DNA from: Paucibacter sp. DJ2R-2
GTDB lineage: Bacteria > Pseudomonadota > Gammaproteobacteria > Burkholderiales > Burkholderiaceae_C
Assembly (NCBI RefSeq): GCF_025717675.1
Contig: NZ_JAJIRT010000006.1
Location: 62,001-126,000 of the forward strand
Direction: 5' to 3'
DNA length: 64,000 nucleotides
This document shows, one piece after another, positions 1 to 64,000 of the stretch (positions are counted from its first letter, which is position 1; each line of letters starts with the position of its first letter). The translations under genes and the position numbers were made by a program. Below the pieces are notes generated by a model. The model ran no database searches and was not told the origin of the DNA. It worked only from the letters and a program-made list of their open reading frames with translations.

Positions 1-1
1 T

Positions 2-1219
2 TTGCTGGCTTGCACCGCGGCCAGCGCCTGCCCGGTGCTGGCAAACCCGCCCGACTGTACGGCGGCAACTAGCACCCGCTATGCCGACCAGTTCATTCTC
101 GGCGCTGACGTCTCAACCCTGGACGCGGTGGAGCGCGGCGGTGCACGCTTCAGCACGGCAGATGGCCGAGCCGGCACCGCGCTGCAGATCCTTCGCGCCT
201 CCGGGGTGACGTGGGCGCGGCTGCGGCTCTGGCACACACCCATCAACTCTCGCGACGTGATCGACGGCGAGCGCATCATCTCGCGCCACGGGGAACCCGT
301 CGGCGGTGGCAACAACAGCCTGGAGCTGACACTCGCTCTGGCCAAGCGCCTACGCGCGCAGGGCATGAAATGGCTGCTGGACATCCACTACAGCGATTTC
401 TGGACCGATCCGGGCAAGCAGGAGAAGCCTGCCGCCTGGGCCAAGTTGCGAGGCAAGGCACTTCAGGACGCTGTGCAGCGCTACACCGTGGATGTGCTGA
501 CCGCCTTGCACCGCCAGGGCACCGACCCGGACATGATCCAGGTCGGCAATGAGATCAATGGCGGCATGTTGTGGCCGGACGGCAAGACCTGGCGCGAGAC
601 GCCGGACGAAGCCATCGGCGGCGACCAGGCCTTCATCGAGCTGCTGCGCGCCGGCATCCGCGGCGTGCGCGAAACCGATGCGCTTCGCGGCAGTCGCCTG
701 CCCCTGATGCTGCACCTGGCGCATCAAGGCGATGGCAAGAGCGAGGCCACCTTCCGGCGCGTCTACGACCAGTTCGAGGCGGCCAAGCTCGATTACGACC
801 TGATCGGCCTCAGCTGGTACCCCTACCACCATGATTCCATCGACGGCCTGCGCGCCAATTTGCGCATGCTGTCCGAGCGCTACCGAAAACCGCTGGTGGT
901 GGTCGAGACCGCCTATGGCTACCAACTGGACAACCCAGATGGCGGCCCGGCTGTCTTCAACGCCGAAGGCGCGAAGCGCTCCGGCTATCCGGCGACACCG
1001 GAAGGCCAGGCCGCATTGCTGCGGGATGTGGTCCAGGCCGTTGCCGCCGTGCCGCAGGGCCTGGGCGTTTTCTACTGGGAGCCCGCCTGGCAATCCGCAC
1101 CGGGCGCCGGCTGGCGCACGGGTGAAGGCAACGCCTGGGCCAACCAGACCCTGTTCGATGCCAAGGGCCGTGCCTTGCCGGCCCTGAAGGCGTTCAAGGC
1201 GGCCGCCCCCTGCCGTTGA
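2..1219 (+). CDS. GH53 endo-beta-1,4-galactanase (5' end cut by the window)
   Basis: This is a glycoside hydrolase family 53 arabinogalactan endo-beta-1,4-galactanase, which cleaves beta-1,4-galactan such as pectin side chains into galacto-oligosaccharides. The visible frame has about 405 residues. Family motifs are clear: GADVS (~34-38), RLRLWHTP (~73-80), DIHYSDFW (~127-134), the acid/base Glu in VGNEI (~184), the LSWYPYHH strand (~270-277) and the nucleophile Glu in VVVETAYGY (~302). The first residues look like the end of a signal peptide, so the true start is probably upstream of base 1. A TonB-dependent receptor follows 47 nt downstream on the same strand, fitting extracellular depolymerisation followed by outer-membrane uptake. 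Family assignment is secure; only the N-terminus is unknown. Confidence 0.93.
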   Translation: MLACTAASACPVLANPPDCTAATSTRYADQFILGADVSTLDAVERGGARFSTADGRAGTALQILRASGVTWARLRLWHTPINSRDVIDGERIISRHGEPVGGGNNSLELTLALAKRLRAQGMKWLLDIHYSDFWTDPGKQEKPAAWAKLRGKALQDAVQRYTVDVLTALHRQGTDPDMIQVGNEINGGMLWPDGKTWRETPDEAIGGDQAFIELLRAGIRGVRETDALRGSRLPLMLHLAHQGDGKSEATFRRVYDQFEAAKLDYDLIGLSWYPYHHDSIDGLRANLRMLSERYRKPLVVVETAYGYQLDNPDGGPAVFNAEGAKRSGYPATPEGQAALLRDVVQAVAAVPQGLGVFYWEPAWQSAPGAGWRTGEGNAWANQTLFDAKGRALPALKAFKAAAPCR

Positions 1220-1266
1220 ACGCTGTCCTTTTCTTTCCAAAAACAATCGCTGGAGACATAAGCACC

Positions 1267-3900
1267 ATGACCCAAGCCCACTCACGCGCTCGTCCGCACG
1301 CTGCCCCCATCAACCTGGGACCAGTGGCCCTGGCCTGCGCCGCGCTGCTGGCACCGCTGACTGCCGCCGCCCAGCCTGCCGCTGCGCCAGAGACAGACAA
1401 GCTCGACACCGTCGTCGTGCAAGGCCAGCGCTCCAGCCTGATGAAGGCCCAGGACATCAAGCGCAACGCCGAGCAAGTGGTCGACTCCATCGTGGCCGAC
1501 GACATCGGCAAGCTGCCCGACGCCAATGTGGCCGAGGCGCTTCAGCGAATCACGGGCGTGCAGATCTCCCGCAATCGCGGTGAAGGGGACCGCGTGCAAG
1601 TGCGTGGCTTGCAGCAAACGCAGACCCTGTTGAACGGCCGCGTCATCTTCAGTGCCGGCAAGGAGCGAGGCCTGTCCTTCCAAGACGTGCCTTCCGAACT
1701 CTTGGCCGGCGCCGACATCTACAAGACTCCCACGTCCGAGCTGATCGAAGGCGGCATCGGCGGTGTGATCGACCTGCGCACCCGCCGCCCCTTCGACTTC
1801 GCTGGATTCAAGCTGGCCGGCTCGGTCAAAGCCACGCAGGCCCAGCTGGCGGACAAGAACAATGGCGAGGGCTCCTTGCTGATGTCCAACCGCTGGCGCA
1901 CCAGCGGTGGCGAGTTCGGCGCTCTGCTCAGCCTGTCCACCCAGAAGCGGAACTACCGCTCGGACACGCAGGAACTGGACAACCCGGCCGCTGTGGCGGA
2001 CGGCTCGGGCGTGGTGGCGCCCTTGGGCCAATGGTTGGCCTATGAATTCGGCGAGCGCGACCGCAAAGCAGCCAGCGCATCGCTGCAATGGCGGCCGGAT
2101 GCCTTGAGCGAATACACGCTGGACTTCAACCACAGCCGCCTGAAGAGCAAGACCGACGTCTTTGGTCATTACGCCTCGCCGTTCTGGGCCAATTTCAGTG
2201 GCACGGCCAATCAGGGTCAGCTCTGGCCCAATGGCAAGCTCAGCACCGATGAGCAAGGCCGCTTCGTCTCGGGCAGTTTCTGGGGCGCCAGCATGAGCAC
2301 CTCCGGCTCCGTGGCCGACGAGGACACACGCATCAACCAACTGGCCCTGGCCGGCAAATGGAAGCTGGGCGACCTCAGCCTGCGCAGCGACCTGAGCCAC
2401 ACCCGCAGCCAGTTCGAGCGCTTCTACCAAGAGGTGCGGCTGGGCACGTTTGGCGACGATCCCATCAGCTACAACTTCGACCTGAGCAGCAAGCTGCCCT
2501 CCGCATGGTCGCCCAGCGCCAAGCTGGATGACGCCGGCCACTACTGGGCCGACAAGGCGCTCTACTTCCGCATCCAGAACACCGGGCGCGAAACCGCATG
2601 GCGCGTCGATGCCGACAAGCCAGTGGACAGCGGCATCTTCACCAAGCTGCATGCGGGCTTCCGGGTGAACAGCCGCCGCGCCGAGAGCGCGGAGATCAAC
2701 ACCATCGACGACATCTGGATGTTCAAGACGTCCGACATCCCCAGCATCGGCCTGCTGCCCTACGACAACCTGCTCAAGGACGCTGGCAGCGGCAACATCG
2801 CGCGCCAATGGATGACTGTGACCGACACCCGCTGGCTGCGCGATGCGCAAGCCGTTCGTGGCACGTTCAAACTGGCCATTCCCGGCTTCGACCCCGCCCA
2901 GACTTTCACCTTCCGTGAACGCAGCAGCGCGGTCTATGTGAGCAGCGATCTGGACACCACGCTGGCCGGCCTTCCGCTCACCGGCAATGTGGGCTTGCGC
3001 GCCGTGCACACCGAAACGGACCGCAGCTTCGTCGGCGCGGGCGGCGCTCGCAACACGCTGGACCAAAGCGACACCGACTGGCTGCCGTCGCTGAATCTGC
3101 GACTGGAGCTGCGCCCCGACTTGCAAGCGCGCTTGGCCATGTCGCGCGTGGTCACCCGCCCCAACTTCGACCAGCTCACCCCCAGCCTCAGCCTCAACGT
3201 CAACGACCGCACGGGCTTCCAAGGCAACCCGGCCCTGGAAAAGCTGCGCGCCAACCAGCTGGACGCCACCCTGGAGTACTACATCTCCAAGAGCGACCAT
3301 GTGTACGGCGCGGCCTTCTACAAGGAGGTCTCGGGCTTCATCGAGACGAGCAGCAGCCAAGTCACCATCGGCGGGACCGGCTACACGCTGACCACGCCCA
3401 GCAACGGTCAAGATGGCCGCATCCGCGGCCTGGAGCTCGGCTACCAAGGCTTCTTTAACAAGCTGCCGGGCCTTCTGCGCGGCTTGGGTCTGCAGGCCAA
3501 TCTCACCCTGGTGAACAGCGCCGCGCCCAGCCCCATCAACGGCCGCAGCGCGCCGCTGGAAGGCCTGTCCAAGCGCAGCGCAAACCTGGTGGGCATGTAT
3601 GACTTGGGCGACTTCTCCGCCCGCCTGGCCTACAACTGGCGCAGCGACTACGGCGTGGGCCCGCGCCTGAGCTTCCCGAGCAACAACGGCGTGACGGTCA
3701 TGACCCCCGTCCAGATGAAGGGTTACGGCATGCTGGACGCCTATGTCAGCTATGCCTTGACGCCCAAACTGAAGCTCGCGCTGGAGGCCAACAACCTGAC
3801 CCGCACCGTGCGCCGCAGCGAGTTCAGCGACTACAGCCTGCCGCGCGGCAGCTACTCGGACGATCGTCGCTTCGCGATCAGCTTGCGTGCCGAGCTGTGA
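1267..3900 (+). CDS. TonB-dependent outer-membrane receptor (oligosaccharide type)
   Basis: An 877-residue TonB-dependent receptor likely to carry galactan oligosaccharides across the outer membrane. I chose the ATG at 1267 because GGAGA at 1252-1256 sits ten bases before it; the frame is open further up to a TTG overlapping the GH53 stop, but that start has no ribosome site. A signal peptide ends near the AAAQPAAA stretch, followed by a possible TonB box (LDTVVVQG), a plug domain with DDIGKLPDANVAEALQRI and QVRGL motifs, and a long barrel ending in an aromatic-poor EL terminus. The plug motifs are those of the Xanthomonas/Caulobacter-type carbohydrate receptors. Substrate is inferred from the adjacent galactanase and downstream galactose genes, not from the protein itself. 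Confidence 0.92.
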   Translation: MTQAHSRARPHAAPINLGPVALACAALLAPLTAAAQPAAAPETDKLDTVVVQGQRSSLMKAQDIKRNAEQVVDSIVADDIGKLPDANVAEALQRITGVQISRNRGEGDRVQVRGLQQTQTLLNGRVIFSAGKERGLSFQDVPSELLAGADIYKTPTSELIEGGIGGVIDLRTRRPFDFAGFKLAGSVKATQAQLADKNNGEGSLLMSNRWRTSGGEFGALLSLSTQKRNYRSDTQELDNPAAVADGSGVVAPLGQWLAYEFGERDRKAASASLQWRPDALSEYTLDFNHSRLKSKTDVFGHYASPFWANFSGTANQGQLWPNGKLSTDEQGRFVSGSFWGASMSTSGSVADEDTRINQLALAGKWKLGDLSLRSDLSHTRSQFERFYQEVRLGTFGDDPISYNFDLSSKLPSAWSPSAKLDDAGHYWADKALYFRIQNTGRETAWRVDADKPVDSGIFTKLHAGFRVNSRRAESAEINTIDDIWMFKTSDIPSIGLLPYDNLLKDAGSGNIARQWMTVTDTRWLRDAQAVRGTFKLAIPGFDPAQTFTFRERSSAVYVSSDLDTTLAGLPLTGNVGLRAVHTETDRSFVGAGGARNTLDQSDTDWLPSLNLRLELRPDLQARLAMSRVVTRPNFDQLTPSLSLNVNDRTGFQGNPALEKLRANQLDATLEYYISKSDHVYGAAFYKEVSGFIETSSSQVTIGGTGYTLTTPSNGQDGRIRGLELGYQGFFNKLPGLLRGLGLQANLTLVNSAAPSPINGRSAPLEGLSKRSANLVGMYDLGDFSARLAYNWRSDYGVGPRLSFPSNNGVTVMTPVQMKGYGMLDAYVSYALTPKLKLALEANNLTRTVRRSEFSDYSLPRGSYSDDRRFAISLRAEL

Positions 3901-3948
3901 GCGCCTGAGTCAGTGTCTGGCGGGGGGTTAGCGATCCCCCGCGCATGA

Positions 3949-3978
3949 AAAAAGGGCGTTCCGAGGGACGCCCTTTTT
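3949..3978. terminator. Bidirectional intrinsic terminator
   Basis: An 11-bp perfect stem (AAAAAGGGCGT at 3949-3959 pairing with ACGCCCTTTTT at 3968-3978) encloses an 8-nt loop. The A-run on one side and T-run on the other let it work in both directions. It lies between the convergent receptor gene (+) and galM (-), ending both transcripts. Confidence 0.9.
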
Positions 3979-4024
3979 GTTGCCGCAACACCTGCTTGCC
4001 GAAGGACCGGCCCCGGCAAACCGT

Positions 4025-5029
4025 TCAGCGGCTGCGGAACTGATAGCGGTTGCGATGTACCCACACCTGCCCCGGCTCCAGCCAGCAATCGGGCTGCGGC
4101 CATTCAGGGTGATGGGGGCTGTCAGGCAGGTACTGGGGCTCCAGCGCCACGGCGCTGAAATCGGGCCATTGGGGATGGCAGCCCTGGGTGCAAGGTGCCA
4201 GATAGTGCCCGGTGTAGACCTGCAGGGCGGGCAGGCTGGTGTAGAGATCCAAGGCGACGCGGCCATCGACCGACTGAAGCCTGGCCGCAGGCATGTCGCC
4301 ACCGTCCAGCACAAAGGCTTGATCGAGCGGCTGCCCGATCAGCCGCGCAGTGCGATAGTCCAAGGCGCCACCACTCACAGGCGCTGGAGCACCGGCGGGC
4401 AGACCAGAGCCATCCAAGGGCAGCGCCTGGGACGCGCCCAGCTGCAAGGTTTGAGTGCGAACGTCCTGCCAGCGCAAGCCACCCTCGCCTGCGGTTTGCT
4501 CGCCCCGTCCCCGCCCATCCAGCTGAAAGTAGGCATGGTTGGTCAAGCCCACCGGGCAGGCCTGTGCGCCTTGCAAACGGGCATGGAAATCAATCTGCAC
4601 CGCGCCGTGGCCCGGCAGTGAGTAGCGCACCTCCACATCCAGCGCACCGGGGAAGCCTTGGTCGCCATCGGGCGAGTGCAGACCCAGTCGCAGCTGGTGC
4701 TCGCTGTGCTCCAGCAAGGTCCAGTCGCGCTGATGGAATCCGCCCGGGCCACCGTGCAACTGATGGGTCAAGCCTGGCTCACTGGCCAAGGGCCAGGCCT
4801 GCCCGCCACGCCGCAGCTCCAATCCCGCAATGCGATTGGCCCAGCGACCGACGGTTGCGCCGACATAGCCGCGGTTGCGGCGCTGGGACGCCAGGTCATC
4901 AAAACCGAGCAGCACCTCGCGCGGCGCTTCATTCGCCAGCGGCACGCGGCAGCTCACCCAGCTCGCGCCGTAGCGCAAGACTTGAATCTGCAAGCCGTCT
5001 GCGTCCGTCAAGGTCCAGCGGTCCGTCAT
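4025..5029 (-). CDS. galM: Aldose 1-epimerase (galactose mutarotase)
   Basis: A 334-residue mutarotase interconverting beta- and alpha-D-galactose, supplying the alpha anomer to GalK. Recognisable family pieces are [29 protein letters not shown], the [15 protein letters not shown] segment with the catalytic His region, DGDQGFPG, the [13 protein letters not shown] His region, and LQVYTGHY near the end. The ATG at 5029 overlaps the TGA of the upstream permease gene (ATGA), so the two are translationally coupled; the longer open frame to 5068 would intrude into that permease. It is the last gene of the GH35-importer operon and ends at a bidirectional terminator. A second mutarotase gene lies at 19120. 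Beta-galactosidases release beta-galactose, so the activity fits. Confidence 0.93.
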
Positions 5030-5916
5030 GATTTCACCCCACCCGCGGTCAGCCCGGCCACCAACCAACGCTGCATCAGCAGGAACATCAGGGTCAGGGG
5101 CAGGCCTGCGAGCAAGGCGGTGGCCGCAAAGTCACCCCAGAGATAGCGTTGATTGAACAAGAACAGGCGCGAGCCCACGGCGAGGGTCAGTTGTTGCTCA
5201 TCATGGAGCAGCACCGAGGCTACCGGATACTCGATCATGGCGCCGAGAAAGGCCAGCACAAAGACCACCGCCAGCACCGGTTTGGCCAGAGGCAGGAGCA
5301 CCATCACAAAAGCCTGCCAGCGGCTCGCACCGTCGACGGCGGCGGCCTCCTCCAGATCGGGCGGAATGCTCTCGAAATAGCCCTTCACCAACCAGATGTG
5401 CTGAGCCACTGCGCCGGTGTAGGCCAAGGCCAGGCTCCAGTGGCTGTTCAATCCCAGCCAAGGAATCCAGTCGCCGAGCCGGTCGAAGATGGCGTAGATC
5501 GCCACCAAGGCAAGCACCGAGGGAAACATCTGCAGCAGCAGCATCGCGGTCAGCGTGCTCTGCCGGCCCGCAAAACGCAGCCGCGCGAAGGCATAGGCGC
5601 TGGTGATGGAGAGCAGCAGACACACCGTCGCGCTGATCAACGCCACCTTGGTGGAGTTGAGGATCCATTGCAGCACCGGGAACGGTGGCGGCACCAGATT
5701 GCCCTGCGCATCGGTCACGGCGAGACCCAGCGCCAGGCGCCAATGCTCGAAGCTGATTTCTTTGGGGATCAGGCTGCCGCCGGCGAAGTTGCCGGGTCGC
5801 AGCGAAATCGACACGATCATCAGCAGCGGCAGCAGGCTCAGCGCCACAAAGGCAATCAGAAAGGCATGCAGAGCCAGCACACGCCAGCGCTGCGAAGAGT
5901 TCATCACCATGGCCAT
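5026..5916 (-). CDS. MalG-like ABC sugar permease
   Basis: A 296-residue inner-membrane permease with about six transmembrane helices, of the MalG type. The EAA loop that docks the ATPase is [17 protein letters not shown], and the protein ends in TAGGVKS as MalG-family members do. ATG at 5916 has GGGAG upstream at a normal distance, supporting that start over the in-frame ATGs just after it. It pairs with the MalF-like permease upstream (21-nt gap) and the MalE- and MalK-like proteins of the same operon. The family classically imports maltodextrin; here the genes beside it are all beta-galactan/galactose genes, so I infer galacto-oligosaccharide uptake. Substrate is unproven. Confidence 0.88.
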
Positions 5917-5937
5917 GAATTGCTCCCTGGGCCCGAC

Positions 5938-7461
5938 TCAGTGCCGAGCCGCTTTCGCGCCGCCGAAGAAGCGCAAGTTGATGTACGCCAGCAAGGCCAC
6001 GATCAAGAACACGATCGAGGAAATCGCGCAGGCGAGCGCGTAGTTCTGCCCACCATCATTGAAGGCGATACGGTAGGTGTAGGACGCCAGCAGATCGGTG
6101 GCACCCACAGGCACCTCGGTGTCGAGGTAGTCCGGCGCGCCCTCGGTCAGCAAGGCGATCAAGGTCAGGTTGTTGAAGTTGGCCGCGAAGGAGGCCACCA
6201 GCAGCGGCGCCATCGGCTTGGCCAGCAAGGGCAAGGTGATGCGAAACAAGTTCGTCAAAGGCCCGGCGCCTGCCAAGGCCGAGGCCTCGTAGAGGTCTTC
6301 CGGGATCGCCTTCAAGAGGCCCATGGCCAGGATCATCATGTAGGGGTAGCCCAGCCAGGTGTTGACCGTCAAGACCATGGCCCGGGCCAGGGTTGCATCG
6401 CTGAACCAACCGGGCCGCACGCCGAAGAAGAAATCCAGCACCAGGTTGATCTCACCCAGGTTCTCATTGAACAGGCCACGGAAGATCGGGATCGAGATGA
6501 AAGCCGGCACCGCATAGGGCAAGAACAAGGCGATCCGGTACGCCGAGCGGCCCTTGAGCGCCGGCCAACTCAGGGCCACGGCGAAGAACAGGCCCAGGCC
6601 AAAGGTCAGCAGCGTGTTCAGCGTGGCAAAGCTGACCGTCCAGGCAAAGACGCGGCCGAAGGGCTCCAGAAAACTGCGGTCGCCGAAGATCCGCTGGTAG
6701 TTGGCCCAGCCCACGCCGGTTCTGAAGCCCGGCTCCAGCGCTTGGCCGCGTGCGTCGCGCCAAACGCCGGCCTCGTGGTCGGCCAGCACGAGGCTGCCAT
6801 CGCGCAAATCCTGCAGCCGATCGGCATCCAAGGCCTGGTAGCGCGGCTTCTGATCGCTGACCCGGTGCAGGCTGGACATGCGCCAGCTTCGCCCTTCCGG
6901 GCTTCGAAGCACCAAGGCCTGCAGCTGCGGAAGCAGGCCCAGCAGGCTGCGCGAGTTTAACAGCTCGCCGGCAGGCGGGGTTTCGCCCGCCTGCAAACCC
7001 ACCCCCTCGCCGGCAAGAGGCAGCGCGAAGGCCACGCTGTGCCAGGCCTGCCCGTCATCCGCGAGCAGTTGCACCTGATAGCGCGCGTCGGCGCCATCGG
7101 CGCCCAGCCGGTAGACCGCCAAGTCCATGCCCAGGCCTTCGCTGTCGCTGCGTTGCAGCAGCACCGCGGTGGCTCGATCGAAAGACAGCAAATGGGCCGA
7201 GCTGTAGTTGGTGAAGCCGATGCCCAGGGTGAAAGCCATGGGCAGGACGATGAAGACCAGCACCGCCAGCAGCCCCGGCATGACATAACGCCACGCCTGC
7301 AGGCGCCGCGAAAACTGCAGCAGCAGCAAAAGAGCTGCCACGCCAAGCACCGCCATCGCCCCCAACACTTCGCGGCCGCGCAGCAACTGCTGGCACAAGG
7401 CCAGCAGGCCCAGAACCGCCGCCAGATTCAGCCCATGCAGGGCCCAACTCAAGCCACGCAT
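5938..7461 (-). CDS. MalF-like ABC sugar permease with long periplasmic loop
   Basis: A 507-residue inner-membrane permease, close in length to E. coli MalF (about 514) and far longer than the roughly 300-residue generic sugar permeases. N-terminal hydrophobic helices (about residues 1-90) are followed by a long hydrophilic stretch (~95-270) matching in position the MalF P2 loop that contacts the binding protein. The rest carries the permease core, with an EAA loop at LYEASALAGAGPLTNLFRI and the MalF-like tail NYALACAISSIVFLIVALLAYINLRF. Its ATG at 7461 shares one base with the stop of the binding-protein gene. The architecture is MalEFGK; the neighbours argue for beta-galacto-oligosaccharide as cargo. 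Confidence 0.88.
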   Translation of the reverse strand: MRGLSWALHGLNLAAVLGLLALCQQLLRGREVLGAMAVLGVAALLLLLQFSRRLQAWRYVMPGLLAVLVFIVLPMAFTLGIGFTNYSSAHLLSFDRATAVLLQRSDSEGLGMDLAVYRLGADGADARYQVQLLADDGQAWHSVAFALPLAGEGVGLQAGETPPAGELLNSRSLLGLLPQLQALVLRSPEGRSWRMSSLHRVSDQKPRYQALDADRLQDLRDGSLVLADHEAGVWRDARGQALEPGFRTGVGWANYQRIFGDRSFLEPFGRVFAWTVSFATLNTLLTFGLGLFFAVALSWPALKGRSAYRIALFLPYAVPAFISIPIFRGLFNENLGEINLVLDFFFGVRPGWFSDATLARAMVLTVNTWLGYPYMMILAMGLLKAIPEDLYEASALAGAGPLTNLFRITLPLLAKPMAPLLVASFAANFNNLTLIALLTEGAPDYLDTEVPVGATDLLASYTYRIAFNDGGQNYALACAISSIVFLIVALLAYINLRFFGGAKAARH

Positions 7462-8696
7462 CAGACAAGGCCCTTCACAGAAGCTGCCGCACCGGCCTGA
7501 CCGGCCACCCGGCGGGCTGCACGGGCGAGGCCCTCGTTCACACCTTCCCGCCCCTGGGTGATGCCTTGGACGGCGGCGTTCATGGCCGTCCAGAACCGGG
7601 CCATCTCGGGGTTGTTGGGCATGGGTTCGCCCAGTTGAGCGGCCGCATCGGTACCGGCCACCAAGGGATCGGCTCGGCGCAGCTCTGCCAAGAGCTCCAG
7701 ATTGGCAGGCACGCCCAGCGGCACATGCGCCTGCATCGCGCGCAGGCCGGGGAGGCTGAGCAAATAACGTTCAATGAACTCGGTCGCCAGCAAGGGCTGG
7801 CGACTGGCCGCGCAGACCATGGCACCCAACACGCCCACCATCGGTCGACCGGGCCGGCCCTGCAAAGAGGGCAGCGGCGCCGCCGCCACGCGCAAGCCGC
7901 TTTTCTTCAGGTTGTTCCAGCCCCAGGGCCCATTGATGGTCATGGCCACACGGCCTTCATTGACGGCCGCTTCGCTCTCGGCATAGGTGGCGGTACGCGG
8001 CACCAGGCCTTCGTCCACCAGCCGCTTCAGCAAGGCCATGCCTTGGCGGGTGCCGGGCGAATCGATGCCATTGGTTTGGGCATCCCAGCTGCCGTCTGCC
8101 CGGCGCGCGAAGGCATAGCCGCCACCGGCCGACATCAGGGCGTAGGTGTAGTAGAACTCGTTGTAAGGCCACATGATGGCGCGGCGGCCCTGGGGGCGCA
8201 GCTTGCGGTCCAAGTCAAAGACTTCGTCCCAGCTTCGCGGTGGCCGCGGCACCAGGTCGAGATTGCAGATCAAGGCGACAGACTCCAGCGCAATCGGATA
8301 ACCCCAGGTGCGCCCGCCCATCTGCCAGGGCGACCACGCCAAGGGCGCGATGCCTTCACGCAGCCGGCGCGAAGGCGCAAGCGGGCGGATCAGGCCGGAC
8401 GCTGCCCAGCCACCGGCCCGGTCGTGCGGCCAAATCCAGACATCCGGTCCCTTGCCTGCGGCCGCGGCCTGCTCAAATTTCGAGACCCCGTTCTCCGGAT
8501 GCTCGACGCGCAGGGCGACGCCGGTGTCGCGGGTGAACTGCTCGCCGATCTGTGCAATGCCCTCATAGCCCTTGTCACCATTGATCCACACCCGCAGCGG
8601 TTCATGGCTGGCCAGCAGGCTGGCGTGGGCCGGCCTCGTCAATGCAGCAGCGCTTGCGCCGGCAAGCAACTGCCGCCTGGAAACAGGGTTCAACAT
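7461..8696 (-). CDS. MalE-like periplasmic oligosaccharide-binding protein, Tat-type signal
   Basis: A 411-residue extracellular solute-binding protein (family 1). It resembles maltodextrin-binding proteins: LRVWINGDKGYEGIAQIGEQF at the mature start, PDVWIWPHDRAGGWAASGLI, and AMTINGPWGWNNL. The N-terminus reads SRRQLLAGASAAALTRPAHA, a twin-arginine motif before a short hydrophobic run and an AHA cleavage site, so export by Tat rather than Sec is likely. Its start overlaps the end of the MalK-like gene by 7 nt and its stop overlaps the MalF-like start by 1 nt, placing it in a coupled importer operon. It should capture oligosaccharides delivered by the outer-membrane receptor. Galacto-oligosaccharide specificity is inferred from context only. 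Confidence 0.88.
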   Translation of the reverse strand: MLNPVSRRQLLAGASAAALTRPAHASLLASHEPLRVWINGDKGYEGIAQIGEQFTRDTGVALRVEHPENGVSKFEQAAAAGKGPDVWIWPHDRAGGWAASGLIRPLAPSRRLREGIAPLAWSPWQMGGRTWGYPIALESVALICNLDLVPRPPRSWDEVFDLDRKLRPQGRRAIMWPYNEFYYTYALMSAGGGYAFARRADGSWDAQTNGIDSPGTRQGMALLKRLVDEGLVPRTATYAESEAAVNEGRVAMTINGPWGWNNLKKSGLRVAAAPLPSLQGRPGRPMVGVLGAMVCAASRQPLLATEFIERYLLSLPGLRAMQAHVPLGVPANLELLAELRRADPLVAGTDAAAQLGEPMPNNPEMARFWTAMNAAVQGITQGREGVNEGLARAARRVAGQAGAAASVKGLV

Positions 8697-9853
8697 GCGA
8701 CGACCTCACCCTGGAGCGGAGGCACGGCCTCGCCCCTCGCATCGAACACATGCACCTGCGACAGCAAGGCCGCCACCGGCAAGGCCGAGCCAATCAAAGG
8801 CGCCGCCGCCTCCTCGGGCAAGCGCATCACCAGCGCCCCCCCGGGCCCGTTCAGATAGGCCAGGCTCTGGTCACCCAGATGCTCCAGCCACTGAACCTCG
8901 GTCAGCAGGCGGCCACTGAGACGCGGGTCGGCGCTGTCGGCCGGGCGCAAGTGCTCGGAGCGCACGCCCAGGGTCACCGCTTCGCCCTCGCTCAGGCCGT
9001 GCGCTGCCACGGGCAGTTGCAACAAAGTGCCATCCTGTAGTGCCAAGCGCACGCCTTGCGCGCTGCGCTCACGCACCTGGGCCGGCAGCAGATTCATGCG
9101 CGGCGAACCCAAGAACCCCGCCACAAAGAGATTGCGCGGCCGGTGGTAGAGCTCCAGGGGCGCGCCGCTTTGCGCCACGCTGGCCCGCGCCTCGGTGGCA
9201 CCAGGCAGCGGTGGCTGCAGCAGCACCATGCGGTCGGCCAGGGTCATCGCCTCCACCTGGTCATGGGTCACGTAAATCGAGCTGGCACTGCCCTGGCTGC
9301 GGTGCAGGCGGGCAATTTCAAGACGCGTCTGTTGACGCAATGCGGCATCCAGATTGGACAGGGGCTCGTCAAACAGAAACACGCCCGGGCGGCGCACCAG
9401 CGCGCGGCCGATGGCGACGCGCTGCCGCTGCCCGCCCGAAAGCTCGCGCGGCTTGCGGTGGAGCAGATGCTCAATTTGCAGCATCTGGGCCACTTCAAGA
9501 ATGCGCCGCTGGGCATCGGCCTTGGGCGTGCGCGCCAGGCGCAGACCAAAGCCGAGGTTCTCGGAGACATCAAGGTGGGGGTACAAGGCATAGCTCTGAA
9601 ACACCATCGCCACATCGCGCTCGCCTGGGGCCAGCTCGTTGACACGGCGCCCGCCGATGCGCAGCTCGCCACTGCTGATGGTCTCCAGCCCCGCAATCAT
9701 GCGCAGCAGCGTTGACTTGCCACAACCCGAAGGGCCGACGAACACGCAGAACTCGCCCTCCTTGATGTCGAGCGAGACCTCGTGCACGGACGGCACGCCA
9801 CCTTCCACATAGGTTTTCCCAACCCGGTCCAATTGCACTGCTGCCATGATCAT
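8690..9853 (-). CDS. MalK/UgpC-like ABC importer ATPase
   Basis: A 387-residue ATP-binding subunit powering the MalEFG-like importer. Walker A (GPSGCGKST), Q-loop region ([11 protein letters not shown]), signature LSGGQRQR, Walker B ([12 protein letters not shown]) and switch His ([12 protein letters not shown]) are all intact. The C-terminal regulatory TOBE-type domain (from about residue 240, [13 protein letters not shown]) is present, as in MalK. ATG at 9853 overlaps the GH35 stop (TGATG); a second ATG at 9847 is also possible. In MalK the C-terminal domain can bind regulators or enzyme IIA; whether it does here is not visible. Confidence 0.92.
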   Translation of the reverse strand: MIMAAVQLDRVGKTYVEGGVPSVHEVSLDIKEGEFCVFVGPSGCGKSTLLRMIAGLETISSGELRIGGRRVNELAPGERDVAMVFQSYALYPHLDVSENLGFGLRLARTPKADAQRRILEVAQMLQIEHLLHRKPRELSGGQRQRVAIGRALVRRPGVFLFDEPLSNLDAALRQQTRLEIARLHRSQGSASSIYVTHDQVEAMTLADRMVLLQPPLPGATEARASVAQSGAPLELYHRPRNLFVAGFLGSPRMNLLPAQVRERSAQGVRLALQDGTLLQLPVAAHGLSEGEAVTLGVRSEHLRPADSADPRLSGRLLTEVQWLEHLGDQSLAYLNGPGGALVMRLPEEAAAPLIGSALPVAALLSQVHVFDARGEAVPPLQGEVVAC

Positions 9854-12309
9854 CAACTCCGCGTGGCCAGCACAGCCACAGTCTCGCGCCGCTCCAGGCT
9901 CAGCGTGGCCCGACGCAGCTGGGCGCCATGTCCCGCGGCCCGTGCGCTGGCTTCCATGAACACCGGCAACTCTTCAGGGGCTTCGGGCAAGGGCAACACG
10001 CTCAGTTCCAAGCTCGCCCAACCGGCTTCGCTGTGCCAGCGGTCCACGCCGATCTGCCACAGGCTGCCATCGCAGAAGCGATCATCGACCACTTCGCCAT
10101 CGGCCCAGAGTCGGGCCACATCACCGACGAGATCCAGGGTCAACCAGACGCGAGATACCTTCTGCGCGCTCAAATCGGGCAAGTGCAAAGCCCAGCGCGC
10201 CGCAGCGGCCTGCGCAGCTTCACAGGGCACCAGGGGCGTTGGCCCTTCACGCCAGCTGATGTGCGGGCCCCAGCGCAGCGCGGGCGGCGCACCTGCCGGG
10301 GTCAACAGATCGGGCTGAAGCTCCCACTGCGCAGCGGCTTCGGCCGGCCACTGCCAGCTGGCCCACTCGACGGCCAAGGTGAGACGCTCCCCGCCCAACC
10401 CCTCGCCAGGGAACACCCGCAGCCAGGCGGCTTCATGGGCAAGACGGTGCAGCGTGACGCGGCCCTCGGGTTCCGCCCAGCTTGCCGCATGACTGGCCCA
10501 AAGCAGGCGTTCTCGGCCGCCCAGGTTCACGCGCACGGCCTGGGCCGCAGCGGCTTGAGACAGCAGCAACAGCCGGTGTTGCCGGCCCTCCGCGTCGCGC
10601 AGCGTGATCAGCTCGGGGCCTTCGGCTTCGTCCTTGGGCTTCACGAACCAGGCGCCGTCGGCCAGCCGTTCGACCTTCCCGCCGACGAGTTCGACGGCGG
10701 TCAGACCCGCAGCATCGAACACCAGCTCGGGCGCCACGCCGTCGATCCTAAAGCCCACCCAAACCACGCTGCCGTCCGCCTCGGTCCAGCGTGTCAGCGG
10801 CTGCACGGTCGCCTGGCGCAGCCGGGCCGCGCCCAAGCGCTGGCCCACAGGCCAGATGAAAGCCATGCCAGGGTTCAGATCCACGCCTTGGCGCAGCGGC
10901 AGCTCCAGGGCATCGCCGTCCTCGCCTTGCAGCCGGACCCGCTGGCCCGTCAACAGCGGCAGCGGGTGGTGGCGCACATGGTGATTGAAGAACACAAAAC
11001 CCTGCAGTTCATCGGCACTTCGGCCGGCTGCGCGCACGGCGACGCGCGGCAGTTCTCGGTCCGCAGGGTCCAGGGGCCCCTGCGCCGGCAGCACCGCTTC
11101 CAGCGGTGCCAGCTCGCTGCCGAAGGCCTGCATGAATTGATGCAGACAGCGCAGCCGACCCCAGGATGGGCGCACCTGGCCGTACTGCCCCAGAGGCGCA
11201 TGGAAGTCATAGCCCCACTGCGGCACATCGTTCGGATAGCCCGTGGCCTGGGTCTCGTTCAGTGGCCCGGTCTCGCAGATCGGATTGGTGCCCCCGTGGT
11301 ACATGTAGTAGCCATAGAGATTCGCGCCTGACCCGATCTGCACCAGGGCCGTCGCATAGACATCCTCTGTCGTGACCACCGGTCGGCGGTGGTAGCTCTG
11401 ATGCATGCCGCCCCCGGCCTCGGCCAGGCAGAAAGGATAGTGGGTGGTGTCGATCAAACCGGCAGCGGGCGTTCCATCGACATTGCCCATCTCGCCGATC
11501 ACACGGCGCGTGTTGAAGAGGAACACGCCCGACGGCGGCAGCGCGTCGCGCGAACCTTGCCAGAAGCCATCGGCATAGGCACCCGACACCGGCAGCACTT
11601 CGCGCGGCGGGATGTCCAGCGTGGGCCAGCCGGTGACCGTGTAAATCGGCACCGTCATGCCCGCCTGCAGCGCCAGGTGTTTCAACTCGCTGATGTGTTC
11701 AGCGCCGCAACCTGGGCCGGTCGCGCCGTACTCGTTTTCAAGTTGCAGGCCGATCACTGGCCCGCCGTCGCACCACAGCTGGCCCTTGATCTGCGCAGCG
11801 ATCTGATCGAAAAGACGCTGCACATGCCCCAGGTAGACCGCGTCGTTGCAACGCAAGGGGCCGGTGTCCGGCAGCCAATCCGGGAAGCCGCCGAGACGCA
11901 CCTCGGCATGCACCCAGGGCCCGGGTCGCAGATAGACCAAGAGGCCCGCCTCGGCCGCCAGCGCAACAAATCGCGCCAGATCACGCTGACCGTCCCAGCG
12001 CCACACACCGCGGCGCGGCTCATGGTGATTCCAGATGACGTAGCTGGCCACCACATTCACGCCGCCGGCGCGCAGCTTGGCCAACTCCGCCGCCCACTCG
12101 GAAGCGGGCGTCCGGCTGTAGTGGAACTCGCCCATCACCGGCATCCAAGGCTTGCCGTCCAGCTGCAGGTAGCGGCTGTTCACCGTGAGCTCGCGCTGCG
12201 GATGCGGGAAATGCCCCAGATTCAGGAAGCCGGTCTCAGGCACGGGGGCCGCAGGCGGCACATTCACATGCACCAGGGAAGTTGTCTCACTCACAAGCGG
12301 TAGCCGCAA
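9853..12309 (-). CDS. GH35 beta-galactosidase (large form)
   Basis: An approximately 818-residue family 35 beta-galactosidase hydrolysing terminal beta-galactose from oligosaccharides. The clan A acid/base pair is in GLQLENEYG (Glu193 by this start) and the likely nucleophile is in the LAEAGGGM segment (Glu297). The long C-terminal half holds beta-rich domains. There is no signal peptide, so it should work in the cytoplasm on imported oligomers. The start is uncertain: the frame opens at a TTG (12309), with in-frame GTGs at 12294 and 12273, and none has a good ribosome site. It is the first gene of the minus-strand operon and lies just inside a LacI-type operator palindrome at 12316-12327. 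Confidence 0.88.
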   Translation of the reverse strand: MRLPLVSETTSLVHVNVPPAAPVPETGFLNLGHFPHPQRELTVNSRYLQLDGKPWMPVMGEFHYSRTPASEWAAELAKLRAGGVNVVASYVIWNHHEPRRGVWRWDGQRDLARFVALAAEAGLLVYLRPGPWVHAEVRLGGFPDWLPDTGPLRCNDAVYLGHVQRLFDQIAAQIKGQLWCDGGPVIGLQLENEYGATGPGCGAEHISELKHLALQAGMTVPIYTVTGWPTLDIPPREVLPVSGAYADGFWQGSRDALPPSGVFLFNTRRVIGEMGNVDGTPAAGLIDTTHYPFCLAEAGGGMHQSYHRRPVVTTEDVYATALVQIGSGANLYGYYMYHGGTNPICETGPLNETQATGYPNDVPQWGYDFHAPLGQYGQVRPSWGRLRCLHQFMQAFGSELAPLEAVLPAQGPLDPADRELPRVAVRAAGRSADELQGFVFFNHHVRHHPLPLLTGQRVRLQGEDGDALELPLRQGVDLNPGMAFIWPVGQRLGAARLRQATVQPLTRWTEADGSVVWVGFRIDGVAPELVFDAAGLTAVELVGGKVERLADGAWFVKPKDEAEGPELITLRDAEGRQHRLLLLSQAAAAQAVRVNLGGRERLLWASHAASWAEPEGRVTLHRLAHEAAWLRVFPGEGLGGERLTLAVEWASWQWPAEAAAQWELQPDLLTPAGAPPALRWGPHISWREGPTPLVPCEAAQAAAARWALHLPDLSAQKVSRVWLTLDLVGDVARLWADGEVVDDRFCDGSLWQIGVDRWHSEAGWASLELSVLPLPEAPEELPVFMEASARAAGHGAQLRRATLSLERRETVAVLATRS

Positions 12310-12315
12310 AGCGGG

Positions 12316-12327
12316 TTAATCGTTTAA
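12316..12327. promoter_or_regulatory. LacI-family operator palindrome, GH35 side
   Basis: TTAATCGTTTAA is a near-perfect 12-bp palindrome with the central CG typical of LacI-family operators. It lies directly before the GH35 operon; a weak minus-strand -10 (TACTTT, 12339-12334) would place the transcript start on it. A one-base variant occurs 217 bp away on the GH42 side. The likely binder is the LacI-type regulator at 17898. Assignment is inferred from symmetry and position. Confidence 0.7.
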
Positions 12328-12499
12328 TTCAACAAAGTAGACCCAAGATGCACCAAAGCAGCAATACGGGTAAGCCCGGAATCAGCACCAAAACGGTGAA
12401 CTTACTGGGAGGATTGAGTCACATTCGCCCAGAGATGGCGCGTCTGTGCATTGTATGTGCAGCGAAAACCTCACCCACCCCAGCAAGCAACAGCCCCGA

Positions 12500-12528
12500 T
12501 TGACAGCAAGGCGCCCAATTGATCCAAT
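12500..12528 (+). promoter_or_regulatory. Promoter of the GH42-gal operon
   Basis: A consensus -35 box TTGACA (12500-12505) is followed after 17 bp by a -10-like TCCAAT (12523-12528). The predicted start falls on the operator palindrome at 12533-12544, a classic arrangement for steric repression. The 248-bp region 12310-12557 between the divergent operons holds only these control elements. Confidence 0.55.
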
Positions 12529-12532
12529 AAGA

Positions 12533-12544
12533 TTAATCGCTTAA
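12533..12544. promoter_or_regulatory. LacI-family operator palindrome, GH42 side
   Basis: TTAATCGCTTAA differs by one base from the palindrome at 12316-12327. It ends 13 nt before the GTG start of the GH42 gene and overlaps the predicted transcription start, so a bound repressor would block the galE-galT-galK operon. Two copies 217 bp apart could allow looping. Confidence 0.7.
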
Positions 12545-12557
12545 CCCTGAACAGCAC

Positions 12558-14561
12558 GTGAACCCTTCCAAATCCAGGCATGCACTCCAACTCGGTGTTT
12601 GCTACTACCCGGAGCAATGGCCGCGCGAGCGCTGGCCCGCCGACGCCAAAGCCATGCGAGCGCTGGGGCTCAGCACAGTGCGCATCGCCGAATTCGCCTG
12701 GTCCCGCATGGAGACCGCGCCCGGTCACTTTGACTGGTCCTGGCTGGACGAGGCCATCGATGTGCTGGCCGCCGAAGGCCTGCAAGTCGTGCTGGGCACG
12801 CCGACCGCCGCGCCGCCCCAGTGGCTGATCGAAGCCCACCCCGACATCCTGCCGATGGATGCTCAGGGTCGTGTCAAGCCCTTCGGCGCGCGCCGCCATT
12901 ACTGCTTCTCCAGCCCGGCGATGCATGAGGCGTCGCGCCGCATCGTCACCGCCATGGTGCAGCGTTATGGCCGCCACCCCGCCGTCATCGCCTGGCAAAC
13001 CGACAACGAATACGGCTGCCATGACACCACCCTCTCCTACAGCCCGGCGGCGCTGAGCAGCTTCAGGAAATGGCTGACTGCACGCTACCAAGGCGACATC
13101 AACACACTGAACGAGGCCTGGGGGACGGCCTTCTGGGGCTTGCAGTACAGCGGATTCGAGCAGATCGGATTCCCGGTGGGGCAACCCACCAGCCCGCTCC
13201 CGAATCACGCACTCGACTTCCGTCGCTTCGCCTCGGACGAAGTGCGGCGCTTCAACCGCCTGCAGGTCGAGATCCTGCGCGAGCATGCGCCGGGCCGGCC
13301 GGTGCTGCACAACTTCATGGGCTTGTTCGGTGACTTCGATCACCACGCCATGGCTCAGGACCTGAGCATCGCGGCGTGGGACAACTATCCCTTGGGCTTT
13401 TTAGACACGGCCGCCCGCTTCCTGCCCGAGTCAGCGCGGCTGCAGTGGGCTCGAAGCGGGCATCCCGACATCAGCGCCTTCCAGCACGACCTCTACCGCG
13501 GCGTCGGCCACGGCCGGCTGTGGGTGATGGAGCAGCAGGCCGGCCCGGTCAACTGGGCCGACTGGAACGCCCTGCCGCTTCCGGGCATGGTGCGTGCCTG
13601 GACTTGGGAGGCATTCGCCCATGGTGCCGAGCTGGTGTCCTATTTCCGCTGGCGCCAGCTGCCCTTCGGCCAGGAGCAGATGCACTCCGGACTGAACCGG
13701 CCCGATGGCATGCCGGACGTCGGCGCCGAGGAAGCCGCTCAAGTCAAGTCAGAGATCGATCTTCTGCTCAGTGAAGAAGGCGAAGAGGCGATGCACACCC
13801 AAGCAGCCCGCGTAGCGCTGGTGCTGGATTACCCTTCGCTGTGGATGGCGCAGATCCAGCCGCAGGGGGCCGATATGGCCGGCTTCGGGGTGCTGCTGCG
13901 CTACTACAGCGCCGCGCGCCGCCTGGGATTGGACGTCGACATCGTCGGGCCGCAACAAGATCTCAGTGACTACGCCCTGGTACTGCTGCCGAGCCTGCTG
14001 CACGTGCCCGAAGCGCTGCAGCAGCAGTTGGCAAGCCTGACCGCGGTGGTCGTCGCGGGGCCGCGATGCGGCGGCAAGACGGCCGAGCTCAGTATCACCC
14101 AGCCGCTCCCGCCAGGCCCCTTGAGGCCGTGGCTGCCCATGCAGGTGCGGGCGGTCGAGTCCATGCGGCCCGGGCGCCACTATGCCGTCGACGGCGGCCA
14201 GGGCGAGCAATGGCGCGACTTGGTCGAGCCGCAGGCCGGCGTCGCCGTTCATGCACGCTATGAAGACGGCTGGCCGGCCTGGCTGAGCCACGGCCGTTGG
14301 CACAGCCACGCCGGCCTGGTCAACGAGGCCCTGCTGATCGACTGGCTGGCCGAGTCTGCTCGGCAGGCCGGCCTGACCGTGGCACCACAGGCCCTCCCTG
14401 AAGGGCTGCGCCTGCGGCGGCGCGGCCGCTGGCAGTTCGCCATCAACCACGGCCCTGCCCCGGCCGCGGTACCGGTGCCAGAAGGCCACAAGCTGCTGCT
14501 GGGCGAGCGACTGCTGCCGGCCGGTGGCGTGGCCGCCTGGCTTCTCAACCCCAAGGACTGA
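12558..14561 (+). CDS. GH42 beta-galactosidase
   Basis: A 667-residue family 42 beta-galactosidase, an enzyme group that acts on beta-galacto-oligosaccharides and often accompanies GH53 galactanases. The start motif [23 protein letters not shown]-like strand, acid/base Glu in WQTDNEYGC (Glu151) and nucleophile Glu in [13 protein letters not shown] (Glu325) are all present, followed by the trimerisation and C-terminal beta domains. It begins with GTG and has no signal peptide, so it is cytoplasmic. It opens the plus-strand operon whose next genes (galE 7 nt downstream) process the released galactose. It and the GH35 enzyme give the cell two unrelated cytosolic beta-galactosidases under shared control. 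Confidence 0.94.
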
Positions 14562-14568
14562 GCCCGCA

Positions 14569-15615
14569 ATGTCTAGCCAACTCTTCCCCAGCGCCGCGCG
14601 GCGCGTTCTGGTCACCGGCGGCGCCGGCTACATCGGCAGCATCACGGTGGTGCGCTTGATCGAGGCCGGCTGGACGCCGCTGATTCTGGACAACTTCAGC
14701 AACAGCCACCCCGAGGTGCTCCAGCGCATCGAACGGCTGACGGGTTACGCACCGCAGCTATACCGTGCCGATGTCCGAGACCGTGCCGCGCTGGACCGCG
14801 TGTTTGCCGAGCAGCGCATCGATGCGGTGATCCACTTTGCCGGCCTCAAGGCCGTAGGTGAGTCGGTGCTCAAACCGCTGGACTACGCCGAAGTCAATGT
14901 GGCCGGCAGCGTGCAACTGCTGCAAGCCATGCGGCAGCACGGCGTGCGTCACATCGTGTTCAGCTCCTCTGCCACGGTCTACGGAGACGCGCGCGTCATG
15001 CCGCTGACCGAGGACATGACCGGAGTCCCCACCAGCCCCTACGGCCGCAGCAAATGGCAGGTCGAGCAGATCTTGGCCGACCTGGCCGCATCGGACCCCA
15101 GCTGGTCCGTCGCGGCGCTGCGTTACTTCAATCCGGTGGGCGCCCATCCCAGCGGGGAACTCGGCGAAGATCCGCAAGGCACACCCAACAACTTGATGCC
15201 CTTCATTGCACAGGTCGCTGTGGGCCGCCAGCCTGAACTGCGCGTCTTCGGCAGCGATTACCCCACCGTCGACGGCACGGGCGTGCGCGACTATCTGCAT
15301 GTGCTCGATCTGGCCGATGGCCATGTGGCGGCCCTGGAGCTCTTGCGGCGAGAAGCGGGCTTGCATGTGCTGAACCTTGGCACGGGGCGCGGCCACAGCG
15401 TGCTGGAGCTGAAGGCAGCGTTCGAGCGGGCCTGCGGGCGTGAGCTGCCCACACGCGTGGTGGAGCGCCGCCCCGGCGACGTCGCACAGATGTGGGCAGA
15501 CGCCAGACGCGCACGCGACAAGCTGGGCTGGCAGGCTCAATTGAGCCTGCAACAGATGTGCGATGACACCTGGCGCTGGCAGTCGCGCTACCCCCAAGGC
15601 TACCGACCCGTCTGA
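14569..15615 (+). CDS. galE: UDP-glucose 4-epimerase
   Basis: A 348-residue extended short-chain dehydrogenase interconverting UDP-galactose and UDP-glucose in the Leloir pathway. The NAD-binding motif VTGGAGYIGS is at residues 15-24, FSSSATVYGD at about 131-140, and the catalytic pair Tyr158/Lys162 in SPYGRSK. The substrate loop FNPVGAHPSGELGEDPQGTPNNLMPF is typical of GalE. The ATG at 14569 starts 7 nt after the GH42 stop. The frame is open upstream to 14524, but that would lie inside GH42. Order GH42-galE-galT-galK indicates a single transcript. Confidence 0.97.
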   Translation: MSSQLFPSAARRVLVTGGAGYIGSITVVRLIEAGWTPLILDNFSNSHPEVLQRIERLTGYAPQLYRADVRDRAALDRVFAEQRIDAVIHFAGLKAVGESVLKPLDYAEVNVAGSVQLLQAMRQHGVRHIVFSSSATVYGDARVMPLTEDMTGVPTSPYGRSKWQVEQILADLAASDPSWSVAALRYFNPVGAHPSGELGEDPQGTPNNLMPFIAQVAVGRQPELRVFGSDYPTVDGTGVRDYLHVLDLADGHVAALELLRREAGLHVLNLGTGRGHSVLELKAAFERACGRELPTRVVERRPGDVAQMWADARRARDKLGWQAQLSLQQMCDDTWRWQSRYPQGYRPV

Positions 15616-15645
15616 AAACCAAACGACGTGAATCCTGACGACACC

Positions 15646-16701
15646 ATGACTTTCGATCGCAACCTCCACTCCCACCGCCGCTTCAACCCTTTGGCCGGCC
15701 GCTGGGTTCTCGTCTCACCGCAACGCAGCCTGCGCCCTTGGCAGGGTCAGACCGAAAGCCCAGACGAAGCGCTGCGCCCGGCCCACGACCCCAGCTGCTA
15801 TCTCTGCTCCGGCAACACCCGCATCAACGGAGAAAAAAACCCGAACTACACCGGCACCTTTGTGTTCGAGAACGACTTCGCCGCGCTGTTGGCCGATGTC
15901 CCTGAGCCCCAAGAAAGCAGCACAGGTCTAGGCGGCGCGCTGTTCCAGGCCCAGCCGGCCCGAGGCACCAGCCGCGTGATCTGCTTTTCGCCGGACCACA
16001 GCCGCAGCCTGCCCGAGCTCGATGATGTGGCGCTGCGCGGGGTCGTCGCCACCTGGTGCGCTCAGAGCGAAGAGCTGGCTCACCGTTGGACATGGGTGCA
16101 GGTGTTCGAGAACAAGGGCGCCATGATGGGTTGCTCCAACCCACACCCCCATGGCCAGGTCTGGGCCAGCGATTTCGTGCCCGACCTGCCGCAACGCGAG
16201 GACCAGCAACAGCGCGATTGGCTACTCAGCCACGGCGAACCCATGTTGCTGTCGTTCGCCCGCGCTGAGGCTGCCGACGGAGAGCGCGTGGTGGTCCAGA
16301 ACGAGGACTGGTTGGTCATCGTGCCCTACTGGGCCGAGTGGCCATTCGAGACCCTGCTGCTGCCGCGCTTCGCGGTGCAAAACCTGCATCAACTGAGCGA
16401 GCAGCAACAGGCCAGCTTGGCCGACATCGTGCGCCAACTGACCATTCGCTATGACAACCTCTTCCAGTGCAGTTTCCCCTACTCCATGGGATGGCATGGC
16501 GCGCCCACCGGGCCGGAGGCCACGCCGGCGCCGCACTGGCAGCTGCATGCCCATTTCTACCCTCCCCTGCTGCGCAGCGCGACAGTACGCAAGTTCATGG
16601 TGGGCTTCGAACTCCTGGCGGAATCCCAGCGCGACCTGAGCCCCGAGCAAGCGGCGGCCCGCCTGCGCGAACAAGCACCCACCCATTACCGCCAGCGCTG
16701 A
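15646..16701 (+). CDS. galT: Galactose-1-phosphate uridylyltransferase
   Basis: A 351-residue GalT exchanging galactose-1-phosphate and UDP-glucose for glucose-1-phosphate and UDP-galactose. The active-site HPHGQ with the uridylylated His169 is intact, as are a zinc CxxC pair (Cys51, Cys54), the N-terminal [18 protein letters not shown] and the C-terminal [22 protein letters not shown]. The ATG at 15646 gives the usual GalT N-terminus; an in-frame GTG at 15628 would add six residues. It lies between galE and galK in the galactose operon, and galK starts 9 nt after its stop. Confidence 0.97.
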
Positions 16702-16710
16702 GGCCCGGCC

Positions 16711-17901
16711 ATGACCAAGCAACTCCCCCCGACTGCCCAGGCTGCCGTCCAGGCCTACATCGAGCGCCACGGCGCCAAGCCCACCGTGCTCGCCCGCGCG
16801 CCCGGCCGTGTCAATCTGATCGGTGAACACACGGACTACAACGATGGTTTTGTGCTGCCGGCAGCCATCGACCGCGACACCTGGGTTGCCGCCGGCCCAC
16901 GCAGTGATGGCCAGGTGCTGGCCATCGCGCTGGACGAGGGCAAGGCCGAGGACCACTTCGAACTCTCTGAGCAAGCAGCTCATCATCCTGAGAGCGGCTG
17001 GCGTGACCATGTGCGCGGCACGCTGGCGCAGCTCGTGCCGCTGGCGCCTCTGCCCCAAGGCATGAACTTGGTCATCGCCGGCGACGTACCCATGGGCGCC
17101 GGGCTGAGCTCCTCCGCATCGCTGGCCATGGCGCTGCTGCGTGCGGCCCAAGCTCTGTCCGGCGATGACACCCTCAACGGCAAGCAGCTGGCACGCCTCG
17201 CACAGCAGGCCGAAAACCGCTTCGTCGGCTGCCAGTGCGGCATCATGGATCAGCTGACCAGCGCCGAGGGCAAGCCCGGCCACGCCTTGTTGATCGACTG
17301 CCGGTCCCTCGACACCGAGCCCGTATCTTTACCCAAGGGCACCACCCTCTTGATCGCTCACTCACGGGTGCGCCGCGGCCTGGTCGACAGCGCCTACAAC
17401 GAGCGAAGAGAGCAATGTGAAACAGCGGCCCGCGCCATGGGTGTGCCGGCGCTTCGGGACGCCACGCTGGAGATGCTGGCGGCCACGCCCATGTCAGACC
17501 CAGTGATGCGTCGGGCTCGCCACATCATCACCGAGAACAGCCGCGTGCTGAGCGCCACGCAAGCCTTGCGTAGCGGCGATATGCAAGGCTTGGGCGAGTT
17601 GATGGCGGCATCGCACGCATCCATGCGCGATGACTTCGAAATCACCACACCGGCCATCGATCAATTGGCCAGCCTGCTGCAAAACGTAGTCGGCAATGCT
17701 GGCGGCGCGCGCATGACTGGCGGCGGATTCGGAGGTTGTGTGATCGCGCTCTTGCCTCAGGCGCTGGTCCCCGCAGCCAAGGCCGCGCTGGAAGCCGGCT
17801 ACCGCTCGCCCGAAGGCCGGCCGGCTTTGGTCTATCTGTGCGAAGCAGGAGCAGGCGCGGAGGCAATTCACATGACGGCTACAGGTACGATGGAGGGATG
17901 A
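16711..17901 (+). CDS. galK: Galactokinase
   Basis: A 396-residue GHMP-family galactokinase phosphorylating alpha-D-galactose at C1. The galactokinase signature GRVNLIGEHTDYNDGFVLP (about residues 31-49), the phosphate-binding MGAGLSSSAS and the C-terminal GGARMTGGGFGGC are intact, as is the CGIMDQ segment carrying the catalytic Asp. Its stop overlaps the start of the LacI-type gene (ATGA), tying regulator synthesis to the operon. Together with galM, galE and galT it completes the Leloir pathway here. Confidence 0.97.
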   Translation: MTKQLPPTAQAAVQAYIERHGAKPTVLARAPGRVNLIGEHTDYNDGFVLPAAIDRDTWVAAGPRSDGQVLAIALDEGKAEDHFELSEQAAHHPESGWRDHVRGTLAQLVPLAPLPQGMNLVIAGDVPMGAGLSSSASLAMALLRAAQALSGDDTLNGKQLARLAQQAENRFVGCQCGIMDQLTSAEGKPGHALLIDCRSLDTEPVSLPKGTTLLIAHSRVRRGLVDSAYNERREQCETAARAMGVPALRDATLEMLAATPMSDPVMRRARHIITENSRVLSATQALRSGDMQGLGELMAASHASMRDDFEITTPAIDQLASLLQNVVGNAGGARMTGGGFGGCVIALLPQALVPAAKAALEAGYRSPEGRPALVYLCEAGAGAEAIHMTATGTMEG

Positions 17902-18926
17902 CCACCCTCGTTCAGGTTGCACAAGTCGCCGGAGTCACTGCTGCGACCGTTTCCAATGTGCTGCGCGGCCGCGGCAAGGTGGGCGAGGAAACCCGCCGCC
18001 GCGTGCTGGCCGCCGTCGAAAGTCTGGGTTACCGCCCCAATCTGATGGCCCGCGCCCTCGTCGAGGGCAAGCCATCCACCATCGCCCTGGTGGTCAGCAG
18101 CATTGCCAACCCCTTCTATCCGGAGTTCGCACTTCAGGTGGAGCGCGCGGCCCGCAAGCTGGGCTATTTCCTGCTCGTGTGCAACACCAACGACGACCCA
18201 GCCCAGGAGCGCGCCTATCTCGACGCTGTCGGCGGCGCGCTGGCCCAGGGCGTGATCGTGATGAACGCCGACTTCGTGCAACTCGACGCACTCCAGGATC
18301 TGCGCCAACGCGGTGTACCGGTGGTGCTGTGCATGTGGGAGCGGCCGCAGGAGCCACCTCCGCTGCCCTGCGTTGCCGTGGATCTCTATCAGGCCGGCGT
18401 CTTGGCCGCCGAACATCTCTTGCGGCTGGGACATCGTTGCTTGGGCGCCGTGGTCGGGAGCGAGCCCAGTGGCAACCACCGGTGGCGGCTCCAGGGCTTT
18501 CTGGATACGGCCCAACGAGCCGGCATGGACTTGCCCCCAGACCACGTCCGCTATGGGCACGACACGATTGACGATGGCAGAAATGCGGCCCACAGCTTGC
18601 TGGCCACCCACGCGGACATCACGGCCGTCTTCGCGACGAATGACTTGCCTGCTTTAGGCGTTCTGCAGGCGGCAGCAGACTTGGGGCTGGAGGTTCCCAG
18701 AGACCTTTCCGTCGTCGGAGTGACCGACATTCAACTGGCCCATCAAATGCGACCAGCACTGACCACCGTCGCCGTACCCACCGAAGAAGCTGCCGCGCTC
18801 GCGGTTCAAATGCTGCTATCGGAAATCAGCGCACAACCCGGAGATGCCACGCCCATACGTGTCACCAAGCCGCCCCGCTTGGTGGTTCGCACCTCGACGG
18901 GCAAAGCGAGTGACATCGGGCGATGA
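17898..18926 (+). CDS. LacI-family transcriptional regulator, likely repressor of the galactan locus
   Basis: A 342-residue LacI/GalR-type regulator. The N-terminal helix-turn-helix (about residues 3-23, LVQVAQVAGVTAATVSNVLRG) and hinge helix region (YRPNLMARALVEG) precede a periplasmic-binding-protein-like effector domain (IALVVSSIANPFYPEF onward). The ATG at 17898 overlaps the galK TGA, with GGAGGG immediately before; the longer open frame upstream is galK in another frame. It is the last gene of the GH42-gal operon, which fits negative autoregulation. The two TTAATCGYTTAA palindromes between the divergent operons are its probable sites. The inducer is likely galactose or a galacto-oligosaccharide, by context only. 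Confidence 0.92.
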   Translation: MTTLVQVAQVAGVTAATVSNVLRGRGKVGEETRRRVLAAVESLGYRPNLMARALVEGKPSTIALVVSSIANPFYPEFALQVERAARKLGYFLLVCNTNDDPAQERAYLDAVGGALAQGVIVMNADFVQLDALQDLRQRGVPVVLCMWERPQEPPPLPCVAVDLYQAGVLAAEHLLRLGHRCLGAVVGSEPSGNHRWRLQGFLDTAQRAGMDLPPDHVRYGHDTIDDGRNAAHSLLATHADITAVFATNDLPALGVLQAAADLGLEVPRDLSVVGVTDIQLAHQMRPALTTVAVPTEEAAALAVQMLLSEISAQPGDATPIRVTKPPRLVVRTSTGKASDIGR

Positions 18927-19119
18927 GGGAAGAAGCCGAGGCCCTGCCGATCACCTGATACCGCACACCCTGATCGCCACACGGACCCGCCATCTCCCAC
19001 AGCCAGTGCCTGGCATGCAAGCTGCTAAATTGCGGCAGCGGCGCGCGCCGAACTCCGTTGGCTCCTGCGCCGCCGCAGGCCTGTCTGGGCTCGCGCCGCA
19101 ACTTGCCCGGAACCCTGTC

Positions 19120-20187
19120 ATGCCCCGACCCGCCATCAGCTGCCACGACTACGGCCACCTGCCCGACGGCCGAACCGTCCATCAGTACACGCTGGACAAT
19201 GGCGCCGGCCTGCGCCTGAGCGCCATCAACTACGGCGGCATCGTCACCGCGCTGGAGATTCCCGATTCACAAGGCCGCAGCGCCAATGTGGTGCTCGGTT
19301 TCAGTGCGCTGCACGATTATGTGGAGCGCAACCCGCATTTCGGCATCATCGTCGGGCGCTATGCCAACCGCATCGCCGGCGCTCGACTGGAACTGGACGG
19401 CCGGAGCTACGCGCTCGATGCCAACGACGGCCCCCACTGCCTGCACGGTGGCGCACAAGGCTTCGGCCGCCAGCTTTGGGAGGCCGAGATCGAGGGCCAG
19501 GATCTGCTGCTGCGCCTGGACAGCGCGGACGGCGACCAAGGCTTCCCCGGCCGCTTGCAGGTCCAGGTGCGCTACAGACTGGGCGATGACATGAGCTGGC
19601 GCATCGACTACGAAGCCCGCTGCGAACGGGCCACTGTGCTCAACCTCAGCCACCACGACTACTTCAACCTGGCCGGCAGCGGCACGGCCTTGCAGCACCA
19701 GCTGCAGATCCATGCCAGCCACTACACCGAGGCCGACGCGCGACGGATTCCGCTGGCGATTGCGCCGGTGCAGGGCACGCCCTTCGATTTCCGGCAGGCC
19801 CGCACGGTTGCCGAGCGCATGGGCGAGCCCCACCCCCAGCTGCTGCGCAGCCATGGCTATGACCACAACTGGCTGCTCGATGGGCCGCTGGATGCGGAGG
19901 GCCTGCGCCCTGTGGCGCGGCTGAGCGAGCCGGTCTCGGGCCGGGTGATGGAGATACGGAGCAGCGAACCAGCGCTGCAGTTCTACTCGGGCAACTTCCT
20001 CGACGGCAGCCTGCTGGGCAGCGGCGGCCAGCACTACCAGCGCGGCGACGGCCTGTGCCTGGAGACCCAGCACAGCCCCGACTCGCCCGCGCACCCCGAC
20101 TGGCCCAGCACCGTGCTGCGCCCCGGCGAGGTCTACCGCCGCTGCACCGTGCATCGCTTTGCCCATCTCTCCGGGAGGGAGCAATGA
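19120..20187 (+). CDS. galM: Aldose 1-epimerase, second copy
   Basis: A 355-residue mutarotase, paralogous to the one at 4025-5029 but closer to standard GalM: FGIIVGRYANRIAGARLELDG, LHGGAQGFGRQLWEAE (catalytic His region), LNLSHHDYFNLAG (second His), the GYDHNWLLDG segment and LQFYSGNFLDGS with LCLETQHSPDSPAHPDWPS near the end. The ATG at 19120 gives a normal N-terminus; 193 nt of apparently non-coding sequence separate it from the LacI-type gene, so it may have its own promoter. It overlaps the DUF3422 start by 4 nt (ATGA). Why two mutarotases are kept is unclear; one may prefer other aldoses. Confidence 0.94.
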   Translation: MPRPAISCHDYGHLPDGRTVHQYTLDNGAGLRLSAINYGGIVTALEIPDSQGRSANVVLGFSALHDYVERNPHFGIIVGRYANRIAGARLELDGRSYALDANDGPHCLHGGAQGFGRQLWEAEIEGQDLLLRLDSADGDQGFPGRLQVQVRYRLGDDMSWRIDYEARCERATVLNLSHHDYFNLAGSGTALQHQLQIHASHYTEADARRIPLAIAPVQGTPFDFRQARTVAERMGEPHPQLLRSHGYDHNWLLDGPLDAEGLRPVARLSEPVSGRVMEIRSSEPALQFYSGNFLDGSLLGSGGQHYQRGDGLCLETQHSPDSPAHPDWPSTVLRPGEVYRRCTVHRFAHLSGREQ

Positions 20188-21524
20188 GCGTAGCGCCGGC
20201 CTGGCTGCCGGCCGACGCGAGCGAACGCCAGGCCCTGCATGAAGAGTTGCACGCTCGCCCCCCGGCACGCATCCGCCTGCCGGCCTTGGTGGTCTATGTG
20301 GCAGTGCTGAACCAGGGCGTCAGCCGGGAGCAGGAATGGGCCCATCTGTGCCAGCTTCCGGGTCAGCAAGGCTTGAGCCCAAACGCGCTGAACGCCAACT
20401 TCCTGCGCCTGCGCCTGCGGCCCCAGCCGGGCGGCCCGACCCTCAAATGGGAGCGCCACAACGAGTTCACGCGCTATTCCCTGCTGCAAGCCCTGCCGGC
20501 CGATGCCGGCCTGGGTGCGGCCGAGCCCGATCTGCTGCGCGAGTTGGCCTTGCCCTCACAGTGGCTGCAAGGCATCCCCGGCCGCACCATCGTCGCCCTG
20601 CAACTGGCCCTGGTGGCGTGCGAAATGGACTCGGCCGGCGGCCCCGCCGAGGCGCTGAAAGCCGCTCAGACCTGGTTCGGGCCGCAGCCCCTGGTGGCCT
20701 CGCTCTTGGGCAGCGGCCATTCCCTGGCCGTCACCGACTTTCACCTGCGGTCTTGCGGTTTTTCGCGCCTGCTGGTGCTCAGTGACCGCGCCGGCAGCGA
20801 GATGCGCGCCGGCCGCCTGGCCCAGCGCCTGCTGGAACTGGAGACCTACCGCATGATGGCCTTGCTGGGCCTGCCCGTGGCCAAGGCCTTGGCACCGCTG
20901 CTGTCCGATTGCGAGCAGGCACTGGCCGCCCTGACGGCCGACCTGCAGAACGGCGAGCGCGGCGCGGAGGCCGAGCAACTCGATGCCCTGATCGCACTGG
21001 CCGCGCGGGTCGAGCATGCAACCGCCGCACATGGTTACCGCTTTGCCGCCACCAAGGCCTATGACGGCCTGGTCAGCCAGCGCCTGCGCGAACTCGGTGA
21101 ACGCAATCTACCCGGCACCCAGACGCTCGGGGGCTTTCTGCAGCGCCGCTTCTCACCGGCCGTGGCCACCGTGGACTCAAGTGCCCAGCGCCTCAATGCC
21201 TTGGCGCAGCGCATCGAGCGCTGCAGCGCCTTGCTGCGCACCCGAGTCAACATCACGGCGGAAGGCCAGCAGCAGCATCTGCTGCTGCAGCTGACGCGCG
21301 GCCAGGACCTGCAACTCAAGCTGCAAACCACGGTCGAGGGCCTGTCCATCGCCGCGATTTCCTACTACGTGATCAGCCTGCTCGGCTACGCCGCCAAGGC
21401 ACTCAAGTCGGCCGGCCTGCCGCTCAACCTCGACATCACGACCGGCCTGCTGATCCCGCTGGTGCTGGCCGGCGTCTGGCACTTGAGCCGGCGCATCCAC
21501 CACCGATTGATGCCCCGCGGCTGA
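20184..21524 (+). CDS. DUF3422 family membrane-anchored protein
   Basis: A 446-residue protein of the uncharacterised DUF3422 family. It begins with HEELHARPPARIRLPALVVYVAVLN, the family's typical N-terminus, and has a helical middle with VEHATAAHGYRFAATKAYDGLVSQRLREL. Near the end are a coiled region (about 340-400) and two hydrophobic segments (about 395-415 and 420-436), suggesting an inner-membrane anchor. The ATG at 20184 overlaps the galM stop and has GGGAGGGA at 20173-20180. Function is unknown; coupling to galM may be incidental or point to a role in envelope carbohydrate or ion metabolism. A short GC hairpin (21531-21545) without a T-run follows. Confidence 0.85.
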   Translation: MSVAPAWLPADASERQALHEELHARPPARIRLPALVVYVAVLNQGVSREQEWAHLCQLPGQQGLSPNALNANFLRLRLRPQPGGPTLKWERHNEFTRYSLLQALPADAGLGAAEPDLLRELALPSQWLQGIPGRTIVALQLALVACEMDSAGGPAEALKAAQTWFGPQPLVASLLGSGHSLAVTDFHLRSCGFSRLLVLSDRAGSEMRAGRLAQRLLELETYRMMALLGLPVAKALAPLLSDCEQALAALTADLQNGERGAEAEQLDALIALAARVEHATAAHGYRFAATKAYDGLVSQRLRELGERNLPGTQTLGGFLQRRFSPAVATVDSSAQRLNALAQRIERCSALLRTRVNITAEGQQQHLLLQLTRGQDLQLKLQTTVEGLSIAAISYYVISLLGYAAKALKSAGLPLNLDITTGLLIPLVLAGVWHLSRRIHHRLMPRG

Positions 21525-21545
21525 TGCACGGCGGCTCGCAGCCGC

Positions 21546-23216
21546 TCAGTGCAGGCGGTACTGGTGGGCGTCTGCCAGGCCGCCCCGCACATTGAGGCCC
21601 TGGGCCTTCCAGCGCGCAATATGCGGCGCCAGACGTTTCACAAAGGCTTTGGGCTCCGACCTAGCCTGCTGGCGCCAAGCCACCTCGGCCACGGCCGCCA
21701 GGCGCGGGTAGAGCATGAACTGCAGGTACGCTTCGCTGCGCACGTTCTCGGTCCACAGCGGAGCCTCGATGCCCAGGACCCGCTGCCGCTGCGCCTCGCC
21801 CAGGCCTTCAGGCATGGGCTCCCAGGCCACGATCTTCTCGACCGACACCGGGCCGCCGGTATTGCCCTCCCAGGGTGCGCCCGGTTCACCCAGGCCGGCG
21901 GCGTAGTCCAAATACATTCGGTCCGAAGGCGACAGAATCACCGACTGGCCTTGGTTCAGTGCGGTCAGCACCGCTTCCGGGTGGTCCATGCGCCACCACT
22001 GCACAACCATGCCCTCGCGCAAGCCGGCGGCGATCACCTCATCCCAAGCGATCGGCACCCGCTGGTGCTTTTGGATCAGCTGAACCATGCGGCGCGCGAA
22101 CTCAGCCTCGACAAACTTCATCTGCGGCGCTTGGCCCGCAGGGGTCAGGTCTTGCGCCATGGCCACGACCTCGGGCATCTGCGCCCAGCGGGTCTTCTCC
22201 ACCCAGACTTCATCGCCGCCAAAGTGGATGTAGCGCCCCGGGAACAGCGCGGCCAGTTCGCCCAGCACGGTGTCGATGAAATGGTAGGTCTCGGGCTTGG
22301 CGGGATTGAAGGTCACGAGGCCGTCGAAATACTCCGGGTAGGCACGCGCCGCCGCGCCGCTGTGGCCGGGCATGTCGATCTCGGGAACCACCTCGATATA
22401 GCGCTCGGCGGCGTACCTGACGATGCTGCGGATGTCGTCAGCGCTGTAGAACTGCGCCGGCGCATCGGGGCGCGAATGATCGCCGCGCCCGCCCACTGTG
22501 CTCAGCTTCGGGTAGGCCTTGATGGCCAAACGCCAGCCCTGGTCGTCGCTGAGGTGCAGATGCAGGCGGTTGAGCTTGTAGAGGGCCATTTGATCAATGA
22601 CGCCTTTGACGCGCTTCACATCATGGAAGTGACGCGCCACGTCCACCATGATGCCGCGCCACTCAAAGCGCGGGGCGTCGCTGATGTCTGCGGCCGGCAG
22701 CTCGAAACGGCCAGCGCTGAGCGTCCGCTTGGCCTCTTGAGGCAAGAGCTGCAGCAGCGTCTGCGTTGCGTAAAACGCGCCGCTGGGCTCAGCGGCCTGG
22801 ATGAGGACTTCTTCGCTGCCAATCTTCAGGCGGTAAGCACCGCTCACCTTGCTGTCCAGGCTCAGCTGTTCGAAGCGAATGCGTGTGGCGCCGCTCGCAG
22901 GCGCGGCCCCTGTTGGCAGCATGTGCAAATCCAAGCTTTGCGCCAGGACCCGGGCCGGCACACTCAAGGCCTCCGTACTTTGCACAAACACCTGGGCATT
23001 CAGGATGAAAGGCGCTTGCTCCGCCTGAGTCGTCACCGCTTGGGGTTGGGGCACCAGAGCGCTCAGTGGAATCGGCACCGGCTTGGGCGTGGCAGCGACT
23101 TGCTCAGCCTGGCCCGCCAGGGGCAGGCCAAGACACACACTCAGCAGCCATGGCAAGGCCCGCCGGGCCTGGGTACAGCGAGCCCGGAACGCGGGCAATG
23201 AACCATCAAAACGCAT
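21546..23216 (-). CDS. GH20 beta-N-acetylhexosaminidase, exported
   Basis: A 556-residue family 20 enzyme removing terminal beta-linked GlcNAc or GalNAc. A signal peptide (about residues 1-38, ending AGQAEQ) precedes a GH20b-type N-domain and the catalytic barrel. RGIMVDVARHFHDVKRVK, LHLHLSDDQGWRL, VPEIDMPGHSGAAARAYPE and the catalytic Asp335-Glu336 in HFGGDEVW are present; the acetamido-binding Trp region WWRMDHPE and LGIEAPLWTENV also fit. ATG at 23216 has AGGGAA before it; the frame's upstream extension has no signal. It lies last in the minus-strand polysaccharide run but is separated by 183 nt from the esterase gene, so it may have its own promoter. It suggests the target material contains amino sugars, for example fungal walls. 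Confidence 0.93.
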   Translation of the reverse strand: MRFDGSLPAFRARCTQARRALPWLLSVCLGLPLAGQAEQVAATPKPVPIPLSALVPQPQAVTTQAEQAPFILNAQVFVQSTEALSVPARVLAQSLDLHMLPTGAAPASGATRIRFEQLSLDSKVSGAYRLKIGSEEVLIQAAEPSGAFYATQTLLQLLPQEAKRTLSAGRFELPAADISDAPRFEWRGIMVDVARHFHDVKRVKGVIDQMALYKLNRLHLHLSDDQGWRLAIKAYPKLSTVGGRGDHSRPDAPAQFYSADDIRSIVRYAAERYIEVVPEIDMPGHSGAAARAYPEYFDGLVTFNPAKPETYHFIDTVLGELAALFPGRYIHFGGDEVWVEKTRWAQMPEVVAMAQDLTPAGQAPQMKFVEAEFARRMVQLIQKHQRVPIAWDEVIAAGLREGMVVQWWRMDHPEAVLTALNQGQSVILSPSDRMYLDYAAGLGEPGAPWEGNTGGPVSVEKIVAWEPMPEGLGEAQRQRVLGIEAPLWTENVRSEAYLQFMLYPRLAAVAEVAWRQQARSEPKAFVKRLAPHIARWKAQGLNVRGGLADAHQYRLH

Positions 23217-23399
23217 GTATGAAATGTTCCCTGAAACAGGCCCCAAGCTCGGGGCGAAAGTGCACGGGCATTCCGCCACGCTGCGGCATCCTATCGCCGG
23301 CATGCGCCCCCCTGCGAGCGATCGAACTTGACCCGGCGCTGGGATGACTCCTCAGACCCTGGACCTCGATCACAGCAAGCTCAGCGATGAATGCCTGGC

Positions 23400-25382
23400 T
23401 CAGAACACATAGTGCGCTTGCTCCGTCAGACGCGGCCACCGGTCTGTGCGGAAGGGCACCGCCGGCAGACCCGCACGGTTGAACAAGTTGTTGTGCTGCG
23501 GGTTGTCCACCCAGCCAAAACGGACAGCCACCGGGTGTTGGATTGCATCGTGATGCACGCGCACCGTTTGCCCGACGATTCTGGCCTGGGCAGGCTGGAA
23601 CTGGCCCGAGGCATCGGCGATGGTGAAGCCCTGCAGCGCAGCGCCCGTGCTCAACAAGCCCGTCCCCGCATGATCAAAGCGCAACTCCAACTCGCGGCCG
23701 CGCCGCTTCATGCTACGGTAAACCGGGCCTTGCGCTTGCCAGGTTTTCCTCTTGCCGCTCTGCTGCAGGGCCAGGCCTGCCAGGCGTTCACCGACCACCT
23801 GCTTGTTGCGCGGGTGGAGATTGCCGTCATCGGCCACATCGCTGGTCACCACCAAACCAGTGTGGGGCAAACGCAGTGCCTGGGTCTGGGCCTCGCGCAA
23901 TTCGGCCCAGGCGCTGCCGCTCAGGGTGTTGAGCGCCGCCGGGCTCTCCGCCGCGATCTGGACCAGATGGAAGGGGAAGTCGCCCTGCCCCCAGCGGGCG
24001 CGCAGGTCGCTGATGAAGGCGGGCAAGAGGCGCTCGTACTGGGCTGCGCGGGCCACATTGCTTTCGCCCTGGTACCAGAGCATGCCGCGCAGGCCAAAGC
24101 CCTGAACCGGATGCAGCATGCCGTTGAACAAAAGCGAAGGCAGCTCGTTCGGACCGGGCTCGGTTTTGTCGAGCAGGGATTCGACACGGGCTTGCCAGGA
24201 GCCGGCCAGGGTCAGGTCTTGCACGCCCTCTCTCACTCCCAAATGCAGGCGCAGCTGCTCGGGCGTACCGTGGATGCCGCCGCCCATGCCCTGGTCCGTG
24301 ACACGCACGGCGATCACATTGGCGCCTGCGCGCAGGAGGCCGGCCGGCAACCGGTAGCCGCGCGGCCGGTCCCAGCCACACTGGCCGCCCACGGGCTGGC
24401 CGTTGACAAAGGTCTCATCGCAGTCGTCCACCTGAGCGAGATGCAGCACAGCCTCGGGGGCCGCAGCCTGGGCCGGGCTCAGCTGCAGGGTCTTGCGATA
24501 CCAGATCTTGCCGTCCAGGTTCTCCAGACCCTGGGTTTCCCAGATGCCGGGGGCGTGCAGACTCGACCAGGCCCTGTCGTCCAGGTCCGGATTGGCCCAG
24601 GTTTCGGCCTCTGCGGCACCGGCCGGGCCTGTGCCCTGCCAGGCCTTCACCCGGCGCAGCATGCGGGCCTCTTGCTGGGCCACGAAGTCTCGCTCGGAGC
24701 TGGGCAGAGGCGCTTCCAGCAGCGGCGCGATATCGGCCAAGGTCTTCAAGGCCGCGGGGCTCATCCAGGCTTCGATCTGAGTGCCGCCCCAGGACACATT
24801 GAGCAGCCCCACCGGCACGCCCAGTTCACGGCGCAGGCGCTTGGCAAAGTGGTAAGCCACAGCGCTGAACTCGGCCGCATGGGCGGCAGTAGCGGGCTGC
24901 CAGGCCGCGGGGGCGATGTCGTCCTGCGGCTGCAGGGCGGCGCGGTGAGCGACTTTGAAGTGGCGTATGCCATCGTCGCGCGCAGCGGCAGCCTCGGCCG
25001 GGCCGTCCAGCGAATCACGCAAGGCCCATTCCATATTCGACTGGCCCGAGCACAGCCAGACCTCGCCCACCAGCACATCGGCCAGCACCAAGGCCTTGGC
25101 GCTGCGACTCCCGCTGACCCTCAGGGTGTGCGGCCCGCCGGCCGCCTCAGGCTTGAGGCGCACGCGCCACCGTCCCTCAGCATCGGCCTGCACGGTCTGG
25201 CTTTGGCCGCGAAACTGCAGCCGCACGGTTTCGCCCGGCGCAGCCCAACCCCACACGGGAATCGGCGCCTCGCGCTGCAAGACCATATGCTCGCCGAACA
25301 GCCCATGCAGCCGAACCTCGGCCTGGACCGCAGTACTCAGTCCGGCCAAGCAAGCCAGCAGCGTGGCCGCGCGCCAGTTCAT
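23400..25382 (-). CDS. Sialate O-acetylesterase-like (SASA/SGNH) carbohydrate esterase, exported
   Basis: A 660-residue protein of the sialate O-acetylesterase family, many members of which deacetylate polysaccharides in utilisation loci. It has a signal peptide (ending AVQA), an N-terminal beta domain (LFGEHMVLQREAPIPVWGWAAPGE), the nucleophile Ser115 in SGQSNME, the second block GMLWYQGESNV, and the Asp/His end of the triad in the DDGNLHPRNK segment. A beta-galactosidase-like jelly-roll insert (about residues 255-370) lies in the middle. Its ATG overlaps the stop of the GH30 gene (ATGA), so it belongs to the glucan operon. The natural ester substrate cannot be told from sequence. Confidence 0.88.
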   Translation of the reverse strand: MNWRAATLLACLAGLSTAVQAEVRLHGLFGEHMVLQREAPIPVWGWAAPGETVRLQFRGQSQTVQADAEGRWRVRLKPEAAGGPHTLRVSGSRSAKALVLADVLVGEVWLCSGQSNMEWALRDSLDGPAEAAAARDDGIRHFKVAHRAALQPQDDIAPAAWQPATAAHAAEFSAVAYHFAKRLRRELGVPVGLLNVSWGGTQIEAWMSPAALKTLADIAPLLEAPLPSSERDFVAQQEARMLRRVKAWQGTGPAGAAEAETWANPDLDDRAWSSLHAPGIWETQGLENLDGKIWYRKTLQLSPAQAAAPEAVLHLAQVDDCDETFVNGQPVGGQCGWDRPRGYRLPAGLLRAGANVIAVRVTDQGMGGGIHGTPEQLRLHLGVREGVQDLTLAGSWQARVESLLDKTEPGPNELPSLLFNGMLHPVQGFGLRGMLWYQGESNVARAAQYERLLPAFISDLRARWGQGDFPFHLVQIAAESPAALNTLSGSAWAELREAQTQALRLPHTGLVVTSDVADDGNLHPRNKQVVGERLAGLALQQSGKRKTWQAQGPVYRSMKRRGRELELRFDHAGTGLLSTGAALQGFTIADASGQFQPAQARIVGQTVRVHHDAIQHPVAVRFGWVDNPQHNNLFNRAGLPAVPFRTDRWPRLTEQAHYVF

Positions 25383-26821
25383 GGCTGGCCCGCCCAGGTG
25401 AAAGTGACCACGCTGTGCTTGGGCAAGGTGTAGGCAAATCGGCGCGCGCCGCTGCCGACCGTGAAGCGGCGGTTGTGTGCCTCGCCATTGCTGACGATCA
25501 GGGCGATCGAGCCGTCATCGGCATTGCGAAACGCCACCGTGTCCATACCGCCAACCTGGGCCGGCGAAGCAATGCGCTGGGCGCCGCGACGCACGAACTT
25601 GCTGGCATGGCCCAAGGCGTAATACTCGATATTGCGGGTGACGGCGCCGGTCTTGGAGTTGATGGTGACCACGCCACGGCAGTCCTTGCAGCCGCCCAGA
25701 TGGGGCCCGTAGTTTTCATCGAGGGCCAGGTTCCACATCAGCACGCCCTTGGCCCAGCCGCGGGTGCTGCCGATGACCAGATTCTTCATCATCCAGGGCA
25801 GGGTCTTGTGCCACTCGGGCGCCCACTCCCCGCCCGAGCATTCGGTGAACCAGGTGTCCTTGTCGGGGTGGGCCTCATGGACCACGGTCTGGGCCTGCAC
25901 ATCGCCGGCATAGCAATGCCAGCCCACGCCCGACACATAGCGCCGCGCCACCGGATCGGCCAGCACGGCCAGCGGCGATTTGACTTCATCCCAGTTGTGG
26001 TCCCATTCGATCAGCTGGGTCTTCATGCCACGCTGAGCCAGCAAGGGGCCCAGATGCTGGCCGACCAAGGCTGCACGCTCGGCCGGGTCCACGAGCATGC
26101 CGGGGTAGTCGTCCGGCTCGTGGTGGGGCTCGTTCTGGACCGTCAGCGCGAAGATGGGCACGCCTTCGGCCGCGAAAGCGTCGACATAACGGACCAGGTA
26201 TTCGGAGAACACGCCGTACATCTCAGGCTTCAGGCGGCCCTTGATCAGGCTGTCGGTCTGTTTCATCCAGCCCGGAGCGCTCCAGGGCGAGGCCATCAAC
26301 TGCAACTGCGGGTTGACGGCCAGCGCCGCCTTGACCACCGGCAGCACATCGGCGCGATTGGGCTCGATGGAGAAGCCCGCCAAGCTCATATCGGTTTGGC
26401 CGGGAGGCAGGTCGAGGTAGCTGTAGTGGCTGCGCGAAAAGTCCGAGCCGCCTATGGTCAGCCGGCTGAGGTCGAAACCGATGCCGGCCGGGCCCCGGCC
26501 AAACAGCTCGGCCAACAAAGCGCGCCGCTGCGGCTCGCTCATGCGCTGCTGGATCAGCCAGGCCGAGGCATCGCTGATGGCGGCGCCAAAGCCCTCCATG
26601 GTCTGGAAGCGCTGGCCGGCATCGACTTCGATGTGCAAGGGCAAGGCCTTTTGCCCCGCTTTGAACTGGCTATCGGGCTCGCGGGCGAGCAAACGCGTGC
26701 GGTCAGCACGGGTCTGCCAGGACGAGGCGGTGTCGGCCGCCTGGGCCGCTCCGATGCTGGCCCATGCTGCCCACAAAAGCGCGCAAGGGGCGAGTCGATG
26801 GCGAAGAATGTTGAAGGTCAT
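25379..26821 (-). CDS. GH30 beta-glucosidase/beta-1,6-glucanase-like, exported
   Basis: A 480-residue family 30 hydrolase (glucosylceramidase-like, subfamily 1 or 3). The signal peptide ends around SIGAAQA; QTMEGFGAAISDASAWLI, the acid/base Glu231 in TVQNEPHH and nucleophile Glu327 in TWFTECSGG are intact, followed by the small beta-sandwich that completes GH30 enzymes. Bacterial GH30_3 enzymes cleave beta-1,6-glucan, and GH30_1 members act on glucosides; I cannot separate the two by eye. ATG at 26821 is preferred over the TTG nine bases upstream. The gene is coupled to the esterase and sits 30 nt after the phosphatase-fold gene. With GH5, GH3 and GH1 it points to beta-1,3/1,6-glucan. Confidence 0.9.
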   Translation of the reverse strand: MTFNILRHRLAPCALLWAAWASIGAAQAADTASSWQTRADRTRLLAREPDSQFKAGQKALPLHIEVDAGQRFQTMEGFGAAISDASAWLIQQRMSEPQRRALLAELFGRGPAGIGFDLSRLTIGGSDFSRSHYSYLDLPPGQTDMSLAGFSIEPNRADVLPVVKAALAVNPQLQLMASPWSAPGWMKQTDSLIKGRLKPEMYGVFSEYLVRYVDAFAAEGVPIFALTVQNEPHHEPDDYPGMLVDPAERAALVGQHLGPLLAQRGMKTQLIEWDHNWDEVKSPLAVLADPVARRYVSGVGWHCYAGDVQAQTVVHEAHPDKDTWFTECSGGEWAPEWHKTLPWMMKNLVIGSTRGWAKGVLMWNLALDENYGPHLGGCKDCRGVVTINSKTGAVTRNIEYYALGHASKFVRRGAQRIASPAQVGGMDTVAFRNADDGSIALIVSNGEAHNRRFTVGSGARRFAYTLPKHSVVTFTWAGQP

Positions 26822-26851
26822 GAAAAGCAATCCGACAGAAAAGGTGGAGGT

Positions 26852-27706
26852 TCAATCCAGCCGCACGCGCAGCAGCAGCGGGTGGTGATCGGAAGGGAAG
26901 CGGCCGGACAGCGAATCGCTGAGCACGCCGTACTTGAGCACCGAGATGCCGGCGCTGACGAAGACGTAGTCGATGCGCGCCTTCATCTCGGCATCGATCT
27001 TGAAACCATTGAAAGTGCCCAAAGGGCCGTAGGGCGGGCTCTGGCTGACGAGGTAGGCGTCGCGCAGCGCGGCCTGCATGCGCTGGATCTGCTCGGTCTC
27101 GGGCGTGGAGTTGAAGTCGCCGAGGCAGAACACCGGGGCCGTGCCCGCGATCTCCTTGACTTTGCGCAGCAGCAGCTGGGCCGATTCCTTGCGCGCCAGC
27201 TCGCCCTCGTGGTCGAAGTGCACCGAGAAAACATAGAAGCGGCGCTGGCTTTCGCGGTCGCGCAGCTGCACCCAGCTGGCCAGACGGTTGCAGCAGCGCG
27301 CGTCCCAGCCCTTGGACGGCACTTCAGGTGTCTGGCTGAGCCAGAAGTCGCCCTGGCTCAGCGCCTCGAAGCGGGCTTTGCGATAGAAGATGGCCGAGTG
27401 CTCGCCGGCCCGCTTGCCGTCGTCGCGGCCCACGCCGACATGGGCAAACTCGTCCATGCGGGCCAGCTCGTCGATCTGCTCGGGCAGGCCTTCCTGGGTG
27501 CCGAAGACATCGAACTCGTGGTAGCGGATCAAGGCCTTGACGGCCTCAGCACGCTTGGGCCAGGCGTTAGGGCCGTCAGAGGCCAGATTCAGGCGCAGGT
27601 TGTAGCTGGCGATGTGGAAGCTGGGGCTAAGGCCGCCCCCGGCCGCTGCACTCACATTGCAGGCCAGCAGGCCCACCATGGCAAGGACTGCCAACATCCA
27701 TCTCAT
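26852..27706 (-). CDS. Exported endonuclease/exonuclease/phosphatase-fold hydrolase
   Basis: A 284-residue protein of the endonuclease/exonuclease/phosphatase family, metal-dependent phosphodiester or phosphomonoester hydrolases. Catalytic landmarks are Asn36 in SYNLR, Glu72 in TQEG, VHFDH, GDFNSTPE, and the terminal SDHHPLL. A hydrophobic signal with a cysteine at about residue 16 and cleavage near VSA shows export, so genomic DNA repair is unlikely. ATG at 27706 overlaps the halogenase stop (ATGA) and has GGGAGC upstream. Secreted members in glycan loci may remove phosphate or phospholipid-type decorations, but its substrate here is unknown. Confidence 0.86.
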   Translation of the reverse strand: MRWMLAVLAMVGLLACNVSAAAGGGLSPSFHIASYNLRLNLASDGPNAWPKRAEAVKALIRYHEFDVFGTQEGLPEQIDELARMDEFAHVGVGRDDGKRAGEHSAIFYRKARFEALSQGDFWLSQTPEVPSKGWDARCCNRLASWVQLRDRESQRRFYVFSVHFDHEGELARKESAQLLLRKVKEIAGTAPVFCLGDFNSTPETEQIQRMQAALRDAYLVSQSPPYGPLGTFNGFKIDAEMKARIDYVFVSAGISVLKYGVLSDSLSGRFPSDHHPLLLRVRLD

Positions 27707-29226
27707 ACGCTGCTCCCTGGCCTGGCGGCCTGACAATGTTCGGCGATATAGGCGGCCTGGGTGGGCATGGCCTGCACGCAGCGGGCGATCACCTGTTTCA
27801 CATGCACCATCAGCTCCAGGGCTTCAGCCTTGGGCGTTTGCTCGGCCAGCGGGTGGTAGCCCTGCGGCCGTATGCCTTGGCCATTCATGACCTGCAGCCA
27901 GCTGAGTTCGGCAAACAGCTCATCGCCCTCGCGGACGATGCGGCCGTTGCTGCGGTAGAGGTCCATCTTGTGCTGCAGCGTGGCCGGCACTTCCATCTGG
28001 CGGCAGTGGTCCCAGAACGGAGAATCGTCCCGCGCCGTGGCCTTGTAGTGCAGGATGATGAAGTCGCGGATGCGCTCGTATTCGAACTGGGTCTGGCGGT
28101 TGTACTCGGCCCGCTCGGCCGCATCGAAACCGCGGTGCGGGAACAGGCTGATCAGGCGCGCCAGCGCCGTCTGGATCAGGTGGATGCTGGTCGACTCCAG
28201 GGGTTCCAGAAACCCGCCTGCCAGGCCAATCGCCACGCAGTTCAGGTGCCAGGCCAGCTCACGCCGGCCCGGCTGGAAATGGATCAGCCTCGGCTCGGCC
28301 AGGGGTTTGCCGTCGAGATGCTGCAGCAGCAGGTCCTGCGCTTGCGCATCGGTGGTGAAGGTGCTGGCGTAAACATGGCCGTTGCCGACGCGATGCTGCA
28401 GCGGGATGCGCCACTGCCAGCCGGCATCGTGCGCCGTGGCCCGGGTCATGGGCAGCAGCGGCCCGGCCGATTCACTGGGCACGGCGACCGCCCGGTCACA
28501 AGGCAGCCAATGCGACCAGTCCTCATAGCCGACCTTCATGGTCTGAGCCATCAGCAGGGCCCGCATGCCGGTGCAGTCGAGGAAGAAGTCGCCTTCAATC
28601 CGTTCCCCGCTGTCCAGCAGCAAGGCGCTGAGATGGCCCTGCCCGCCGGCCCGCTGCACCTCAACCACCCTGCCCTCGGTTCGGATCACGCCGCGCTGCT
28701 CGGCCAGGCGACGCAGGAAGCGGGCATAGAGCGCGGCGTCAAACTGATAGGCGCTGGCAATGTCCGCCAAGGGCGAGCCGGCCATCTCGGGCCGGGCGCG
28801 CATGAACTTGGCCTGGCGTGGCGCTGCGGTGTTGATCGAGTAGTCGCCCAGCTCGCTCACCAGGCCTTCGCGGCGCAGGCGCAGCCATTGCTGGTAGAAG
28901 CCGACCCGACCGAAGTCCTGGCCGAAGCTGCCGAAGCCATGGATGTAGCGCTCGCCCAAAGCCCCCCAGTTGACGAATTCGATGCCCAGCTTGAAGGTGC
29001 CTTGCGTGGCTCGGATGAACTCGTTCTCATCGATGCCCAGGGCGGCATTGAAATTCTTGATGTTCGGGATGGTGGCTTCGCCGACGCCGATGCTGCCGAT
29101 CTCCTCCGATTCGACCAGATGGATCTGGCAGTCCGCCGGCAGCAGCGTGGACAGCGCCGCAGCGCTCATCCAACCCGCGGTGCCGCCGCCCGCAATGACG
29201 ATGCGGCGCAAGGTGTGTACGCTCAT
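27703..29226 (-). CDS. Flavin-dependent tryptophan-halogenase family protein
   Basis: A 507-residue FAD-dependent halogenase-family protein. The FAD motif GGGTAGW (residues 13-19) and the family-specific WQWRIP (Trp270-Trp272-Ile-Pro275) are intact. Lys79 (in GTFKLGIEF) and Glu344 (in EPLESTS) fall at the positions of the catalytic Lys79 and Glu346 of PrnA, so it looks competent for hypohalous-acid chemistry. No signal peptide, so cytoplasmic. It is coupled to the secreted phosphatase-fold gene downstream (ATGA) and follows the importer ATPase by 63 nt. Related genes near TonB receptors have been found to act on free indole-like substrates; what this one does in a glucan operon is unexplained. 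Confidence 0.92.
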   Translation of the reverse strand: MSVHTLRRIVIAGGGTAGWMSAAALSTLLPADCQIHLVESEEIGSIGVGEATIPNIKNFNAALGIDENEFIRATQGTFKLGIEFVNWGALGERYIHGFGSFGQDFGRVGFYQQWLRLRREGLVSELGDYSINTAAPRQAKFMRARPEMAGSPLADIASAYQFDAALYARFLRRLAEQRGVIRTEGRVVEVQRAGGQGHLSALLLDSGERIEGDFFLDCTGMRALLMAQTMKVGYEDWSHWLPCDRAVAVPSESAGPLLPMTRATAHDAGWQWRIPLQHRVGNGHVYASTFTTDAQAQDLLLQHLDGKPLAEPRLIHFQPGRRELAWHLNCVAIGLAGGFLEPLESTSIHLIQTALARLISLFPHRGFDAAERAEYNRQTQFEYERIRDFIILHYKATARDDSPFWDHCRQMEVPATLQHKMDLYRSNGRIVREGDELFAELSWLQVMNGQGIRPQGYHPLAEQTPKAEALELMVHVKQVIARCVQAMPTQAAYIAEHCQAARPGSSV

Positions 29227-29289
29227 GGGAACAGCTCCGCCAGACCTGGCATGAGAAGTGTCAAAAAGGGGGCAGAAGAACGCGGCGCC

Positions 29290-30399
<1,110 letters not shown>

Positions 30400-30410
30400 T
30401 GTTCTCTCAA

Positions 30411-31319
30411 TCAACCTTTGACCGCGCCGGCCGCAATGCCGCGCACAAACCAGCGTCCGGAGACGAAATAGACCAGCAGCGGCACCATGGAGGTGAGGAT
30501 GGTGGCCGCCATGTTCACGTTGTAGAGCCGCTCGCCCGTGGTGGTGTTGATGACGTTGTTCAGCTGCACCGTCATCGGCAGATGCTCGCGGCCGGCGAAG
30601 ACCAGGCCGAGGATGTAGTCATTCCAGACCCCGGTCACCTGCATGATGGCCGCGACCACGATGATGGGCGTGGACATGGGCAGCATCAGCTGGACAAAGA
30701 TGCGCCAGAAGCCGCCGCCGTCGATGCGCGCCGCCTTGAACAACTCCTGCGGGATGGCGCTGTAGTAGTTGCGGAACAGCAAGGTCATCACCGGCATGCT
30801 GAAGATCAGATGCACGGCCACGATGCCGGGCAGCGAGCTGTAGAGGCCCACGGCCGCCATCACCTTGACCAGCGGGTAAATCATCACCTGCACGGGAATG
30901 AAGGCGCCCAGCATCAGGATGCCGAACAGCACATTGGCGCCGCGTGGCCGCCAGAAACTCAGCGCGTAGCCGTTCAAGGCGCCGATCAAGACCGGCAGGA
31001 TGGTGCTGGGCACGACGATGGCGACCGAGTTCCAGAAACCGGCGCTGATGCCCTCGCAGGACACCCCCGTGCAGACCTCGCTCCAGGCCGCACGCCAGGG
31101 CTCCAGCGTGGCCGCCATGGGCAGGGCGAAAAGCTGGCCCAGGCGGATCTCCTCCATGGTCTTGAAGGAGGTGACCAGCATGATGTAGAGCGGGGCCAGG
31201 AAAAACAGGGCCGCGGTCAACAAGAAGGCATAGATGCCCCAGCGGGCCGGATTGAAGCGCCCCCGCGCCTGAGCGCGACGGGCCGCTTGGGCTTTCATTG
31301 CAATGGCTGAGTGGCTCAT
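30411..31319 (-). CDS. Sugar ABC permease (MalG/carbohydrate type 2)
   Basis: A 302-residue inner-membrane permease with about six helices. The ATPase-docking EAA loop is [18 protein letters not shown] and the C-terminus [14 protein letters not shown] is typical for the MalG-like member of a pair. Its ATG overlaps the stop of the partner permease (ATGA). It probably imports gluco-oligosaccharides or glucose released by the surrounding GH5, GH3 and GH30 enzymes; the closest systems by overall pattern are glucose/mannose-type importers. Confidence 0.9.
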
Positions 31320-32227
31320 GCGCCCTTCCCCTTCATCGCCCCGTTGCTTCGAGCACGGCTGCGGGCGTAGAAAAACGGCGCCACCAGGGCCAGCACCGTC
31401 AGCAGCAGCACGATGGCGCCGGCCGAGGCCAGGGCCACATTGGCGCGGCCAAAGAGGTGGTCCATGATGAATTTGGCCGGCACATCGCTGGCCGTGCCGG
31501 GCCCGCCCTGGGTCATGGCCGCCACGGCATCGAACACCTTGACCGCCGCAGTGAAGAGCAGCACGAAGACCGTGGCGAACGAAGCGCCGAGCATGGGCAG
31601 GACGATGGACAGGTAGACACGCCAGGGCTTGATGCCGTCGATGCGGGCGGCCTTCCAGATGTCCTCATCGATGCCGCGCAGGCCGGCCAGCAGCAGGGCC
31701 ATCACCAGGCCCGAGGCCTGCCAGACCGAGGCAATCACCACGGTGTAGATGACCTTGTCCTGGTCGATGATCCAGTCGAAGGTGAAGTTCTCGAAGCCCA
31801 TCTGCCGCACCGCCTGCTGGATGCCGTCGGTGGGATTGAGCACCCACTGCCAGACCAGGCCGGTGGCCACGAAGGACATGGCGTAGGGATAAAGAAAGAT
31901 GGTGCGCAAAAGCCCTTCGCCACGCACCTTCTGGTCGATGAACACGGCCAGCAAGAAGCCGATCACCATGCAGGCCAGGATAAAGAGCAGACCGTAAACG
32001 GCCAGGTTCTCGAGCGAGAGCAGCCAGCGCTCGTTGCCGAACAGGCGCTCGTACTGGGCCAGGCCGACGAAGTCGTCCTTGGGGAAGGTGCGTGAGCTGC
32101 TCAGCGAAACGCGCAGGCTCCACAGCACCGCACCGAGGTAGCCCAGCAGCACTGTCAGCGCCATGGGCAGCAAGGCCGCCCAGGGTGTGAGCCTGCGAAA
32201 GATTGAAAGCCGTGGTTTGCTCGACAT
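31316..32227 (-). CDS. Sugar ABC permease (MalF/UgpA type)
   Basis: A 303-residue permease partner. Hydrophobic helices start at about residue 15; GLVWQWVLNP and the EAA loop DEDIWKAARIDGIKPWRVY identify it. Unlike the 507-residue MalF-like protein at 5.9-7.5 kb it lacks a long periplasmic loop, so it is the generic short type. It starts 13 nt after the binding-protein stop and overlaps the next permease by 4 nt. Confidence 0.9.
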   Translation of the reverse strand: MSSKPRLSIFRRLTPWAALLPMALTVLLGYLGAVLWSLRVSLSSSRTFPKDDFVGLAQYERLFGNERWLLSLENLAVYGLLFILACMVIGFLLAVFIDQKVRGEGLLRTIFLYPYAMSFVATGLVWQWVLNPTDGIQQAVRQMGFENFTFDWIIDQDKVIYTVVIASVWQASGLVMALLLAGLRGIDEDIWKAARIDGIKPWRVYLSIVLPMLGASFATVFVLLFTAAVKVFDAVAAMTQGGPGTASDVPAKFIMDHLFGRANVALASAGAIVLLLTVLALVAPFFYARSRARSNGAMKGKGA

Positions 32228-32240
32228 CAGTGGCTGGCCA

Positions 32241-33530
32241 TCAGTTGCTGTTGAGCGCAGAGATCAGGTCTTTCTGCACTTTCTCGACCGGGATGTTGCG
32301 GTTCCAGTAAGCGGTGACGATGTCCTGCATGGCGCCGTTTTGATCCGGCGTCAGGTAGACCTCGCCATTGCCCAGGTGCCGCGACTTGTCCTTCATGATG
32401 GCCACGCCCTGCTGGCCGCAGAAATCGAGCTGGCTGGCATCGACATCGCTGCGCGCCGGGATCGAACCCTTCTTGATGCTGAAGGCAATCTGCGTGGCCG
32501 GTGAGGTGGCCACGGTGGCCAGCAGCTTCTGCGCCTTGATGGCCTCGGGCAGGTTGGTCTTGGGGAAGACCAAGACATCACCCTGGATGATGTAGGGCGA
32601 GTTGGGGCCGAAGCCGGCGATGCAGCCATAGTCGCGCCCGGCTTCCTGTTTGGCCAGGGCGAATTCGCCCTTGGCCCAGTCGCCCATGAACTGCACACCG
32701 GCCTTGCCATTGATCAGCAAGGCGGTGGCATCGTTCCAGTTCCGGCCCGGCGAGCCCTTGTCCACATAGGACTGCAAGCGTTTGAAGCTCAGCAGCACGT
32801 TCTTGAACTCGGGTGACATGATGGCCTTGGGGTCGCGGTCGCGCATGACCTTGAGGTAGAGCTCGCGGCCGCCGACGTTGCTGAGCACGGCGGCAAACAC
32901 CGTGTTGTCTTGCCAAGGCTGGCCGCCATGGGCCAGGCCGATCAGGCCCGCAGCCTTGAGCTTGTCGAGCGCGGCAAAGAGCTCGTCCATGGTCTTGGGC
33001 TCGGCCGCGATGCCAGCCTTCTTGAAGGCGGCCTTGGAGGTCCAGATCCAGGCCGGCATGTGGATGTTGACCGGCGCGGCATAGAAATGGCCCTTGACTT
33101 TGATGACCTTGAGCACCGTCTCGGGCAGGACCTGCTCCCATTTGCCGGCGGCGGCGGCCTCGTCGATGTTGTTCAGCAAGCCCTGGTCCACCACATCGAG
33201 GAACTGCTTGGAGGTATTGAACTGGGCGGCGGTCGGCGGGTTGCCGCCGATGATGCGGTTGATCGCCACCGAGCGTGCCTGCTCGCCCAAGGCCACGGCC
33301 GTGTCCTTCCAGGCGCCACCGGCGGCGCTGTAGGCGTCGGCCAGGGCCTTGACGGCGGCCGACTCGCCGCCCGAGGTCCACCAGTGGATGACTTCGGCCT
33401 TCAGCGGTGCTGCAGCAGGCGCAGCAGCCGGCTTGGTCTGCGCCTGGGCCGCTGCGGCAGCGCCAGCGAGAGTGGCAGTCGCGGCGAGCAAAAGGGCCAG
33501 CTTGCCCCAGACATGGTTCGCGTGTTTCAT
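32241..33530 (-). CDS. Periplasmic sugar-binding protein (family 1)
   Basis: A 429-residue solute-binding protein with a Sec signal peptide ending AAAQAQ. The mature part begins EVIHWWTSGGESAAVKALADAY, as in glucose/mannose-type binding proteins, and carries GLAHGGQPWQD and VQFMGDWAKGEFALAKQEAG. The ATG at 33530 overlaps the GH1 stop (ATGA); the frame is open upstream but inside GH1. It serves the two permeases and ATPase downstream. A paralogue with the same WWTSGGE, LAHGGQ-WQD and QLMGDWAKGEF blocks is at 45468 without permeases, beside a two-component system. Confidence 0.9.
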   Translation of the reverse strand: MKHANHVWGKLALLLAATATLAGAAAAAQAQTKPAAAPAAAPLKAEVIHWWTSGGESAAVKALADAYSAAGGAWKDTAVALGEQARSVAINRIIGGNPPTAAQFNTSKQFLDVVDQGLLNNIDEAAAAGKWEQVLPETVLKVIKVKGHFYAAPVNIHMPAWIWTSKAAFKKAGIAAEPKTMDELFAALDKLKAAGLIGLAHGGQPWQDNTVFAAVLSNVGGRELYLKVMRDRDPKAIMSPEFKNVLLSFKRLQSYVDKGSPGRNWNDATALLINGKAGVQFMGDWAKGEFALAKQEAGRDYGCIAGFGPNSPYIIQGDVLVFPKTNLPEAIKAQKLLATVATSPATQIAFSIKKGSIPARSDVDASQLDFCGQQGVAIMKDKSRHLGNGEVYLTPDQNGAMQDIVTAYWNRNIPVEKVQKDLISALNSN

Positions 33531-34909
33531 CGGTCCGCCTCTCCAGGCTGCAGGAACTGGGCATACCACTGGCCGCTGGCCTTCAGGGTACGTTGCTGGG
33601 TTTCAAAGTCGACGTAGCTCAAACCGAAGCGGCGCAGATAGCCCTCGGCCCATTCAAAGTTGTCGAGCAGGCTCCAGGCGAAATAACCTTTCAAGGGCAC
33701 GCCGGCCGCCATGGCGCGCTGGGCGGCGGCCAGATGGCGCTGCAGATAGCTGCGGCGCTGCACATCCTCAACACGGCCATCGGGCAACATCTCGTCCTCG
33801 AAGGTCGAACCGTTCTCGGTCAGGTAGACGCAGGACGGCGCGTAGTCGCGCTGGATGCGGGTCAGCAGGGTGACCATGCCTTCCGGGTCCACCTCCCAGC
33901 CGAAGGCGGTGCGCTCCACGCCGGGCGTCTCGACCACGCGGGTGGCGATGGGCGCCAAGCCCGGGGCGTTTTCTATCCGCTCAGGGAAGTAGTAATTGAC
34001 GCCCAGGAAATCGGTGGGCGTGGCAATCTCGCGCAGATCATTGCTGAGCAGCTGCGGCGCATCCGAACCCAGCAAGGCCAGCACATCCTCGGGGTAGCCG
34101 CGGCCGTGTAGCGGGTCCAGGAACCAGCGGTTGCGCAGGCCGTCGTGGCGGATCGCGGCGGCGGCATCCTCGGCGCTGTCGCTGGCCGGCGAGATCGGGT
34201 GCAGGCTCAGGGTGATGCCGACTTGCGCGCCAGGAACCATGCGCTTGATCAGCGGCACGGCGCGGCCATGCGAGAGCAGCAGGTGGTGGCAGACCAGCAA
34301 GGCGGTCTTGTGGTCCTTCAGGCCCGGCGCATGGTTGCCTTCGAAGTTGCCGAGGAAGGCGGTGCAATACGGTTCGTTGTGGGTGATCCAGTGCTTGACC
34401 CGGTCACCCAGGCGGCGCGTCACCAGTTCCGTGTACTCGAGGAAGGCGTCGACCGTGGCCCGGTTGGCCCAACCGCCCTGCTCCTGCAGGGCCTGCGGCA
34501 GGTCCCAGTGGTAGAGCGTGGCCCAGGGTTGCAGGCCGCGCTCCAGCATGCCGTCGACCAGGCGGGAATAGTAATCCAAACCCTTTTCATTGACGGCACC
34601 GCGGCCCTGCGGCAACAGGCGCGGCCAGGCGATGGAGAAGCGGTAGGCATTCACGCCCAGCTGCTTTGCCATGTCCAGGTCTTCGGGCCAGCGGTGGTAG
34701 TGGTCACAGGCGACGGCGCCGCTGCTGCCGTCGCGGATGCGGCCGGGTTCGCTGCAGAAACGGTCCCAGATGGATTCGCCACGGCCGTCTTCCTGCGCCG
34801 CGCCTTCGATCTGGTAAGAGGAGGTGGAACAGCCCCAGCGGAAATCGCTGGGAAAGTCGCGGCGCAGAACGCTGGCGCCGCTGTGGCTGGGGTCGGTCTT
34901 GAAATTCAT
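33527..34909 (-). CDS. GH1 beta-glucosidase, cytoplasmic
   Basis: A 460-residue family 1 beta-glucosidase splitting cellobiose- or laminaribiose-like oligomers. FRWGCSTSSYQIEGA at the N-terminus, acid/base Glu179 in THNEP and nucleophile Glu365 in LTENGS are intact, as is the SLLDNFEWAEGY substrate loop. No signal peptide. ATG at 34909 gives the standard start 2 nt after the GH3 stop; a longer frame runs to 35167 inside GH3 and is ignored. Position before the importer genes suggests it acts on the imported oligomers. Confidence 0.95.
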   Translation of the reverse strand: MNFKTDPSHSGASVLRRDFPSDFRWGCSTSSYQIEGAAQEDGRGESIWDRFCSEPGRIRDGSSGAVACDHYHRWPEDLDMAKQLGVNAYRFSIAWPRLLPQGRGAVNEKGLDYYSRLVDGMLERGLQPWATLYHWDLPQALQEQGGWANRATVDAFLEYTELVTRRLGDRVKHWITHNEPYCTAFLGNFEGNHAPGLKDHKTALLVCHHLLLSHGRAVPLIKRMVPGAQVGITLSLHPISPASDSAEDAAAAIRHDGLRNRWFLDPLHGRGYPEDVLALLGSDAPQLLSNDLREIATPTDFLGVNYYFPERIENAPGLAPIATRVVETPGVERTAFGWEVDPEGMVTLLTRIQRDYAPSCVYLTENGSTFEDEMLPDGRVEDVQRRSYLQRHLAAAQRAMAAGVPLKGYFAWSLLDNFEWAEGYLRRFGLSYVDFETQQRTLKASGQWYAQFLQPGEADR

Positions 34910-34911
34910 GG

Positions 34912-37479
34912 TCAGGGAGCGGGAGAAAATTGGGTGCAGCTCAAAGCATCGGGCTCTTGGGCCGCGCCGGCACGCACGCGGATGTTGGCGAAGGCGGCGG
35001 CAAACGGAGCGTCGGCCGTCAGGCTGAAGGGCGCGCCGATGCGGCTCAGGTCCGCACCTTGGGCGGCGAAGCAGGCGAGCGGGATCTTCAGGCTGTGGCG
35101 CTGCCCGGTGGGCAAAGCGCTGATCACGCGCTGCAGATCCAGCGTGCCGCCACAGCCCGGGCCGCATTCCATGCGCAGGCGCACGGGGCGCTGCGGCGCC
35201 TGCTCCGGCAGCAGGTCAAACACCAGAGCAGGTGCGGGGTAGACGGTCAGATCAGCTTGCTGGTTGGAGCCGATGTGGAAGGTGGCCGGGCCCATCCAGA
35301 CCAGGCGCTTGGCATCTTGCTGGGTGTTGATCTGGGTGGTCGAGACCCGGATCGCTGGTTGTTCGGCCGGGGCTTCCAGCACTGCATTGAGGTCGGAGCC
35401 GAGGCCGCGATTGGGCCAAGCGCCGCTGGGGCTGCCCACATGCATCTGGTACGGGCCCTGCCCCGTCTGGCGGAAGATCAACAGCTCTTTGGAGACATCG
35501 CAGCCGCCGCTGCGCTCGCTGACCGGCAGCTGCCGCACGGCACCCGGCTTGGCATAGCTGAGGCCATAGCCCGGCTTGAACAAGGGTGGGCTCTTGGCGC
35601 TGACGCAGGGCGCCGAGGGCCAGGCAAAGGGCAGCTTGGCGCGGAAGTCCTGCGCCGGCTGACCGGCCGCGTTCTTGAACAAGAGATCGGCCACGCCCGC
35701 ACCTTCGCTGCCCGGCAACCAGGCGGCGACGAAGGCATCGGACAGGTTGAGCAAGTCATTCGCGTAGACCGTGCGGCCACTCAGGAAGACGCTGATCACC
35801 GGCACACCGCGGCCGCTGACGGCGCGCAGCACGGCCAGATCTTCCGGGTAGCGCCGGCTGTGCTGCAGGGTGCTGGAGGGCGAGATGTCGCCCACCCCTT
35901 CGGCGTAGGGGGTCTCGCCGATAACAGCGATGACGGCATCGAACTGGCGCGGGTCCACACCGGCGCCATCGGCGCTGAAGCTCACATGCGCCGCGCCGGC
36001 AAGCTCACGAATGCCCGACAAGATGGACTGCGAAGCCGGGAAGTCGGCGTTCTGCGTGTCCGTGCCCTGCCAGGTCATGCTCCAGCCACCGGCCTGGTTG
36101 GCCAGGCTGTCGGCGCTCTTGCCGACCACCAGAATGCGCTTGCCTTGGGCCAGCGGCAGCGCGCCGCGCTCGTTCTTCAGCAGCACCAGGGTCTGGCGCA
36201 CGGCACGGCGAGCCAAATCGCGGGCCAGCAAGGCCTCAGGTCTACCGGCCACCACGCTTTGGCGCGGCGAGGTCTCGAACAGGCCGGCGCGCAGCTTGAC
36301 GCGCAGGATGCGCGTCACCGCATCGTCGATGCGCGACATTGGGATCTCACCGCGCTCGACCTGGGCGATGGTGTTCTGGATGAAGGCACGCCAGTCCTCG
36401 GGGACCATCACCATGTCGATGCCGGCCTTGATGGCCTGCGGGCAGCTGCTGTCTCGGCAACCGGGCACCTGGCTGATGCCGTTCCAGTCGGACACGACCA
36501 AGCCGTCAAAACCCATCTTCTGCTTCAAAGCCACGGTCAGCAGCTCATGGCTGCCGTGCATCTTGCCGTAGTCCTGGGCACCCGGCTTGGCAGCCACATC
36601 GGTCCAGCTGTGGAAGGAGGCCATGACCGTCTGCACACCGGTCGCCAGCGTGGCGTAATAGCCTTGGCCGTGCACATTGATCATCTGCGATCGGCTGACC
36701 AGGCTGTGGCCCTGGTCGCGGCCGAACTCGGTGCTGCCGTCGCCGATGAAATGCTTGGCCGTGGCTACCACCCGGCTGCTGTCGCCGAGCCGGCCTTGCA
36801 GACCGCGCACCGATGCGGCACCCAGGCGCGCCACCACCATGGGGTCGGCGGAAAAGCTCTCATAGGTGCGGCCCCAGCGCGCATCCTGTGCCACGGCCAG
36901 CGTCGGCGCGAACACCCACTGGATGCCGGTGGCGCGCACCGCGCGCGCCGTGGCCGCGCCGATCTCTTCCACCAAGGCCGCGTCACCCGCGGCACCCAGG
37001 CCGATGTTGTGCGGGAACAAGGTGGCGCCACGCACATTGCCATGGCCGTGCACGGCATCCGTGCCCCAGATGATGGGAATGGGCGTGCGCGCGCCGCTGG
37101 CAATCAAGGCCTCGTGGTAAGCCTGGGACAGGGCCACCCACTCGGCCACCGAAGCCTCGCGCTTGTTGCCCGGCCAGGCGCCGCCGCCATTGAGCACCGA
37201 GCCTATGTGATAACGGCCCGCCTCCTCGGGCGTGATGTACTTGATCTCGGGCTGGGTCATCTGCCCGACCTTCTCCGCCAGGCTCATGCCGGCGACGATG
37301 GCCCGGATGCGCGCCTCCATGGCCGGGTCGGCGAAGACGGCGCTTTTCACGGCGGGCCAGTCTTTCAGCAGGCGCGGCGCAGCCTCGGCCGGGCCGGTGG
37401 CGCAGAACAAGGCGGCCGCGCAAGCCAAGAGGCTTGGCACATGCCGACGGACAGGGGCTGGGGCTGGGGCTGGATGCAT
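34912..37479 (-). CDS. GH3 exo-beta-glucosidase, exported
   Basis: An 855-residue family 3 enzyme. A signal peptide ends around GPAEAA. The two-domain GH3 core includes GTDAVHGHGNVRGATLFPHNIGL, KHFIGDG (about 242-248) and the nucleophile Asp331 in VVSDWNG, with the alpha/beta sandwich domain after about residue 420. A C-terminal beta-rich extension (about 640-855) resembles the carbohydrate-binding domain of large exo-1,3/1,4-beta-glucanases. ATG at 37479 with GGGAAAG before it is preferred. An 83-nt gap separates it from the GH5 gene upstream. Periplasmic or outer-face release of glucose from beta-glucan is the likely role. Confidence 0.94.
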   Translation of the reverse strand: MHPAPAPAPVRRHVPSLLACAAALFCATGPAEAAPRLLKDWPAVKSAVFADPAMEARIRAIVAGMSLAEKVGQMTQPEIKYITPEEAGRYHIGSVLNGGGAWPGNKREASVAEWVALSQAYHEALIASGARTPIPIIWGTDAVHGHGNVRGATLFPHNIGLGAAGDAALVEEIGAATARAVRATGIQWVFAPTLAVAQDARWGRTYESFSADPMVVARLGAASVRGLQGRLGDSSRVVATAKHFIGDGSTEFGRDQGHSLVSRSQMINVHGQGYYATLATGVQTVMASFHSWTDVAAKPGAQDYGKMHGSHELLTVALKQKMGFDGLVVSDWNGISQVPGCRDSSCPQAIKAGIDMVMVPEDWRAFIQNTIAQVERGEIPMSRIDDAVTRILRVKLRAGLFETSPRQSVVAGRPEALLARDLARRAVRQTLVLLKNERGALPLAQGKRILVVGKSADSLANQAGGWSMTWQGTDTQNADFPASQSILSGIRELAGAAHVSFSADGAGVDPRQFDAVIAVIGETPYAEGVGDISPSSTLQHSRRYPEDLAVLRAVSGRGVPVISVFLSGRTVYANDLLNLSDAFVAAWLPGSEGAGVADLLFKNAAGQPAQDFRAKLPFAWPSAPCVSAKSPPLFKPGYGLSYAKPGAVRQLPVSERSGGCDVSKELLIFRQTGQGPYQMHVGSPSGAWPNRGLGSDLNAVLEAPAEQPAIRVSTTQINTQQDAKRLVWMGPATFHIGSNQQADLTVYPAPALVFDLLPEQAPQRPVRLRMECGPGCGGTLDLQRVISALPTGQRHSLKIPLACFAAQGADLSRIGAPFSLTADAPFAAAFANIRVRAGAAQEPDALSCTQFSPAP

Positions 37480-37562
37480 GGTTCTTTCCCTCAAAAGTCG
37501 CGTTCAGGTGCTCGTCTGGAGTATCCGGGCAGACCCCGGCTGTTCCCTATGGCGCCTTACCC

Positions 37563-40136
37563 TCAGTTCGCGGCCTTCACCTCGATGTAGTTGATGTTCC
37601 ATTCCTTGCCGATCGACTTGATGCGCAGGCTGTGCGTGCCGGCCGGGATGCGGATCACCGGGCTGCTGTAGGTCTTCCAGGTCTGCCAGCCACCGGTGTT
37701 GGGCACTGCCTGGCTGTCCAGCTTGCTCTCGCCCAGCCAGACTTCGAAGCCGGTGCTGCCGTTGGCCGAGGCCAGGCGGTAGTCGATGACGAAGTTGGCC
37801 GCGCTGGCCACCGAGACCTTGAACTCGATGAAGCGATCGGGCTCGAAGTGGCCCACATTCTTGCCGCCGCCCACATCGCTGCAGTCCTCCAGCTGGATGC
37901 CGGACATGGCGGTGTAGGCCTCGGCCTCGATGCGGGCCGGCAAGGCGATCGCCTCGCTGTTGCTGCCGAGCTCATCGCTGCGATAGCTTTCATCCTCAGG
38001 GTCGGTCGCGGCCACGGTGTAGAAGTAGCGCTGACCGGGCTGGGCTGTGCTGTCGACATAGGCCGGGGTTTTCAAGCCCTCGGCCAGCAGCACCGCCTTG
38101 GCGCTGTCGCCGGGCTGGGTGCTGCGATAGACCTTGTAGCCGCTGAGGTCCGCTTCGGCATTGGCCGCCCAGCTCAGGCTGACGCCGGCACTGCTGGTGC
38201 TGAGCTTGAGCCCGGTCGGACGTGCGGGCAAGGTGTAGAGCGTGGTGCCCGTGCCTTTCAACTGCTGCAGCAAGCCCGGATGAGGCTCCAAAGCCTGCGT
38301 GCCAAAGCTCTTGAACAGGGCTTCGATCTCGGCCAGGGACGCCGTGTTGAAGTCCAGCTTGCCGCTGGGCTCGACGACATCCTGCCCGTTCACCGGCGGC
38401 TGGGCCAGCAGATAGACCTCGGCCCAGCTTTCCACGCTGCCGTTGTCCTTGAACACACCGTTGAAACGGTAGCTCTGGCCGCCTTGCAGGGTCACCGCCT
38501 GGTAGACCGCACCATTGATGTCCCCGCTCACGCCGGCAGGCCGGGTGACGCGCAGCACCGCGCCCTCGCCGCCCGTCGGTATTTGGCTGCTGTTGCGGGC
38601 GTTGAAGTCCAGGCCCAGGCTGCCGCTGATGTTCAGTGGGGTCCAGCCATTGCTGCTGCCGAACTCACCGTTGCTCAGCATCTCGGCCTTGCTGGCTTCG
38701 TTCACCAGGCTGAGCTTGTCATAGCTGACATCGGGCCGGCCATTGCCGGTGGCGCCGGTCTTGACGACCAGGTAGTAGGTCTTGGCACCGCTGCCGCCGA
38801 TCTTGATCGTGCCCGGGCTGCGCGCGCAGGCCGTGGCCAGGCTGCTGTTCCAGCCGGCGCAGTCCCAGCTGCTGGCCTTGGCCAGCAGGCCCAGGCCGCC
38901 GTCCTTGCTGCTGTCTACAGCGTTGGTCACCAAGCCCCAGCTGCCGCGGCCATGGCCGCCCTGGGCGCTGACGATCTTGTAGGACCAACTGGTTGCGGCA
39001 AAGCCCTTGGCCGCATAGCTGTCGTAGGTCGCGCGGCCGATCTTCCCGCCCAGCTCCAGGCCGGCGCCCTGCCAGGGCTGGAACTCACCCATCAACAGCG
39101 GCGTCTTGAGGGCGGTGATCTTCTTGCTCCACTCACAGATGCCGCCCTGCCCTTGCGGGCCGCAGCGCAGCCAATCGCGGTGGATGTCGTAGGCGCTATC
39201 GTTCGGCCGGTCTCCGAAGAGGCCGGGATAGGGGTGCAGCTCGAAAGCCACATTGCTCATGCCCTTGGCCGCCGGGTCGCCGTAGACCTCGATATTGCCG
39301 TAGTGACTGGGCAGCATGACGATGTGCTTGCTGTCGATCTTGCGTATGGTCTGGTAGAGCTCGGTGACACGTGTGGCCATGTCTTCCGGCGTTGAGCCCC
39401 AGGGCTCGTTGAGCGGGTCGTAGGCGGCCACCACCGGCTCGTCCTTGTAGCGGGTGGCGATCTGCTCCCAGAGCCAGCGCGTGCGGTCCTGGTACTCGCT
39501 GCTGCTCCAGTACTTGTTCTGGCCAGAGCAGCCGGTGTGGTCATTGGGGGTTTGGCCACCGAGGGCACCGTGCAGATCGAGGATCACGTAGATGCCGCGC
39601 TTCTTGGCCTCGGCAATCGACCAGTCCAGGTATTTCCAGGCATCGGCGCGCAGGGTCTTGGGCTTTTTTTCATCCTCGATCACGCTCCAGAGAATCGGCA
39701 GGCGCACGATGTTGAAGCCGAAGGCCTTGAGCTGATCCCAGTCGCGCTCTTTCATCCAGTTGTCGCGAAACAGAGCGATCAACCGGTCTTTTTCCGCGTC
39801 ACCGAAACGCTGGCTCAGCTTGGCCTCCAGCGTGCATTGGTCCACCACGCCGGCGGCGCCCTGGTCCATCATCCAGAACTCCTGGACCAGCCAGTTGCCC
39901 AGATTGCTGCCCTTGAGGGCGACCGGCGTGCCGCTGGCCTTGACCCATTGCGCGCCTTGGCTGCGCAGCAGGGTCAGCCCCTCTTCCGCCGGCGGCGGCG
40001 TCGGGACCGGGGCCGGCGGTGTGCCGCCCGAAGACGAGCCACCACAGGCCGACAAGGCCAGAACGGCCAGCAAGCACCAGGCGGGAATGAAGCCCTGGAC
40101 TGCGGCGACATGTTTGCGAGCGAAATTCAGTGACAT
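37563..40136 (-). CDS. GH5 beta-glucanase lipoprotein with jelly-roll, Fn3 and CBM6 modules
   Basis: An 857-residue surface or periplasmic lipoprotein. The lipobox LSAC places the lipidated Cys at residue 31, followed by a Ser/Gly/Pro linker. The GH5 barrel (about 55-430) starts with ALKGSNLGNWLVQEFWM, like exo-1,3-glucanase-type GH5 enzymes, with acid/base Glu244 in PLNEPWG and nucleophile Glu351 in LLMGEFQPW. Next come a jelly-roll domain (about 470-600), an Fn3 domain (about 636-728) and a C-terminal CBM6 (about 734-857, starting ARIEAEAYTAMSGIQ). CBM6 members bind beta-1,3- and beta-1,4-glucans. It is the first enzyme after the receptor gene (88-nt gap). Exact linkage preference is not decidable by eye. 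Confidence 0.9.
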   Translation of the reverse strand: MSLNFARKHVAAVQGFIPAWCLLAVLALSACGGSSSGGTPPAPVPTPPPAEEGLTLLRSQGAQWVKASGTPVALKGSNLGNWLVQEFWMMDQGAAGVVDQCTLEAKLSQRFGDAEKDRLIALFRDNWMKERDWDQLKAFGFNIVRLPILWSVIEDEKKPKTLRADAWKYLDWSIAEAKKRGIYVILDLHGALGGQTPNDHTGCSGQNKYWSSSEYQDRTRWLWEQIATRYKDEPVVAAYDPLNEPWGSTPEDMATRVTELYQTIRKIDSKHIVMLPSHYGNIEVYGDPAAKGMSNVAFELHPYPGLFGDRPNDSAYDIHRDWLRCGPQGQGGICEWSKKITALKTPLLMGEFQPWQGAGLELGGKIGRATYDSYAAKGFAATSWSYKIVSAQGGHGRGSWGLVTNAVDSSKDGGLGLLAKASSWDCAGWNSSLATACARSPGTIKIGGSGAKTYYLVVKTGATGNGRPDVSYDKLSLVNEASKAEMLSNGEFGSSNGWTPLNISGSLGLDFNARNSSQIPTGGEGAVLRVTRPAGVSGDINGAVYQAVTLQGGQSYRFNGVFKDNGSVESWAEVYLLAQPPVNGQDVVEPSGKLDFNTASLAEIEALFKSFGTQALEPHPGLLQQLKGTGTTLYTLPARPTGLKLSTSSAGVSLSWAANAEADLSGYKVYRSTQPGDSAKAVLLAEGLKTPAYVDSTAQPGQRYFYTVAATDPEDESYRSDELGSNSEAIALPARIEAEAYTAMSGIQLEDCSDVGGGKNVGHFEPDRFIEFKVSVASAANFVIDYRLASANGSTGFEVWLGESKLDSQAVPNTGGWQTWKTYSSPVIRIPAGTHSLRIKSIGKEWNINYIEVKAAN

Positions 40137-40177
40137 GGGGATCCCAGTTCTCTGTCCAGCGTGCAGCCATCAGAAAG

Positions 40178-40201
40178 CGCCAGCGCCGGGAGGCGCTGGC
40201 G
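40178..40201 (-). terminator. GC-rich hairpin after the receptor gene
   Basis: A perfect 10-bp stem (CGCCAGCGCC, 40178-40187, with GGCGCTGGCG, 40192-40201) has a 4-nt loop. On the minus strand only a weak CTTTCTG follows, so it may act as a partial terminator or mRNA-stabilising stem between the receptor and the GH5 gene, lowering expression of the enzymes relative to the receptor. Confidence 0.5.
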
Positions 40202-40224
40202 GGTCGTACACCTACCGGCTGGCG

Positions 40225-42996
40225 TCAGAACTTGTAGCTCGCGCCCAGCAAGACTTGGCGGCCGTAGGTCGTGTAGCGCTCGGGCATCAGGTTGTCCGGG
40301 TTCTTGGCATTGCCGACGCTGACGCTGGTGCGATAGGGCTCGTCGGTCAGGTTGTTGACCTGCAGCAGCAAACCCAGGCCCTTGAGGCTGCCGGTCTCGA
40401 AGCTGTAGCCGATCTGCATATCGGTCACCGTCTCCGAGTTGATGTTGCTGATCGCCTCGGAGTAGAAGATGCCGCGGGTCTTGGCGCTGTAGTCCGAGCG
40501 GTAGCGCTGGCTGATGCGGGCCGAGAAGCCGTGCTTCTCGTAGTAGCCCGTCAGGCTGCGCACCACGCCGGAGAGGCCGTCGATGCCGTTCTTGAAGCCA
40601 TCGTCATTGAGGTTGCTGCGTGTCTTCGAGTAGCTGGCCACCACGCCGAAGCCGTCCAAGATTGGCGTCAGCATTGCTGCCTCCAGCGATGCGGCGACTT
40701 CAAAGCCCGCCACCATGCCGCCGTTGCCGTTTTGCAAGGTGGTCAGGTTGCCGATATTGCTGGTCGGCACGACGGGCGGCTTGCCGGTGTTGGGGAAGCC
40801 GGTGAAGTCGTACTGCACCGTGCCCGAGCCGATGAAGTTGAGCAGATGCTTGTGGAAGATCGCGTAGGACAGGTAGCTGCGCTTGCCGATGTACTTTTCG
40901 AAGGACAGGTCCACCGAATCCGCCAACCAGGGCTTGAGCGTCGGGTTGCCGCCGCTGCCGTTCCAGGTCTTGGTGGTCGCGTCGACGCCGACGCCGGTGA
41001 AGCCGGCACGCATGTCATTCATGCGCGGGCGGGCGTTGGAACGCGCCAGGCCGAAGCGCACGATGGTGTTCGCGGGCAGCTCGGACACCAGGTTCAAACT
41101 GGGCAGCATGCGGCCATAGCTGGTGCCGCCGGTGATGGGCACGGCCTTGCTTCCATCCCAGACAAAGCCGTCGGACTCTTGCTGGGTGCGCACATATTGC
41201 AGGCCCACGTTGCCGCGCAGCGGATAGCCGAACAAGCTGGAGTCGATATTGCCCTGCACATAGGCCGTATTGACCTTTTCGGACACACCGTAATGGCGCG
41301 CGAAGGTCTGGTCCGCACCGATTTCGGTCTGGGTGTAGAGCGCATCCTTCACGCCCATCACGTCATAGGACACGATGGCCGGAATGCCGCCAAAGGCCAG
41401 CGAGCTGTTGCCCAGCAAGAAACTGGCGGGCACCGCGATCGGCGCACGACCGTTCTTCAGATTGAGCTGGTACTCCATCATGTCGACGTCTTTGCTGCGC
41501 TCGTTGAGGTTCAGCCCCAACTCCACGCTGCTGAAGAAGCCGGTCAAATCGCGTTTGGCCGACAGGCGCAGGGCCTTGATCTCGTCGTTCGACATCGGGT
41601 AGTTGCTGCGGCCGTCACGGCCCCAGCCGCCCGGGTCGCTGAGCAGCAGCTTGCTGGCGTCGCCGTAGTTGAACTGGGTGCTGACCTGCGAGATGCCGCT
41701 GCCGGTCTGCACATCGATGCCCAGCGAGGTGGTGCCGGGCGCACCGGCGCTCAGCTCCATGAACTGCTCTTGGCGCTTGGCGCGCGAGTAGCTGAGGTCG
41801 GCCACGGCCACCCAGTTGTCGCCCAGCTTCCATTTGTTGTTCCAGCCGACGGCGGCGATGTCGTCGTCGCGGGTGTTGTGCTGGCTCAGATGAACCGGCT
41901 TCAGATTGCCCACCGTGGCGCTGGTCACGAACTGATCGCCGTTGATCTCGCCCACTTTGACGTTCGAGTACTGCGGCTCGGTGGCCGCCGACCAGGTGGC
42001 GCCGAGGTTGGACATCAGGCCGCGGTAATTGCGTTCCTGCTTGAACTTGCTGTAGTACAGGTCCAGCACGCTGTGGAACTGGTCATTGGGCTTGTATTCG
42101 AGTGCGGCCATCAAGCCGTCCCGCACCTGCTTGGACGCGGTGACGGTATCTTCGAAGCCGTTCAAGGTCGCCACACCCTTGGGCACGCCGGGCACCTGGT
42201 CGCCCCATGGGCCGGTGTCGGCCCACCACCAGGATTTGTAATGGGTCTCTTGCCCCGGCGAATCGAGGTGGGCGAAGCCAATGGCCAAACCGATGGTGCG
42301 GTCGGCGAACTGGTCGATATAGGACGCGCTCAGGCGGTTGCCGCTGGCACCGGGGCCGGGCGTGACCTGGCCGTTGGAGTTGCGTTCAGCGCGGGCGTTC
42401 ATGACCAGCTGGCGGCCGCCGAAATTGAGCGGGCGCACGGTCTGCATGTCGATGGTGCCGGCCAGGCCCTGGCCGACCAGGCTGGCGTCCGGTGTCTTGT
42501 AGACCTTGACGGCGCTGAGCAGCTCGGACGGAAACTGGTCGAACTCCACACCGCGGTTGTCGCTGGTGCTGACCATTTCGCGGCCATTGAGCAAGGTGCC
42601 GGCGTAATTGCCCGCCAAGCCCCGCACCTGGATGCCTTGGGCGCGGCCGTCGACGCGCTGCGCCGTCAGGCCAGGCAGACGCGAGAGCGACTCCGCGATG
42701 CTGACGTCAGGCAGCTTGCCGATGTCCTCGGCCGAGATCACCTCGACGATGGAGTCGGCATTGCGCTTGGATGCGACCGAAGCCTCGATGCCGCGGCGGA
42801 TGCCGCTGACGACCACGGTCTCCAACTGCTGGGCGCTCTCGGCTTTCGTCGCTACAGGCGTTGCGGGCGCCGCAGCCACCTGAGCCTGCGCGGACTGCGC
42901 CGCGATCAGCAAGGTCACGCAAGCGGCGGCGACCGGGCTGATCTGCAAAGCCGAGGTGCGCCGGCACACGCTGCTGTATTGCTTGGAATGGTTCAT
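40225..42996 (-). CDS. TonB-dependent outer-membrane receptor (glucan type)
   Basis: A 923-residue TonB-dependent receptor, larger than but of the same class as the one at 1267. Signal peptide ends around AAQSAQAQ, then a possible TonB box LETVVVSG, plug motifs SAEDIGKLPDVSIAESLSRLPG and IQVRGLAGNYAGTLLNGRE, and a barrel ending in GASYKF with the terminal aromatic residue. ATG at 42996 has AGGAGA upstream. It heads the minus-strand enzyme/importer run and is divergent from the response regulator. Likely cargo is beta-glucan oligomers. Confidence 0.93.
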   Translation of the reverse strand: MNHSKQYSSVCRRTSALQISPVAAACVTLLIAAQSAQAQVAAAPATPVATKAESAQQLETVVVSGIRRGIEASVASKRNADSIVEVISAEDIGKLPDVSIAESLSRLPGLTAQRVDGRAQGIQVRGLAGNYAGTLLNGREMVSTSDNRGVEFDQFPSELLSAVKVYKTPDASLVGQGLAGTIDMQTVRPLNFGGRQLVMNARAERNSNGQVTPGPGASGNRLSASYIDQFADRTIGLAIGFAHLDSPGQETHYKSWWWADTGPWGDQVPGVPKGVATLNGFEDTVTASKQVRDGLMAALEYKPNDQFHSVLDLYYSKFKQERNYRGLMSNLGATWSAATEPQYSNVKVGEINGDQFVTSATVGNLKPVHLSQHNTRDDDIAAVGWNNKWKLGDNWVAVADLSYSRAKRQEQFMELSAGAPGTTSLGIDVQTGSGISQVSTQFNYGDASKLLLSDPGGWGRDGRSNYPMSNDEIKALRLSAKRDLTGFFSSVELGLNLNERSKDVDMMEYQLNLKNGRAPIAVPASFLLGNSSLAFGGIPAIVSYDVMGVKDALYTQTEIGADQTFARHYGVSEKVNTAYVQGNIDSSLFGYPLRGNVGLQYVRTQQESDGFVWDGSKAVPITGGTSYGRMLPSLNLVSELPANTIVRFGLARSNARPRMNDMRAGFTGVGVDATTKTWNGSGGNPTLKPWLADSVDLSFEKYIGKRSYLSYAIFHKHLLNFIGSGTVQYDFTGFPNTGKPPVVPTSNIGNLTTLQNGNGGMVAGFEVAASLEAAMLTPILDGFGVVASYSKTRSNLNDDGFKNGIDGLSGVVRSLTGYYEKHGFSARISQRYRSDYSAKTRGIFYSEAISNINSETVTDMQIGYSFETGSLKGLGLLLQVNNLTDEPYRTSVSVGNAKNPDNLMPERYTTYGRQVLLGASYKF

Positions 42997-43095
42997 GTCG
43001 GTTTGTCTCCTGTGACTGACCTTGGGCAAGGCTGAGGCAACAGCGATCGGACATTACACTGACCTGTTATGAATCGCTGAAACTGAAACGGATTC

Positions 43096-43131
43096 TTAAC
43101 GATGTTAATGCTTCATTAATTCGGTATTAAC
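43096..43131. promoter_or_regulatory. TTAA direct repeats, likely response-regulator box
   Basis: Four TTAAY elements (TTAAC 43096, TTAAT 43105, TTAAT 43116, TTAAC 43127) occur in tandem; the last three have an exact 11-bp period. This is the spacing of PmrA/QseB-type boxes bound by OmpR-family regulators. The array lies 43 bp before the response-regulator gene and 100 bp before the divergent receptor gene, so it could control both. Inference by pattern. Confidence 0.6.
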
Positions 43132-43173
43132 CCTTGAATTGATGAAATCACCACCCTCCAGCTGCCCGCCGCC

Positions 43174-43869
43174 ATGAACCTCTTGCTTGCCGAAGACGAT
43201 GCCATCCTGGCCGATGCCCTGACCGTGCAATTGCGGCGCAGCGGCTTCGAGGTGGAACACGCGCCCAATGGCGCGGTGGCCGAGTACCTCCTGCTCAAGA
43301 ACAGCTACGACATCGCCATCCTCGACCTGGGCCTGCCCATGGTGGACGGCCTGACCGTGCTCAAGCGCCTGCGCGCTGCACGGCGCGGCCTGCCGGTGCT
43401 GGTGCTGACGGCGCTGGACAGCCTCGACGACCGGGTCTCGGGCCTGAACGCCGGCGCCGACGATTACCTGACCAAACCCTTTGACTTCCCGGAGCTGCAA
43501 GCGCGCCTGCACGCTCTGCTGCGCCGCGGCCGGCCGTTGGCGGCAGGCCAGGACCTGGCACAGCTGAATTTCGACCGCGCCGCCCGCCGCGCCAGCGTGC
43601 AAGGCGAGGCGCTGGAGCTGAGCCCGCGAGAGTGGCTGCTGCTGGACCTGCTGCTGCAAGAGCGCGACCGCGTGGTCACCAAGGAGCAGATCGTGGCCGC
43701 TTGGGCGCAGGACCGCGGCGAGAACGGCGGCGGCAATTCGGTCGAGGTCTACATCCACCGCCTGCGCCGCAAGCTGGAAGGCTCGGGACTGCAGATTCGC
43801 ACCGTGCGCGGCCTGGGCTATCTGCTGGAGGCCGACAGCAGTGCCGGCGGAGCGCCCGCCGCGCCATGA
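43174..43869 (+). CDS. OmpR-family response regulator (QseB/TctD-like)
   Basis: A 231-residue DNA-binding response regulator. The receiver has the acidic pair EDD (7-9), phospho-acceptor Asp51 in ILDLGLP, and Lys101 in YLTKPF; the winged helix includes LELSPREWLLLDLLL and the recognition region VEVYIHRLRRKLEGSGLQIRTVRGLGYLLE. It overlaps the kinase gene by 4 nt (ATGA). The TTAA repeats before it suggest autoregulation. Divergent location from the glucan receptor suggests control of that locus. Confidence 0.93.
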   Translation: MNLLLAEDDAILADALTVQLRRSGFEVEHAPNGAVAEYLLLKNSYDIAILDLGLPMVDGLTVLKRLRAARRGLPVLVLTALDSLDDRVSGLNAGADDYLTKPFDFPELQARLHALLRRGRPLAAGQDLAQLNFDRAARRASVQGEALELSPREWLLLDLLLQERDRVVTKEQIVAAWAQDRGENGGGNSVEVYIHRLRRKLEGSGLQIRTVRGLGYLLEADSSAGGAPAAP

Positions 43870-45347
43870 GCACCAGCGCGCGCTCCCTGCACCGCCAGCT
43901 CTTCGTCTGGCTCTTGATGCCCCAGGTGGTGCTGTGGCTGGCAGCCGCGCTGTTCACCTACAAGCTGGCCGAACACTACGCCAACACCACCATCGACGCC
44001 AGCCTCTCGCAGACCTCGCGCACCCTGGCGCGCCAGGTCAAACCCCTGGACAACGGCCTGTTCATCGACTTCCCGCGTGCCGCGCAAGACATCCTGGAGG
44101 CCGACCCCAGCGACCGCGTTCTCTACACCGTCAGCATGCCGCCCGGCCAGTTCATCCTCGGCAACCGCAATTTGCCGCCGCTGCCGCGCGGCGCCAAGCC
44201 GGTCTATGGCGAGCCCTTTTTCTACAACGGCAAGCTGGCCGCCAACGACGAAGGCGGCACCGGCAGCGCGGCCGACAGCCCGGCCTGCGGCCCCGCCAAG
44301 ACCGAAGAACCGCAGCGCCTGCGCGTCGCCGCCCTGCTGCTGCGTTATGGCACGCCCGATTCGCCGGGCCAAAGCATGCTGGTCCAGGTGGCCCGCTCCA
44401 GCACCAACCGCGAAGCCTTGGCGCGGCAGATCCTGCTCGACACCGTCTTGCCCCTGTCCGCCCTGATGGCCTTGATGACCATGATCGTCTGGGCCGGCGT
44501 GCGCACCGGACTGCGGCCTCTGGCGGTCTTGCAGAGCCAGGTCGAAGGCCGCGCCGCCAATGACCTGACGCCCATCAAGATCAACGACGCGCCGCCCGAG
44601 GTGCGCTCCTTGGCCCTGGCCATGAACAGCCTGCTGGTCGAGGTCAACCACAATGTGGTGGCGCAAAAGCGCTTCATCAGCGACGCCGCCCACCAGCTGC
44701 GCACGCCCCTGGCCGGGCTCAAGAGCCAGACCGAGCTGGCCTTGCTGGACGCCCAGGCCCCGGCCCTGAAGGCCCGGCTGCAACTGGTGCACAGCAGCGC
44801 CACGCGCAGCGCCCATCTGGTCAATCAGTTGCTGAGCCTGGCGCGGGCAGAGCCCGAATCGGCCAGCCAGCAGGCGCGCAGCACCCTGGACCTGCGCCAG
44901 CTGGCGCGCGAAGTGACGACCGAGATGGTGCCGCGCGCACTGGCGGCGGGCATCGACCTCGGCTTCGAATCCGGCGAGCCACGCAGCCCCTGCCCGGTGC
45001 GCGGCTTCGAGTCCTTGCTGCGCGAGGCGCTGGTCAATCTGATCGACAACGCCATCCGCTACGCCGGCCGCGGCGCCAGCGTCACGGTGCGCGTCAGCCT
45101 GAGCGACGGTCAGGTGGTTCTGGAGGTCGAGGACAACGGCCCGGGCCTGCCCGAGAGCGAATGCGAGCATGTGTTCGAACGCTTTGTGCGCGCCACGCAC
45201 GACGGCACCGGCTGCGGCCTGGGCCTGGCCATCGTGCGCGAGATCGTCGAGCGCCATGCCGGCCGCGTGTCCTTGCGGCCGGTGCAAGCCCAGCCACCCT
45301 TGGGCTGCCTCGCGCGGGTCACCCTGCCGGCCGCAATTCAGGGATAG
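43866..45347 (+). CDS. Sensor histidine kinase (TctE-like)
   Basis: A 493-residue inner-membrane kinase. Helix 1 (about 12-32) and helix 2 (about 190-212) bracket a periplasmic domain of about 155 residues whose VLYTVSMPPGQFILGNRNLP pattern matches the TctE-type N-terminal sensor. Cytoplasmic motifs: H-box with His276 in ISDAAHQLRTPLAG, N-box EALVNLIDNAIRYA, and G-boxes DNGPGLP and GLGLAIVREI. Coupled to the regulator gene. The signal is unknown; TctE relatives sense carboxylates, often with a binding protein, and an orphan sugar-binding protein follows here. Confidence 0.92.
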   Translation: MSTSARSLHRQLFVWLLMPQVVLWLAAALFTYKLAEHYANTTIDASLSQTSRTLARQVKPLDNGLFIDFPRAAQDILEADPSDRVLYTVSMPPGQFILGNRNLPPLPRGAKPVYGEPFFYNGKLAANDEGGTGSAADSPACGPAKTEEPQRLRVAALLLRYGTPDSPGQSMLVQVARSSTNREALARQILLDTVLPLSALMALMTMIVWAGVRTGLRPLAVLQSQVEGRAANDLTPIKINDAPPEVRSLALAMNSLLVEVNHNVVAQKRFISDAAHQLRTPLAGLKSQTELALLDAQAPALKARLQLVHSSATRSAHLVNQLLSLARAEPESASQQARSTLDLRQLAREVTTEMVPRALAAGIDLGFESGEPRSPCPVRGFESLLREALVNLIDNAIRYAGRGASVTVRVSLSDGQVVLEVEDNGPGLPESECEHVFERFVRATHDGTGCGLGLAIVREIVERHAGRVSLRPVQAQPPLGCLARVTLPAAIQG

Positions 45348-45382
45348 CCCGCTCACCGCTGGTGCATTCAGCAGGCAAACTG

Positions 45383-45398
45383 TTAATTTCATGTTAAT
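45383..45398 (+). promoter_or_regulatory. TTAAT-N6-TTAAT box before the orphan binding protein
   Basis: TTAAT at 45383 and TTAAT at 45394 are 11 bp apart, matching the period of the repeats at 43105-43131. They lie 70 bp before the ATG at 45468 in an unusually AT-rich stretch, as expected for an OmpR-family site overlapping a promoter. Same regulator is the natural candidate. Confidence 0.6.
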
Positions 45399-45467
45399 AA
45401 TTAATGGAGGCCAGGGCCGCTGCTTCTTCTCATGTCGCGGCACTTGGCCCCAGATGGGGACCCGCCA

Positions 45468-46769
45468 ATGAAACCGAATCCCGCCCTGGGGCCGAGTCGC
45501 CGCCGCAACAGCACCAGCAGGCTGACGGCGGCGGCCCTGCTGCTGAGCACGCTGCTGCAGCCGGGCTTGCTTCGCCAGGCGCAGGCCGGCGATATCGAAG
45601 TGCTGCACTGGTGGACCAGTGGCGGCGAAGCGCGCGCCGCCCTGGCGCTCAAGGCCAGCATGCAGGCCAAGGGCCACAGCTGGAAGGATTTCGCCGTGGC
45701 CGGCAGCGGCGGCGATTCCGCCATCACCGTGCTGCGCTCGCGCGTGGTGTCCGGCAACGCGCCAGCTGCGGCTCAAATCAAAGGGCCTTCGCTGCAAGCC
45801 TGGGCGCGCGAGGGCGTGCTGACCAGCATCAACGAAGTGGCCCGGGCCGAACGCTGGGATGAGTTGCTGCCCCAGGTGGTCAGCGATCAGATGAAGTACC
45901 GCGGCGATTACATCGCCGTGCCGGTCAATGTGCACCGGGTCAACTGGCTCTGGGTCAACCCGGCAGTGTTTGCCCGCACCGGCGCCAAAGTGCCCAACAG
46001 CTGGGACGAGTTCTTCGCCGCGGCCGAGACTCTGAAAAAGGCCGGTGTGATCGCCCTGGCCCATGGCGGCCAGAGCTGGCAAGACCTGACCCTGCTGGAG
46101 ACTGTGGCCATCGGCGTCGGCGGCGCCGATTTCTACCGCAAGGCCTTTGTGCTGCGCGAGGCGGCCGAGTTGAGCGGCCCGACCATGGAGAAGGTGCTGA
46201 CAACCTACAAGCGCATCAAGCCCTACACCGACCGCAACGCCCCCGGGCGCGACTGGAACCTGGCCACCGCCATGGTCATCAAGGGCGAGGCGGCGATGCA
46301 GCTGATGGGCGACTGGGCCAAAGGCGAGTTCCTGGCCGCCGGCAGCCTGCCCGGCAAGGGCTTCATCTGCACGCCGGCGCCGGGCACGGCCAGGAGCTTC
46401 ATCTACGTGGTCGATTCCTTTGCCATGTTCAAGCTCAAGAACCCCGCCAACAGCGCGGCGCAGAAAGACCTGGCCAGCGCCGTCATGTCGCCCGAGTTTC
46501 AGGAGGCCTTCAACCTCAGCAAAGGCAGCATCCCGGTGCGCCTGGGGATGAAGATGGACCGTTTCGACGACTGCGCCAAGGCCTCGGCCCTGGACTTCAA
46601 CGCCGCCGCCAAATCGGCCTCCTTGCTGCCCTCGATCGCCAACGGCATGGCGGCGCCCTCGGCCATCGAGTGGGCGCTCAAGGACGCGGTGAGCCAGTAC
46701 TGGAACAGCGACAAGATGAGCGCGGCCGAGGCGATGAAGCGAATGGTCGAGGCGACTCGGGCGAAGTGA
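45468..46769 (+). CDS. Orphan periplasmic sugar-binding protein
   Basis: A 433-residue family 1 solute-binding protein, paralogous to the protein at 32241-33530: shared blocks include IEVLHWWTSGGEARAALAL, ALAHGGQSWQD and MQLMGDWAKGEFLAAG. The signal peptide runs to about LLRQAQA. ATG at 45468 with GGGGA upstream is preferred; an ATG at 45432 is in frame without a good site. No permease or ATPase is adjacent. It may donate sugar to the 29-33 kb importer or present ligand to the upstream sensor kinase. The preceding TTAAT box links it to that two-component system. Confidence 0.87.
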   Translation: MKPNPALGPSRRRNSTSRLTAAALLLSTLLQPGLLRQAQAGDIEVLHWWTSGGEARAALALKASMQAKGHSWKDFAVAGSGGDSAITVLRSRVVSGNAPAAAQIKGPSLQAWAREGVLTSINEVARAERWDELLPQVVSDQMKYRGDYIAVPVNVHRVNWLWVNPAVFARTGAKVPNSWDEFFAAAETLKKAGVIALAHGGQSWQDLTLLETVAIGVGGADFYRKAFVLREAAELSGPTMEKVLTTYKRIKPYTDRNAPGRDWNLATAMVIKGEAAMQLMGDWAKGEFLAAGSLPGKGFICTPAPGTARSFIYVVDSFAMFKLKNPANSAAQKDLASAVMSPEFQEAFNLSKGSIPVRLGMKMDRFDDCAKASALDFNAAAKSASLLPSIANGMAAPSAIEWALKDAVSQYWNSDKMSAAEAMKRMVEATRAK

Positions 46770-46790
46770 ACCGCGCTTCGGGCCTGCGAC

Positions 46791-47207
46791 TCAAGGCGGC
46801 TTCGCCGACGAGGCGGCCGCCGGGCTGGGTGGCGCGGTCTGGCGTACGGTGATCTGGCGCAACTGACCGCCACCACGCACCGAGCCAGAGACCTCGCCTT
46901 CATGGCGCGCCAGTGCTTCGCAGGCCGGTTTGTCCTCGACACCCAGGCGTTGGCAGCGCTTCAAGGCGTTGGCCCGCAAGGCCGCGGGGGACTCGCCGTT
47001 GTCCAACTCGCCCTTGCGCGCCGCTGCTCGCGCGGCCACCATTTCTTTCAAACAGCTGCGTGGCTCTTGGCCGCTGCTGCCGTTTAGACAGGCCTCGCGT
47101 TGCTGCTTCTGCTGTTGAGGGCTTGACTGATCCGCCAAGCCGGCGCTGGCGCCTAGCACCAACAGCAGGATCGCGAGGGTTTGTGCGCTGCCTTGAGGGG
47201 TTCTCAT
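46791..47207 (-). CDS. Small exported protein of unknown function
   Basis: A 138-residue protein I do not recognise. A signal peptide (about 1-26, ending SAGLA) is followed by a Gln-rich start (SSPQQQKQQREACL), four Cys in the mature part (in REACL, PRSCL, KRCQR and KPACEAL) that could form disulfides, and a Pro/Ala-rich tail. A charged helical middle (MVAARAAARKGELDNG) is present. ATG at 47207 is chosen by the signal peptide; the frame is open further. It ends 21 nt from the convergent binding-protein gene and starts just downstream of the lipoprotein gene. Confidence 0.7.
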   Translation of the reverse strand: MRTPQGSAQTLAILLLVLGASAGLADQSSPQQQKQQREACLNGSSGQEPRSCLKEMVAARAAARKGELDNGESPAALRANALKRCQRLGVEDKPACEALARHEGEVSGSVRGGGQLRQITVRQTAPPSPAAASSAKPP

Positions 47208-47214
47208 GGCGGGC

Positions 47215-47472
47215 TCACTCAGCGTCCTGGACCGGCGGGTCCTTGCGGCCGCGCTTCTTGTTGCGATCGAGCTCGCTGCCCACGATCGCCCCCACCGCGG
47301 CCCCGCCGACTGTGCCCACCGCACTGCCGCCCGTCAGCACCGAGCCGCCCACGGCGCCAATCCCCGCACCGACTGCCATATCGCGTTCCCGCTGCGACAT
47401 GCCGGCGCAGGCACTCAGGTTCAGCACCAGCAGCAGTGTCCAGCCCGTTCGAGAGTTCAGCATCATGGTCAT
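47215..47472 (-). CDS. Small glycine-zipper lipoprotein
   Basis: An 85-residue lipoprotein with a lipobox (LSAC) after a short hydrophobic signal, then a glycine-zipper segment (VGAGIGAVGGSVLTGGSAVGTVGGAAVGAIVG) and a basic tail (DRNKKRGRK). This is the pattern of OsmB/YmgG-like outer-membrane lipoproteins linked to envelope stress. GAGGA lies before the ATG at 47472; ATGs at 47466 and 47463 are alternatives. It precedes the small exported protein by 7 nt, likely as one transcript. Confidence 0.8.
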   Translation of the reverse strand: MTMMLNSRTGWTLLLVLNLSACAGMSQRERDMAVGAGIGAVGGSVLTGGSAVGTVGGAAVGAIVGSELDRNKKRGRKDPPVQDAE

Positions 47473-47689
47473 CCCGTCCTCGCAGAAGTGAACGACCCGA
47501 TTGGCCGCACACAGAGCTTGAGGCGCGGCACGGGCTTCGTCTGTCTGCAAGGACGCACAGGGGCAAACGAACTCGGGCTGCTGCCAAGCACACAGCGCGC
47601 ACGAAGCTTCCTCAAGCTGGGCTCGTCCGGCCTGCCCCAGCCGCATTGCGCGCCATGCGCCCAAAGCTCGCCGCAATCGCCTTTCCAAA

Positions 47690-47701
47690 GGGCAATTGCC
47701 C
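47690..47701. promoter_or_regulatory. 12-bp perfect palindrome before the amidohydrolase gene
   Basis: GGGCAATTGCCC is a perfect palindrome about 57 bp before the ATG at 47758, near a -10-like TATCCT (47726-47731). It could be an operator. The rest of the 285-bp region 47473-47757 shows nothing clear. Confidence 0.3.
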
Positions 47702-47757
47702 ATGGCTAGGCTGGGCAGCAGTCGCTATCCTCGCCCGGCACTTCACCCAAGTCCACC

Positions 47758-50700
47758 ATGAGCACACCCACTGCCACCCCTTCGTTTCTGAGCCCCGCCA
47801 CCGCGGGCAAGACCTGCCCCTCCGCCCTGCGCGCCTGCGCCCTGGCCGCCGCCCTGCTGGGTGCCGTGCACTGCGGCATCGCCCAAACCGCCCCGGCTGC
47901 AGAGAAAGCTGCCGAGAAAGCAACTGACAAAAAGACCTGGAACGTCAACCAGCCGCCCGGCAGCGGCCGCCAGGTGCAGATCGACACCCGCAGCGGCACC
48001 TGGATGAGCGTGGACGTGAGCCCGGACGGCAAGCAGCTGGTCTTCGACCTGCTCGGTGACCTCTACCTACTGCCCATCGCGGGCGGCGAGGCCAAGCCCC
48101 TGACCCATTCCATCGCCTGGGAACAGCAGGCCCGGTTTTCGCCCGATGGCCGCCAGATCGCTTTCCAGAGCGACGCCGGCGGCGGCGACAACATCTGGGT
48201 GATGAATGCCGACGGCAGCGGCGCCCGCGCCGTGACCAAGGAAGACTACCGCCTGCTCAACAACCCGGTCTGGCACCCGAACGGCAAGTACATCGCCGCG
48301 CGCAAGCACTACACCGGCACCCGCTCGGCCGGCTCGGGCGAGATCTGGCTCTTTCATGTGGACGGCGCCGCAGCCGGCAACAAGGGAGTGCAGCTGAATG
48401 AGAAGCCCAACTGGCAGAAAGACCTGGGCGAGCCCGCGCTTTCGCCCGACGGCAAATACCTCTACTACTCGCAAGACACCACGCCGGGCCGCAGCTTCGA
48501 GTACAACAAAAACTCCAACGGCGAGATCTTCAAGATCTTCCGCCAGGACCTCAGCGACGGCACGGTCGAGGCCTTTGTGCAAGGCGCCGGCGGCGCCATC
48601 CGCCCCACCCCCTCGCCCGATGGCAAGTACCTGGCCTTTGTGCGCCGCGTGCGCAACCAGAGCACGCTCTTCCTCAAGGACCTGAGCAGCGGCCGCGAGT
48701 TCGCCGCCTGGGGCCAGCTCGAGCGTGATCTGCAGGAGAGCTGGTCCATCAACGGCGTCTACCCGGCCTTTGCCTGGACGCCAGACGCCAAACAGATCGT
48801 CGTCTGGGCCCAGGGCAAGCTCTGGCGCGTCGACCCCTTCAAGAGCACGGCCGCCGAGATCCCCTTCCATGTGAAGGACCAGCGCGAGGTGCGCGAGGCC
48901 TTGCGCGTGCCGCAAGAGGTGGCGCCCGATCAGTTTGCCGTCAAGCAGCTGCGCTGGGTGAACACCACGCCCGATGGCAAGTCGGTCGTCTACTCGGCCC
49001 TGGGCCATCTTTACCTCAAGGACCTGCGCTCGGACGCGGCGCCGCGCCGCCTGACCCAGCAGCAAGGCGAGGCGTTTGAGTTCTTCCCCAGCTTCTCGCG
49101 CGATGGCCGCGAGCTGGTTTATGTGAGCTGGAACGACGACAAGCTCGGCAGTGTGCGCAAGCTGGACCTGGCCAGCGGCCGCGAGACCGTGATCACCAAG
49201 GCGCCCGGCAAATACCTCTCGCCGCGTTTCTCACCCGACGGCAAGCAGATCGCCTACGTCAAGGCCAGAGGCGGCTACCTGACCACGCCCTGGCATGGCC
49301 TGGAGAACGGCGTCTACCTGGCCGCCGCCGACGGCCGCGGCGAACCGCAGCGCATCAGCAAGGACGGCGACAGCCCGCAGTTCGGCGCCCGCAATGACGC
49401 CCTGTTTGTCAGCCGCTCCAGCATGAGCAATGAGGTCGATTCGCGCCGCTCGCTCTGGCGCATCGAGCTCAAGGACCGCAGCGAAACCGAGGTCGCACGC
49501 AGCGAGTACGTCAGCGAATACAGCCTCTCGCCCGATGGCCAGTGGCTGGGCTTTGTCGAGCGCAGCCATGCCTATGTGACGCCGCTGCCGCAGGCCGGCA
49601 AGACCATCACCGTCGGCCCCAAGATGGACGCGCTGCCGGTGCGCCAGCTCGATGTGGTGGCCGGCGAGGACATGCAGTGGAGCGGCGACAGCCAGCAGCT
49701 CTGGTTCAACCATGGCGACGAGCTCTTCAGCGCCCGCCTGGCCGAAGCCTTCCCGCCGGCGGCCGTGGACGCCGAAGGCAAGCCGGTGGCCAGCGCTTTC
49801 AAGCCCGAGACGGTGCAGCAGGCCGGCCGCAAGATCGGCTTCAACCAGGCCAGCGACAAGCCCGCAGGCCGCATCGCCATCAGCGGCGCCCGCATCGCCA
49901 CCATGAAGGGCGATGAGGTGATCGAAGACGGCGTGATCGTGGTGCAGGGCAACCGCATTGCCGCCATCGGCCGCGCCGATCAGGTGCAGATCCCGGCCGA
50001 CGCCAAGCGCCTGGACGCGCGCGGCAAGACCATCATCCCCGGCCTGATCGACGCGCACTGGCACGGCGGCATGGCTGAGAGCGAAATCATCCCGCAGCAA
50101 AGCTGGATCAACTACGCCTCCCTGGCCTTTGGCCTGACCACCATCCACGACCCGTCCAACCGCAACGGCGACATCTTCACGCAAGCCGAGATGCAGCGTG
50201 CCGGCCTGGTGACCGGCCCGCGCATCTATTCGACCGGCTCCATCCTCTACGGCGCCAAGGGCAGCATCAATGCCCCGGTTAACAGCCTCGACGATGCGCT
50301 CAGCCACCTCAAGCGCCAGAAGGCCGCCGGCGCCATCAGCGTCAAGAGCTACCAGCAGCCGCGCCGGGAGCAACGCCAGCAGGTGATCGAGGCCGCACGC
50401 CAGACCGGCATGATGGTGGTGCCCGAGGGCGGTTCGCTGTTCCAGCTGAACATGAGCATGATCGTCGACGGCCACACCGGCATCGAACACGCCCTGCCCG
50501 TGGCCGAGGTCTACGACGACGTCAAGCAGCTCTGGACGCAGACGCAAGTCGGCTACACGCCCACGCTCAACGTGGCCTACGGCGGCCTGGACGGTGAGCA
50601 CTATTGGTACGCCCGCACGGAAGTCTGGAAACACCCGCTGCTGAGCAAGTACGTGCCGCGCGCGGTGCTGGAATCGCGCGGCGTCCGCCGCGAGACCGCG

Positions 50701-51159
50701 CCCGAGGAAGACTTCAACGTCATCCGCGTCGCCCGCACCGCTACCGAGCTGCAGCGCGGCGGCGTCAAGGCCAATATCGGCGCCCACGGCCAGCGCGAAG
50801 GCCTGGGCGCCCATTGGGAGATGTGGATGTTCGGCCTGGGCGGCATGAGCTCGCTGGAAGCCATCCGCACCGCCACCGCCAACCCGGCGCATTACCTGGG
50901 CCTGGACAAGGACCTGGGCTCGCTCGAGGTGGGCAAGCTGGCCGATCTGGTCATCATCGACGGCGATGTGCTCAAGGACATCCGCCAGAGCGACCGCATC
51001 AGCCATGTGATGCAGAACGGCCGGGTCTTCGAGGTCGGCAGCATGAACGAGGTGCTGCCGCGCCAAAAGGCCCGCAAGCCCTTCTTCTTCGACGGCGCCG
51101 ACGGCCGCAGCATGCCGGTGGACGGACACAGCCATGGTCATGGGCATGGGGAGGATTGA
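47758..51159 (+). CDS. Exported beta-propeller amidohydrolase (TolB-like plus amidohydrolase)
   Basis: A very large 1133-residue protein. After a signal peptide (about 20-43, ending GIAQT) come repeated WD40-like/TolB blades with the SPDG(K/R) motif (for example VDVSPDGKQLVFD, ARFSPDGRQIAF, ALSPDGKYLYY, RFSPDGKQIAYV) over about 75-680. The C-terminal part (about 700-1110) is an amidohydrolase barrel: KTIIPGLIDAHWH with metal ligands His767/His769, GHTGIEHALP, and the late Asp/Gly segment DKDLGSLEVGKLADLVIIDGDVL. A His-rich tail ends the protein. Family members are broadly called amidohydrolases or cytosolic/periplasmic imidazolonepropionase-like peptidases; the substrate is unknown. Its neighbours give no pathway. 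Confidence 0.88.
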   Translation: MSTPTATPSFLSPATAGKTCPSALRACALAAALLGAVHCGIAQTAPAAEKAAEKATDKKTWNVNQPPGSGRQVQIDTRSGTWMSVDVSPDGKQLVFDLLGDLYLLPIAGGEAKPLTHSIAWEQQARFSPDGRQIAFQSDAGGGDNIWVMNADGSGARAVTKEDYRLLNNPVWHPNGKYIAARKHYTGTRSAGSGEIWLFHVDGAAAGNKGVQLNEKPNWQKDLGEPALSPDGKYLYYSQDTTPGRSFEYNKNSNGEIFKIFRQDLSDGTVEAFVQGAGGAIRPTPSPDGKYLAFVRRVRNQSTLFLKDLSSGREFAAWGQLERDLQESWSINGVYPAFAWTPDAKQIVVWAQGKLWRVDPFKSTAAEIPFHVKDQREVREALRVPQEVAPDQFAVKQLRWVNTTPDGKSVVYSALGHLYLKDLRSDAAPRRLTQQQGEAFEFFPSFSRDGRELVYVSWNDDKLGSVRKLDLASGRETVITKAPGKYLSPRFSPDGKQIAYVKARGGYLTTPWHGLENGVYLAAADGRGEPQRISKDGDSPQFGARNDALFVSRSSMSNEVDSRRSLWRIELKDRSETEVARSEYVSEYSLSPDGQWLGFVERSHAYVTPLPQAGKTITVGPKMDALPVRQLDVVAGEDMQWSGDSQQLWFNHGDELFSARLAEAFPPAAVDAEGKPVASAFKPETVQQAGRKIGFNQASDKPAGRIAISGARIATMKGDEVIEDGVIVVQGNRIAAIGRADQVQIPADAKRLDARGKTIIPGLIDAHWHGGMAESEIIPQQSWINYASLAFGLTTIHDPSNRNGDIFTQAEMQRAGLVTGPRIYSTGSILYGAKGSINAPVNSLDDALSHLKRQKAAGAISVKSYQQPRREQRQQVIEAARQTGMMVVPEGGSLFQLNMSMIVDGHTGIEHALPVAEVYDDVKQLWTQTQVGYTPTLNVAYGGLDGEHYWYARTEVWKHPLLSKYVPRAVLESRGVRRETAPEEDFNVIRVARTATELQRGGVKANIGAHGQREGLGAHWEMWMFGLGGMSSLEAIRTATANPAHYLGLDKDLGSLEVGKLADLVIIDGDVLKDIRQSDRISHVMQNGRVFEVGSMNEVLPRQKARKPFFFDGADGRSMPVDGHSHGHGHGED

Positions 51160-51241
51160 GACTGGGGCGCGAGTCGTAGACGGGTGAATTGCGAGCATCC
51201 CTGGCCCCTTGCAGCACCCGGCGTTCGTGGAGAACTCTGGC

Positions 51242-51337
51242 ACGCAGAGGCCTCAGAGAGACGCGGAGTACGCAGAGAGAGCCAAGCCCTGCCAGATGCT
51301 CTGCAAGCTCTGCGTCCCTCGGCTGCTTGCTCCGCGT
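51242..51337. repeat. Nested inverted repeat of ACGCRGAG units
   Basis: Short units ACGCAGAGG (51242), ACGCGGAG (51261) and ACGCAGAG (51270) on the left are mirrored by CTCTGCGT (51308) and CTCCGCGT (51330). They could fold into a nested stem around a 30-nt loop. Such degenerate ACGCAGAG-type repeats occur between genes in many environmental bacteria, role unknown. The 369-bp region 51160-51528 holds this repeat, the toxin-antitoxin promoter and no gene. Confidence 0.6.
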
Positions 51338-51392
51338 CGTATTCCGGGTTTTGCTTCTCAAGAAAGAGGCGCGGGACGGAGTGAATTCAACG

Positions 51393-51434
51393 GCGAACCA
51401 AAATGTTGTTTTAGTTCGCAGAAGAACTTATACT
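51393..51434 (+). promoter_or_regulatory. Promoter and operators of the RES-Xre pair
   Basis: A -35 box TTGTTT (51406-51411) and -10 box TATACT (51429-51434) are 17 bp apart. An 11-bp-arm inverted repeat (GCGAACCAAAA 51393-51403 with TTTTAGTTCGC 51409-51419, one mismatch) covers the -35, and a second one (AGTTC 51413-51417, GAACT 51424-51428) fills the spacer. This is the layout expected for antitoxin autorepression. The ATG at 51529 is about 90 bp downstream. Confidence 0.75.
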
Positions 51435-51528
51435 GACGCTGCCGTCTGATGCGCTGACGAGCTTCGCCGTAGCGGCCCGCTCGCCGTCCCACCAGGTCCG
51501 CATTGACGTTTGCCCTCAGGAGTTCGCC

Positions 51529-51957
51529 ATGGCCGCCCTTGCTTCCGAACTGCACCCGCAAGCCCCCGCTGCCCAGCCGGGCTTGCAAACCCCGGCTGCC
51601 GCCGGTGCGGCCTTGCGCACCTTCTTTCGCATCGCCCACGCCTGGGGTCTGAGCAACGAAGAACAGCAGCGCCTGCTCGGTTGCGGCCGCACCACGTTCT
51701 ACGACTGGAAGGCTGGCCGCATCAAGAGTGGCCTGGACGCGGCCACGCTCGAGCGTCTGTCCCATGTCTTCGGCATCTATGCCGGTCTGCAGATCCTCCT
51801 GCCCATTCCCGAGCGGGCCGACGCCTGGATCAAGAAGGCCAATAGCGCACCGCTGTTCGGTGGCGCCAGCGCCCTCGCCCGCATGCTGGGCGGCCAGGTC
51901 TCGGACCTGTTCGTGGTCCGCCAATACCTGGACGCCCAAAGAGGCGGCTGGGCTTGA
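51529..51957 (+). CDS. Xre/MbcA/ParS-type antitoxin
   Basis: A 142-residue antitoxin of the RES-Xre class. The middle helix-turn-helix (about 35-75, SNEEQQRLLGCGRTTFYDWKAG) would bind the promoter palindrome; the C-terminal MbcA/ParS-like domain (about 95-142, APLFGGASALARMLGGQVSDLFVVRQYLDAQRGGW) holds the toxin. Its last codon overlaps the toxin start as TTGA. Standard size and order for the family: antitoxin first, toxin second. Confidence 0.9.
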   Translation: MAALASELHPQAPAAQPGLQTPAAAGAALRTFFRIAHAWGLSNEEQQRLLGCGRTTFYDWKAGRIKSGLDAATLERLSHVFGIYAGLQILLPIPERADAWIKKANSAPLFGGASALARMLGGQVSDLFVVRQYLDAQRGGWA

Positions 51958-52670
51958 GCAAAGAACCCTTGTCCCTGCGCGACATCAGCACCACGCCGCT
52001 GCACTGGCCCGATTCCTGCCGCCTCTTGCCCAGCCGCTATCCGCCCGTGCTGCTGTTTGATGCGGTGGCCGATCCGGCCGATCTGGAGGTGGTCTTCGCC
52101 ATCGAGTCGTTGGGCAACCCGCGCCTGCGCGAGCTGGCCGGCGAGCTGAGCCTGGTGCCGCAGGCCCAGCGCCTCAGCGGCCCGGGCAGCAGCCCCATCA
52201 TGGCCGCCTTCACCCACCTGAACCCGGAGGGCAGCCGTTTCTCCGACGGCAGCTACGGCGTCTATTACGCTGCCCGAGAGCTGGACACGGCCGTGGCCGA
52301 GGTCAGCCACCACCGCTCTTTGTTCCTGGCCCGCACGAGCGAGCCGGCCATTGACGTGGACCTGCGCTGCTACCGGGTCAGCATCGCCGCCGATCTTCAT
52401 GAGCTGCGCGGCGCCCGCACTCCTGAGCTGCTGGCGCTGCTAGACCCGCAGTCCTATGCCCACTCGCGCCCCTTCGCCGCCGACCTGCGCGCCGCCGGCA
52501 GCGCCGGCCTGGTCTACGACAGCGTGCGCCACACAGGCGGCCAATGCGTCGCCCTCTTCAATCCGCAGGCCACCCGCCCCCCAGCGCGCCAGGGCGAGCA
52601 TGTGACCCTGCGCTGGAACGGCGAGCGCATCAGCGAGTGGTACCTGAAATCCGAGCTGCACCAGCTCTGA
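51954..52670 (+). CDS. RES-domain toxin
   Basis: A 238-residue RES-domain toxin. Family members degrade or use NAD+ (NAD phosphorylase or ADP-ribosyltransferase activity), halting growth. The naming residues are visible: Arg95 in EGSRFSDG, Glu116 in DTAVAEV and Ser190 in LVYDSVRH. Translation starts at a TTG whose bases overlap the antitoxin stop, coupling the two. It looks intact. Confidence 0.9.
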   Translation: MSKEPLSLRDISTTPLHWPDSCRLLPSRYPPVLLFDAVADPADLEVVFAIESLGNPRLRELAGELSLVPQAQRLSGPGSSPIMAAFTHLNPEGSRFSDGSYGVYYAARELDTAVAEVSHHRSLFLARTSEPAIDVDLRCYRVSIAADLHELRGARTPELLALLDPQSYAHSRPFAADLRAAGSAGLVYDSVRHTGGQCVALFNPQATRPPARQGEHVTLRWNGERISEWYLKSELHQL

Positions 52671-52796
52671 ATCGCTCCGCCCATGCCGCCCATGCCGGCG
52701 CTTTGACGGTCTGTCGAATCCCGAGGGCGTCCGCCCAGCGGTCTGCCTAGACTCGCGGTCATCACCAGCCAACACCCAGACAAAAAAGGCCGATTC

Positions 52797-53684
52797 ATGC
52801 TGAGCATTCAAAACGTGGTCAAACGCTATGGCGCCCTGAAAGCCGTGGACGATCTCAGCCTCGAACTCAAGCCCGGCGTGCTGGGCCTGATCGGCCACAA
52901 CGGCGCCGGCAAAAGCAGCCTGATGCAGATGATCGCCACGCTCAGCAAGCCCAGCAGCGGCCGCATCTTGCTGGACGGCCAGGACATCGTCGCCAAGCCC
53001 GATCTCATGCGCCGCCGCCTGGGCTATCTGCCGCAGGACTTTGGCGTCTATGCGCAGCTCAGCGCGCTCGAGTTTTTGCAGTACTTCGCCGCACTCAAGG
53101 GCGTGCGCGACCCGGCTCGCATCCAGCGCCTGCTGGAGCTGGTCAATCTGGCCCCGCATGCCAAGCGCCAGGCGGCCAGCTTTTCGGGCGGCATGCGCCA
53201 GCGCCTGGGCATCGCCCAAGCCTTGCTGAACGACCCCGATGTGCTGATCGTCGACGAGCCGACCGCCGGCCTGGACCCCGAGGAGCGCCTGCGCTTTCGC
53301 CAGCTGCTCAGCGAGATCGGTTTTTCCAAGCTGGTGATCGTCTCCACCCACATCGTCTCGGACGTGGAGAACATGGCCGGCCATCTGGCCATCATGCGCC
53401 AGGGCCGCTTGATCGCTTTCGAGTCGCCGGCTGAGCTGCTGGAGCGCGCCCGGCCGCGCGTCTGGAGCGCCGATCTGGCCCCGGCCGACTACGAAGCGCT
53501 GCGTGGCCAGGTCCATGTGCTGCAGAGCCAGCGCCTGGGCGAGCAGATCCGTCTGCGCATGGCCGCCGATCAGCAGCCTTGCAGCGCAGCGCGGCTCAGC
53601 GAGCCGAGCCTGGAAGAAGCGCTGATGGCCTTGCGCTACGCCCAGCAAGACAGCCCGGCCGCAACCCTGGGCCTGGCGGCATGA
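52797..53684 (+). CDS. ABC-2 type exporter ATPase
   Basis: A 295-residue ATPase of an export-type ABC system. Walker A GHNGAGKSS, signature FSGGMRQRLG, Walker B VLIVDEPTAGLDP and switch His (STHIVSDVE) are present, with a C-terminal extension after about residue 220. It resembles CcmA/DrrA-like ATPases. It overlaps the permease start by 4 nt (ATGA). The exported substrate is unknown. Confidence 0.9.
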   Translation: MLSIQNVVKRYGALKAVDDLSLELKPGVLGLIGHNGAGKSSLMQMIATLSKPSSGRILLDGQDIVAKPDLMRRRLGYLPQDFGVYAQLSALEFLQYFAALKGVRDPARIQRLLELVNLAPHAKRQAASFSGGMRQRLGIAQALLNDPDVLIVDEPTAGLDPEERLRFRQLLSEIGFSKLVIVSTHIVSDVENMAGHLAIMRQGRLIAFESPAELLERARPRVWSADLAPADYEALRGQVHVLQSQRLGEQIRLRMAADQQPCSAARLSEPSLEEALMALRYAQQDSPAATLGLAA

Positions 53685-55237
53685 AGGCCGCGCTGCAAGC
53701 GATGGTGCAGAACGAGCTGCGCCTGCGCAGCCGTCGCATCAGTTCCCTGCTGGTGCTGCTGGCGGCCGTGGCCCTGGCCTGGCTGATGGTGGCCGACCCG
53801 CGCAGCGGTGTGGCCATGATGGTGGTGGGCCGCGCCCGCATGGTTTACGACAGCGCCACCCTGGCCTTCGGCAGCGCGACGCTGACCGGCATGCTGCTGG
53901 GCCTGGCCGGCTTCTACCTCTCACGCGGCCGCTGCCAGGAAGACTTGCGCAGCGGCTGCGCCCAGGTGCTGGGCGCCACCCCCATGTCCAGCAGCCTGCT
54001 GCTGCTGGCGCGCTGGCTGGGCGCCCTGCTGTTTCTGGTGATCCTGACCATGGGCATGATGCTGACCGTTTGGGTGCTGCAGTGGACACGCGGCGAAGGC
54101 CCCGTCCAGCCCTTGGTCTATCTGCAAACCTATACCCTGTTGCTGCTGCCGGTGCTGGTCTTCAGTGCCAGCCTCGCGGTGCTCTGCGATGCCTGGGCGC
54201 CGCTGATGGGCAAGCGCGGCGACCTGCTGTTCTTCGGCCTCTGGATGGCCCAGTTCGCCGTCTTGCCCCTGACCCTGGGCCAGGGCCTACGCACGCTGAA
54301 CCCGCTGTTCGCGCTCGACATCTCGGGCATGTCCAGCAGCTTGATGCAGCTCTGCGCCACGCTGAACACCGAACACATCTCGGTCGGCGGCGGGCCCTTC
54401 GATGCGGCCCTGCCGATGCTGAGCTTCCCGGCCAACTACTGGTCGAGCCAGCTGACGGCTCTGCGCCTGGCCGCCGTCGGCGTCGCCACCCTGCCCCTGC
54501 TGCCAGCGCTGTGGCTGTTCCACCGCTATGACCCGGACCTGGTGCGTGCCCGGCCCGTGGCACAGCGCGGCTTCTGGGCCGGCCTGCTGGCCCGTCTGCT
54601 CGCGCCGCTGACTCGGGCCTGCGCCCGCTTGCTGCCGCTCAGCGCCCGCCTGCCGGGCCTGGCCGGCCAGGTGCTGGCCGATGCACTGCTGAGCCTGATC
54701 CTCAGCCCCCTGGCTTTGCTGCTGCTGCCCGCCGCCTGGCTGGCGGGCCTGCTGCTGCCGACGGCGCAACTGCCGGCTCTGCTGATCGCCGGCTGTGCGG
54801 TCTGGGGCGTGCTGATCAGCGACCTGCCCGCGCGCGACGCGCAGTCAGGCTGCAGCGAGCTGCAGGCCGCCCTGCCCGGTGGCGCCCGGCTGCGCTACTG
54901 GCGCCAGGGCCTGGCCAGCCTTTTGCTGGGCCTGCTGTTCTGCGCGCCGGCCTTGCTGCGCTGGCTGGACCCCATGGCCACGGCGGCGCTGCTGGCCGGC
55001 CTGCTGCTCTTGAGCACCTGCGCCAGCCTGTTGGGCCAGGCCACCCAGGGCGGGCGCAGTTTTCTGATGCTGTTCCTGAGCTGGCTGTACCTGGCCACCC
55101 AACTGCCCGATGTCCGCGCACTCGACCTGCTGGGCTTCAACCGGGCGGCCACGCCACTGAGCAGCGGCCTGGTGCTGGTGGCCGCGGCCGGCCTGGCGCT
55201 GCTGGGAATGGCTCTGCAGCAGCGCCGCAACCGCTGA
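53681..55237 (+). CDS. ABC-2 type exporter permease, long form
   Basis: A 518-residue very hydrophobic membrane protein with roughly eleven to twelve predicted helices, coupled to the ATPase before it. It begins MVQNELRLRSRRISSLLVLLAAVALAWL. Its length is about twice that of single-domain ABC-2 permeases, so it may carry both membrane halves in one chain. No binding protein or membrane-fusion protein is adjacent. I cannot assign the cargo; the polysaccharide genes that follow start after 109 nt and might be unrelated. Confidence 0.8.
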   Translation: MKAALQAMVQNELRLRSRRISSLLVLLAAVALAWLMVADPRSGVAMMVVGRARMVYDSATLAFGSATLTGMLLGLAGFYLSRGRCQEDLRSGCAQVLGATPMSSSLLLLARWLGALLFLVILTMGMMLTVWVLQWTRGEGPVQPLVYLQTYTLLLLPVLVFSASLAVLCDAWAPLMGKRGDLLFFGLWMAQFAVLPLTLGQGLRTLNPLFALDISGMSSSLMQLCATLNTEHISVGGGPFDAALPMLSFPANYWSSQLTALRLAAVGVATLPLLPALWLFHRYDPDLVRARPVAQRGFWAGLLARLLAPLTRACARLLPLSARLPGLAGQVLADALLSLILSPLALLLLPAAWLAGLLLPTAQLPALLIAGCAVWGVLISDLPARDAQSGCSELQAALPGGARLRYWRQGLASLLLGLLFCAPALLRWLDPMATAALLAGLLLLSTCASLLGQATQGGRSFLMLFLSWLYLATQLPDVRALDLLGFNRAATPLSSGLVLVAAAGLALLGMALQQRRNR

Positions 55238-55346
55238 AATAGCCGCCGCAATAGCCGCAGAACTAGCAGGAAAAGCCGGCCATCCACAGCGCCTGGGCAC
55301 CGCCAGCGCGGCCGACAATGGCCGCATCCACTGCATTGACGCCAGC

Positions 55347-56408
55347 ATGCGCATCCTGATCACCGGCAATATGGGTTATATCGGACCGGTGCTGGTCCGT
55401 CATCTGCGTTGGGTCCTACCTGCCGCTGAGCTGATTGCTTACGACAGCGGCTTCTTTGCTCATGTGCTGAGCGCCCCGTCCGCCCTGCCGGAACGCCAGC
55501 TCGATGCCCAGTACTTCGGCGATGTGCGCGATCTGCCCGATGCCCTGCTGCGCGGCGTCGACGCCGTGGTCGCCCTGGCCGCCGTGTCCAACGACCCCAT
55601 GGGCTCGCGCTTTGAGGCGGTCACCGACGCCATCAACCACCGCGCCGTGGCCGACCTGGCCGGCCGCGCGCGCGCTGCTGGTGTGCGCCGCTTCGTCTTC
55701 GCCTCCAGCTGCAGCCTCTACGGCGCGGCCGAAGGCGGGCCACGCCGCGAGGGCGACGCGCTGAACCCGCTGACCGCTTACGCCCGCTCCAAGCTGGCCA
55801 GCGAACAGGCCCTGGCGGCACTGGCCCGACCTGGCGACAGCTTCACCGCCCTGCGTTTTGCCACCGCCTGCGGAATGTCCGAGCGCCTGCGCCTGGACCT
55901 GGTGCTCAATGACTTCGTCGCCTGCGCTGTGAGCCGGGGCGAGATCAGCGTGCTCAGCGACGGAAGCCCCTGGCGACCGCTGATCGAGGTGCGCGATATG
56001 GCCCGGGCGATCGAATGGGCGCTGCTGCGGCCGGTCGACGAGGCCCAGCCCTTTCTGGCCATCAACACCGGCGCCAGCGACTGGAACTACCAGGTGCGGG
56101 ATCTGGCCGCCGCCGTGCAGCGCGCCTTGCCCGGCACGGCCCTGCACATCAACACCGAGGCGCCGCCCGACCGGCGCAGCTACCGGGTGGATTTCTCGCT
56201 CTTCCAGCGCCTGGCGCCGGCACACCAGCCGCAGATCACGCTGGATGCGGCCATCGCCGGCTTGATCGAAGGCCTGCGCGCCATGCGCTTTGGCGATGCC
56301 GACTTCCGCAGCTCCAGCTTCATGCGCCTGAAGGTGCTGGAGCAGCACATCACCAGCGGCGCGCTCGATGAATCGCTGCGCTGGCAGCAGACGGTGGCAG
56401 CCGCATGA
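55347..56408 (+). CDS. SDR-family NDP-sugar epimerase/reductase
   Basis: A 353-residue extended short-chain dehydrogenase. NAD-binding ITGNMGYIG (5-13), FASSCSLYGAAEGG, and the catalytic YARSK (Tyr/Lys) are present. Segments AAVSNDPMGSRFEAVTDAINHRAV, SDGSPWRPLIEVRDMARAIEW and DRRSYRVDFSLFQRL are typical of a subgroup found next to rfbF, C-methyltransferase and RmlC-like genes, as here (convergent set at 58.3-62.6 kb). Reaction not known; a 4-keto reduction or epimerisation of a nucleotide sugar is likely. It is coupled to the next gene (ATGA). Confidence 0.85.
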   Translation: MRILITGNMGYIGPVLVRHLRWVLPAAELIAYDSGFFAHVLSAPSALPERQLDAQYFGDVRDLPDALLRGVDAVVALAAVSNDPMGSRFEAVTDAINHRAVADLAGRARAAGVRRFVFASSCSLYGAAEGGPRREGDALNPLTAYARSKLASEQALAALARPGDSFTALRFATACGMSERLRLDLVLNDFVACAVSRGEISVLSDGSPWRPLIEVRDMARAIEWALLRPVDEAQPFLAINTGASDWNYQVRDLAAAVQRALPGTALHINTEAPPDRRSYRVDFSLFQRLAPAHQPQITLDAAIAGLIEGLRAMRFGDADFRSSSFMRLKVLEQHITSGALDESLRWQQTVAAA

Positions 56409-57058
56409 GCCCCGATCCCGATCGCCTGGCCGCATTCGTCTGCCGCCAGCTCGAGAACTTCTACCCCGACGACCTGGACAGTCGGGACGTTGTGCAGGCG
56501 GCCATGCCGGCGACCCTGGACCGAGTGCGCCACTGCGTCGGCCAGGTGATCGCCTGGCCGCAGGGCTTTGACCCAGTGATGTCGGGCCAGTACGCGAGCT
56601 TTTTGTACTTCCTGTCCAACGAGGTCGGCGTGACGCTGAGAGACGGCGTCACCGCAACCCGCCTCTTTCTGCTCAACAAGGCCTTGCACGGCCTGGAGCT
56701 GTTCTACGACGTGGCCTTGCCCGAGGTCTTCCTGATCGGCCACACGCCGGGTCTGGTCTTCGCCAAGGCCAGCTTCGGCAGCCATCTGGTTTTCCACCAG
56801 GGCTGCACCATCGGCCACAAGCTGGACGGCCACCGCCCGCACTTCGAGGGCCACACGGTGATGTTCCCGGGCTCCATGGTGATCGGCCATTGCCGGGTGC
56901 GCGCCAACACGGTGATTGCCCCCGGTGTCGTGCTGGTCGATTGCGACACGCCCGGCGACTGCTATGTGCTGGCCGGGCCTGGCGGCCCGCGCAAGCCCAT
57001 CTTCAAGGCGCTGAAGGCCGGCGCAGCGCCGTTCTGGCAGCGCTACTTTCACGCCTGA
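56405..57058 (+). CDS. Serine-acetyltransferase-like hexapeptide acyltransferase
   Basis: A 217-residue protein with an alpha-helical N-terminus and a left-handed beta-helix of hexapeptide repeats (GLVFAKASFGSHLVFHQGCTIGHKLDG, VMFPGSMVIGHCRV, NTVIAPGVVLVD). The shape is that of serine O-acetyltransferase, but the genes around it are sugar genes and the final Cys/Pro region differs, so it may acylate a sugar. ATG at 56405 overlaps the SDR stop. Its GT2 neighbour starts 17 nt downstream. Confidence 0.75.
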   Translation: MSPDPDRLAAFVCRQLENFYPDDLDSRDVVQAAMPATLDRVRHCVGQVIAWPQGFDPVMSGQYASFLYFLSNEVGVTLRDGVTATRLFLLNKALHGLELFYDVALPEVFLIGHTPGLVFAKASFGSHLVFHQGCTIGHKLDGHRPHFEGHTVMFPGSMVIGHCRVRANTVIAPGVVLVDCDTPGDCYVLAGPGGPRKPIFKALKAGAAPFWQRYFHA

Positions 57059-57075
57059 GGCAAAGGCCCTCCCCC

Positions 57076-58311
57076 ATGTCCTCCCCCATCTCCACCTCGC
57101 CCCTGGTCAGCTTCTGCATCCCGACCTACCAACGCGCCCGCTACCTGGACTCGCTGCTCGGCAGCTTGTGCCTGGAGCTGGCCGACTTCCCCTACCCCTG
57201 CGAGGTCTTCATTTCGGACAATGCCTCGGCGGACGACACGGCCGAAGTCGTGGCCCGCTACCAGGCCGATCTGCCGATCCGTTATGTCCGTCAGGCCGAG
57301 AACCGCGGCGGCCGCGCCAACTACCAGTTTCTGCAAGCCCAGGCCCGGGGCCGCTACCTGGTCTATATCGCCGATGACGACGCGGTGATGGGCGCGCGCG
57401 TGGCCGAGGTGATTGCGCTGATGGAGGCGCAGCCCGAGGTCGGCATCGTCTACGCACCCTGGAAGCTGCTGGACCTGGTGCAAGACCTGGACCTCGGCCA
57501 GTTCTATCGCCAGGACCGCGATGTGCGCATCGAGGCCGGCCAGCAGCGCGAGTTGCTGGACACGCTCTTGCGCTACGGTATCTTTCCCGACATCAACATC
57601 TGCCGGCGCGAACTCGTGCAAGCGGCGCTGCCGCGCATCCACCAACAGGCCTACTACGCCTACGTGCAGGCGGCCGAGTATGTGGACCGCTCGGCCGTGC
57701 TCTTTCTCAAAGAGCCTTACTACGTCTCCATCACCAACTACTTCGCCGACCACCAACGCGAGCAAGGCGGCAATGAAGAGGCCGAGACCGCCTGGGACCG
57801 CTACCGCGCCGGCCTTGAATACATCCTGGGCCGCGCCCGCAGCCAGCTGAGCGAGAGCGAGCGCGCCGAGTTCCTGCTGCGCATCGAGCAGATGATCGCC
57901 CGCCGCATCGCCGTGGCGGTGCGCCTGCGCCTGGGCGCCGACCGCGACGCGGTGGAAACCTACTACCTGGCCTACCGGCTCAAGGCCCTGGGCGCCGAAT
58001 CGCTGCTGCCCATGGACCTGGACACCTTGCGCGGCTTTGCCGCCCTGCAGTTCTGGCTGACCGACCCTGAGCTGGGCCGCGGCGTGCAGCAGCGCCTCTG
58101 CCTGGGCGACTTCAGCGAAGACCTGCGCGACTACATCCGCCAGCGCTCGGAACAGCCGGTGCAGTTTCTTGCCGACACCCGCGATCTCCCCCCGCTCGGC
58201 GAACATGGCCTGGTGCTCAGCCGCCTGCCGCTGAGCGATGCGGAGCGGCAACACCTGGGCGGAGCCTGCGTGATTCAGGAGTCGGAGCTGCTGCGCAAAT
58301 TCGCAGCCTGA
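57076..58311 (+). CDS. Family 2 glycosyltransferase
   Basis: A 411-residue GT-A fold transferase. VSFCIPTYQRARYLDSLLGSL, ISDNASADDTAE and the metal-binding acidic run Asp100-Asp102 in YIADDDAVMG identify GT2. The C-terminal 200 residues have no clear hydrophobic helix and are helical. ATG at 57076 is chosen; the open frame upstream lies inside the acyltransferase. It likely transfers the sugar made by this locus, acceptor unknown. It ends 4 nt from the convergent minus-strand operon. Confidence 0.87.
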   Translation: MSSPISTSPLVSFCIPTYQRARYLDSLLGSLCLELADFPYPCEVFISDNASADDTAEVVARYQADLPIRYVRQAENRGGRANYQFLQAQARGRYLVYIADDDAVMGARVAEVIALMEAQPEVGIVYAPWKLLDLVQDLDLGQFYRQDRDVRIEAGQQRELLDTLLRYGIFPDINICRRELVQAALPRIHQQAYYAYVQAAEYVDRSAVLFLKEPYYVSITNYFADHQREQGGNEEAETAWDRYRAGLEYILGRARSQLSESERAEFLLRIEQMIARRIAVAVRLRLGADRDAVETYYLAYRLKALGAESLLPMDLDTLRGFAALQFWLTDPELGRGVQQRLCLGDFSEDLRDYIRQRSEQPVQFLADTRDLPPLGEHGLVLSRLPLSDAERQHLGGACVIQESELLRKFAA

Positions 58312-58315
58312 GCCC

Positions 58316-58960
58316 TCAGGACGGCAAGGGTCGGGCCGGATTGCCGACCACCCGGGCACCGGCCGGCACATCGTGCAAGACCACGGCGCCCGCGCCGATC
58401 ACCGCATCGGCGCCGATGCGCAAGCGCGGCAGTAGCACGGCGCCAGCGCCGACGAAGACACGAGCGCCGAGCTCACATTCACCGGCCAGCACCGCGCCCG
58501 GTGCGATGTGCACGCCCTCGTCCAATTGGCAATCATGTTCGACCACGGCGGCGGTGTTGACGATCACGCCGCGTCCCAGCCCCGCATGGCTGCACACCGC
58601 TGCCTGCGCGAGGATCTGGCAGCCTTCGGCCAGATGCGCGTCAGCGGCGACGAATGCGCGCGGATGGACCAGGCTGGGCAAGGCCAAACCTAGACCTTGC
58701 AGCCAGGCCAGCACGGCCAGGCGTGCGCGGTTGTCACTGCCAATGGCGGCGGCGGCAGCCGGCAAGCTCGCGCGGCCTGCCAGCCATGACAGCAAAGCCG
58801 CCTCGCCGTACAGCAGAGGAACGGCACTGGCCGGCAGCGGATGAGGCACGGCTTGACGGTCACCGAGAGCCACCAGGCGCCAGGCCTGGCCCTGGCCGAT
58901 CAATTCGTGCAAGACCCGGGCTTGGCCCGTGGCGCCCCAGATCAACAAGTCCTCAGCCAT
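58316..58960 (-). CDS. PglD-like sugar N-acyltransferase
   Basis: A 214-residue NeuD/PglD-type acetyltransferase. An N-terminal nucleotide-sugar binding domain (LLIWGATGQARVLHELI) precedes a hexapeptide beta-helix (GCQILAQAAVCSHAGLGRGVIVNTAAVVEHDCQL, with the conserved His in VEHD). It ends GAVVLHDVPAGARVVGNPARP, the classic tail. It overlaps the aminotransferase end by 8 nt, which is the expected partner: aminotransferase makes the amino sugar, this enzyme acylates it. Confidence 0.9.
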   Translation of the reverse strand: MAEDLLIWGATGQARVLHELIGQGQAWRLVALGDRQAVPHPLPASAVPLLYGEAALLSWLAGRASLPAAAAAIGSDNRARLAVLAWLQGLGLALPSLVHPRAFVAADAHLAEGCQILAQAAVCSHAGLGRGVIVNTAAVVEHDCQLDEGVHIAPGAVLAGECELGARVFVGAGAVLLPRLRIGADAVIGAGAVVLHDVPAGARVVGNPARPLPS

Positions 58961-60083
58961 GTCGCAAGCCCTGGACATGACGCCGAACATGAGCGCACAC
59001 CCGATCAATCTGGGCCTCGCTCAAATCGTGGTAACTCGGCAGGTTGATGCCGCGGCCCTGCAGGCCGTAGCTGACGACGTTGTCGGGCCGGGGCTCGAAC
59101 ATGGGCAGCATGCTGAGCGGCCAGAAGAAGGTCCGGCCATCGATGCGGTCGGCCTTGAAGTCGGCCAGCAAGGCCTCGCGATCGAAGCCCAGGCCGGCGT
59201 CGACGATGGCCGTGGGCATCCAGCAGCCATTGATGCAGCCCGGGTCTTCCGAGTTCAAGTGCAGGGGCAGATCGCCCAGACGCTCGCGGTAGGCCGCCAG
59301 GATGCGGCGCTTGGCGCCCACCAGCTCGTCGATGCGCTCCAGCTGCGCGCAGCCCAGGGCCGCCTGCAGATTGCTCATCTTGTACTTGAAGCCGATCGCC
59401 TCGGGCCAGAACTGCCGGGCCTGGCCGGCCACGCGGCCATGATTGCTCAGGGCCAACACACGCTCGAACAAGGCGCTGTCATTGCAGACGAACATGCCGC
59501 CTTCGCCGGTGCTCAGGGACTTGGTGCCATGAAAGGAAAAGCTCCCGAACCTGCCCATGGAGCCGGCACGCTGCCCGTGGTGGACGCTGCCTATGGCCTC
59601 GGCCGCATCCTCGACGACGGCGATGCCATGGCGCTCGCCCAGCTCCAGCAAGGCCTGCATCTCGCAAAGGTTGCCGTACAAATGCGTGGCGATGATGGCC
59701 TTGGTGCGCGGCGTGATGGCCGCCGCCACGCGGGCCGGGTCCAGGCACCAGCTGTGCTCGAGCACATCGACAAAAACCGGCGTGGCGCCCAGATGGTGGA
59801 TGGGTGCGGCGGTGGCGATCCAGTTGATGTCGGCCAGGATGACCTCGTCGCCTGCGCCCACACCCAGGGCCGCCAGGCCCATGTGCAAAGCCCCCGTGCA
59901 GCTGCTGGTGGCGATGGCATGGCGCACGCCCAGATGGCGGGCAAAGTCGGCCTCGAAGCGCTGGATGTAGTCATAGCAGCGCGGGCCCCAGCCATGGGCC
60001 GCCGCATCGGCCACATAACGCAGCTCCAGCTCGGTGACCGAAGGCAAGGTGTAGTGGATGCGATCTTCCGTGGCGGCACTCAT
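58953..60083 (-). CDS. DegT/DnrJ/EryC1 sugar aminotransferase
   Basis: A 376-residue PLP-dependent aminotransferase acting on 4-keto or 3-keto nucleotide sugars. ATSSCTGALHMGLAALGVGAGDEV, VEDAAEAIGS (Asp159) and the PLP Lys188 in SFHGTKSLSTGEGGM are intact, as is HGRVAGQARQFWPEAIGFKYKMSNLQAALG. It resembles perosamine-synthase-type enzymes. It starts 2 nt after the C-methyltransferase stop. The product amino sugar is probably acylated by the next gene. Confidence 0.93.
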   Translation of the reverse strand: MSAATEDRIHYTLPSVTELELRYVADAAAHGWGPRCYDYIQRFEADFARHLGVRHAIATSSCTGALHMGLAALGVGAGDEVILADINWIATAAPIHHLGATPVFVDVLEHSWCLDPARVAAAITPRTKAIIATHLYGNLCEMQALLELGERHGIAVVEDAAEAIGSVHHGQRAGSMGRFGSFSFHGTKSLSTGEGGMFVCNDSALFERVLALSNHGRVAGQARQFWPEAIGFKYKMSNLQAALGCAQLERIDELVGAKRRILAAYRERLGDLPLHLNSEDPGCINGCWMPTAIVDAGLGFDREALLADFKADRIDGRTFFWPLSMLPMFEPRPDNVVSYGLQGRGINLPSYHDLSEAQIDRVCAHVRRHVQGLRHG

Positions 60084-60085
60084 AT

Positions 60086-61312
60086 TCAGAACACCTGCAG
60101 TTCCGGCACTGCGACCACAAACTGGCCACCCCAGCCGCGGATGGCGGCCAGCTGGGCCTCCAGCTCAGCGCGCAGATTCCAGGGCAGCAACAAGACGAAA
60201 TCCGGCCGCGCTACCAGCAGTTCCTCGGGGCTGACGACAGGAATGCGCGAGCCGGGCAGGAATCGGCCCTGCTTGTGCGGCGAGGCATCGGCCACCGCCG
60301 CCAGAAGATCGGGCCGCAGGCCGGCATAGTTCAGCAAGGTGCAGCCCTTGGCAGCCGCGCCGTAAGCCAGCACGGTCTTGCCGGCAGCTTTCTGCTCCAG
60401 CAAAAAGCGCAGCAACTGGTGTTTGATGGCATCGGCCCGCGCCTGCAAGCTGCGGTAGAACGCCGGTTCTTCCATGCCTGCCGCCACTTCTTGGGCCAGC
60501 AGTGCCCCGACGCTTGGCAGTTCCGCCGGGCTGCTCTCGGCATGGCCGGCCCAGGCGCGCAACGAACCGCCATGGCTGGGCAATTGCTCGACGTCCCAGA
60601 CCGCCAGACCCTGGGCCGCCAAGATGCGCCGCACGGTGGCGAAGCCGAGGTAGGAAAAATGCTCGTGGTAGATGGTGTCGAACTGCGCCTGCTCGACCAG
60701 CTGCTGCAGATGCGGGAACTCCAGCGTGATGCAGCCACCCGGGGCCAGCGCGGCCTTCAGACCGGCGACGAAATCGTTGATGTCTGGCACATGGGCCAGC
60801 ACATTGTTGCCCACGATCCAATCGGCATGGCCGCGCTCCAGCGCCAGATGCTGGGCGAACTCGCGGCCGAAGAATTGCTCGATGCTTTCGATGCCGCGCG
60901 CTCTGGCGGCCTGGGCCGTGCTGTGCGTGGGCTCGATGCCCAGGCAGGGAATGCCGCGCGCCTGCACATGCTGGAGCAGGTAGCCGTCGTTGGACGCGAT
61001 CTCCAGCACCAGGGAGCCAGGCCCCAGGCCGAGGCGGTCGACGCAGCGCTCGACATGGCGGCGCGCATGCTCAACCCAGGAACTGGAAATGGACGAGAAA
61101 TAGACGTAGTCGCTCGAGAACAGGGCTTCATGCCCTTGCAACTCATCCACTTGCACCAGACCACAGGCCTGGCAGGTGAAGACCTTGAGCGGGAAGTAGA
61201 GCTCGGGCCGATTCAGGTCCTCGGCGCGCAAAAAGGCATTGGACGGCGGCGCGCTGCCCAGGTCGATGAAGACCTCATGCAGGGCGGACTGGCAATGGCG
61301 ACAGCTCAGCAC
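60086..61312 (-). CDS. NDP-sugar C-methyltransferase
   Basis: A 408-residue SAM-dependent C-methyltransferase of the TylC3/EryBIII type. Four zinc-type Cys (4, 7, 47, 50; CRHC and CQAC) form the N-terminal domain; the SAM motif is VLEIASNDGYLLQ; the C-terminal domain includes KTVLAYGAAAKGCTLLNY and FLPGSRIPVVSPEEL. Starts at a GTG overlapping the RfbC-like gene by 7 nt. Such enzymes add a branch methyl at C3 of a 4-keto sugar, so a branched sugar is predicted. Confidence 0.9.
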   Translation of the reverse strand: MLSCRHCQSALHEVFIDLGSAPPSNAFLRAEDLNRPELYFPLKVFTCQACGLVQVDELQGHEALFSSDYVYFSSISSSWVEHARRHVERCVDRLGLGPGSLVLEIASNDGYLLQHVQARGIPCLGIEPTHSTAQAARARGIESIEQFFGREFAQHLALERGHADWIVGNNVLAHVPDINDFVAGLKAALAPGGCITLEFPHLQQLVEQAQFDTIYHEHFSYLGFATVRRILAAQGLAVWDVEQLPSHGGSLRAWAGHAESSPAELPSVGALLAQEVAAGMEEPAFYRSLQARADAIKHQLLRFLLEQKAAGKTVLAYGAAAKGCTLLNYAGLRPDLLAAVADASPHKQGRFLPGSRIPVVSPEELLVARPDFVLLLPWNLRAELEAQLAAIRGWGGQFVVAVPELQVF

Positions 61313-61866
61313 AAACGAACTCCTGAGAAATGGGCCGGGTCGATCAGCGCATGTTGGCGGTCACGCGCCGAGACCTCGGTGATGGGCAGGGGCCAGGTGA
61401 CGGCCAGGGCCGGGTCGTCGTGGCGCAGGCCGGCCTCGTGCTCGGGGCTGTAGGGGGCGCTGTGTTGGTAGAGCATCTGCACATCGTCGCTGAGCGTCTG
61501 GAAGCCATGGGCGCAGCCCTCGGGGATGAAGACTTGCCGCTCCTGGGAACCGTCCAGCACGACGCCATGCCAGCGCAGAAAGGTCGGCGAGTCCGCACGC
61601 AGGTCGACCACGACATCAAAGACGCGGCCCGCAATGCAGCGCACCAGCTTGGCCTCCAGCGCCGGCGCATGCTGGAAATGCAGACCGCGCACCGTGCCGC
61701 GCTGGGCCGTGCGGCTGAGATTGCTTTGCGTGAAATGCAGGCCCGGCCGGCCCAGGGCCGCGAACTCCTGCTCGCAGAACCAGCGCGTCAGGCTGCCGCG
61801 GGCATCACCGCGCGGCTGGGTCTCGATCTCCCACAGGCCGTCTATCGGGCTCGGCGAAAACTTCAA
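61306..61866 (-). CDS. rfbC: RmlC/RfbC-like NDP-4-keto-sugar 3,5-epimerase
   Basis: A 186-residue cupin epimerase. His63 (in RGLHFQ) and Tyr133 (in QMLYQHSAPY) line up with the base and acid of RmlC, and His120 (in GCAHGF) is present. It normally makes dTDP-4-keto-L-rhamnose; beside rfbF it probably works on a CDP sugar. It starts at TTG overlapping the rfbF stop (TTGA). No rmlA, rmlB or rmlD is nearby, so standard rhamnose synthesis is not the job of this operon. Confidence 0.9.
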   Translation of the reverse strand: MKFSPSPIDGLWEIETQPRGDARGSLTRWFCEQEFAALGRPGLHFTQSNLSRTAQRGTVRGLHFQHAPALEAKLVRCIAGRVFDVVVDLRADSPTFLRWHGVVLDGSQERQVFIPEGCAHGFQTLSDDVQMLYQHSAPYSPEHEAGLRHDDPALAVTWPLPITEVSARDRQHALIDPAHFSGVRLC

Positions 61867-62648
61867 GGCCAGACCTTCCAGGGCGCGGCATTGGCCTGCC
61901 AGAGTTCCTCCAGCCGGGTCTTGTCGCGCAAGGTGTCCATCGGTTGCCAGAAGCCCCTGTGGGTGTAGGCGGACAGCTGGCCCTGGCGTGCCAGGGTCTC
62001 CATCGGACCGCTTTCCCAGACGGTGGCATCGCCCCGGTCGATCAGCTCGAGCACCGAACGCTCGAGCACAAAGAAACCGCCGCTGACCCAGCTGCCGTCA
62101 CCGAGCGGCTTCTCGGAGAACTTGCTGATGCGCTGGCCCTCGATGTCGAGCGCGCCGAAGCGCCCGGGCGGCTGCACCGCGGTCACGGTCGCCTGACGAC
62201 CTTGTGCCTTGTGGAACTCGATCAGCGCGGTCAGGTCAACATCGGCCAGACCGTCGCCATAGGTGAAGCAGAACGGCCCTTGGTCGGCGCCGTCGCTCAA
62301 ATAGTGCTGGACGCGCTTCAGGCGGCCGCCGGTCTGTGTGTGTTCGCCGGTGTCGACCAGGGTCACGCGCCAGGGCTCGCAATGCCGGTCGCGAATCTCC
62401 ATGCGGTTCTCGGCGAGGTCGAAGGTGACGTCGGACATGTGCAGGAAGTAGTTGGCGAAGTACTCCTTGATCACATAGCCCTTGTAGCCCAGGCAAATGA
62501 TGAAGTCATTGATGCCGTGCTGCGAATACAGCTTCATCAAGTGCCACAGCACCGGCCGGCCGCCAATCTCGACCATGGGTTTGGGGCGCACCGAGGTTTC
62601 CTCGGCCAGGCGCGTGCCCAGGCCTCCGGCAAGAATCACGGCCTTCAT
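61863..62648 (-). CDS. rfbF: Glucose-1-phosphate cytidylyltransferase
   Basis: A 261-residue CDP-glucose synthase. AVILAGGLGTRLAEETSVRPKPMVEIGGRP is the nucleotidyltransferase start, CLGYKGYVIKEYF, TGEHTQTGGRLKRV and FTYGDGLADVDL are typical of RfbF/DdhA. It opens the minus-strand sugar operon. In characterised pathways it is followed by CDP-glucose 4,6-dehydratase (rfbG/ddhB), absent here. ATG at 62648 gives the standard start. Confidence 0.95.
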   Translation of the reverse strand: MKAVILAGGLGTRLAEETSVRPKPMVEIGGRPVLWHLMKLYSQHGINDFIICLGYKGYVIKEYFANYFLHMSDVTFDLAENRMEIRDRHCEPWRVTLVDTGEHTQTGGRLKRVQHYLSDGADQGPFCFTYGDGLADVDLTALIEFHKAQGRQATVTAVQPPGRFGALDIEGQRISKFSEKPLGDGSWVSGGFFVLERSVLELIDRGDATVWESGPMETLARQGQLSAYTHRGFWQPMDTLRDKTRLEELWQANAAPWKVWP

Positions 62649-62826
62649 CGCAGGGGACCCTCCATGGCTGACACGCTCCCATCCATTGCACATGTGAACA
62701 ATTCAGCATAAAGCCTGGCTGCCACACCCAAAAGCCGGAGTCGCACCGCAGAGAGCCGCCGTCTTTGCCACAGCAGCGACCAAAAAACTTCGGCCGAAGC
62801 CCCAAAAAGCGCCGCTACAATCCCGC

Positions 62827-63045
62827 CGGTCAGGAGAGAGCTTCCTCGCGGAAGCCGCCGAAGGCGCAGTGGCACTGGTGATCCCACGCTGCGAACGCTC
62901 AGGCAAAAGGACTGATAAAACGCCCGTTCACAAAACGTCGGGCGTCCTCACTGGAGAGAGACGGGTTTCGAGCCCGTCCACCGAAGGGGCAAGCTGTTGG
63001 CAATACGCCGGCGGCCAATCTCTCAGGTAAAGCGGACAGCGAGGG
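62827..63045 (+). ncRNA. Tandem glycine riboswitch upstream of gcvT
   Basis: Two glycine aptamers in tandem. Aptamer 1 (about 62827-62917) has GGAGAGAG, GCCGAAGGCGC and CTCAGGCAAAAGGACTGA; aptamer 2 (about 62946-63045) has CTGGAGAGAGAC, CACCGAAGGGGC and CTCTCAGGTAAAGCGGACAG. They lie before gcvT, the first gene of the glycine cleavage system, and should raise its expression when glycine binds. A -10-like TACAAT at 62816-62821 fits a start just upstream. The minus-strand sugar operon also begins in this 468-bp gap. Confidence 0.93.
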
Positions 63046-63073
63046 CATACCCACCCCACTCCTTGAGCCGGTC

Positions 63074-63104
63074 TCGAGGGTGTGGGCCAGATGTCTGCCC
63101 TCGA
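63074..63104 (+). promoter_or_regulatory. Possible expression-platform hairpin of the riboswitch
   Basis: TCGAGGG (63074-63080) can pair with CCCTCGA (63098-63104) around a 17-nt loop, just before the gcvT start at 63117. With no T-run it could act on translation rather than termination. It is low-confidence structure by eye. Confidence 0.4.
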
Positions 63105-63116
63105 AAGTTGCCCGCC

Positions 63117-64000
63117 ATGTCCGCTGCTGACACCTCCGCCCCCCTGCTCAAGACCCCGCTGCACGCTCTGCACATCGAACTTGGCGCCAAGATGGTGCCC
63201 TTCGGCGGCTACGACATGCCGGTCCAGTACCCGGCCGGCGTGATGGCCGAGCACAAGCACACACGCGCTGCCGCCGGCCTGTTCGATGTCTCCCATATGG
63301 GCCAGGTCCGCCTGATCGGTGACGGCGCTGCCGCTGCGTTGGAAACCATCGTGCCGGTCGACGTCATCGACCTCGGCCTGTTCAAGCAGCGCTATGCCCT
63401 GTTCACCAATGAACAAGGCGGCATCCTGGACGACCTGATGATCGCCCGCCGCCCGGACGATCTCTTTGTGGTGGTGAACGCCGGCTGCAAGGTGCAGGAC
63501 ATCGCCCACATGCAAGCCAAGATCGGCGACAAGTGCCAGGTCTTGCCTCTGCCCGAACAAGCCCTGCTGGCCCTGCAAGGCCCGCAGGCCGTGACCGCTC
63601 TGTCGCGCCTGAACGCTGACGTGGCCAAGCTGACCTTCATGACCGGCGGCTTCTTCAATCTGGACGGCATCGACACCTTCCTGACCCGCTCGGGCTATAC
63701 CGGCGAAGACGGCTTCGAAATCTCGGTCCATCAAGACCAAGCGGTCGAATTGGCCCGCAAGCTGCTGGCCCAACCGGAAGTCAAGCCCATCGGTCTGGGC
63801 GCGCGCGATTCGCTGCGCCTGGAAGCGGGCCTCTGCCTCTACGGCCATGACATCGACACCAGCACCACCCCGGTCGAAGCCTCGCTGACCTGGGCCATCC
63901 AGAAGGTGCGTCGCGCCGGTGGCGCCCGCGCCGGCGGCTACCCCGGCGCAGCGGTGGTGGACGAACAGCTCGCCAACGGCGCCGCCCGCAAGCGCGTCGG
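63117..64000 (+). CDS. gcvT: Glycine cleavage system T protein (3' end cut by the window)
   Basis: The first 294 residues of the aminomethyltransferase of the glycine cleavage system, transferring the methylene to tetrahydrofolate. LHIELGAKMVPFGGYDMPVQYPAGVMAEHKHTR, AGLFDVSHMGQVRLIG, LFTNEQGGILDDLMI, VVNAGCKVQDI and RSGYTGEDGFEISV are diagnostic. The reading frame runs off the end of the window. It is controlled by the preceding glycine riboswitch; gcvH and gcvP probably follow outside. Confidence 0.97.
   Translation, partial: MSAADTSAPLLKTPLHALHIELGAKMVPFGGYDMPVQYPAGVMAEHKHTRAAAGLFDVSHMGQVRLIGDGAAAALETIVPVDVIDLGLFKQRYALFTNEQGGILDDLMIARRPDDLFVVVNAGCKVQDIAHMQAKIGDKCQVLPLPEQALLALQGPQAVTALSRLNADVAKLTFMTGGFFNLDGIDTFLTRSGYTGEDGFEISVHQDQAVELARKLLAQPEVKPIGLGARDSLRLEAGLCLYGHDIDTSTTPVEASLTWAIQKVRRAGGARAGGYPGAAVVDEQLANGAARKRV

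Follow-up and report, generated by a model that had tools for sequence, protein, structure and literature searches.

The window, as we call the whole 64-kb stretch of DNA that was analysed, carries a two-component system flanked by a divergent TonB-dependent receptor gene on one side and a gene for a sugar-binding protein, SBP2, on the other (Table 1). Glycosidase genes and an importer with its own binding protein, SBP1, lie behind the receptor. The receptor is also divergent from the regulator in the related loci L002, L003-L005, L012, L032 and L101. The kinase and regulator genes overlap by 4 bases. A tRNA search of the window found none.

Table 1. Features around the two-component system, in window coordinates
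Feature	Position	Strand	Remark
SBP1 importer: MalF-, MalG- and MalK-type subunits	29290..32227	-	its MalF does not group with the Gts-type MalFs
SBP1, binding protein of this importer	32241..33530	-	
GH1 glycosidase	33527..34900	-	PF00232, 9e-160; same order in L002 and L012
GH3 beta-glucosidase-type enzyme	34912..37476	-	
GH5-type glycosidase with CBM6	37563..40136	-	
Divergent TonB-dependent receptor, TonB-Xanth-Caul subfamily	40225..43029	-	presumably controlled from the shared boxes
Four TTAA boxes (TTAAC, TTAAT, TTAAT, TTAAC) between receptor and regulator	43096..43131	+	TTAA at 43096, 43105, 43116 and 43127; likely a regulator-binding array
OmpR-family response regulator (receiver and Trans_reg_C)	43174..43869	+	
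Sensor histidine kinase: 2CSK_N (TctE type), HisKA, HATPase_c	43866..45347	+	from domain matches
TTAA boxes 5' of the SBP2 gene	45383..45405	+	at 45383, 45394 and 45401
SBP2, SBP_bac_1, GltB/GtsA-type glucose-binding protein	45468..46769	+	permeases lost

The two-component system and its TTAA boxes

A first-pass annotation had described the system as TctE-like, and the domain composition of both proteins bears this out. The sensor domain of the kinase is 2CSK_N (PF08521, 6.2e-30), which we take to be the domain assigned to the TctE and BctE kinases; by this domain match the kinase is of the TctE type. For the OmpR-type regulator the best NCBIfam profile is TctD and the next PmrA, both below cut-off (202 bits against a cut-off of 337 for TctD), and on these scores it is TctD-like rather than TctD. 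BasR/PmrA (4s04) is among its nearest solved structures.

The same annotation had pointed to TTAAY repeats with an 11-bp period in front of both the regulator and SBP2. The TTAA cores are spaced by 9, 11 and 11 bp 5' of the regulator and by 11 and 7 bp 5' of SBP2. Scanning the window for TTAAYN6TTAAY with at most one mismatch gave six matches, all exact; since TTAA is its own reverse complement, these are three sites counted once per strand. Among 100 shuffles of the window the mean was 0.22 matches, and none reached six. Genome-wide (5,795,653 bases) only three exact forward matches occur, all at the SBP2 and regulator promoters; the reversed control pattern has two. With one mismatch allowed, forward matches number 15 versus 54 for the control. 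Only the exact box is therefore informative, and a wider regulon in this genome, sought through one-mismatch matches, was rejected for want of any excess over the control. At C1:1518564 an 11-bp array stands 5' of a different OmpR-type regulator.

The spacing recurs in relatives. Across 162 distinct upstream regions from loci with this regulator type, 156 TTAA pairs lie 11 bp apart, followed by distances of 19 (100), 8 (51), 30 (36) and 20 bp (20), with no more than 12 at any remaining distance between 5 and 30 bp; divergent promoters enter these counts twice, once from each side, and related loci do not count as independent observations. Two 11-bp-spaced pairs stand 5' of the regulator in L002, L032 and L101 as well (L099 and L102 are the L032 and L002 loci again, with the same pairs), and a TTAA-N7-TTAA box stands 5' of SBP2 in all six genomes (L089-L094) of the clade described below as permease-less. 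Over 177 of 180 distinct homologue loci (the other three lie too near a contig end), the 86.9 kb close to the two gene starts hold 98 boxes versus 23 in 2.78 Mb elsewhere. The exact box is absent from the scanned stretches of 35 of the 83 loci with this regulator type, some of which have one 5' of a porin gene instead; relatives have further boxes before LamB-porin genes, glucokinase genes and one importer operon. Judged by these positions, the boxes in relatives mark a glucose-uptake regulon, and TTAAYN6TTAAY offers a simple box for finding this regulon in Burkholderiales. A chance AT-rich motif is rejected by the genome-wide rarity, the promoter enrichment and the 11-bp spacing peak. In sequence terms, the target promoters carry tandem TTAA-core half-sites of the PmrA type, head-to-tail with an 11-bp period. 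The link between the boxes and the receptor is one of position alone.

SBP2 and its permeases

SBP2 aligns with the solved glucose-binding protein 5dvf at 1.1e-133 over residues 38-432, a homology over the full mature length that places it by sequence in the GltB/GtsA family. In Pseudomonas aeruginosa, GltB works as an importer subunit and also activates a kinase: activation of GtrS-GltR by glucose requires gltB, the KD of GltB for the GtrS sensor domain is 0.1 uM, and the substitutions W33A, W34A and D301A abolish signalling (PMC7927077). SBP2 had been called a paralogue of the neighbouring importer's binding protein. The kinship holds, at 36-39% identity to SBP1, but SBP2 is a member of the GltB/GtsA family and not a spare copy of SBP1; a direct SBP1 duplicate is rejected, since homologues with permeases of their own reach 74% identity (L006). 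On this comparison SBP2 is a former glucose-importer subunit and not simply an SBP1 paralogue.

The gene order in relatives is regulator-kinase-SBP-MalFGK. Neighbourhoods were taken as 100 regions from a first homologue listing, and 40 regions and 30 short loci from a second. The 196 homologue matches reduce to 180 distinct ones, with importer genes following the SBP gene in 160 and absent in 15. Five were set apart: three on truncated contigs and two with a single importer-type match, namely L105 (MalF only) and the window, whose match is a 30% MalK-type ABC ATPase at 52761; this ATPase is not adjacent to SBP2, and the window is therefore counted as permease-less. At L049, 1.7 kb of sequence follows the SBP gene, and rows L236, L258 and L262-L264 show 1.5 kb downstream, their genomes having been searched whole.

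No permease gene adjoins SBP2, as had been claimed, and no GtsBCD-type operon is found beside it. The best match to a Gts-type MalF in the six genomes of the window's clade is 46-53% (one genome is 76% complete), while in three same-genus genomes it is 99-100% (one of these is the source of the query) and orthologous MalFs from other Burkholderiales match one another at 79-90%. By these matches the cognate permeases are lost in the clade. Nevertheless the SBP2 frame is open and stop-free in all six genomes, with dN/dS within the clade of 0.07, 0.11 and 0.18 (kinase, 0.10-0.13; regulator, 0.04-0.08). SBP2 is under purifying selection.

This bears on the view that the kinase senses a metabolite directly, with SBP2 a vestige on its way to loss. 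Such a view could draw on 2-ketogluconate and 6-phosphogluconate, reported, as related in PMC7927077, to bind the GtrS ligand-binding domain. The low dN/dS, the intact frames and the retention of SBP2's own TTAA box throughout the clade speak against it, as do the requirement for gltB in P. aeruginosa and the far weaker effect of both compounds than of glucose there (PMC7927077), and we regard it as very improbable.

SBP2 could still feed another importer, because two others, with MalFs 49-53% identical to the Gts-type MalF (none exceeds 53%), remain in the genome and SBP2 retains the consensus at 104 of 111 conserved columns (see below). SBP2 would then be a second binding protein for the importer at 29-33 kb or for the one on C1, widening the range of substrates with no part in signalling, and its place beside the kinase would be due to descent. 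The C1 MalF, at 53%, is no more distant than the alphaproteobacterial Gts-type MalF of L074 (53-56%), and SBP1 and SBP2 share one pocket substitution, H379N, as if they had the same cargo. However, both importers possess binding proteins of their own, and their MalFs fall outside the Gts clade in a midpoint-rooted quick tree. Moreover, the remaining five clade genomes yielded no C1-type MalF (best match, 46-47%), and of 31 gammaproteobacterial genomes picked for having a kinase-adjacent copy without permeases, 22 keep the family with no Gts-type permease anywhere (at 1e-50). GltB, too, is demonstrated to signal. We consider a purely transport-related role unlikely.

Residues of the glucose pocket

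SBP2 keeps 10 of the 12 glucose contacts described in PMC7927077; N301 is replaced by Val and H379 by Asn (window residues 335 and 413). With two of twelve contacts changed, glucose is not assured as its ligand. Both substitutions occur in all six clade members and in none of the permease-linked copies (0/160 and 0/41), and all 201 of these sampled homologues keep both N301 and H379. We define a clade-wide departure as a column in which no clade member has the consensus residue. Of the 111 columns whose conservation among permease-linked proteins is 97% or more, just two, 301 and 379, show such departures, both in the sugar pocket; at least one clade member departs at 12 of the 111, and the SBP2 of the window at seven. 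In a leave-out control with 160 groups of six permease-linked neighbours, none departed group-wide at any of the 12 contacts; 143 had no group-wide departure at all, eight had one, and nine had ten or twelve. By the same definition the kinase gives no sign of co-variation, with clade-wide loss of consensus at 0 of 116 conserved columns (37 of them in the sensor half). As far as sequence comparison can tell, the pocket changes probably lowered affinity or shifted the ligand.

Permease-less, kinase-adjacent copies from Vibrionaceae and one halomonad often alter 301 or 379 too (23 of 32 rows, or 21 of 30 distinct, L236 being L069 and L279 being L062; L268, altered and near a contig end, was set apart). 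Some Vibrionaceae copies lie beside a PTS sugar gene. N301 and H379 are kept in the other 9 of the 32 rows and in the permease-less L042, L049, L182, L193, L194 and L235, and the L182 locus has a regulator and kinase of the window's type. An independent-pair test of pocket change against permease loss yielded seven pairs, with a mean of 2.2 changing the same way and none the opposite way, which is not significant; a phylogenetically controlled link was thus not reached. Its tree, a quick tree with SH-aLRT support only, held 90 rows (87 different), made up of permease-less rows and chosen, random or every-third permease-linked rows.

SBP2 might also do both jobs, signalling to the kinase and feeding the SBP1 permeases in trans, a reading that overlaps the one we prefer. 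GltB serves import and activation alike in P. aeruginosa, and most conserved columns of SBP2 are intact, but its pocket is unlike that of SBP1 at positions 68, 92 and 301; we give this reading a minor share of the probability.

Proposed role of SBP2 and known systems

The explanation that we favour, and hold to be probable, is that SBP2 acts as a periplasmic co-receptor that presents ligand to the TctE-type kinase, and that the regulator governs its own operon together with SBP2 and, probably, the divergent receptor. The ligand-presenter role had been proposed in the first-pass annotation, and permease loss, selection, pocket changes and the P. aeruginosa precedent (PMC7927077) lend it support at the level of comparison. 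Taken together with the adjacency to the kinase, the lost permeases, the selection and the altered contacts suggest that SBP2 now mainly reports the presence of sugar. SBP2 would take up a glucose-type sugar freed from beta-glucan, close, and dock on the 2CSK_N domain of the kinase, which would phosphorylate the regulator. The regulator, as conservation and the PmrA paradigm suggest, would bind the head-to-tail TTAA half-sites 11 bp apart and raise transcription of its own operon and of SBP2, a feed-forward loop, and probably also of the divergent receptor and the glycosidase and importer genes behind it. The ancestral SBP2 would also have served ABC permeases of its own, like its counterparts in most relatives and like Pseudomonas GltB; after permease loss and pocket change, mainly the signalling role would be left.

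Tentatively, glucose-importer binding proteins may repeatedly have become dedicated sensors, low in affinity or re-specified and independent of transport, by dropping the permeases, keeping the kinase neighbour and retuning the pocket at 301/379. This reading would cover at least the Burkholderiales clade (TctE-type kinase), Vibrionaceae (HAMP-type kinase) and one halomonad. In our search of the openly accessible literature, we found no paper on permease-less GltB-type proteins beside kinases. The family, with a kinase neighbour and either with or without permeases, provides an evolutionary case for testing how transport proteins turn into receptors, and could separate the signalling job of the binding protein from the transport job, which are joined in GltB. 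The prediction is that reverting residues 335 and 413 restores tight glucose binding, the altered form having a higher or different signalling threshold.

The closest parallel is GltB(GtsA)-GtrS-GltR, in which a binding protein of the same family lies beside a kinase and response regulator, and the 12-contact numbering fits 5dvf. There the main target of the regulator is the SBP promoter, and the regulon comprises the SBP operon, porin and glucokinase (PMC7927077). The window locus differs in having no permeases, two changed glucose contacts, and the box TTAAYN6TTAAY rather than GTNACAAA. Its kinase has 2CSK_N and no HAMP match, whereas two vibrio-group kinases, scanned in place of the P. aeruginosa kinase, have HAMP and no 2CSK_N match; because the kinase types differ, the GtrS precedent may not carry over.

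The analogy drawn in the first-pass annotation to TctC-TctE-TctD is apt. The best profile for our regulator is TctD, and the kinase has the 2CSK_N domain that we assign to TctE and BctE. In the Bct system the binding protein presents the ligand, citrate-loaded BctC being reported to bind the kinase BctE (PMC9602780). SBP2, however, is an SBP_bac_1 protein of the ABC sugar type and not a TctC, and no tripartite transporter genes adjoin it. A binding protein next to a kinase does not in itself prove function: the P. aeruginosa neighbours PA0602-AgtS and PA4985-AruS are reported in PMC11113362 to show no interaction on testing, although these belong to a different SBP family (SBP_bac_8 for PA0602).

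As for the boxes, PmrA/BasR likewise uses head-to-tail half-sites with an 11-bp period, described as CTTAAT and CCTAAG, 5 bp apart (PMC3973317). As read from their alignment, the window regulator keeps the base-contact residues N188, V192, H195 and R210 and has Arg for N196 and Gly for T187; kinase and signal differ. Finally, the pocket positions have a counterpart in iGlucoSnFR2, built from the Thermus glucose-binding protein, whose H66A, L276V and H348A correspond by alignment count to K92, N301 and H379; the aligned Thermus residues at these sites are H, L and H, in keeping with the mutation names. Measured with other changes present, its Kd is about 500 uM with H348A and drops to about 3 uM on reversion. 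iGlucoSnFR2 is an engineered sensor, unlike the natural SBP2; among the sites that modulate its affinity, those at 301 and 379 are changed, singly or together, in the natural proteins without permeases.

A sugar-binding protein gene without adjoining permease genes

SBP2 is a sugar-binding protein (SBP) of the GltB/GtsA glucose-binding family whose gene follows those of a response regulator and a sensor kinase (table). Behind the divergent receptor gene lie GH5-, GH3- and GH1-type genes and then a complete importer, including its own binding protein, SBP1. A tryptophan-halogenase-family gene (PF04820; 27706-29226) ends this glucan locus.

Features of the regulator-kinase-SBP2 locus (window coordinates)
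Feature	Position	Strand	Remark
TonB-dependent receptor	40225-43029	minus	divergent from regulator gene
OmpR-type response regulator	43174-43869		
Sensor kinase with 2CSK_N domain	43866-45347		
SBP2, ABC-type sugar-binding protein	45468-46769		

Among solved structures, SBP2 is closest to 5dvf, a glucose-binding protein (1e-133) with residue numbers that agree with those of the P. putida protein in PMC7927077. It is followed by 8hqq (7e-122), which is labelled simply as a binding protein of a sugar transporter, by 4r2b (1e-111) and by 2b3b (2e-40), the glucose-binding protein of Thermus. In 160 of 180 distinct homologues, the SBP gene precedes two or all three of the importer genes. No permease adjoins SBP2 in the window; going downstream, the first importer-type hit is at 52761, where an ABC ATPase is matched at 30%. 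In L012, a related locus, the same regulator-kinase pair stands between SBP1-type genes and an SBP2 that has importer genes of its own, so the window arrangement would most simply have arisen by permease loss. Six permease-less proteins, that of the window included, make up a single clade (SH-aLRT 100) that branches from within the permease-linked proteins.

A search for the Gts-type MalF, the permease subunit normally encoded after this SBP family, gave best matches of 46-53% in the six genomes of this clade (G000, G006, G008, G009, G010 and G011, the last 76% complete), and of 99-100% in three congeneric genomes, including the source of the query. SBP2 could possibly use the permeases of SBP1 or of contig C1 in trans. 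MalFs encoded at this position elsewhere in the Burkholderiales share 79-90% identity with those of L012 or L003; for the window genome's own two MalFs the figure is 45-53%, and for the alphaproteobacterial L074 MalF 53-56%. The window-genome MalFs fall outside the Gts clade in a quick, midpoint-rooted tree. SBP2 itself is under purifying selection inside the window clade (dN/dS of 0.07, 0.11 and 0.18 against L032, L101 and L002, respectively). In L002, a glucokinase gene (PF02685; 11289-12326) sits directly 3' of the permease-less SBP2.

The glucose pocket

Twelve glucose contacts are given, in P. putida numbering, in PMC7927077. The window clade keeps ten; N301 is replaced by V and H379 by N in all six members, and both residues are kept in 160/160 and 41/41 permease-linked homologues (two samples). 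Among 111 columns at least 97% conserved in permease-linked proteins, at least one clade member departs at 12 and SBP2 at 7, and only at 301 and 379 do all members depart. As a control, six neighbouring permease-linked proteins at a time were set aside, giving 160 such groups: 143 had no group-wide departure, 8 had one, and 9 divergent groups had ten or twelve; none of the 160 had one at a glucose contact. Counted on the alignment, 301 and 379 correspond to Thermus L276 and H348. Three positions modulate affinity in iGlucoSnFR2, and these are two of them; the sensor's Kd is ~500 uM, versus ~3 uM with H348 restored (PMC12609159). From this correspondence, glucose binding by SBP2 would be expected to be weaker or altered.

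Kinase-adjacent permease-less rows from Vibrionaceae and one halomonad number 32 (30 once two loci listed twice are removed). One of the two positions is changed in 23 of them (21 of the 30), 379 to Q or A or 301 to T, and neither in the other 9. Of 31 genomes with such a copy, 22 have no Gts-type permease at 1e-50, the pocket being changed in 18 and unchanged in 4; in the 9 with such a permease elsewhere, the permease-less copy is unchanged in 5 and changed in 4. Six other permease-less rows, from the sample of 180 homologues (L042, L049, L182, L193, L194 and L235), are unchanged at both positions. On the tree, the pocket state switches 6 times and the permease state 11 times. Of 7 independent pairs, an average of 2.2 agree in direction and none goes the opposite way, which is not significant.

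A second sugar-binding protein of the window genome (C47:231487-232683; locus L088:6299-10006) is 34% identical to SBP2, and its gene is directly followed by those of an OmpR-type regulator and a HAMP-type kinase. Its pocket has K92 changed to N and N301 to S. No MalF/G/K-type match was found around it in the 15 kb of L088, and a 38% identical relative of the halogenase adjoins this trio.

TTAA boxes at the regulator and SBP2 promoters

The first-pass annotation had placed TTAA repeats of 11-bp period at both promoters, and counts in the window, the genome and its relatives bear this out. With one mismatch allowed, three places in the window match TTAAYN6TTAAY, where 0.22 matches would be expected; the exact pattern occurs three times in the whole 5.8 Mb genome, always at the regulator and SBP2 promoters. 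Across the loci compared, exact matches number 98 in 86,850 bp around both gene starts versus 23 in 2,779,458 bp elsewhere. Window included, a TTAA-N7-TTAA core stands before the regulator gene in 18 of 27 loci and before SBP2 in 26 of 81 (three of these regions being empty), and the SBP2 box is kept in 6/6 window-clade genomes. Exact boxes accompany 48 of 83 loci with the window regulator type versus 19 of 94 in which no regulator match reaches 50% identity (Fisher 2.6e-7, with relatives counted as separate loci). Core-to-core distances are 11 bp in 156 cases, then 19, 8 and 30 bp, as two dimer sites separated by 8 bp would give.

Some loci that seemed box-less have a box before a LamB-porin gene (scanned: L009, L139, L163 and L177), and L183 and L187 have one before a glucokinase gene. 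In L003, L004 and L005 (~1828-7000), an importer operon with a GH1-type gene sits between the regulator and kinase genes; it begins with an SBP gene, and 69 bp ahead of that gene is a box of its own. Another response regulator gene of the window genome, OmpR-type by reading of the sequence, also has a TTAA array of 11-bp period before it, an imperfect one (C1:1518564-1518590, locus L310).

A putative sensory role and its known counterparts

Glucose cannot activate GtrS-GltR of P. aeruginosa without GltB, which binds the GtrS sensor domain (KD 0.1 uM), the sugar pocket being required; the main target of GltR is the gltB promoter (PMC7927077). Similarly, citrate-loaded BctC binds BctE, raising expression of its operon (PMC9602780). 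On these precedents, the most likely role of SBP2 is to present sugar to the 2CSK_N kinase. Sugar-bearing SBP2 would engage the kinase, and the regulator would act through the TTAA boxes on its own operon and SBP2, and probably on the divergent receptor too. None of the conserved kinase columns shows a clade-wide departure, as would be expected with docking still through the same SBP surface. Two kinase types occur beside this one SBP family, 2CSK_N (window, L012) versus HAMP-type (two vibrio-group kinases scanned). An SBP gene next to a kinase gene need not be functionally linked to it (PMC11113362). A search of the open-access literature found no paper on permease-less GltB-type proteins beside kinases. 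In three vibrio loci (L066, L069 and L070), a permease-less regulator-kinase-SBP trio is divergent from a PTS sugar transporter gene within 4 kb before the regulator (EIIC-EIIB in a scan of L069), which suggests that the SBP there senses sugar for a non-ABC transporter.

Among solved structures, the window regulator is closest to those of BasR/PmrA (8jo2, 4s04). The site bound by PmrA has two hexamers, CTTAAT and CCTAAG, arranged head to tail with 5 bp between them, giving the same 11-bp period as the boxes here (PMC3973317). Read from the alignment, the PmrA base contacts N188, V192, H195 and R210 are common to the window regulator, whereas N196 and T187 are not (PMC4660055).
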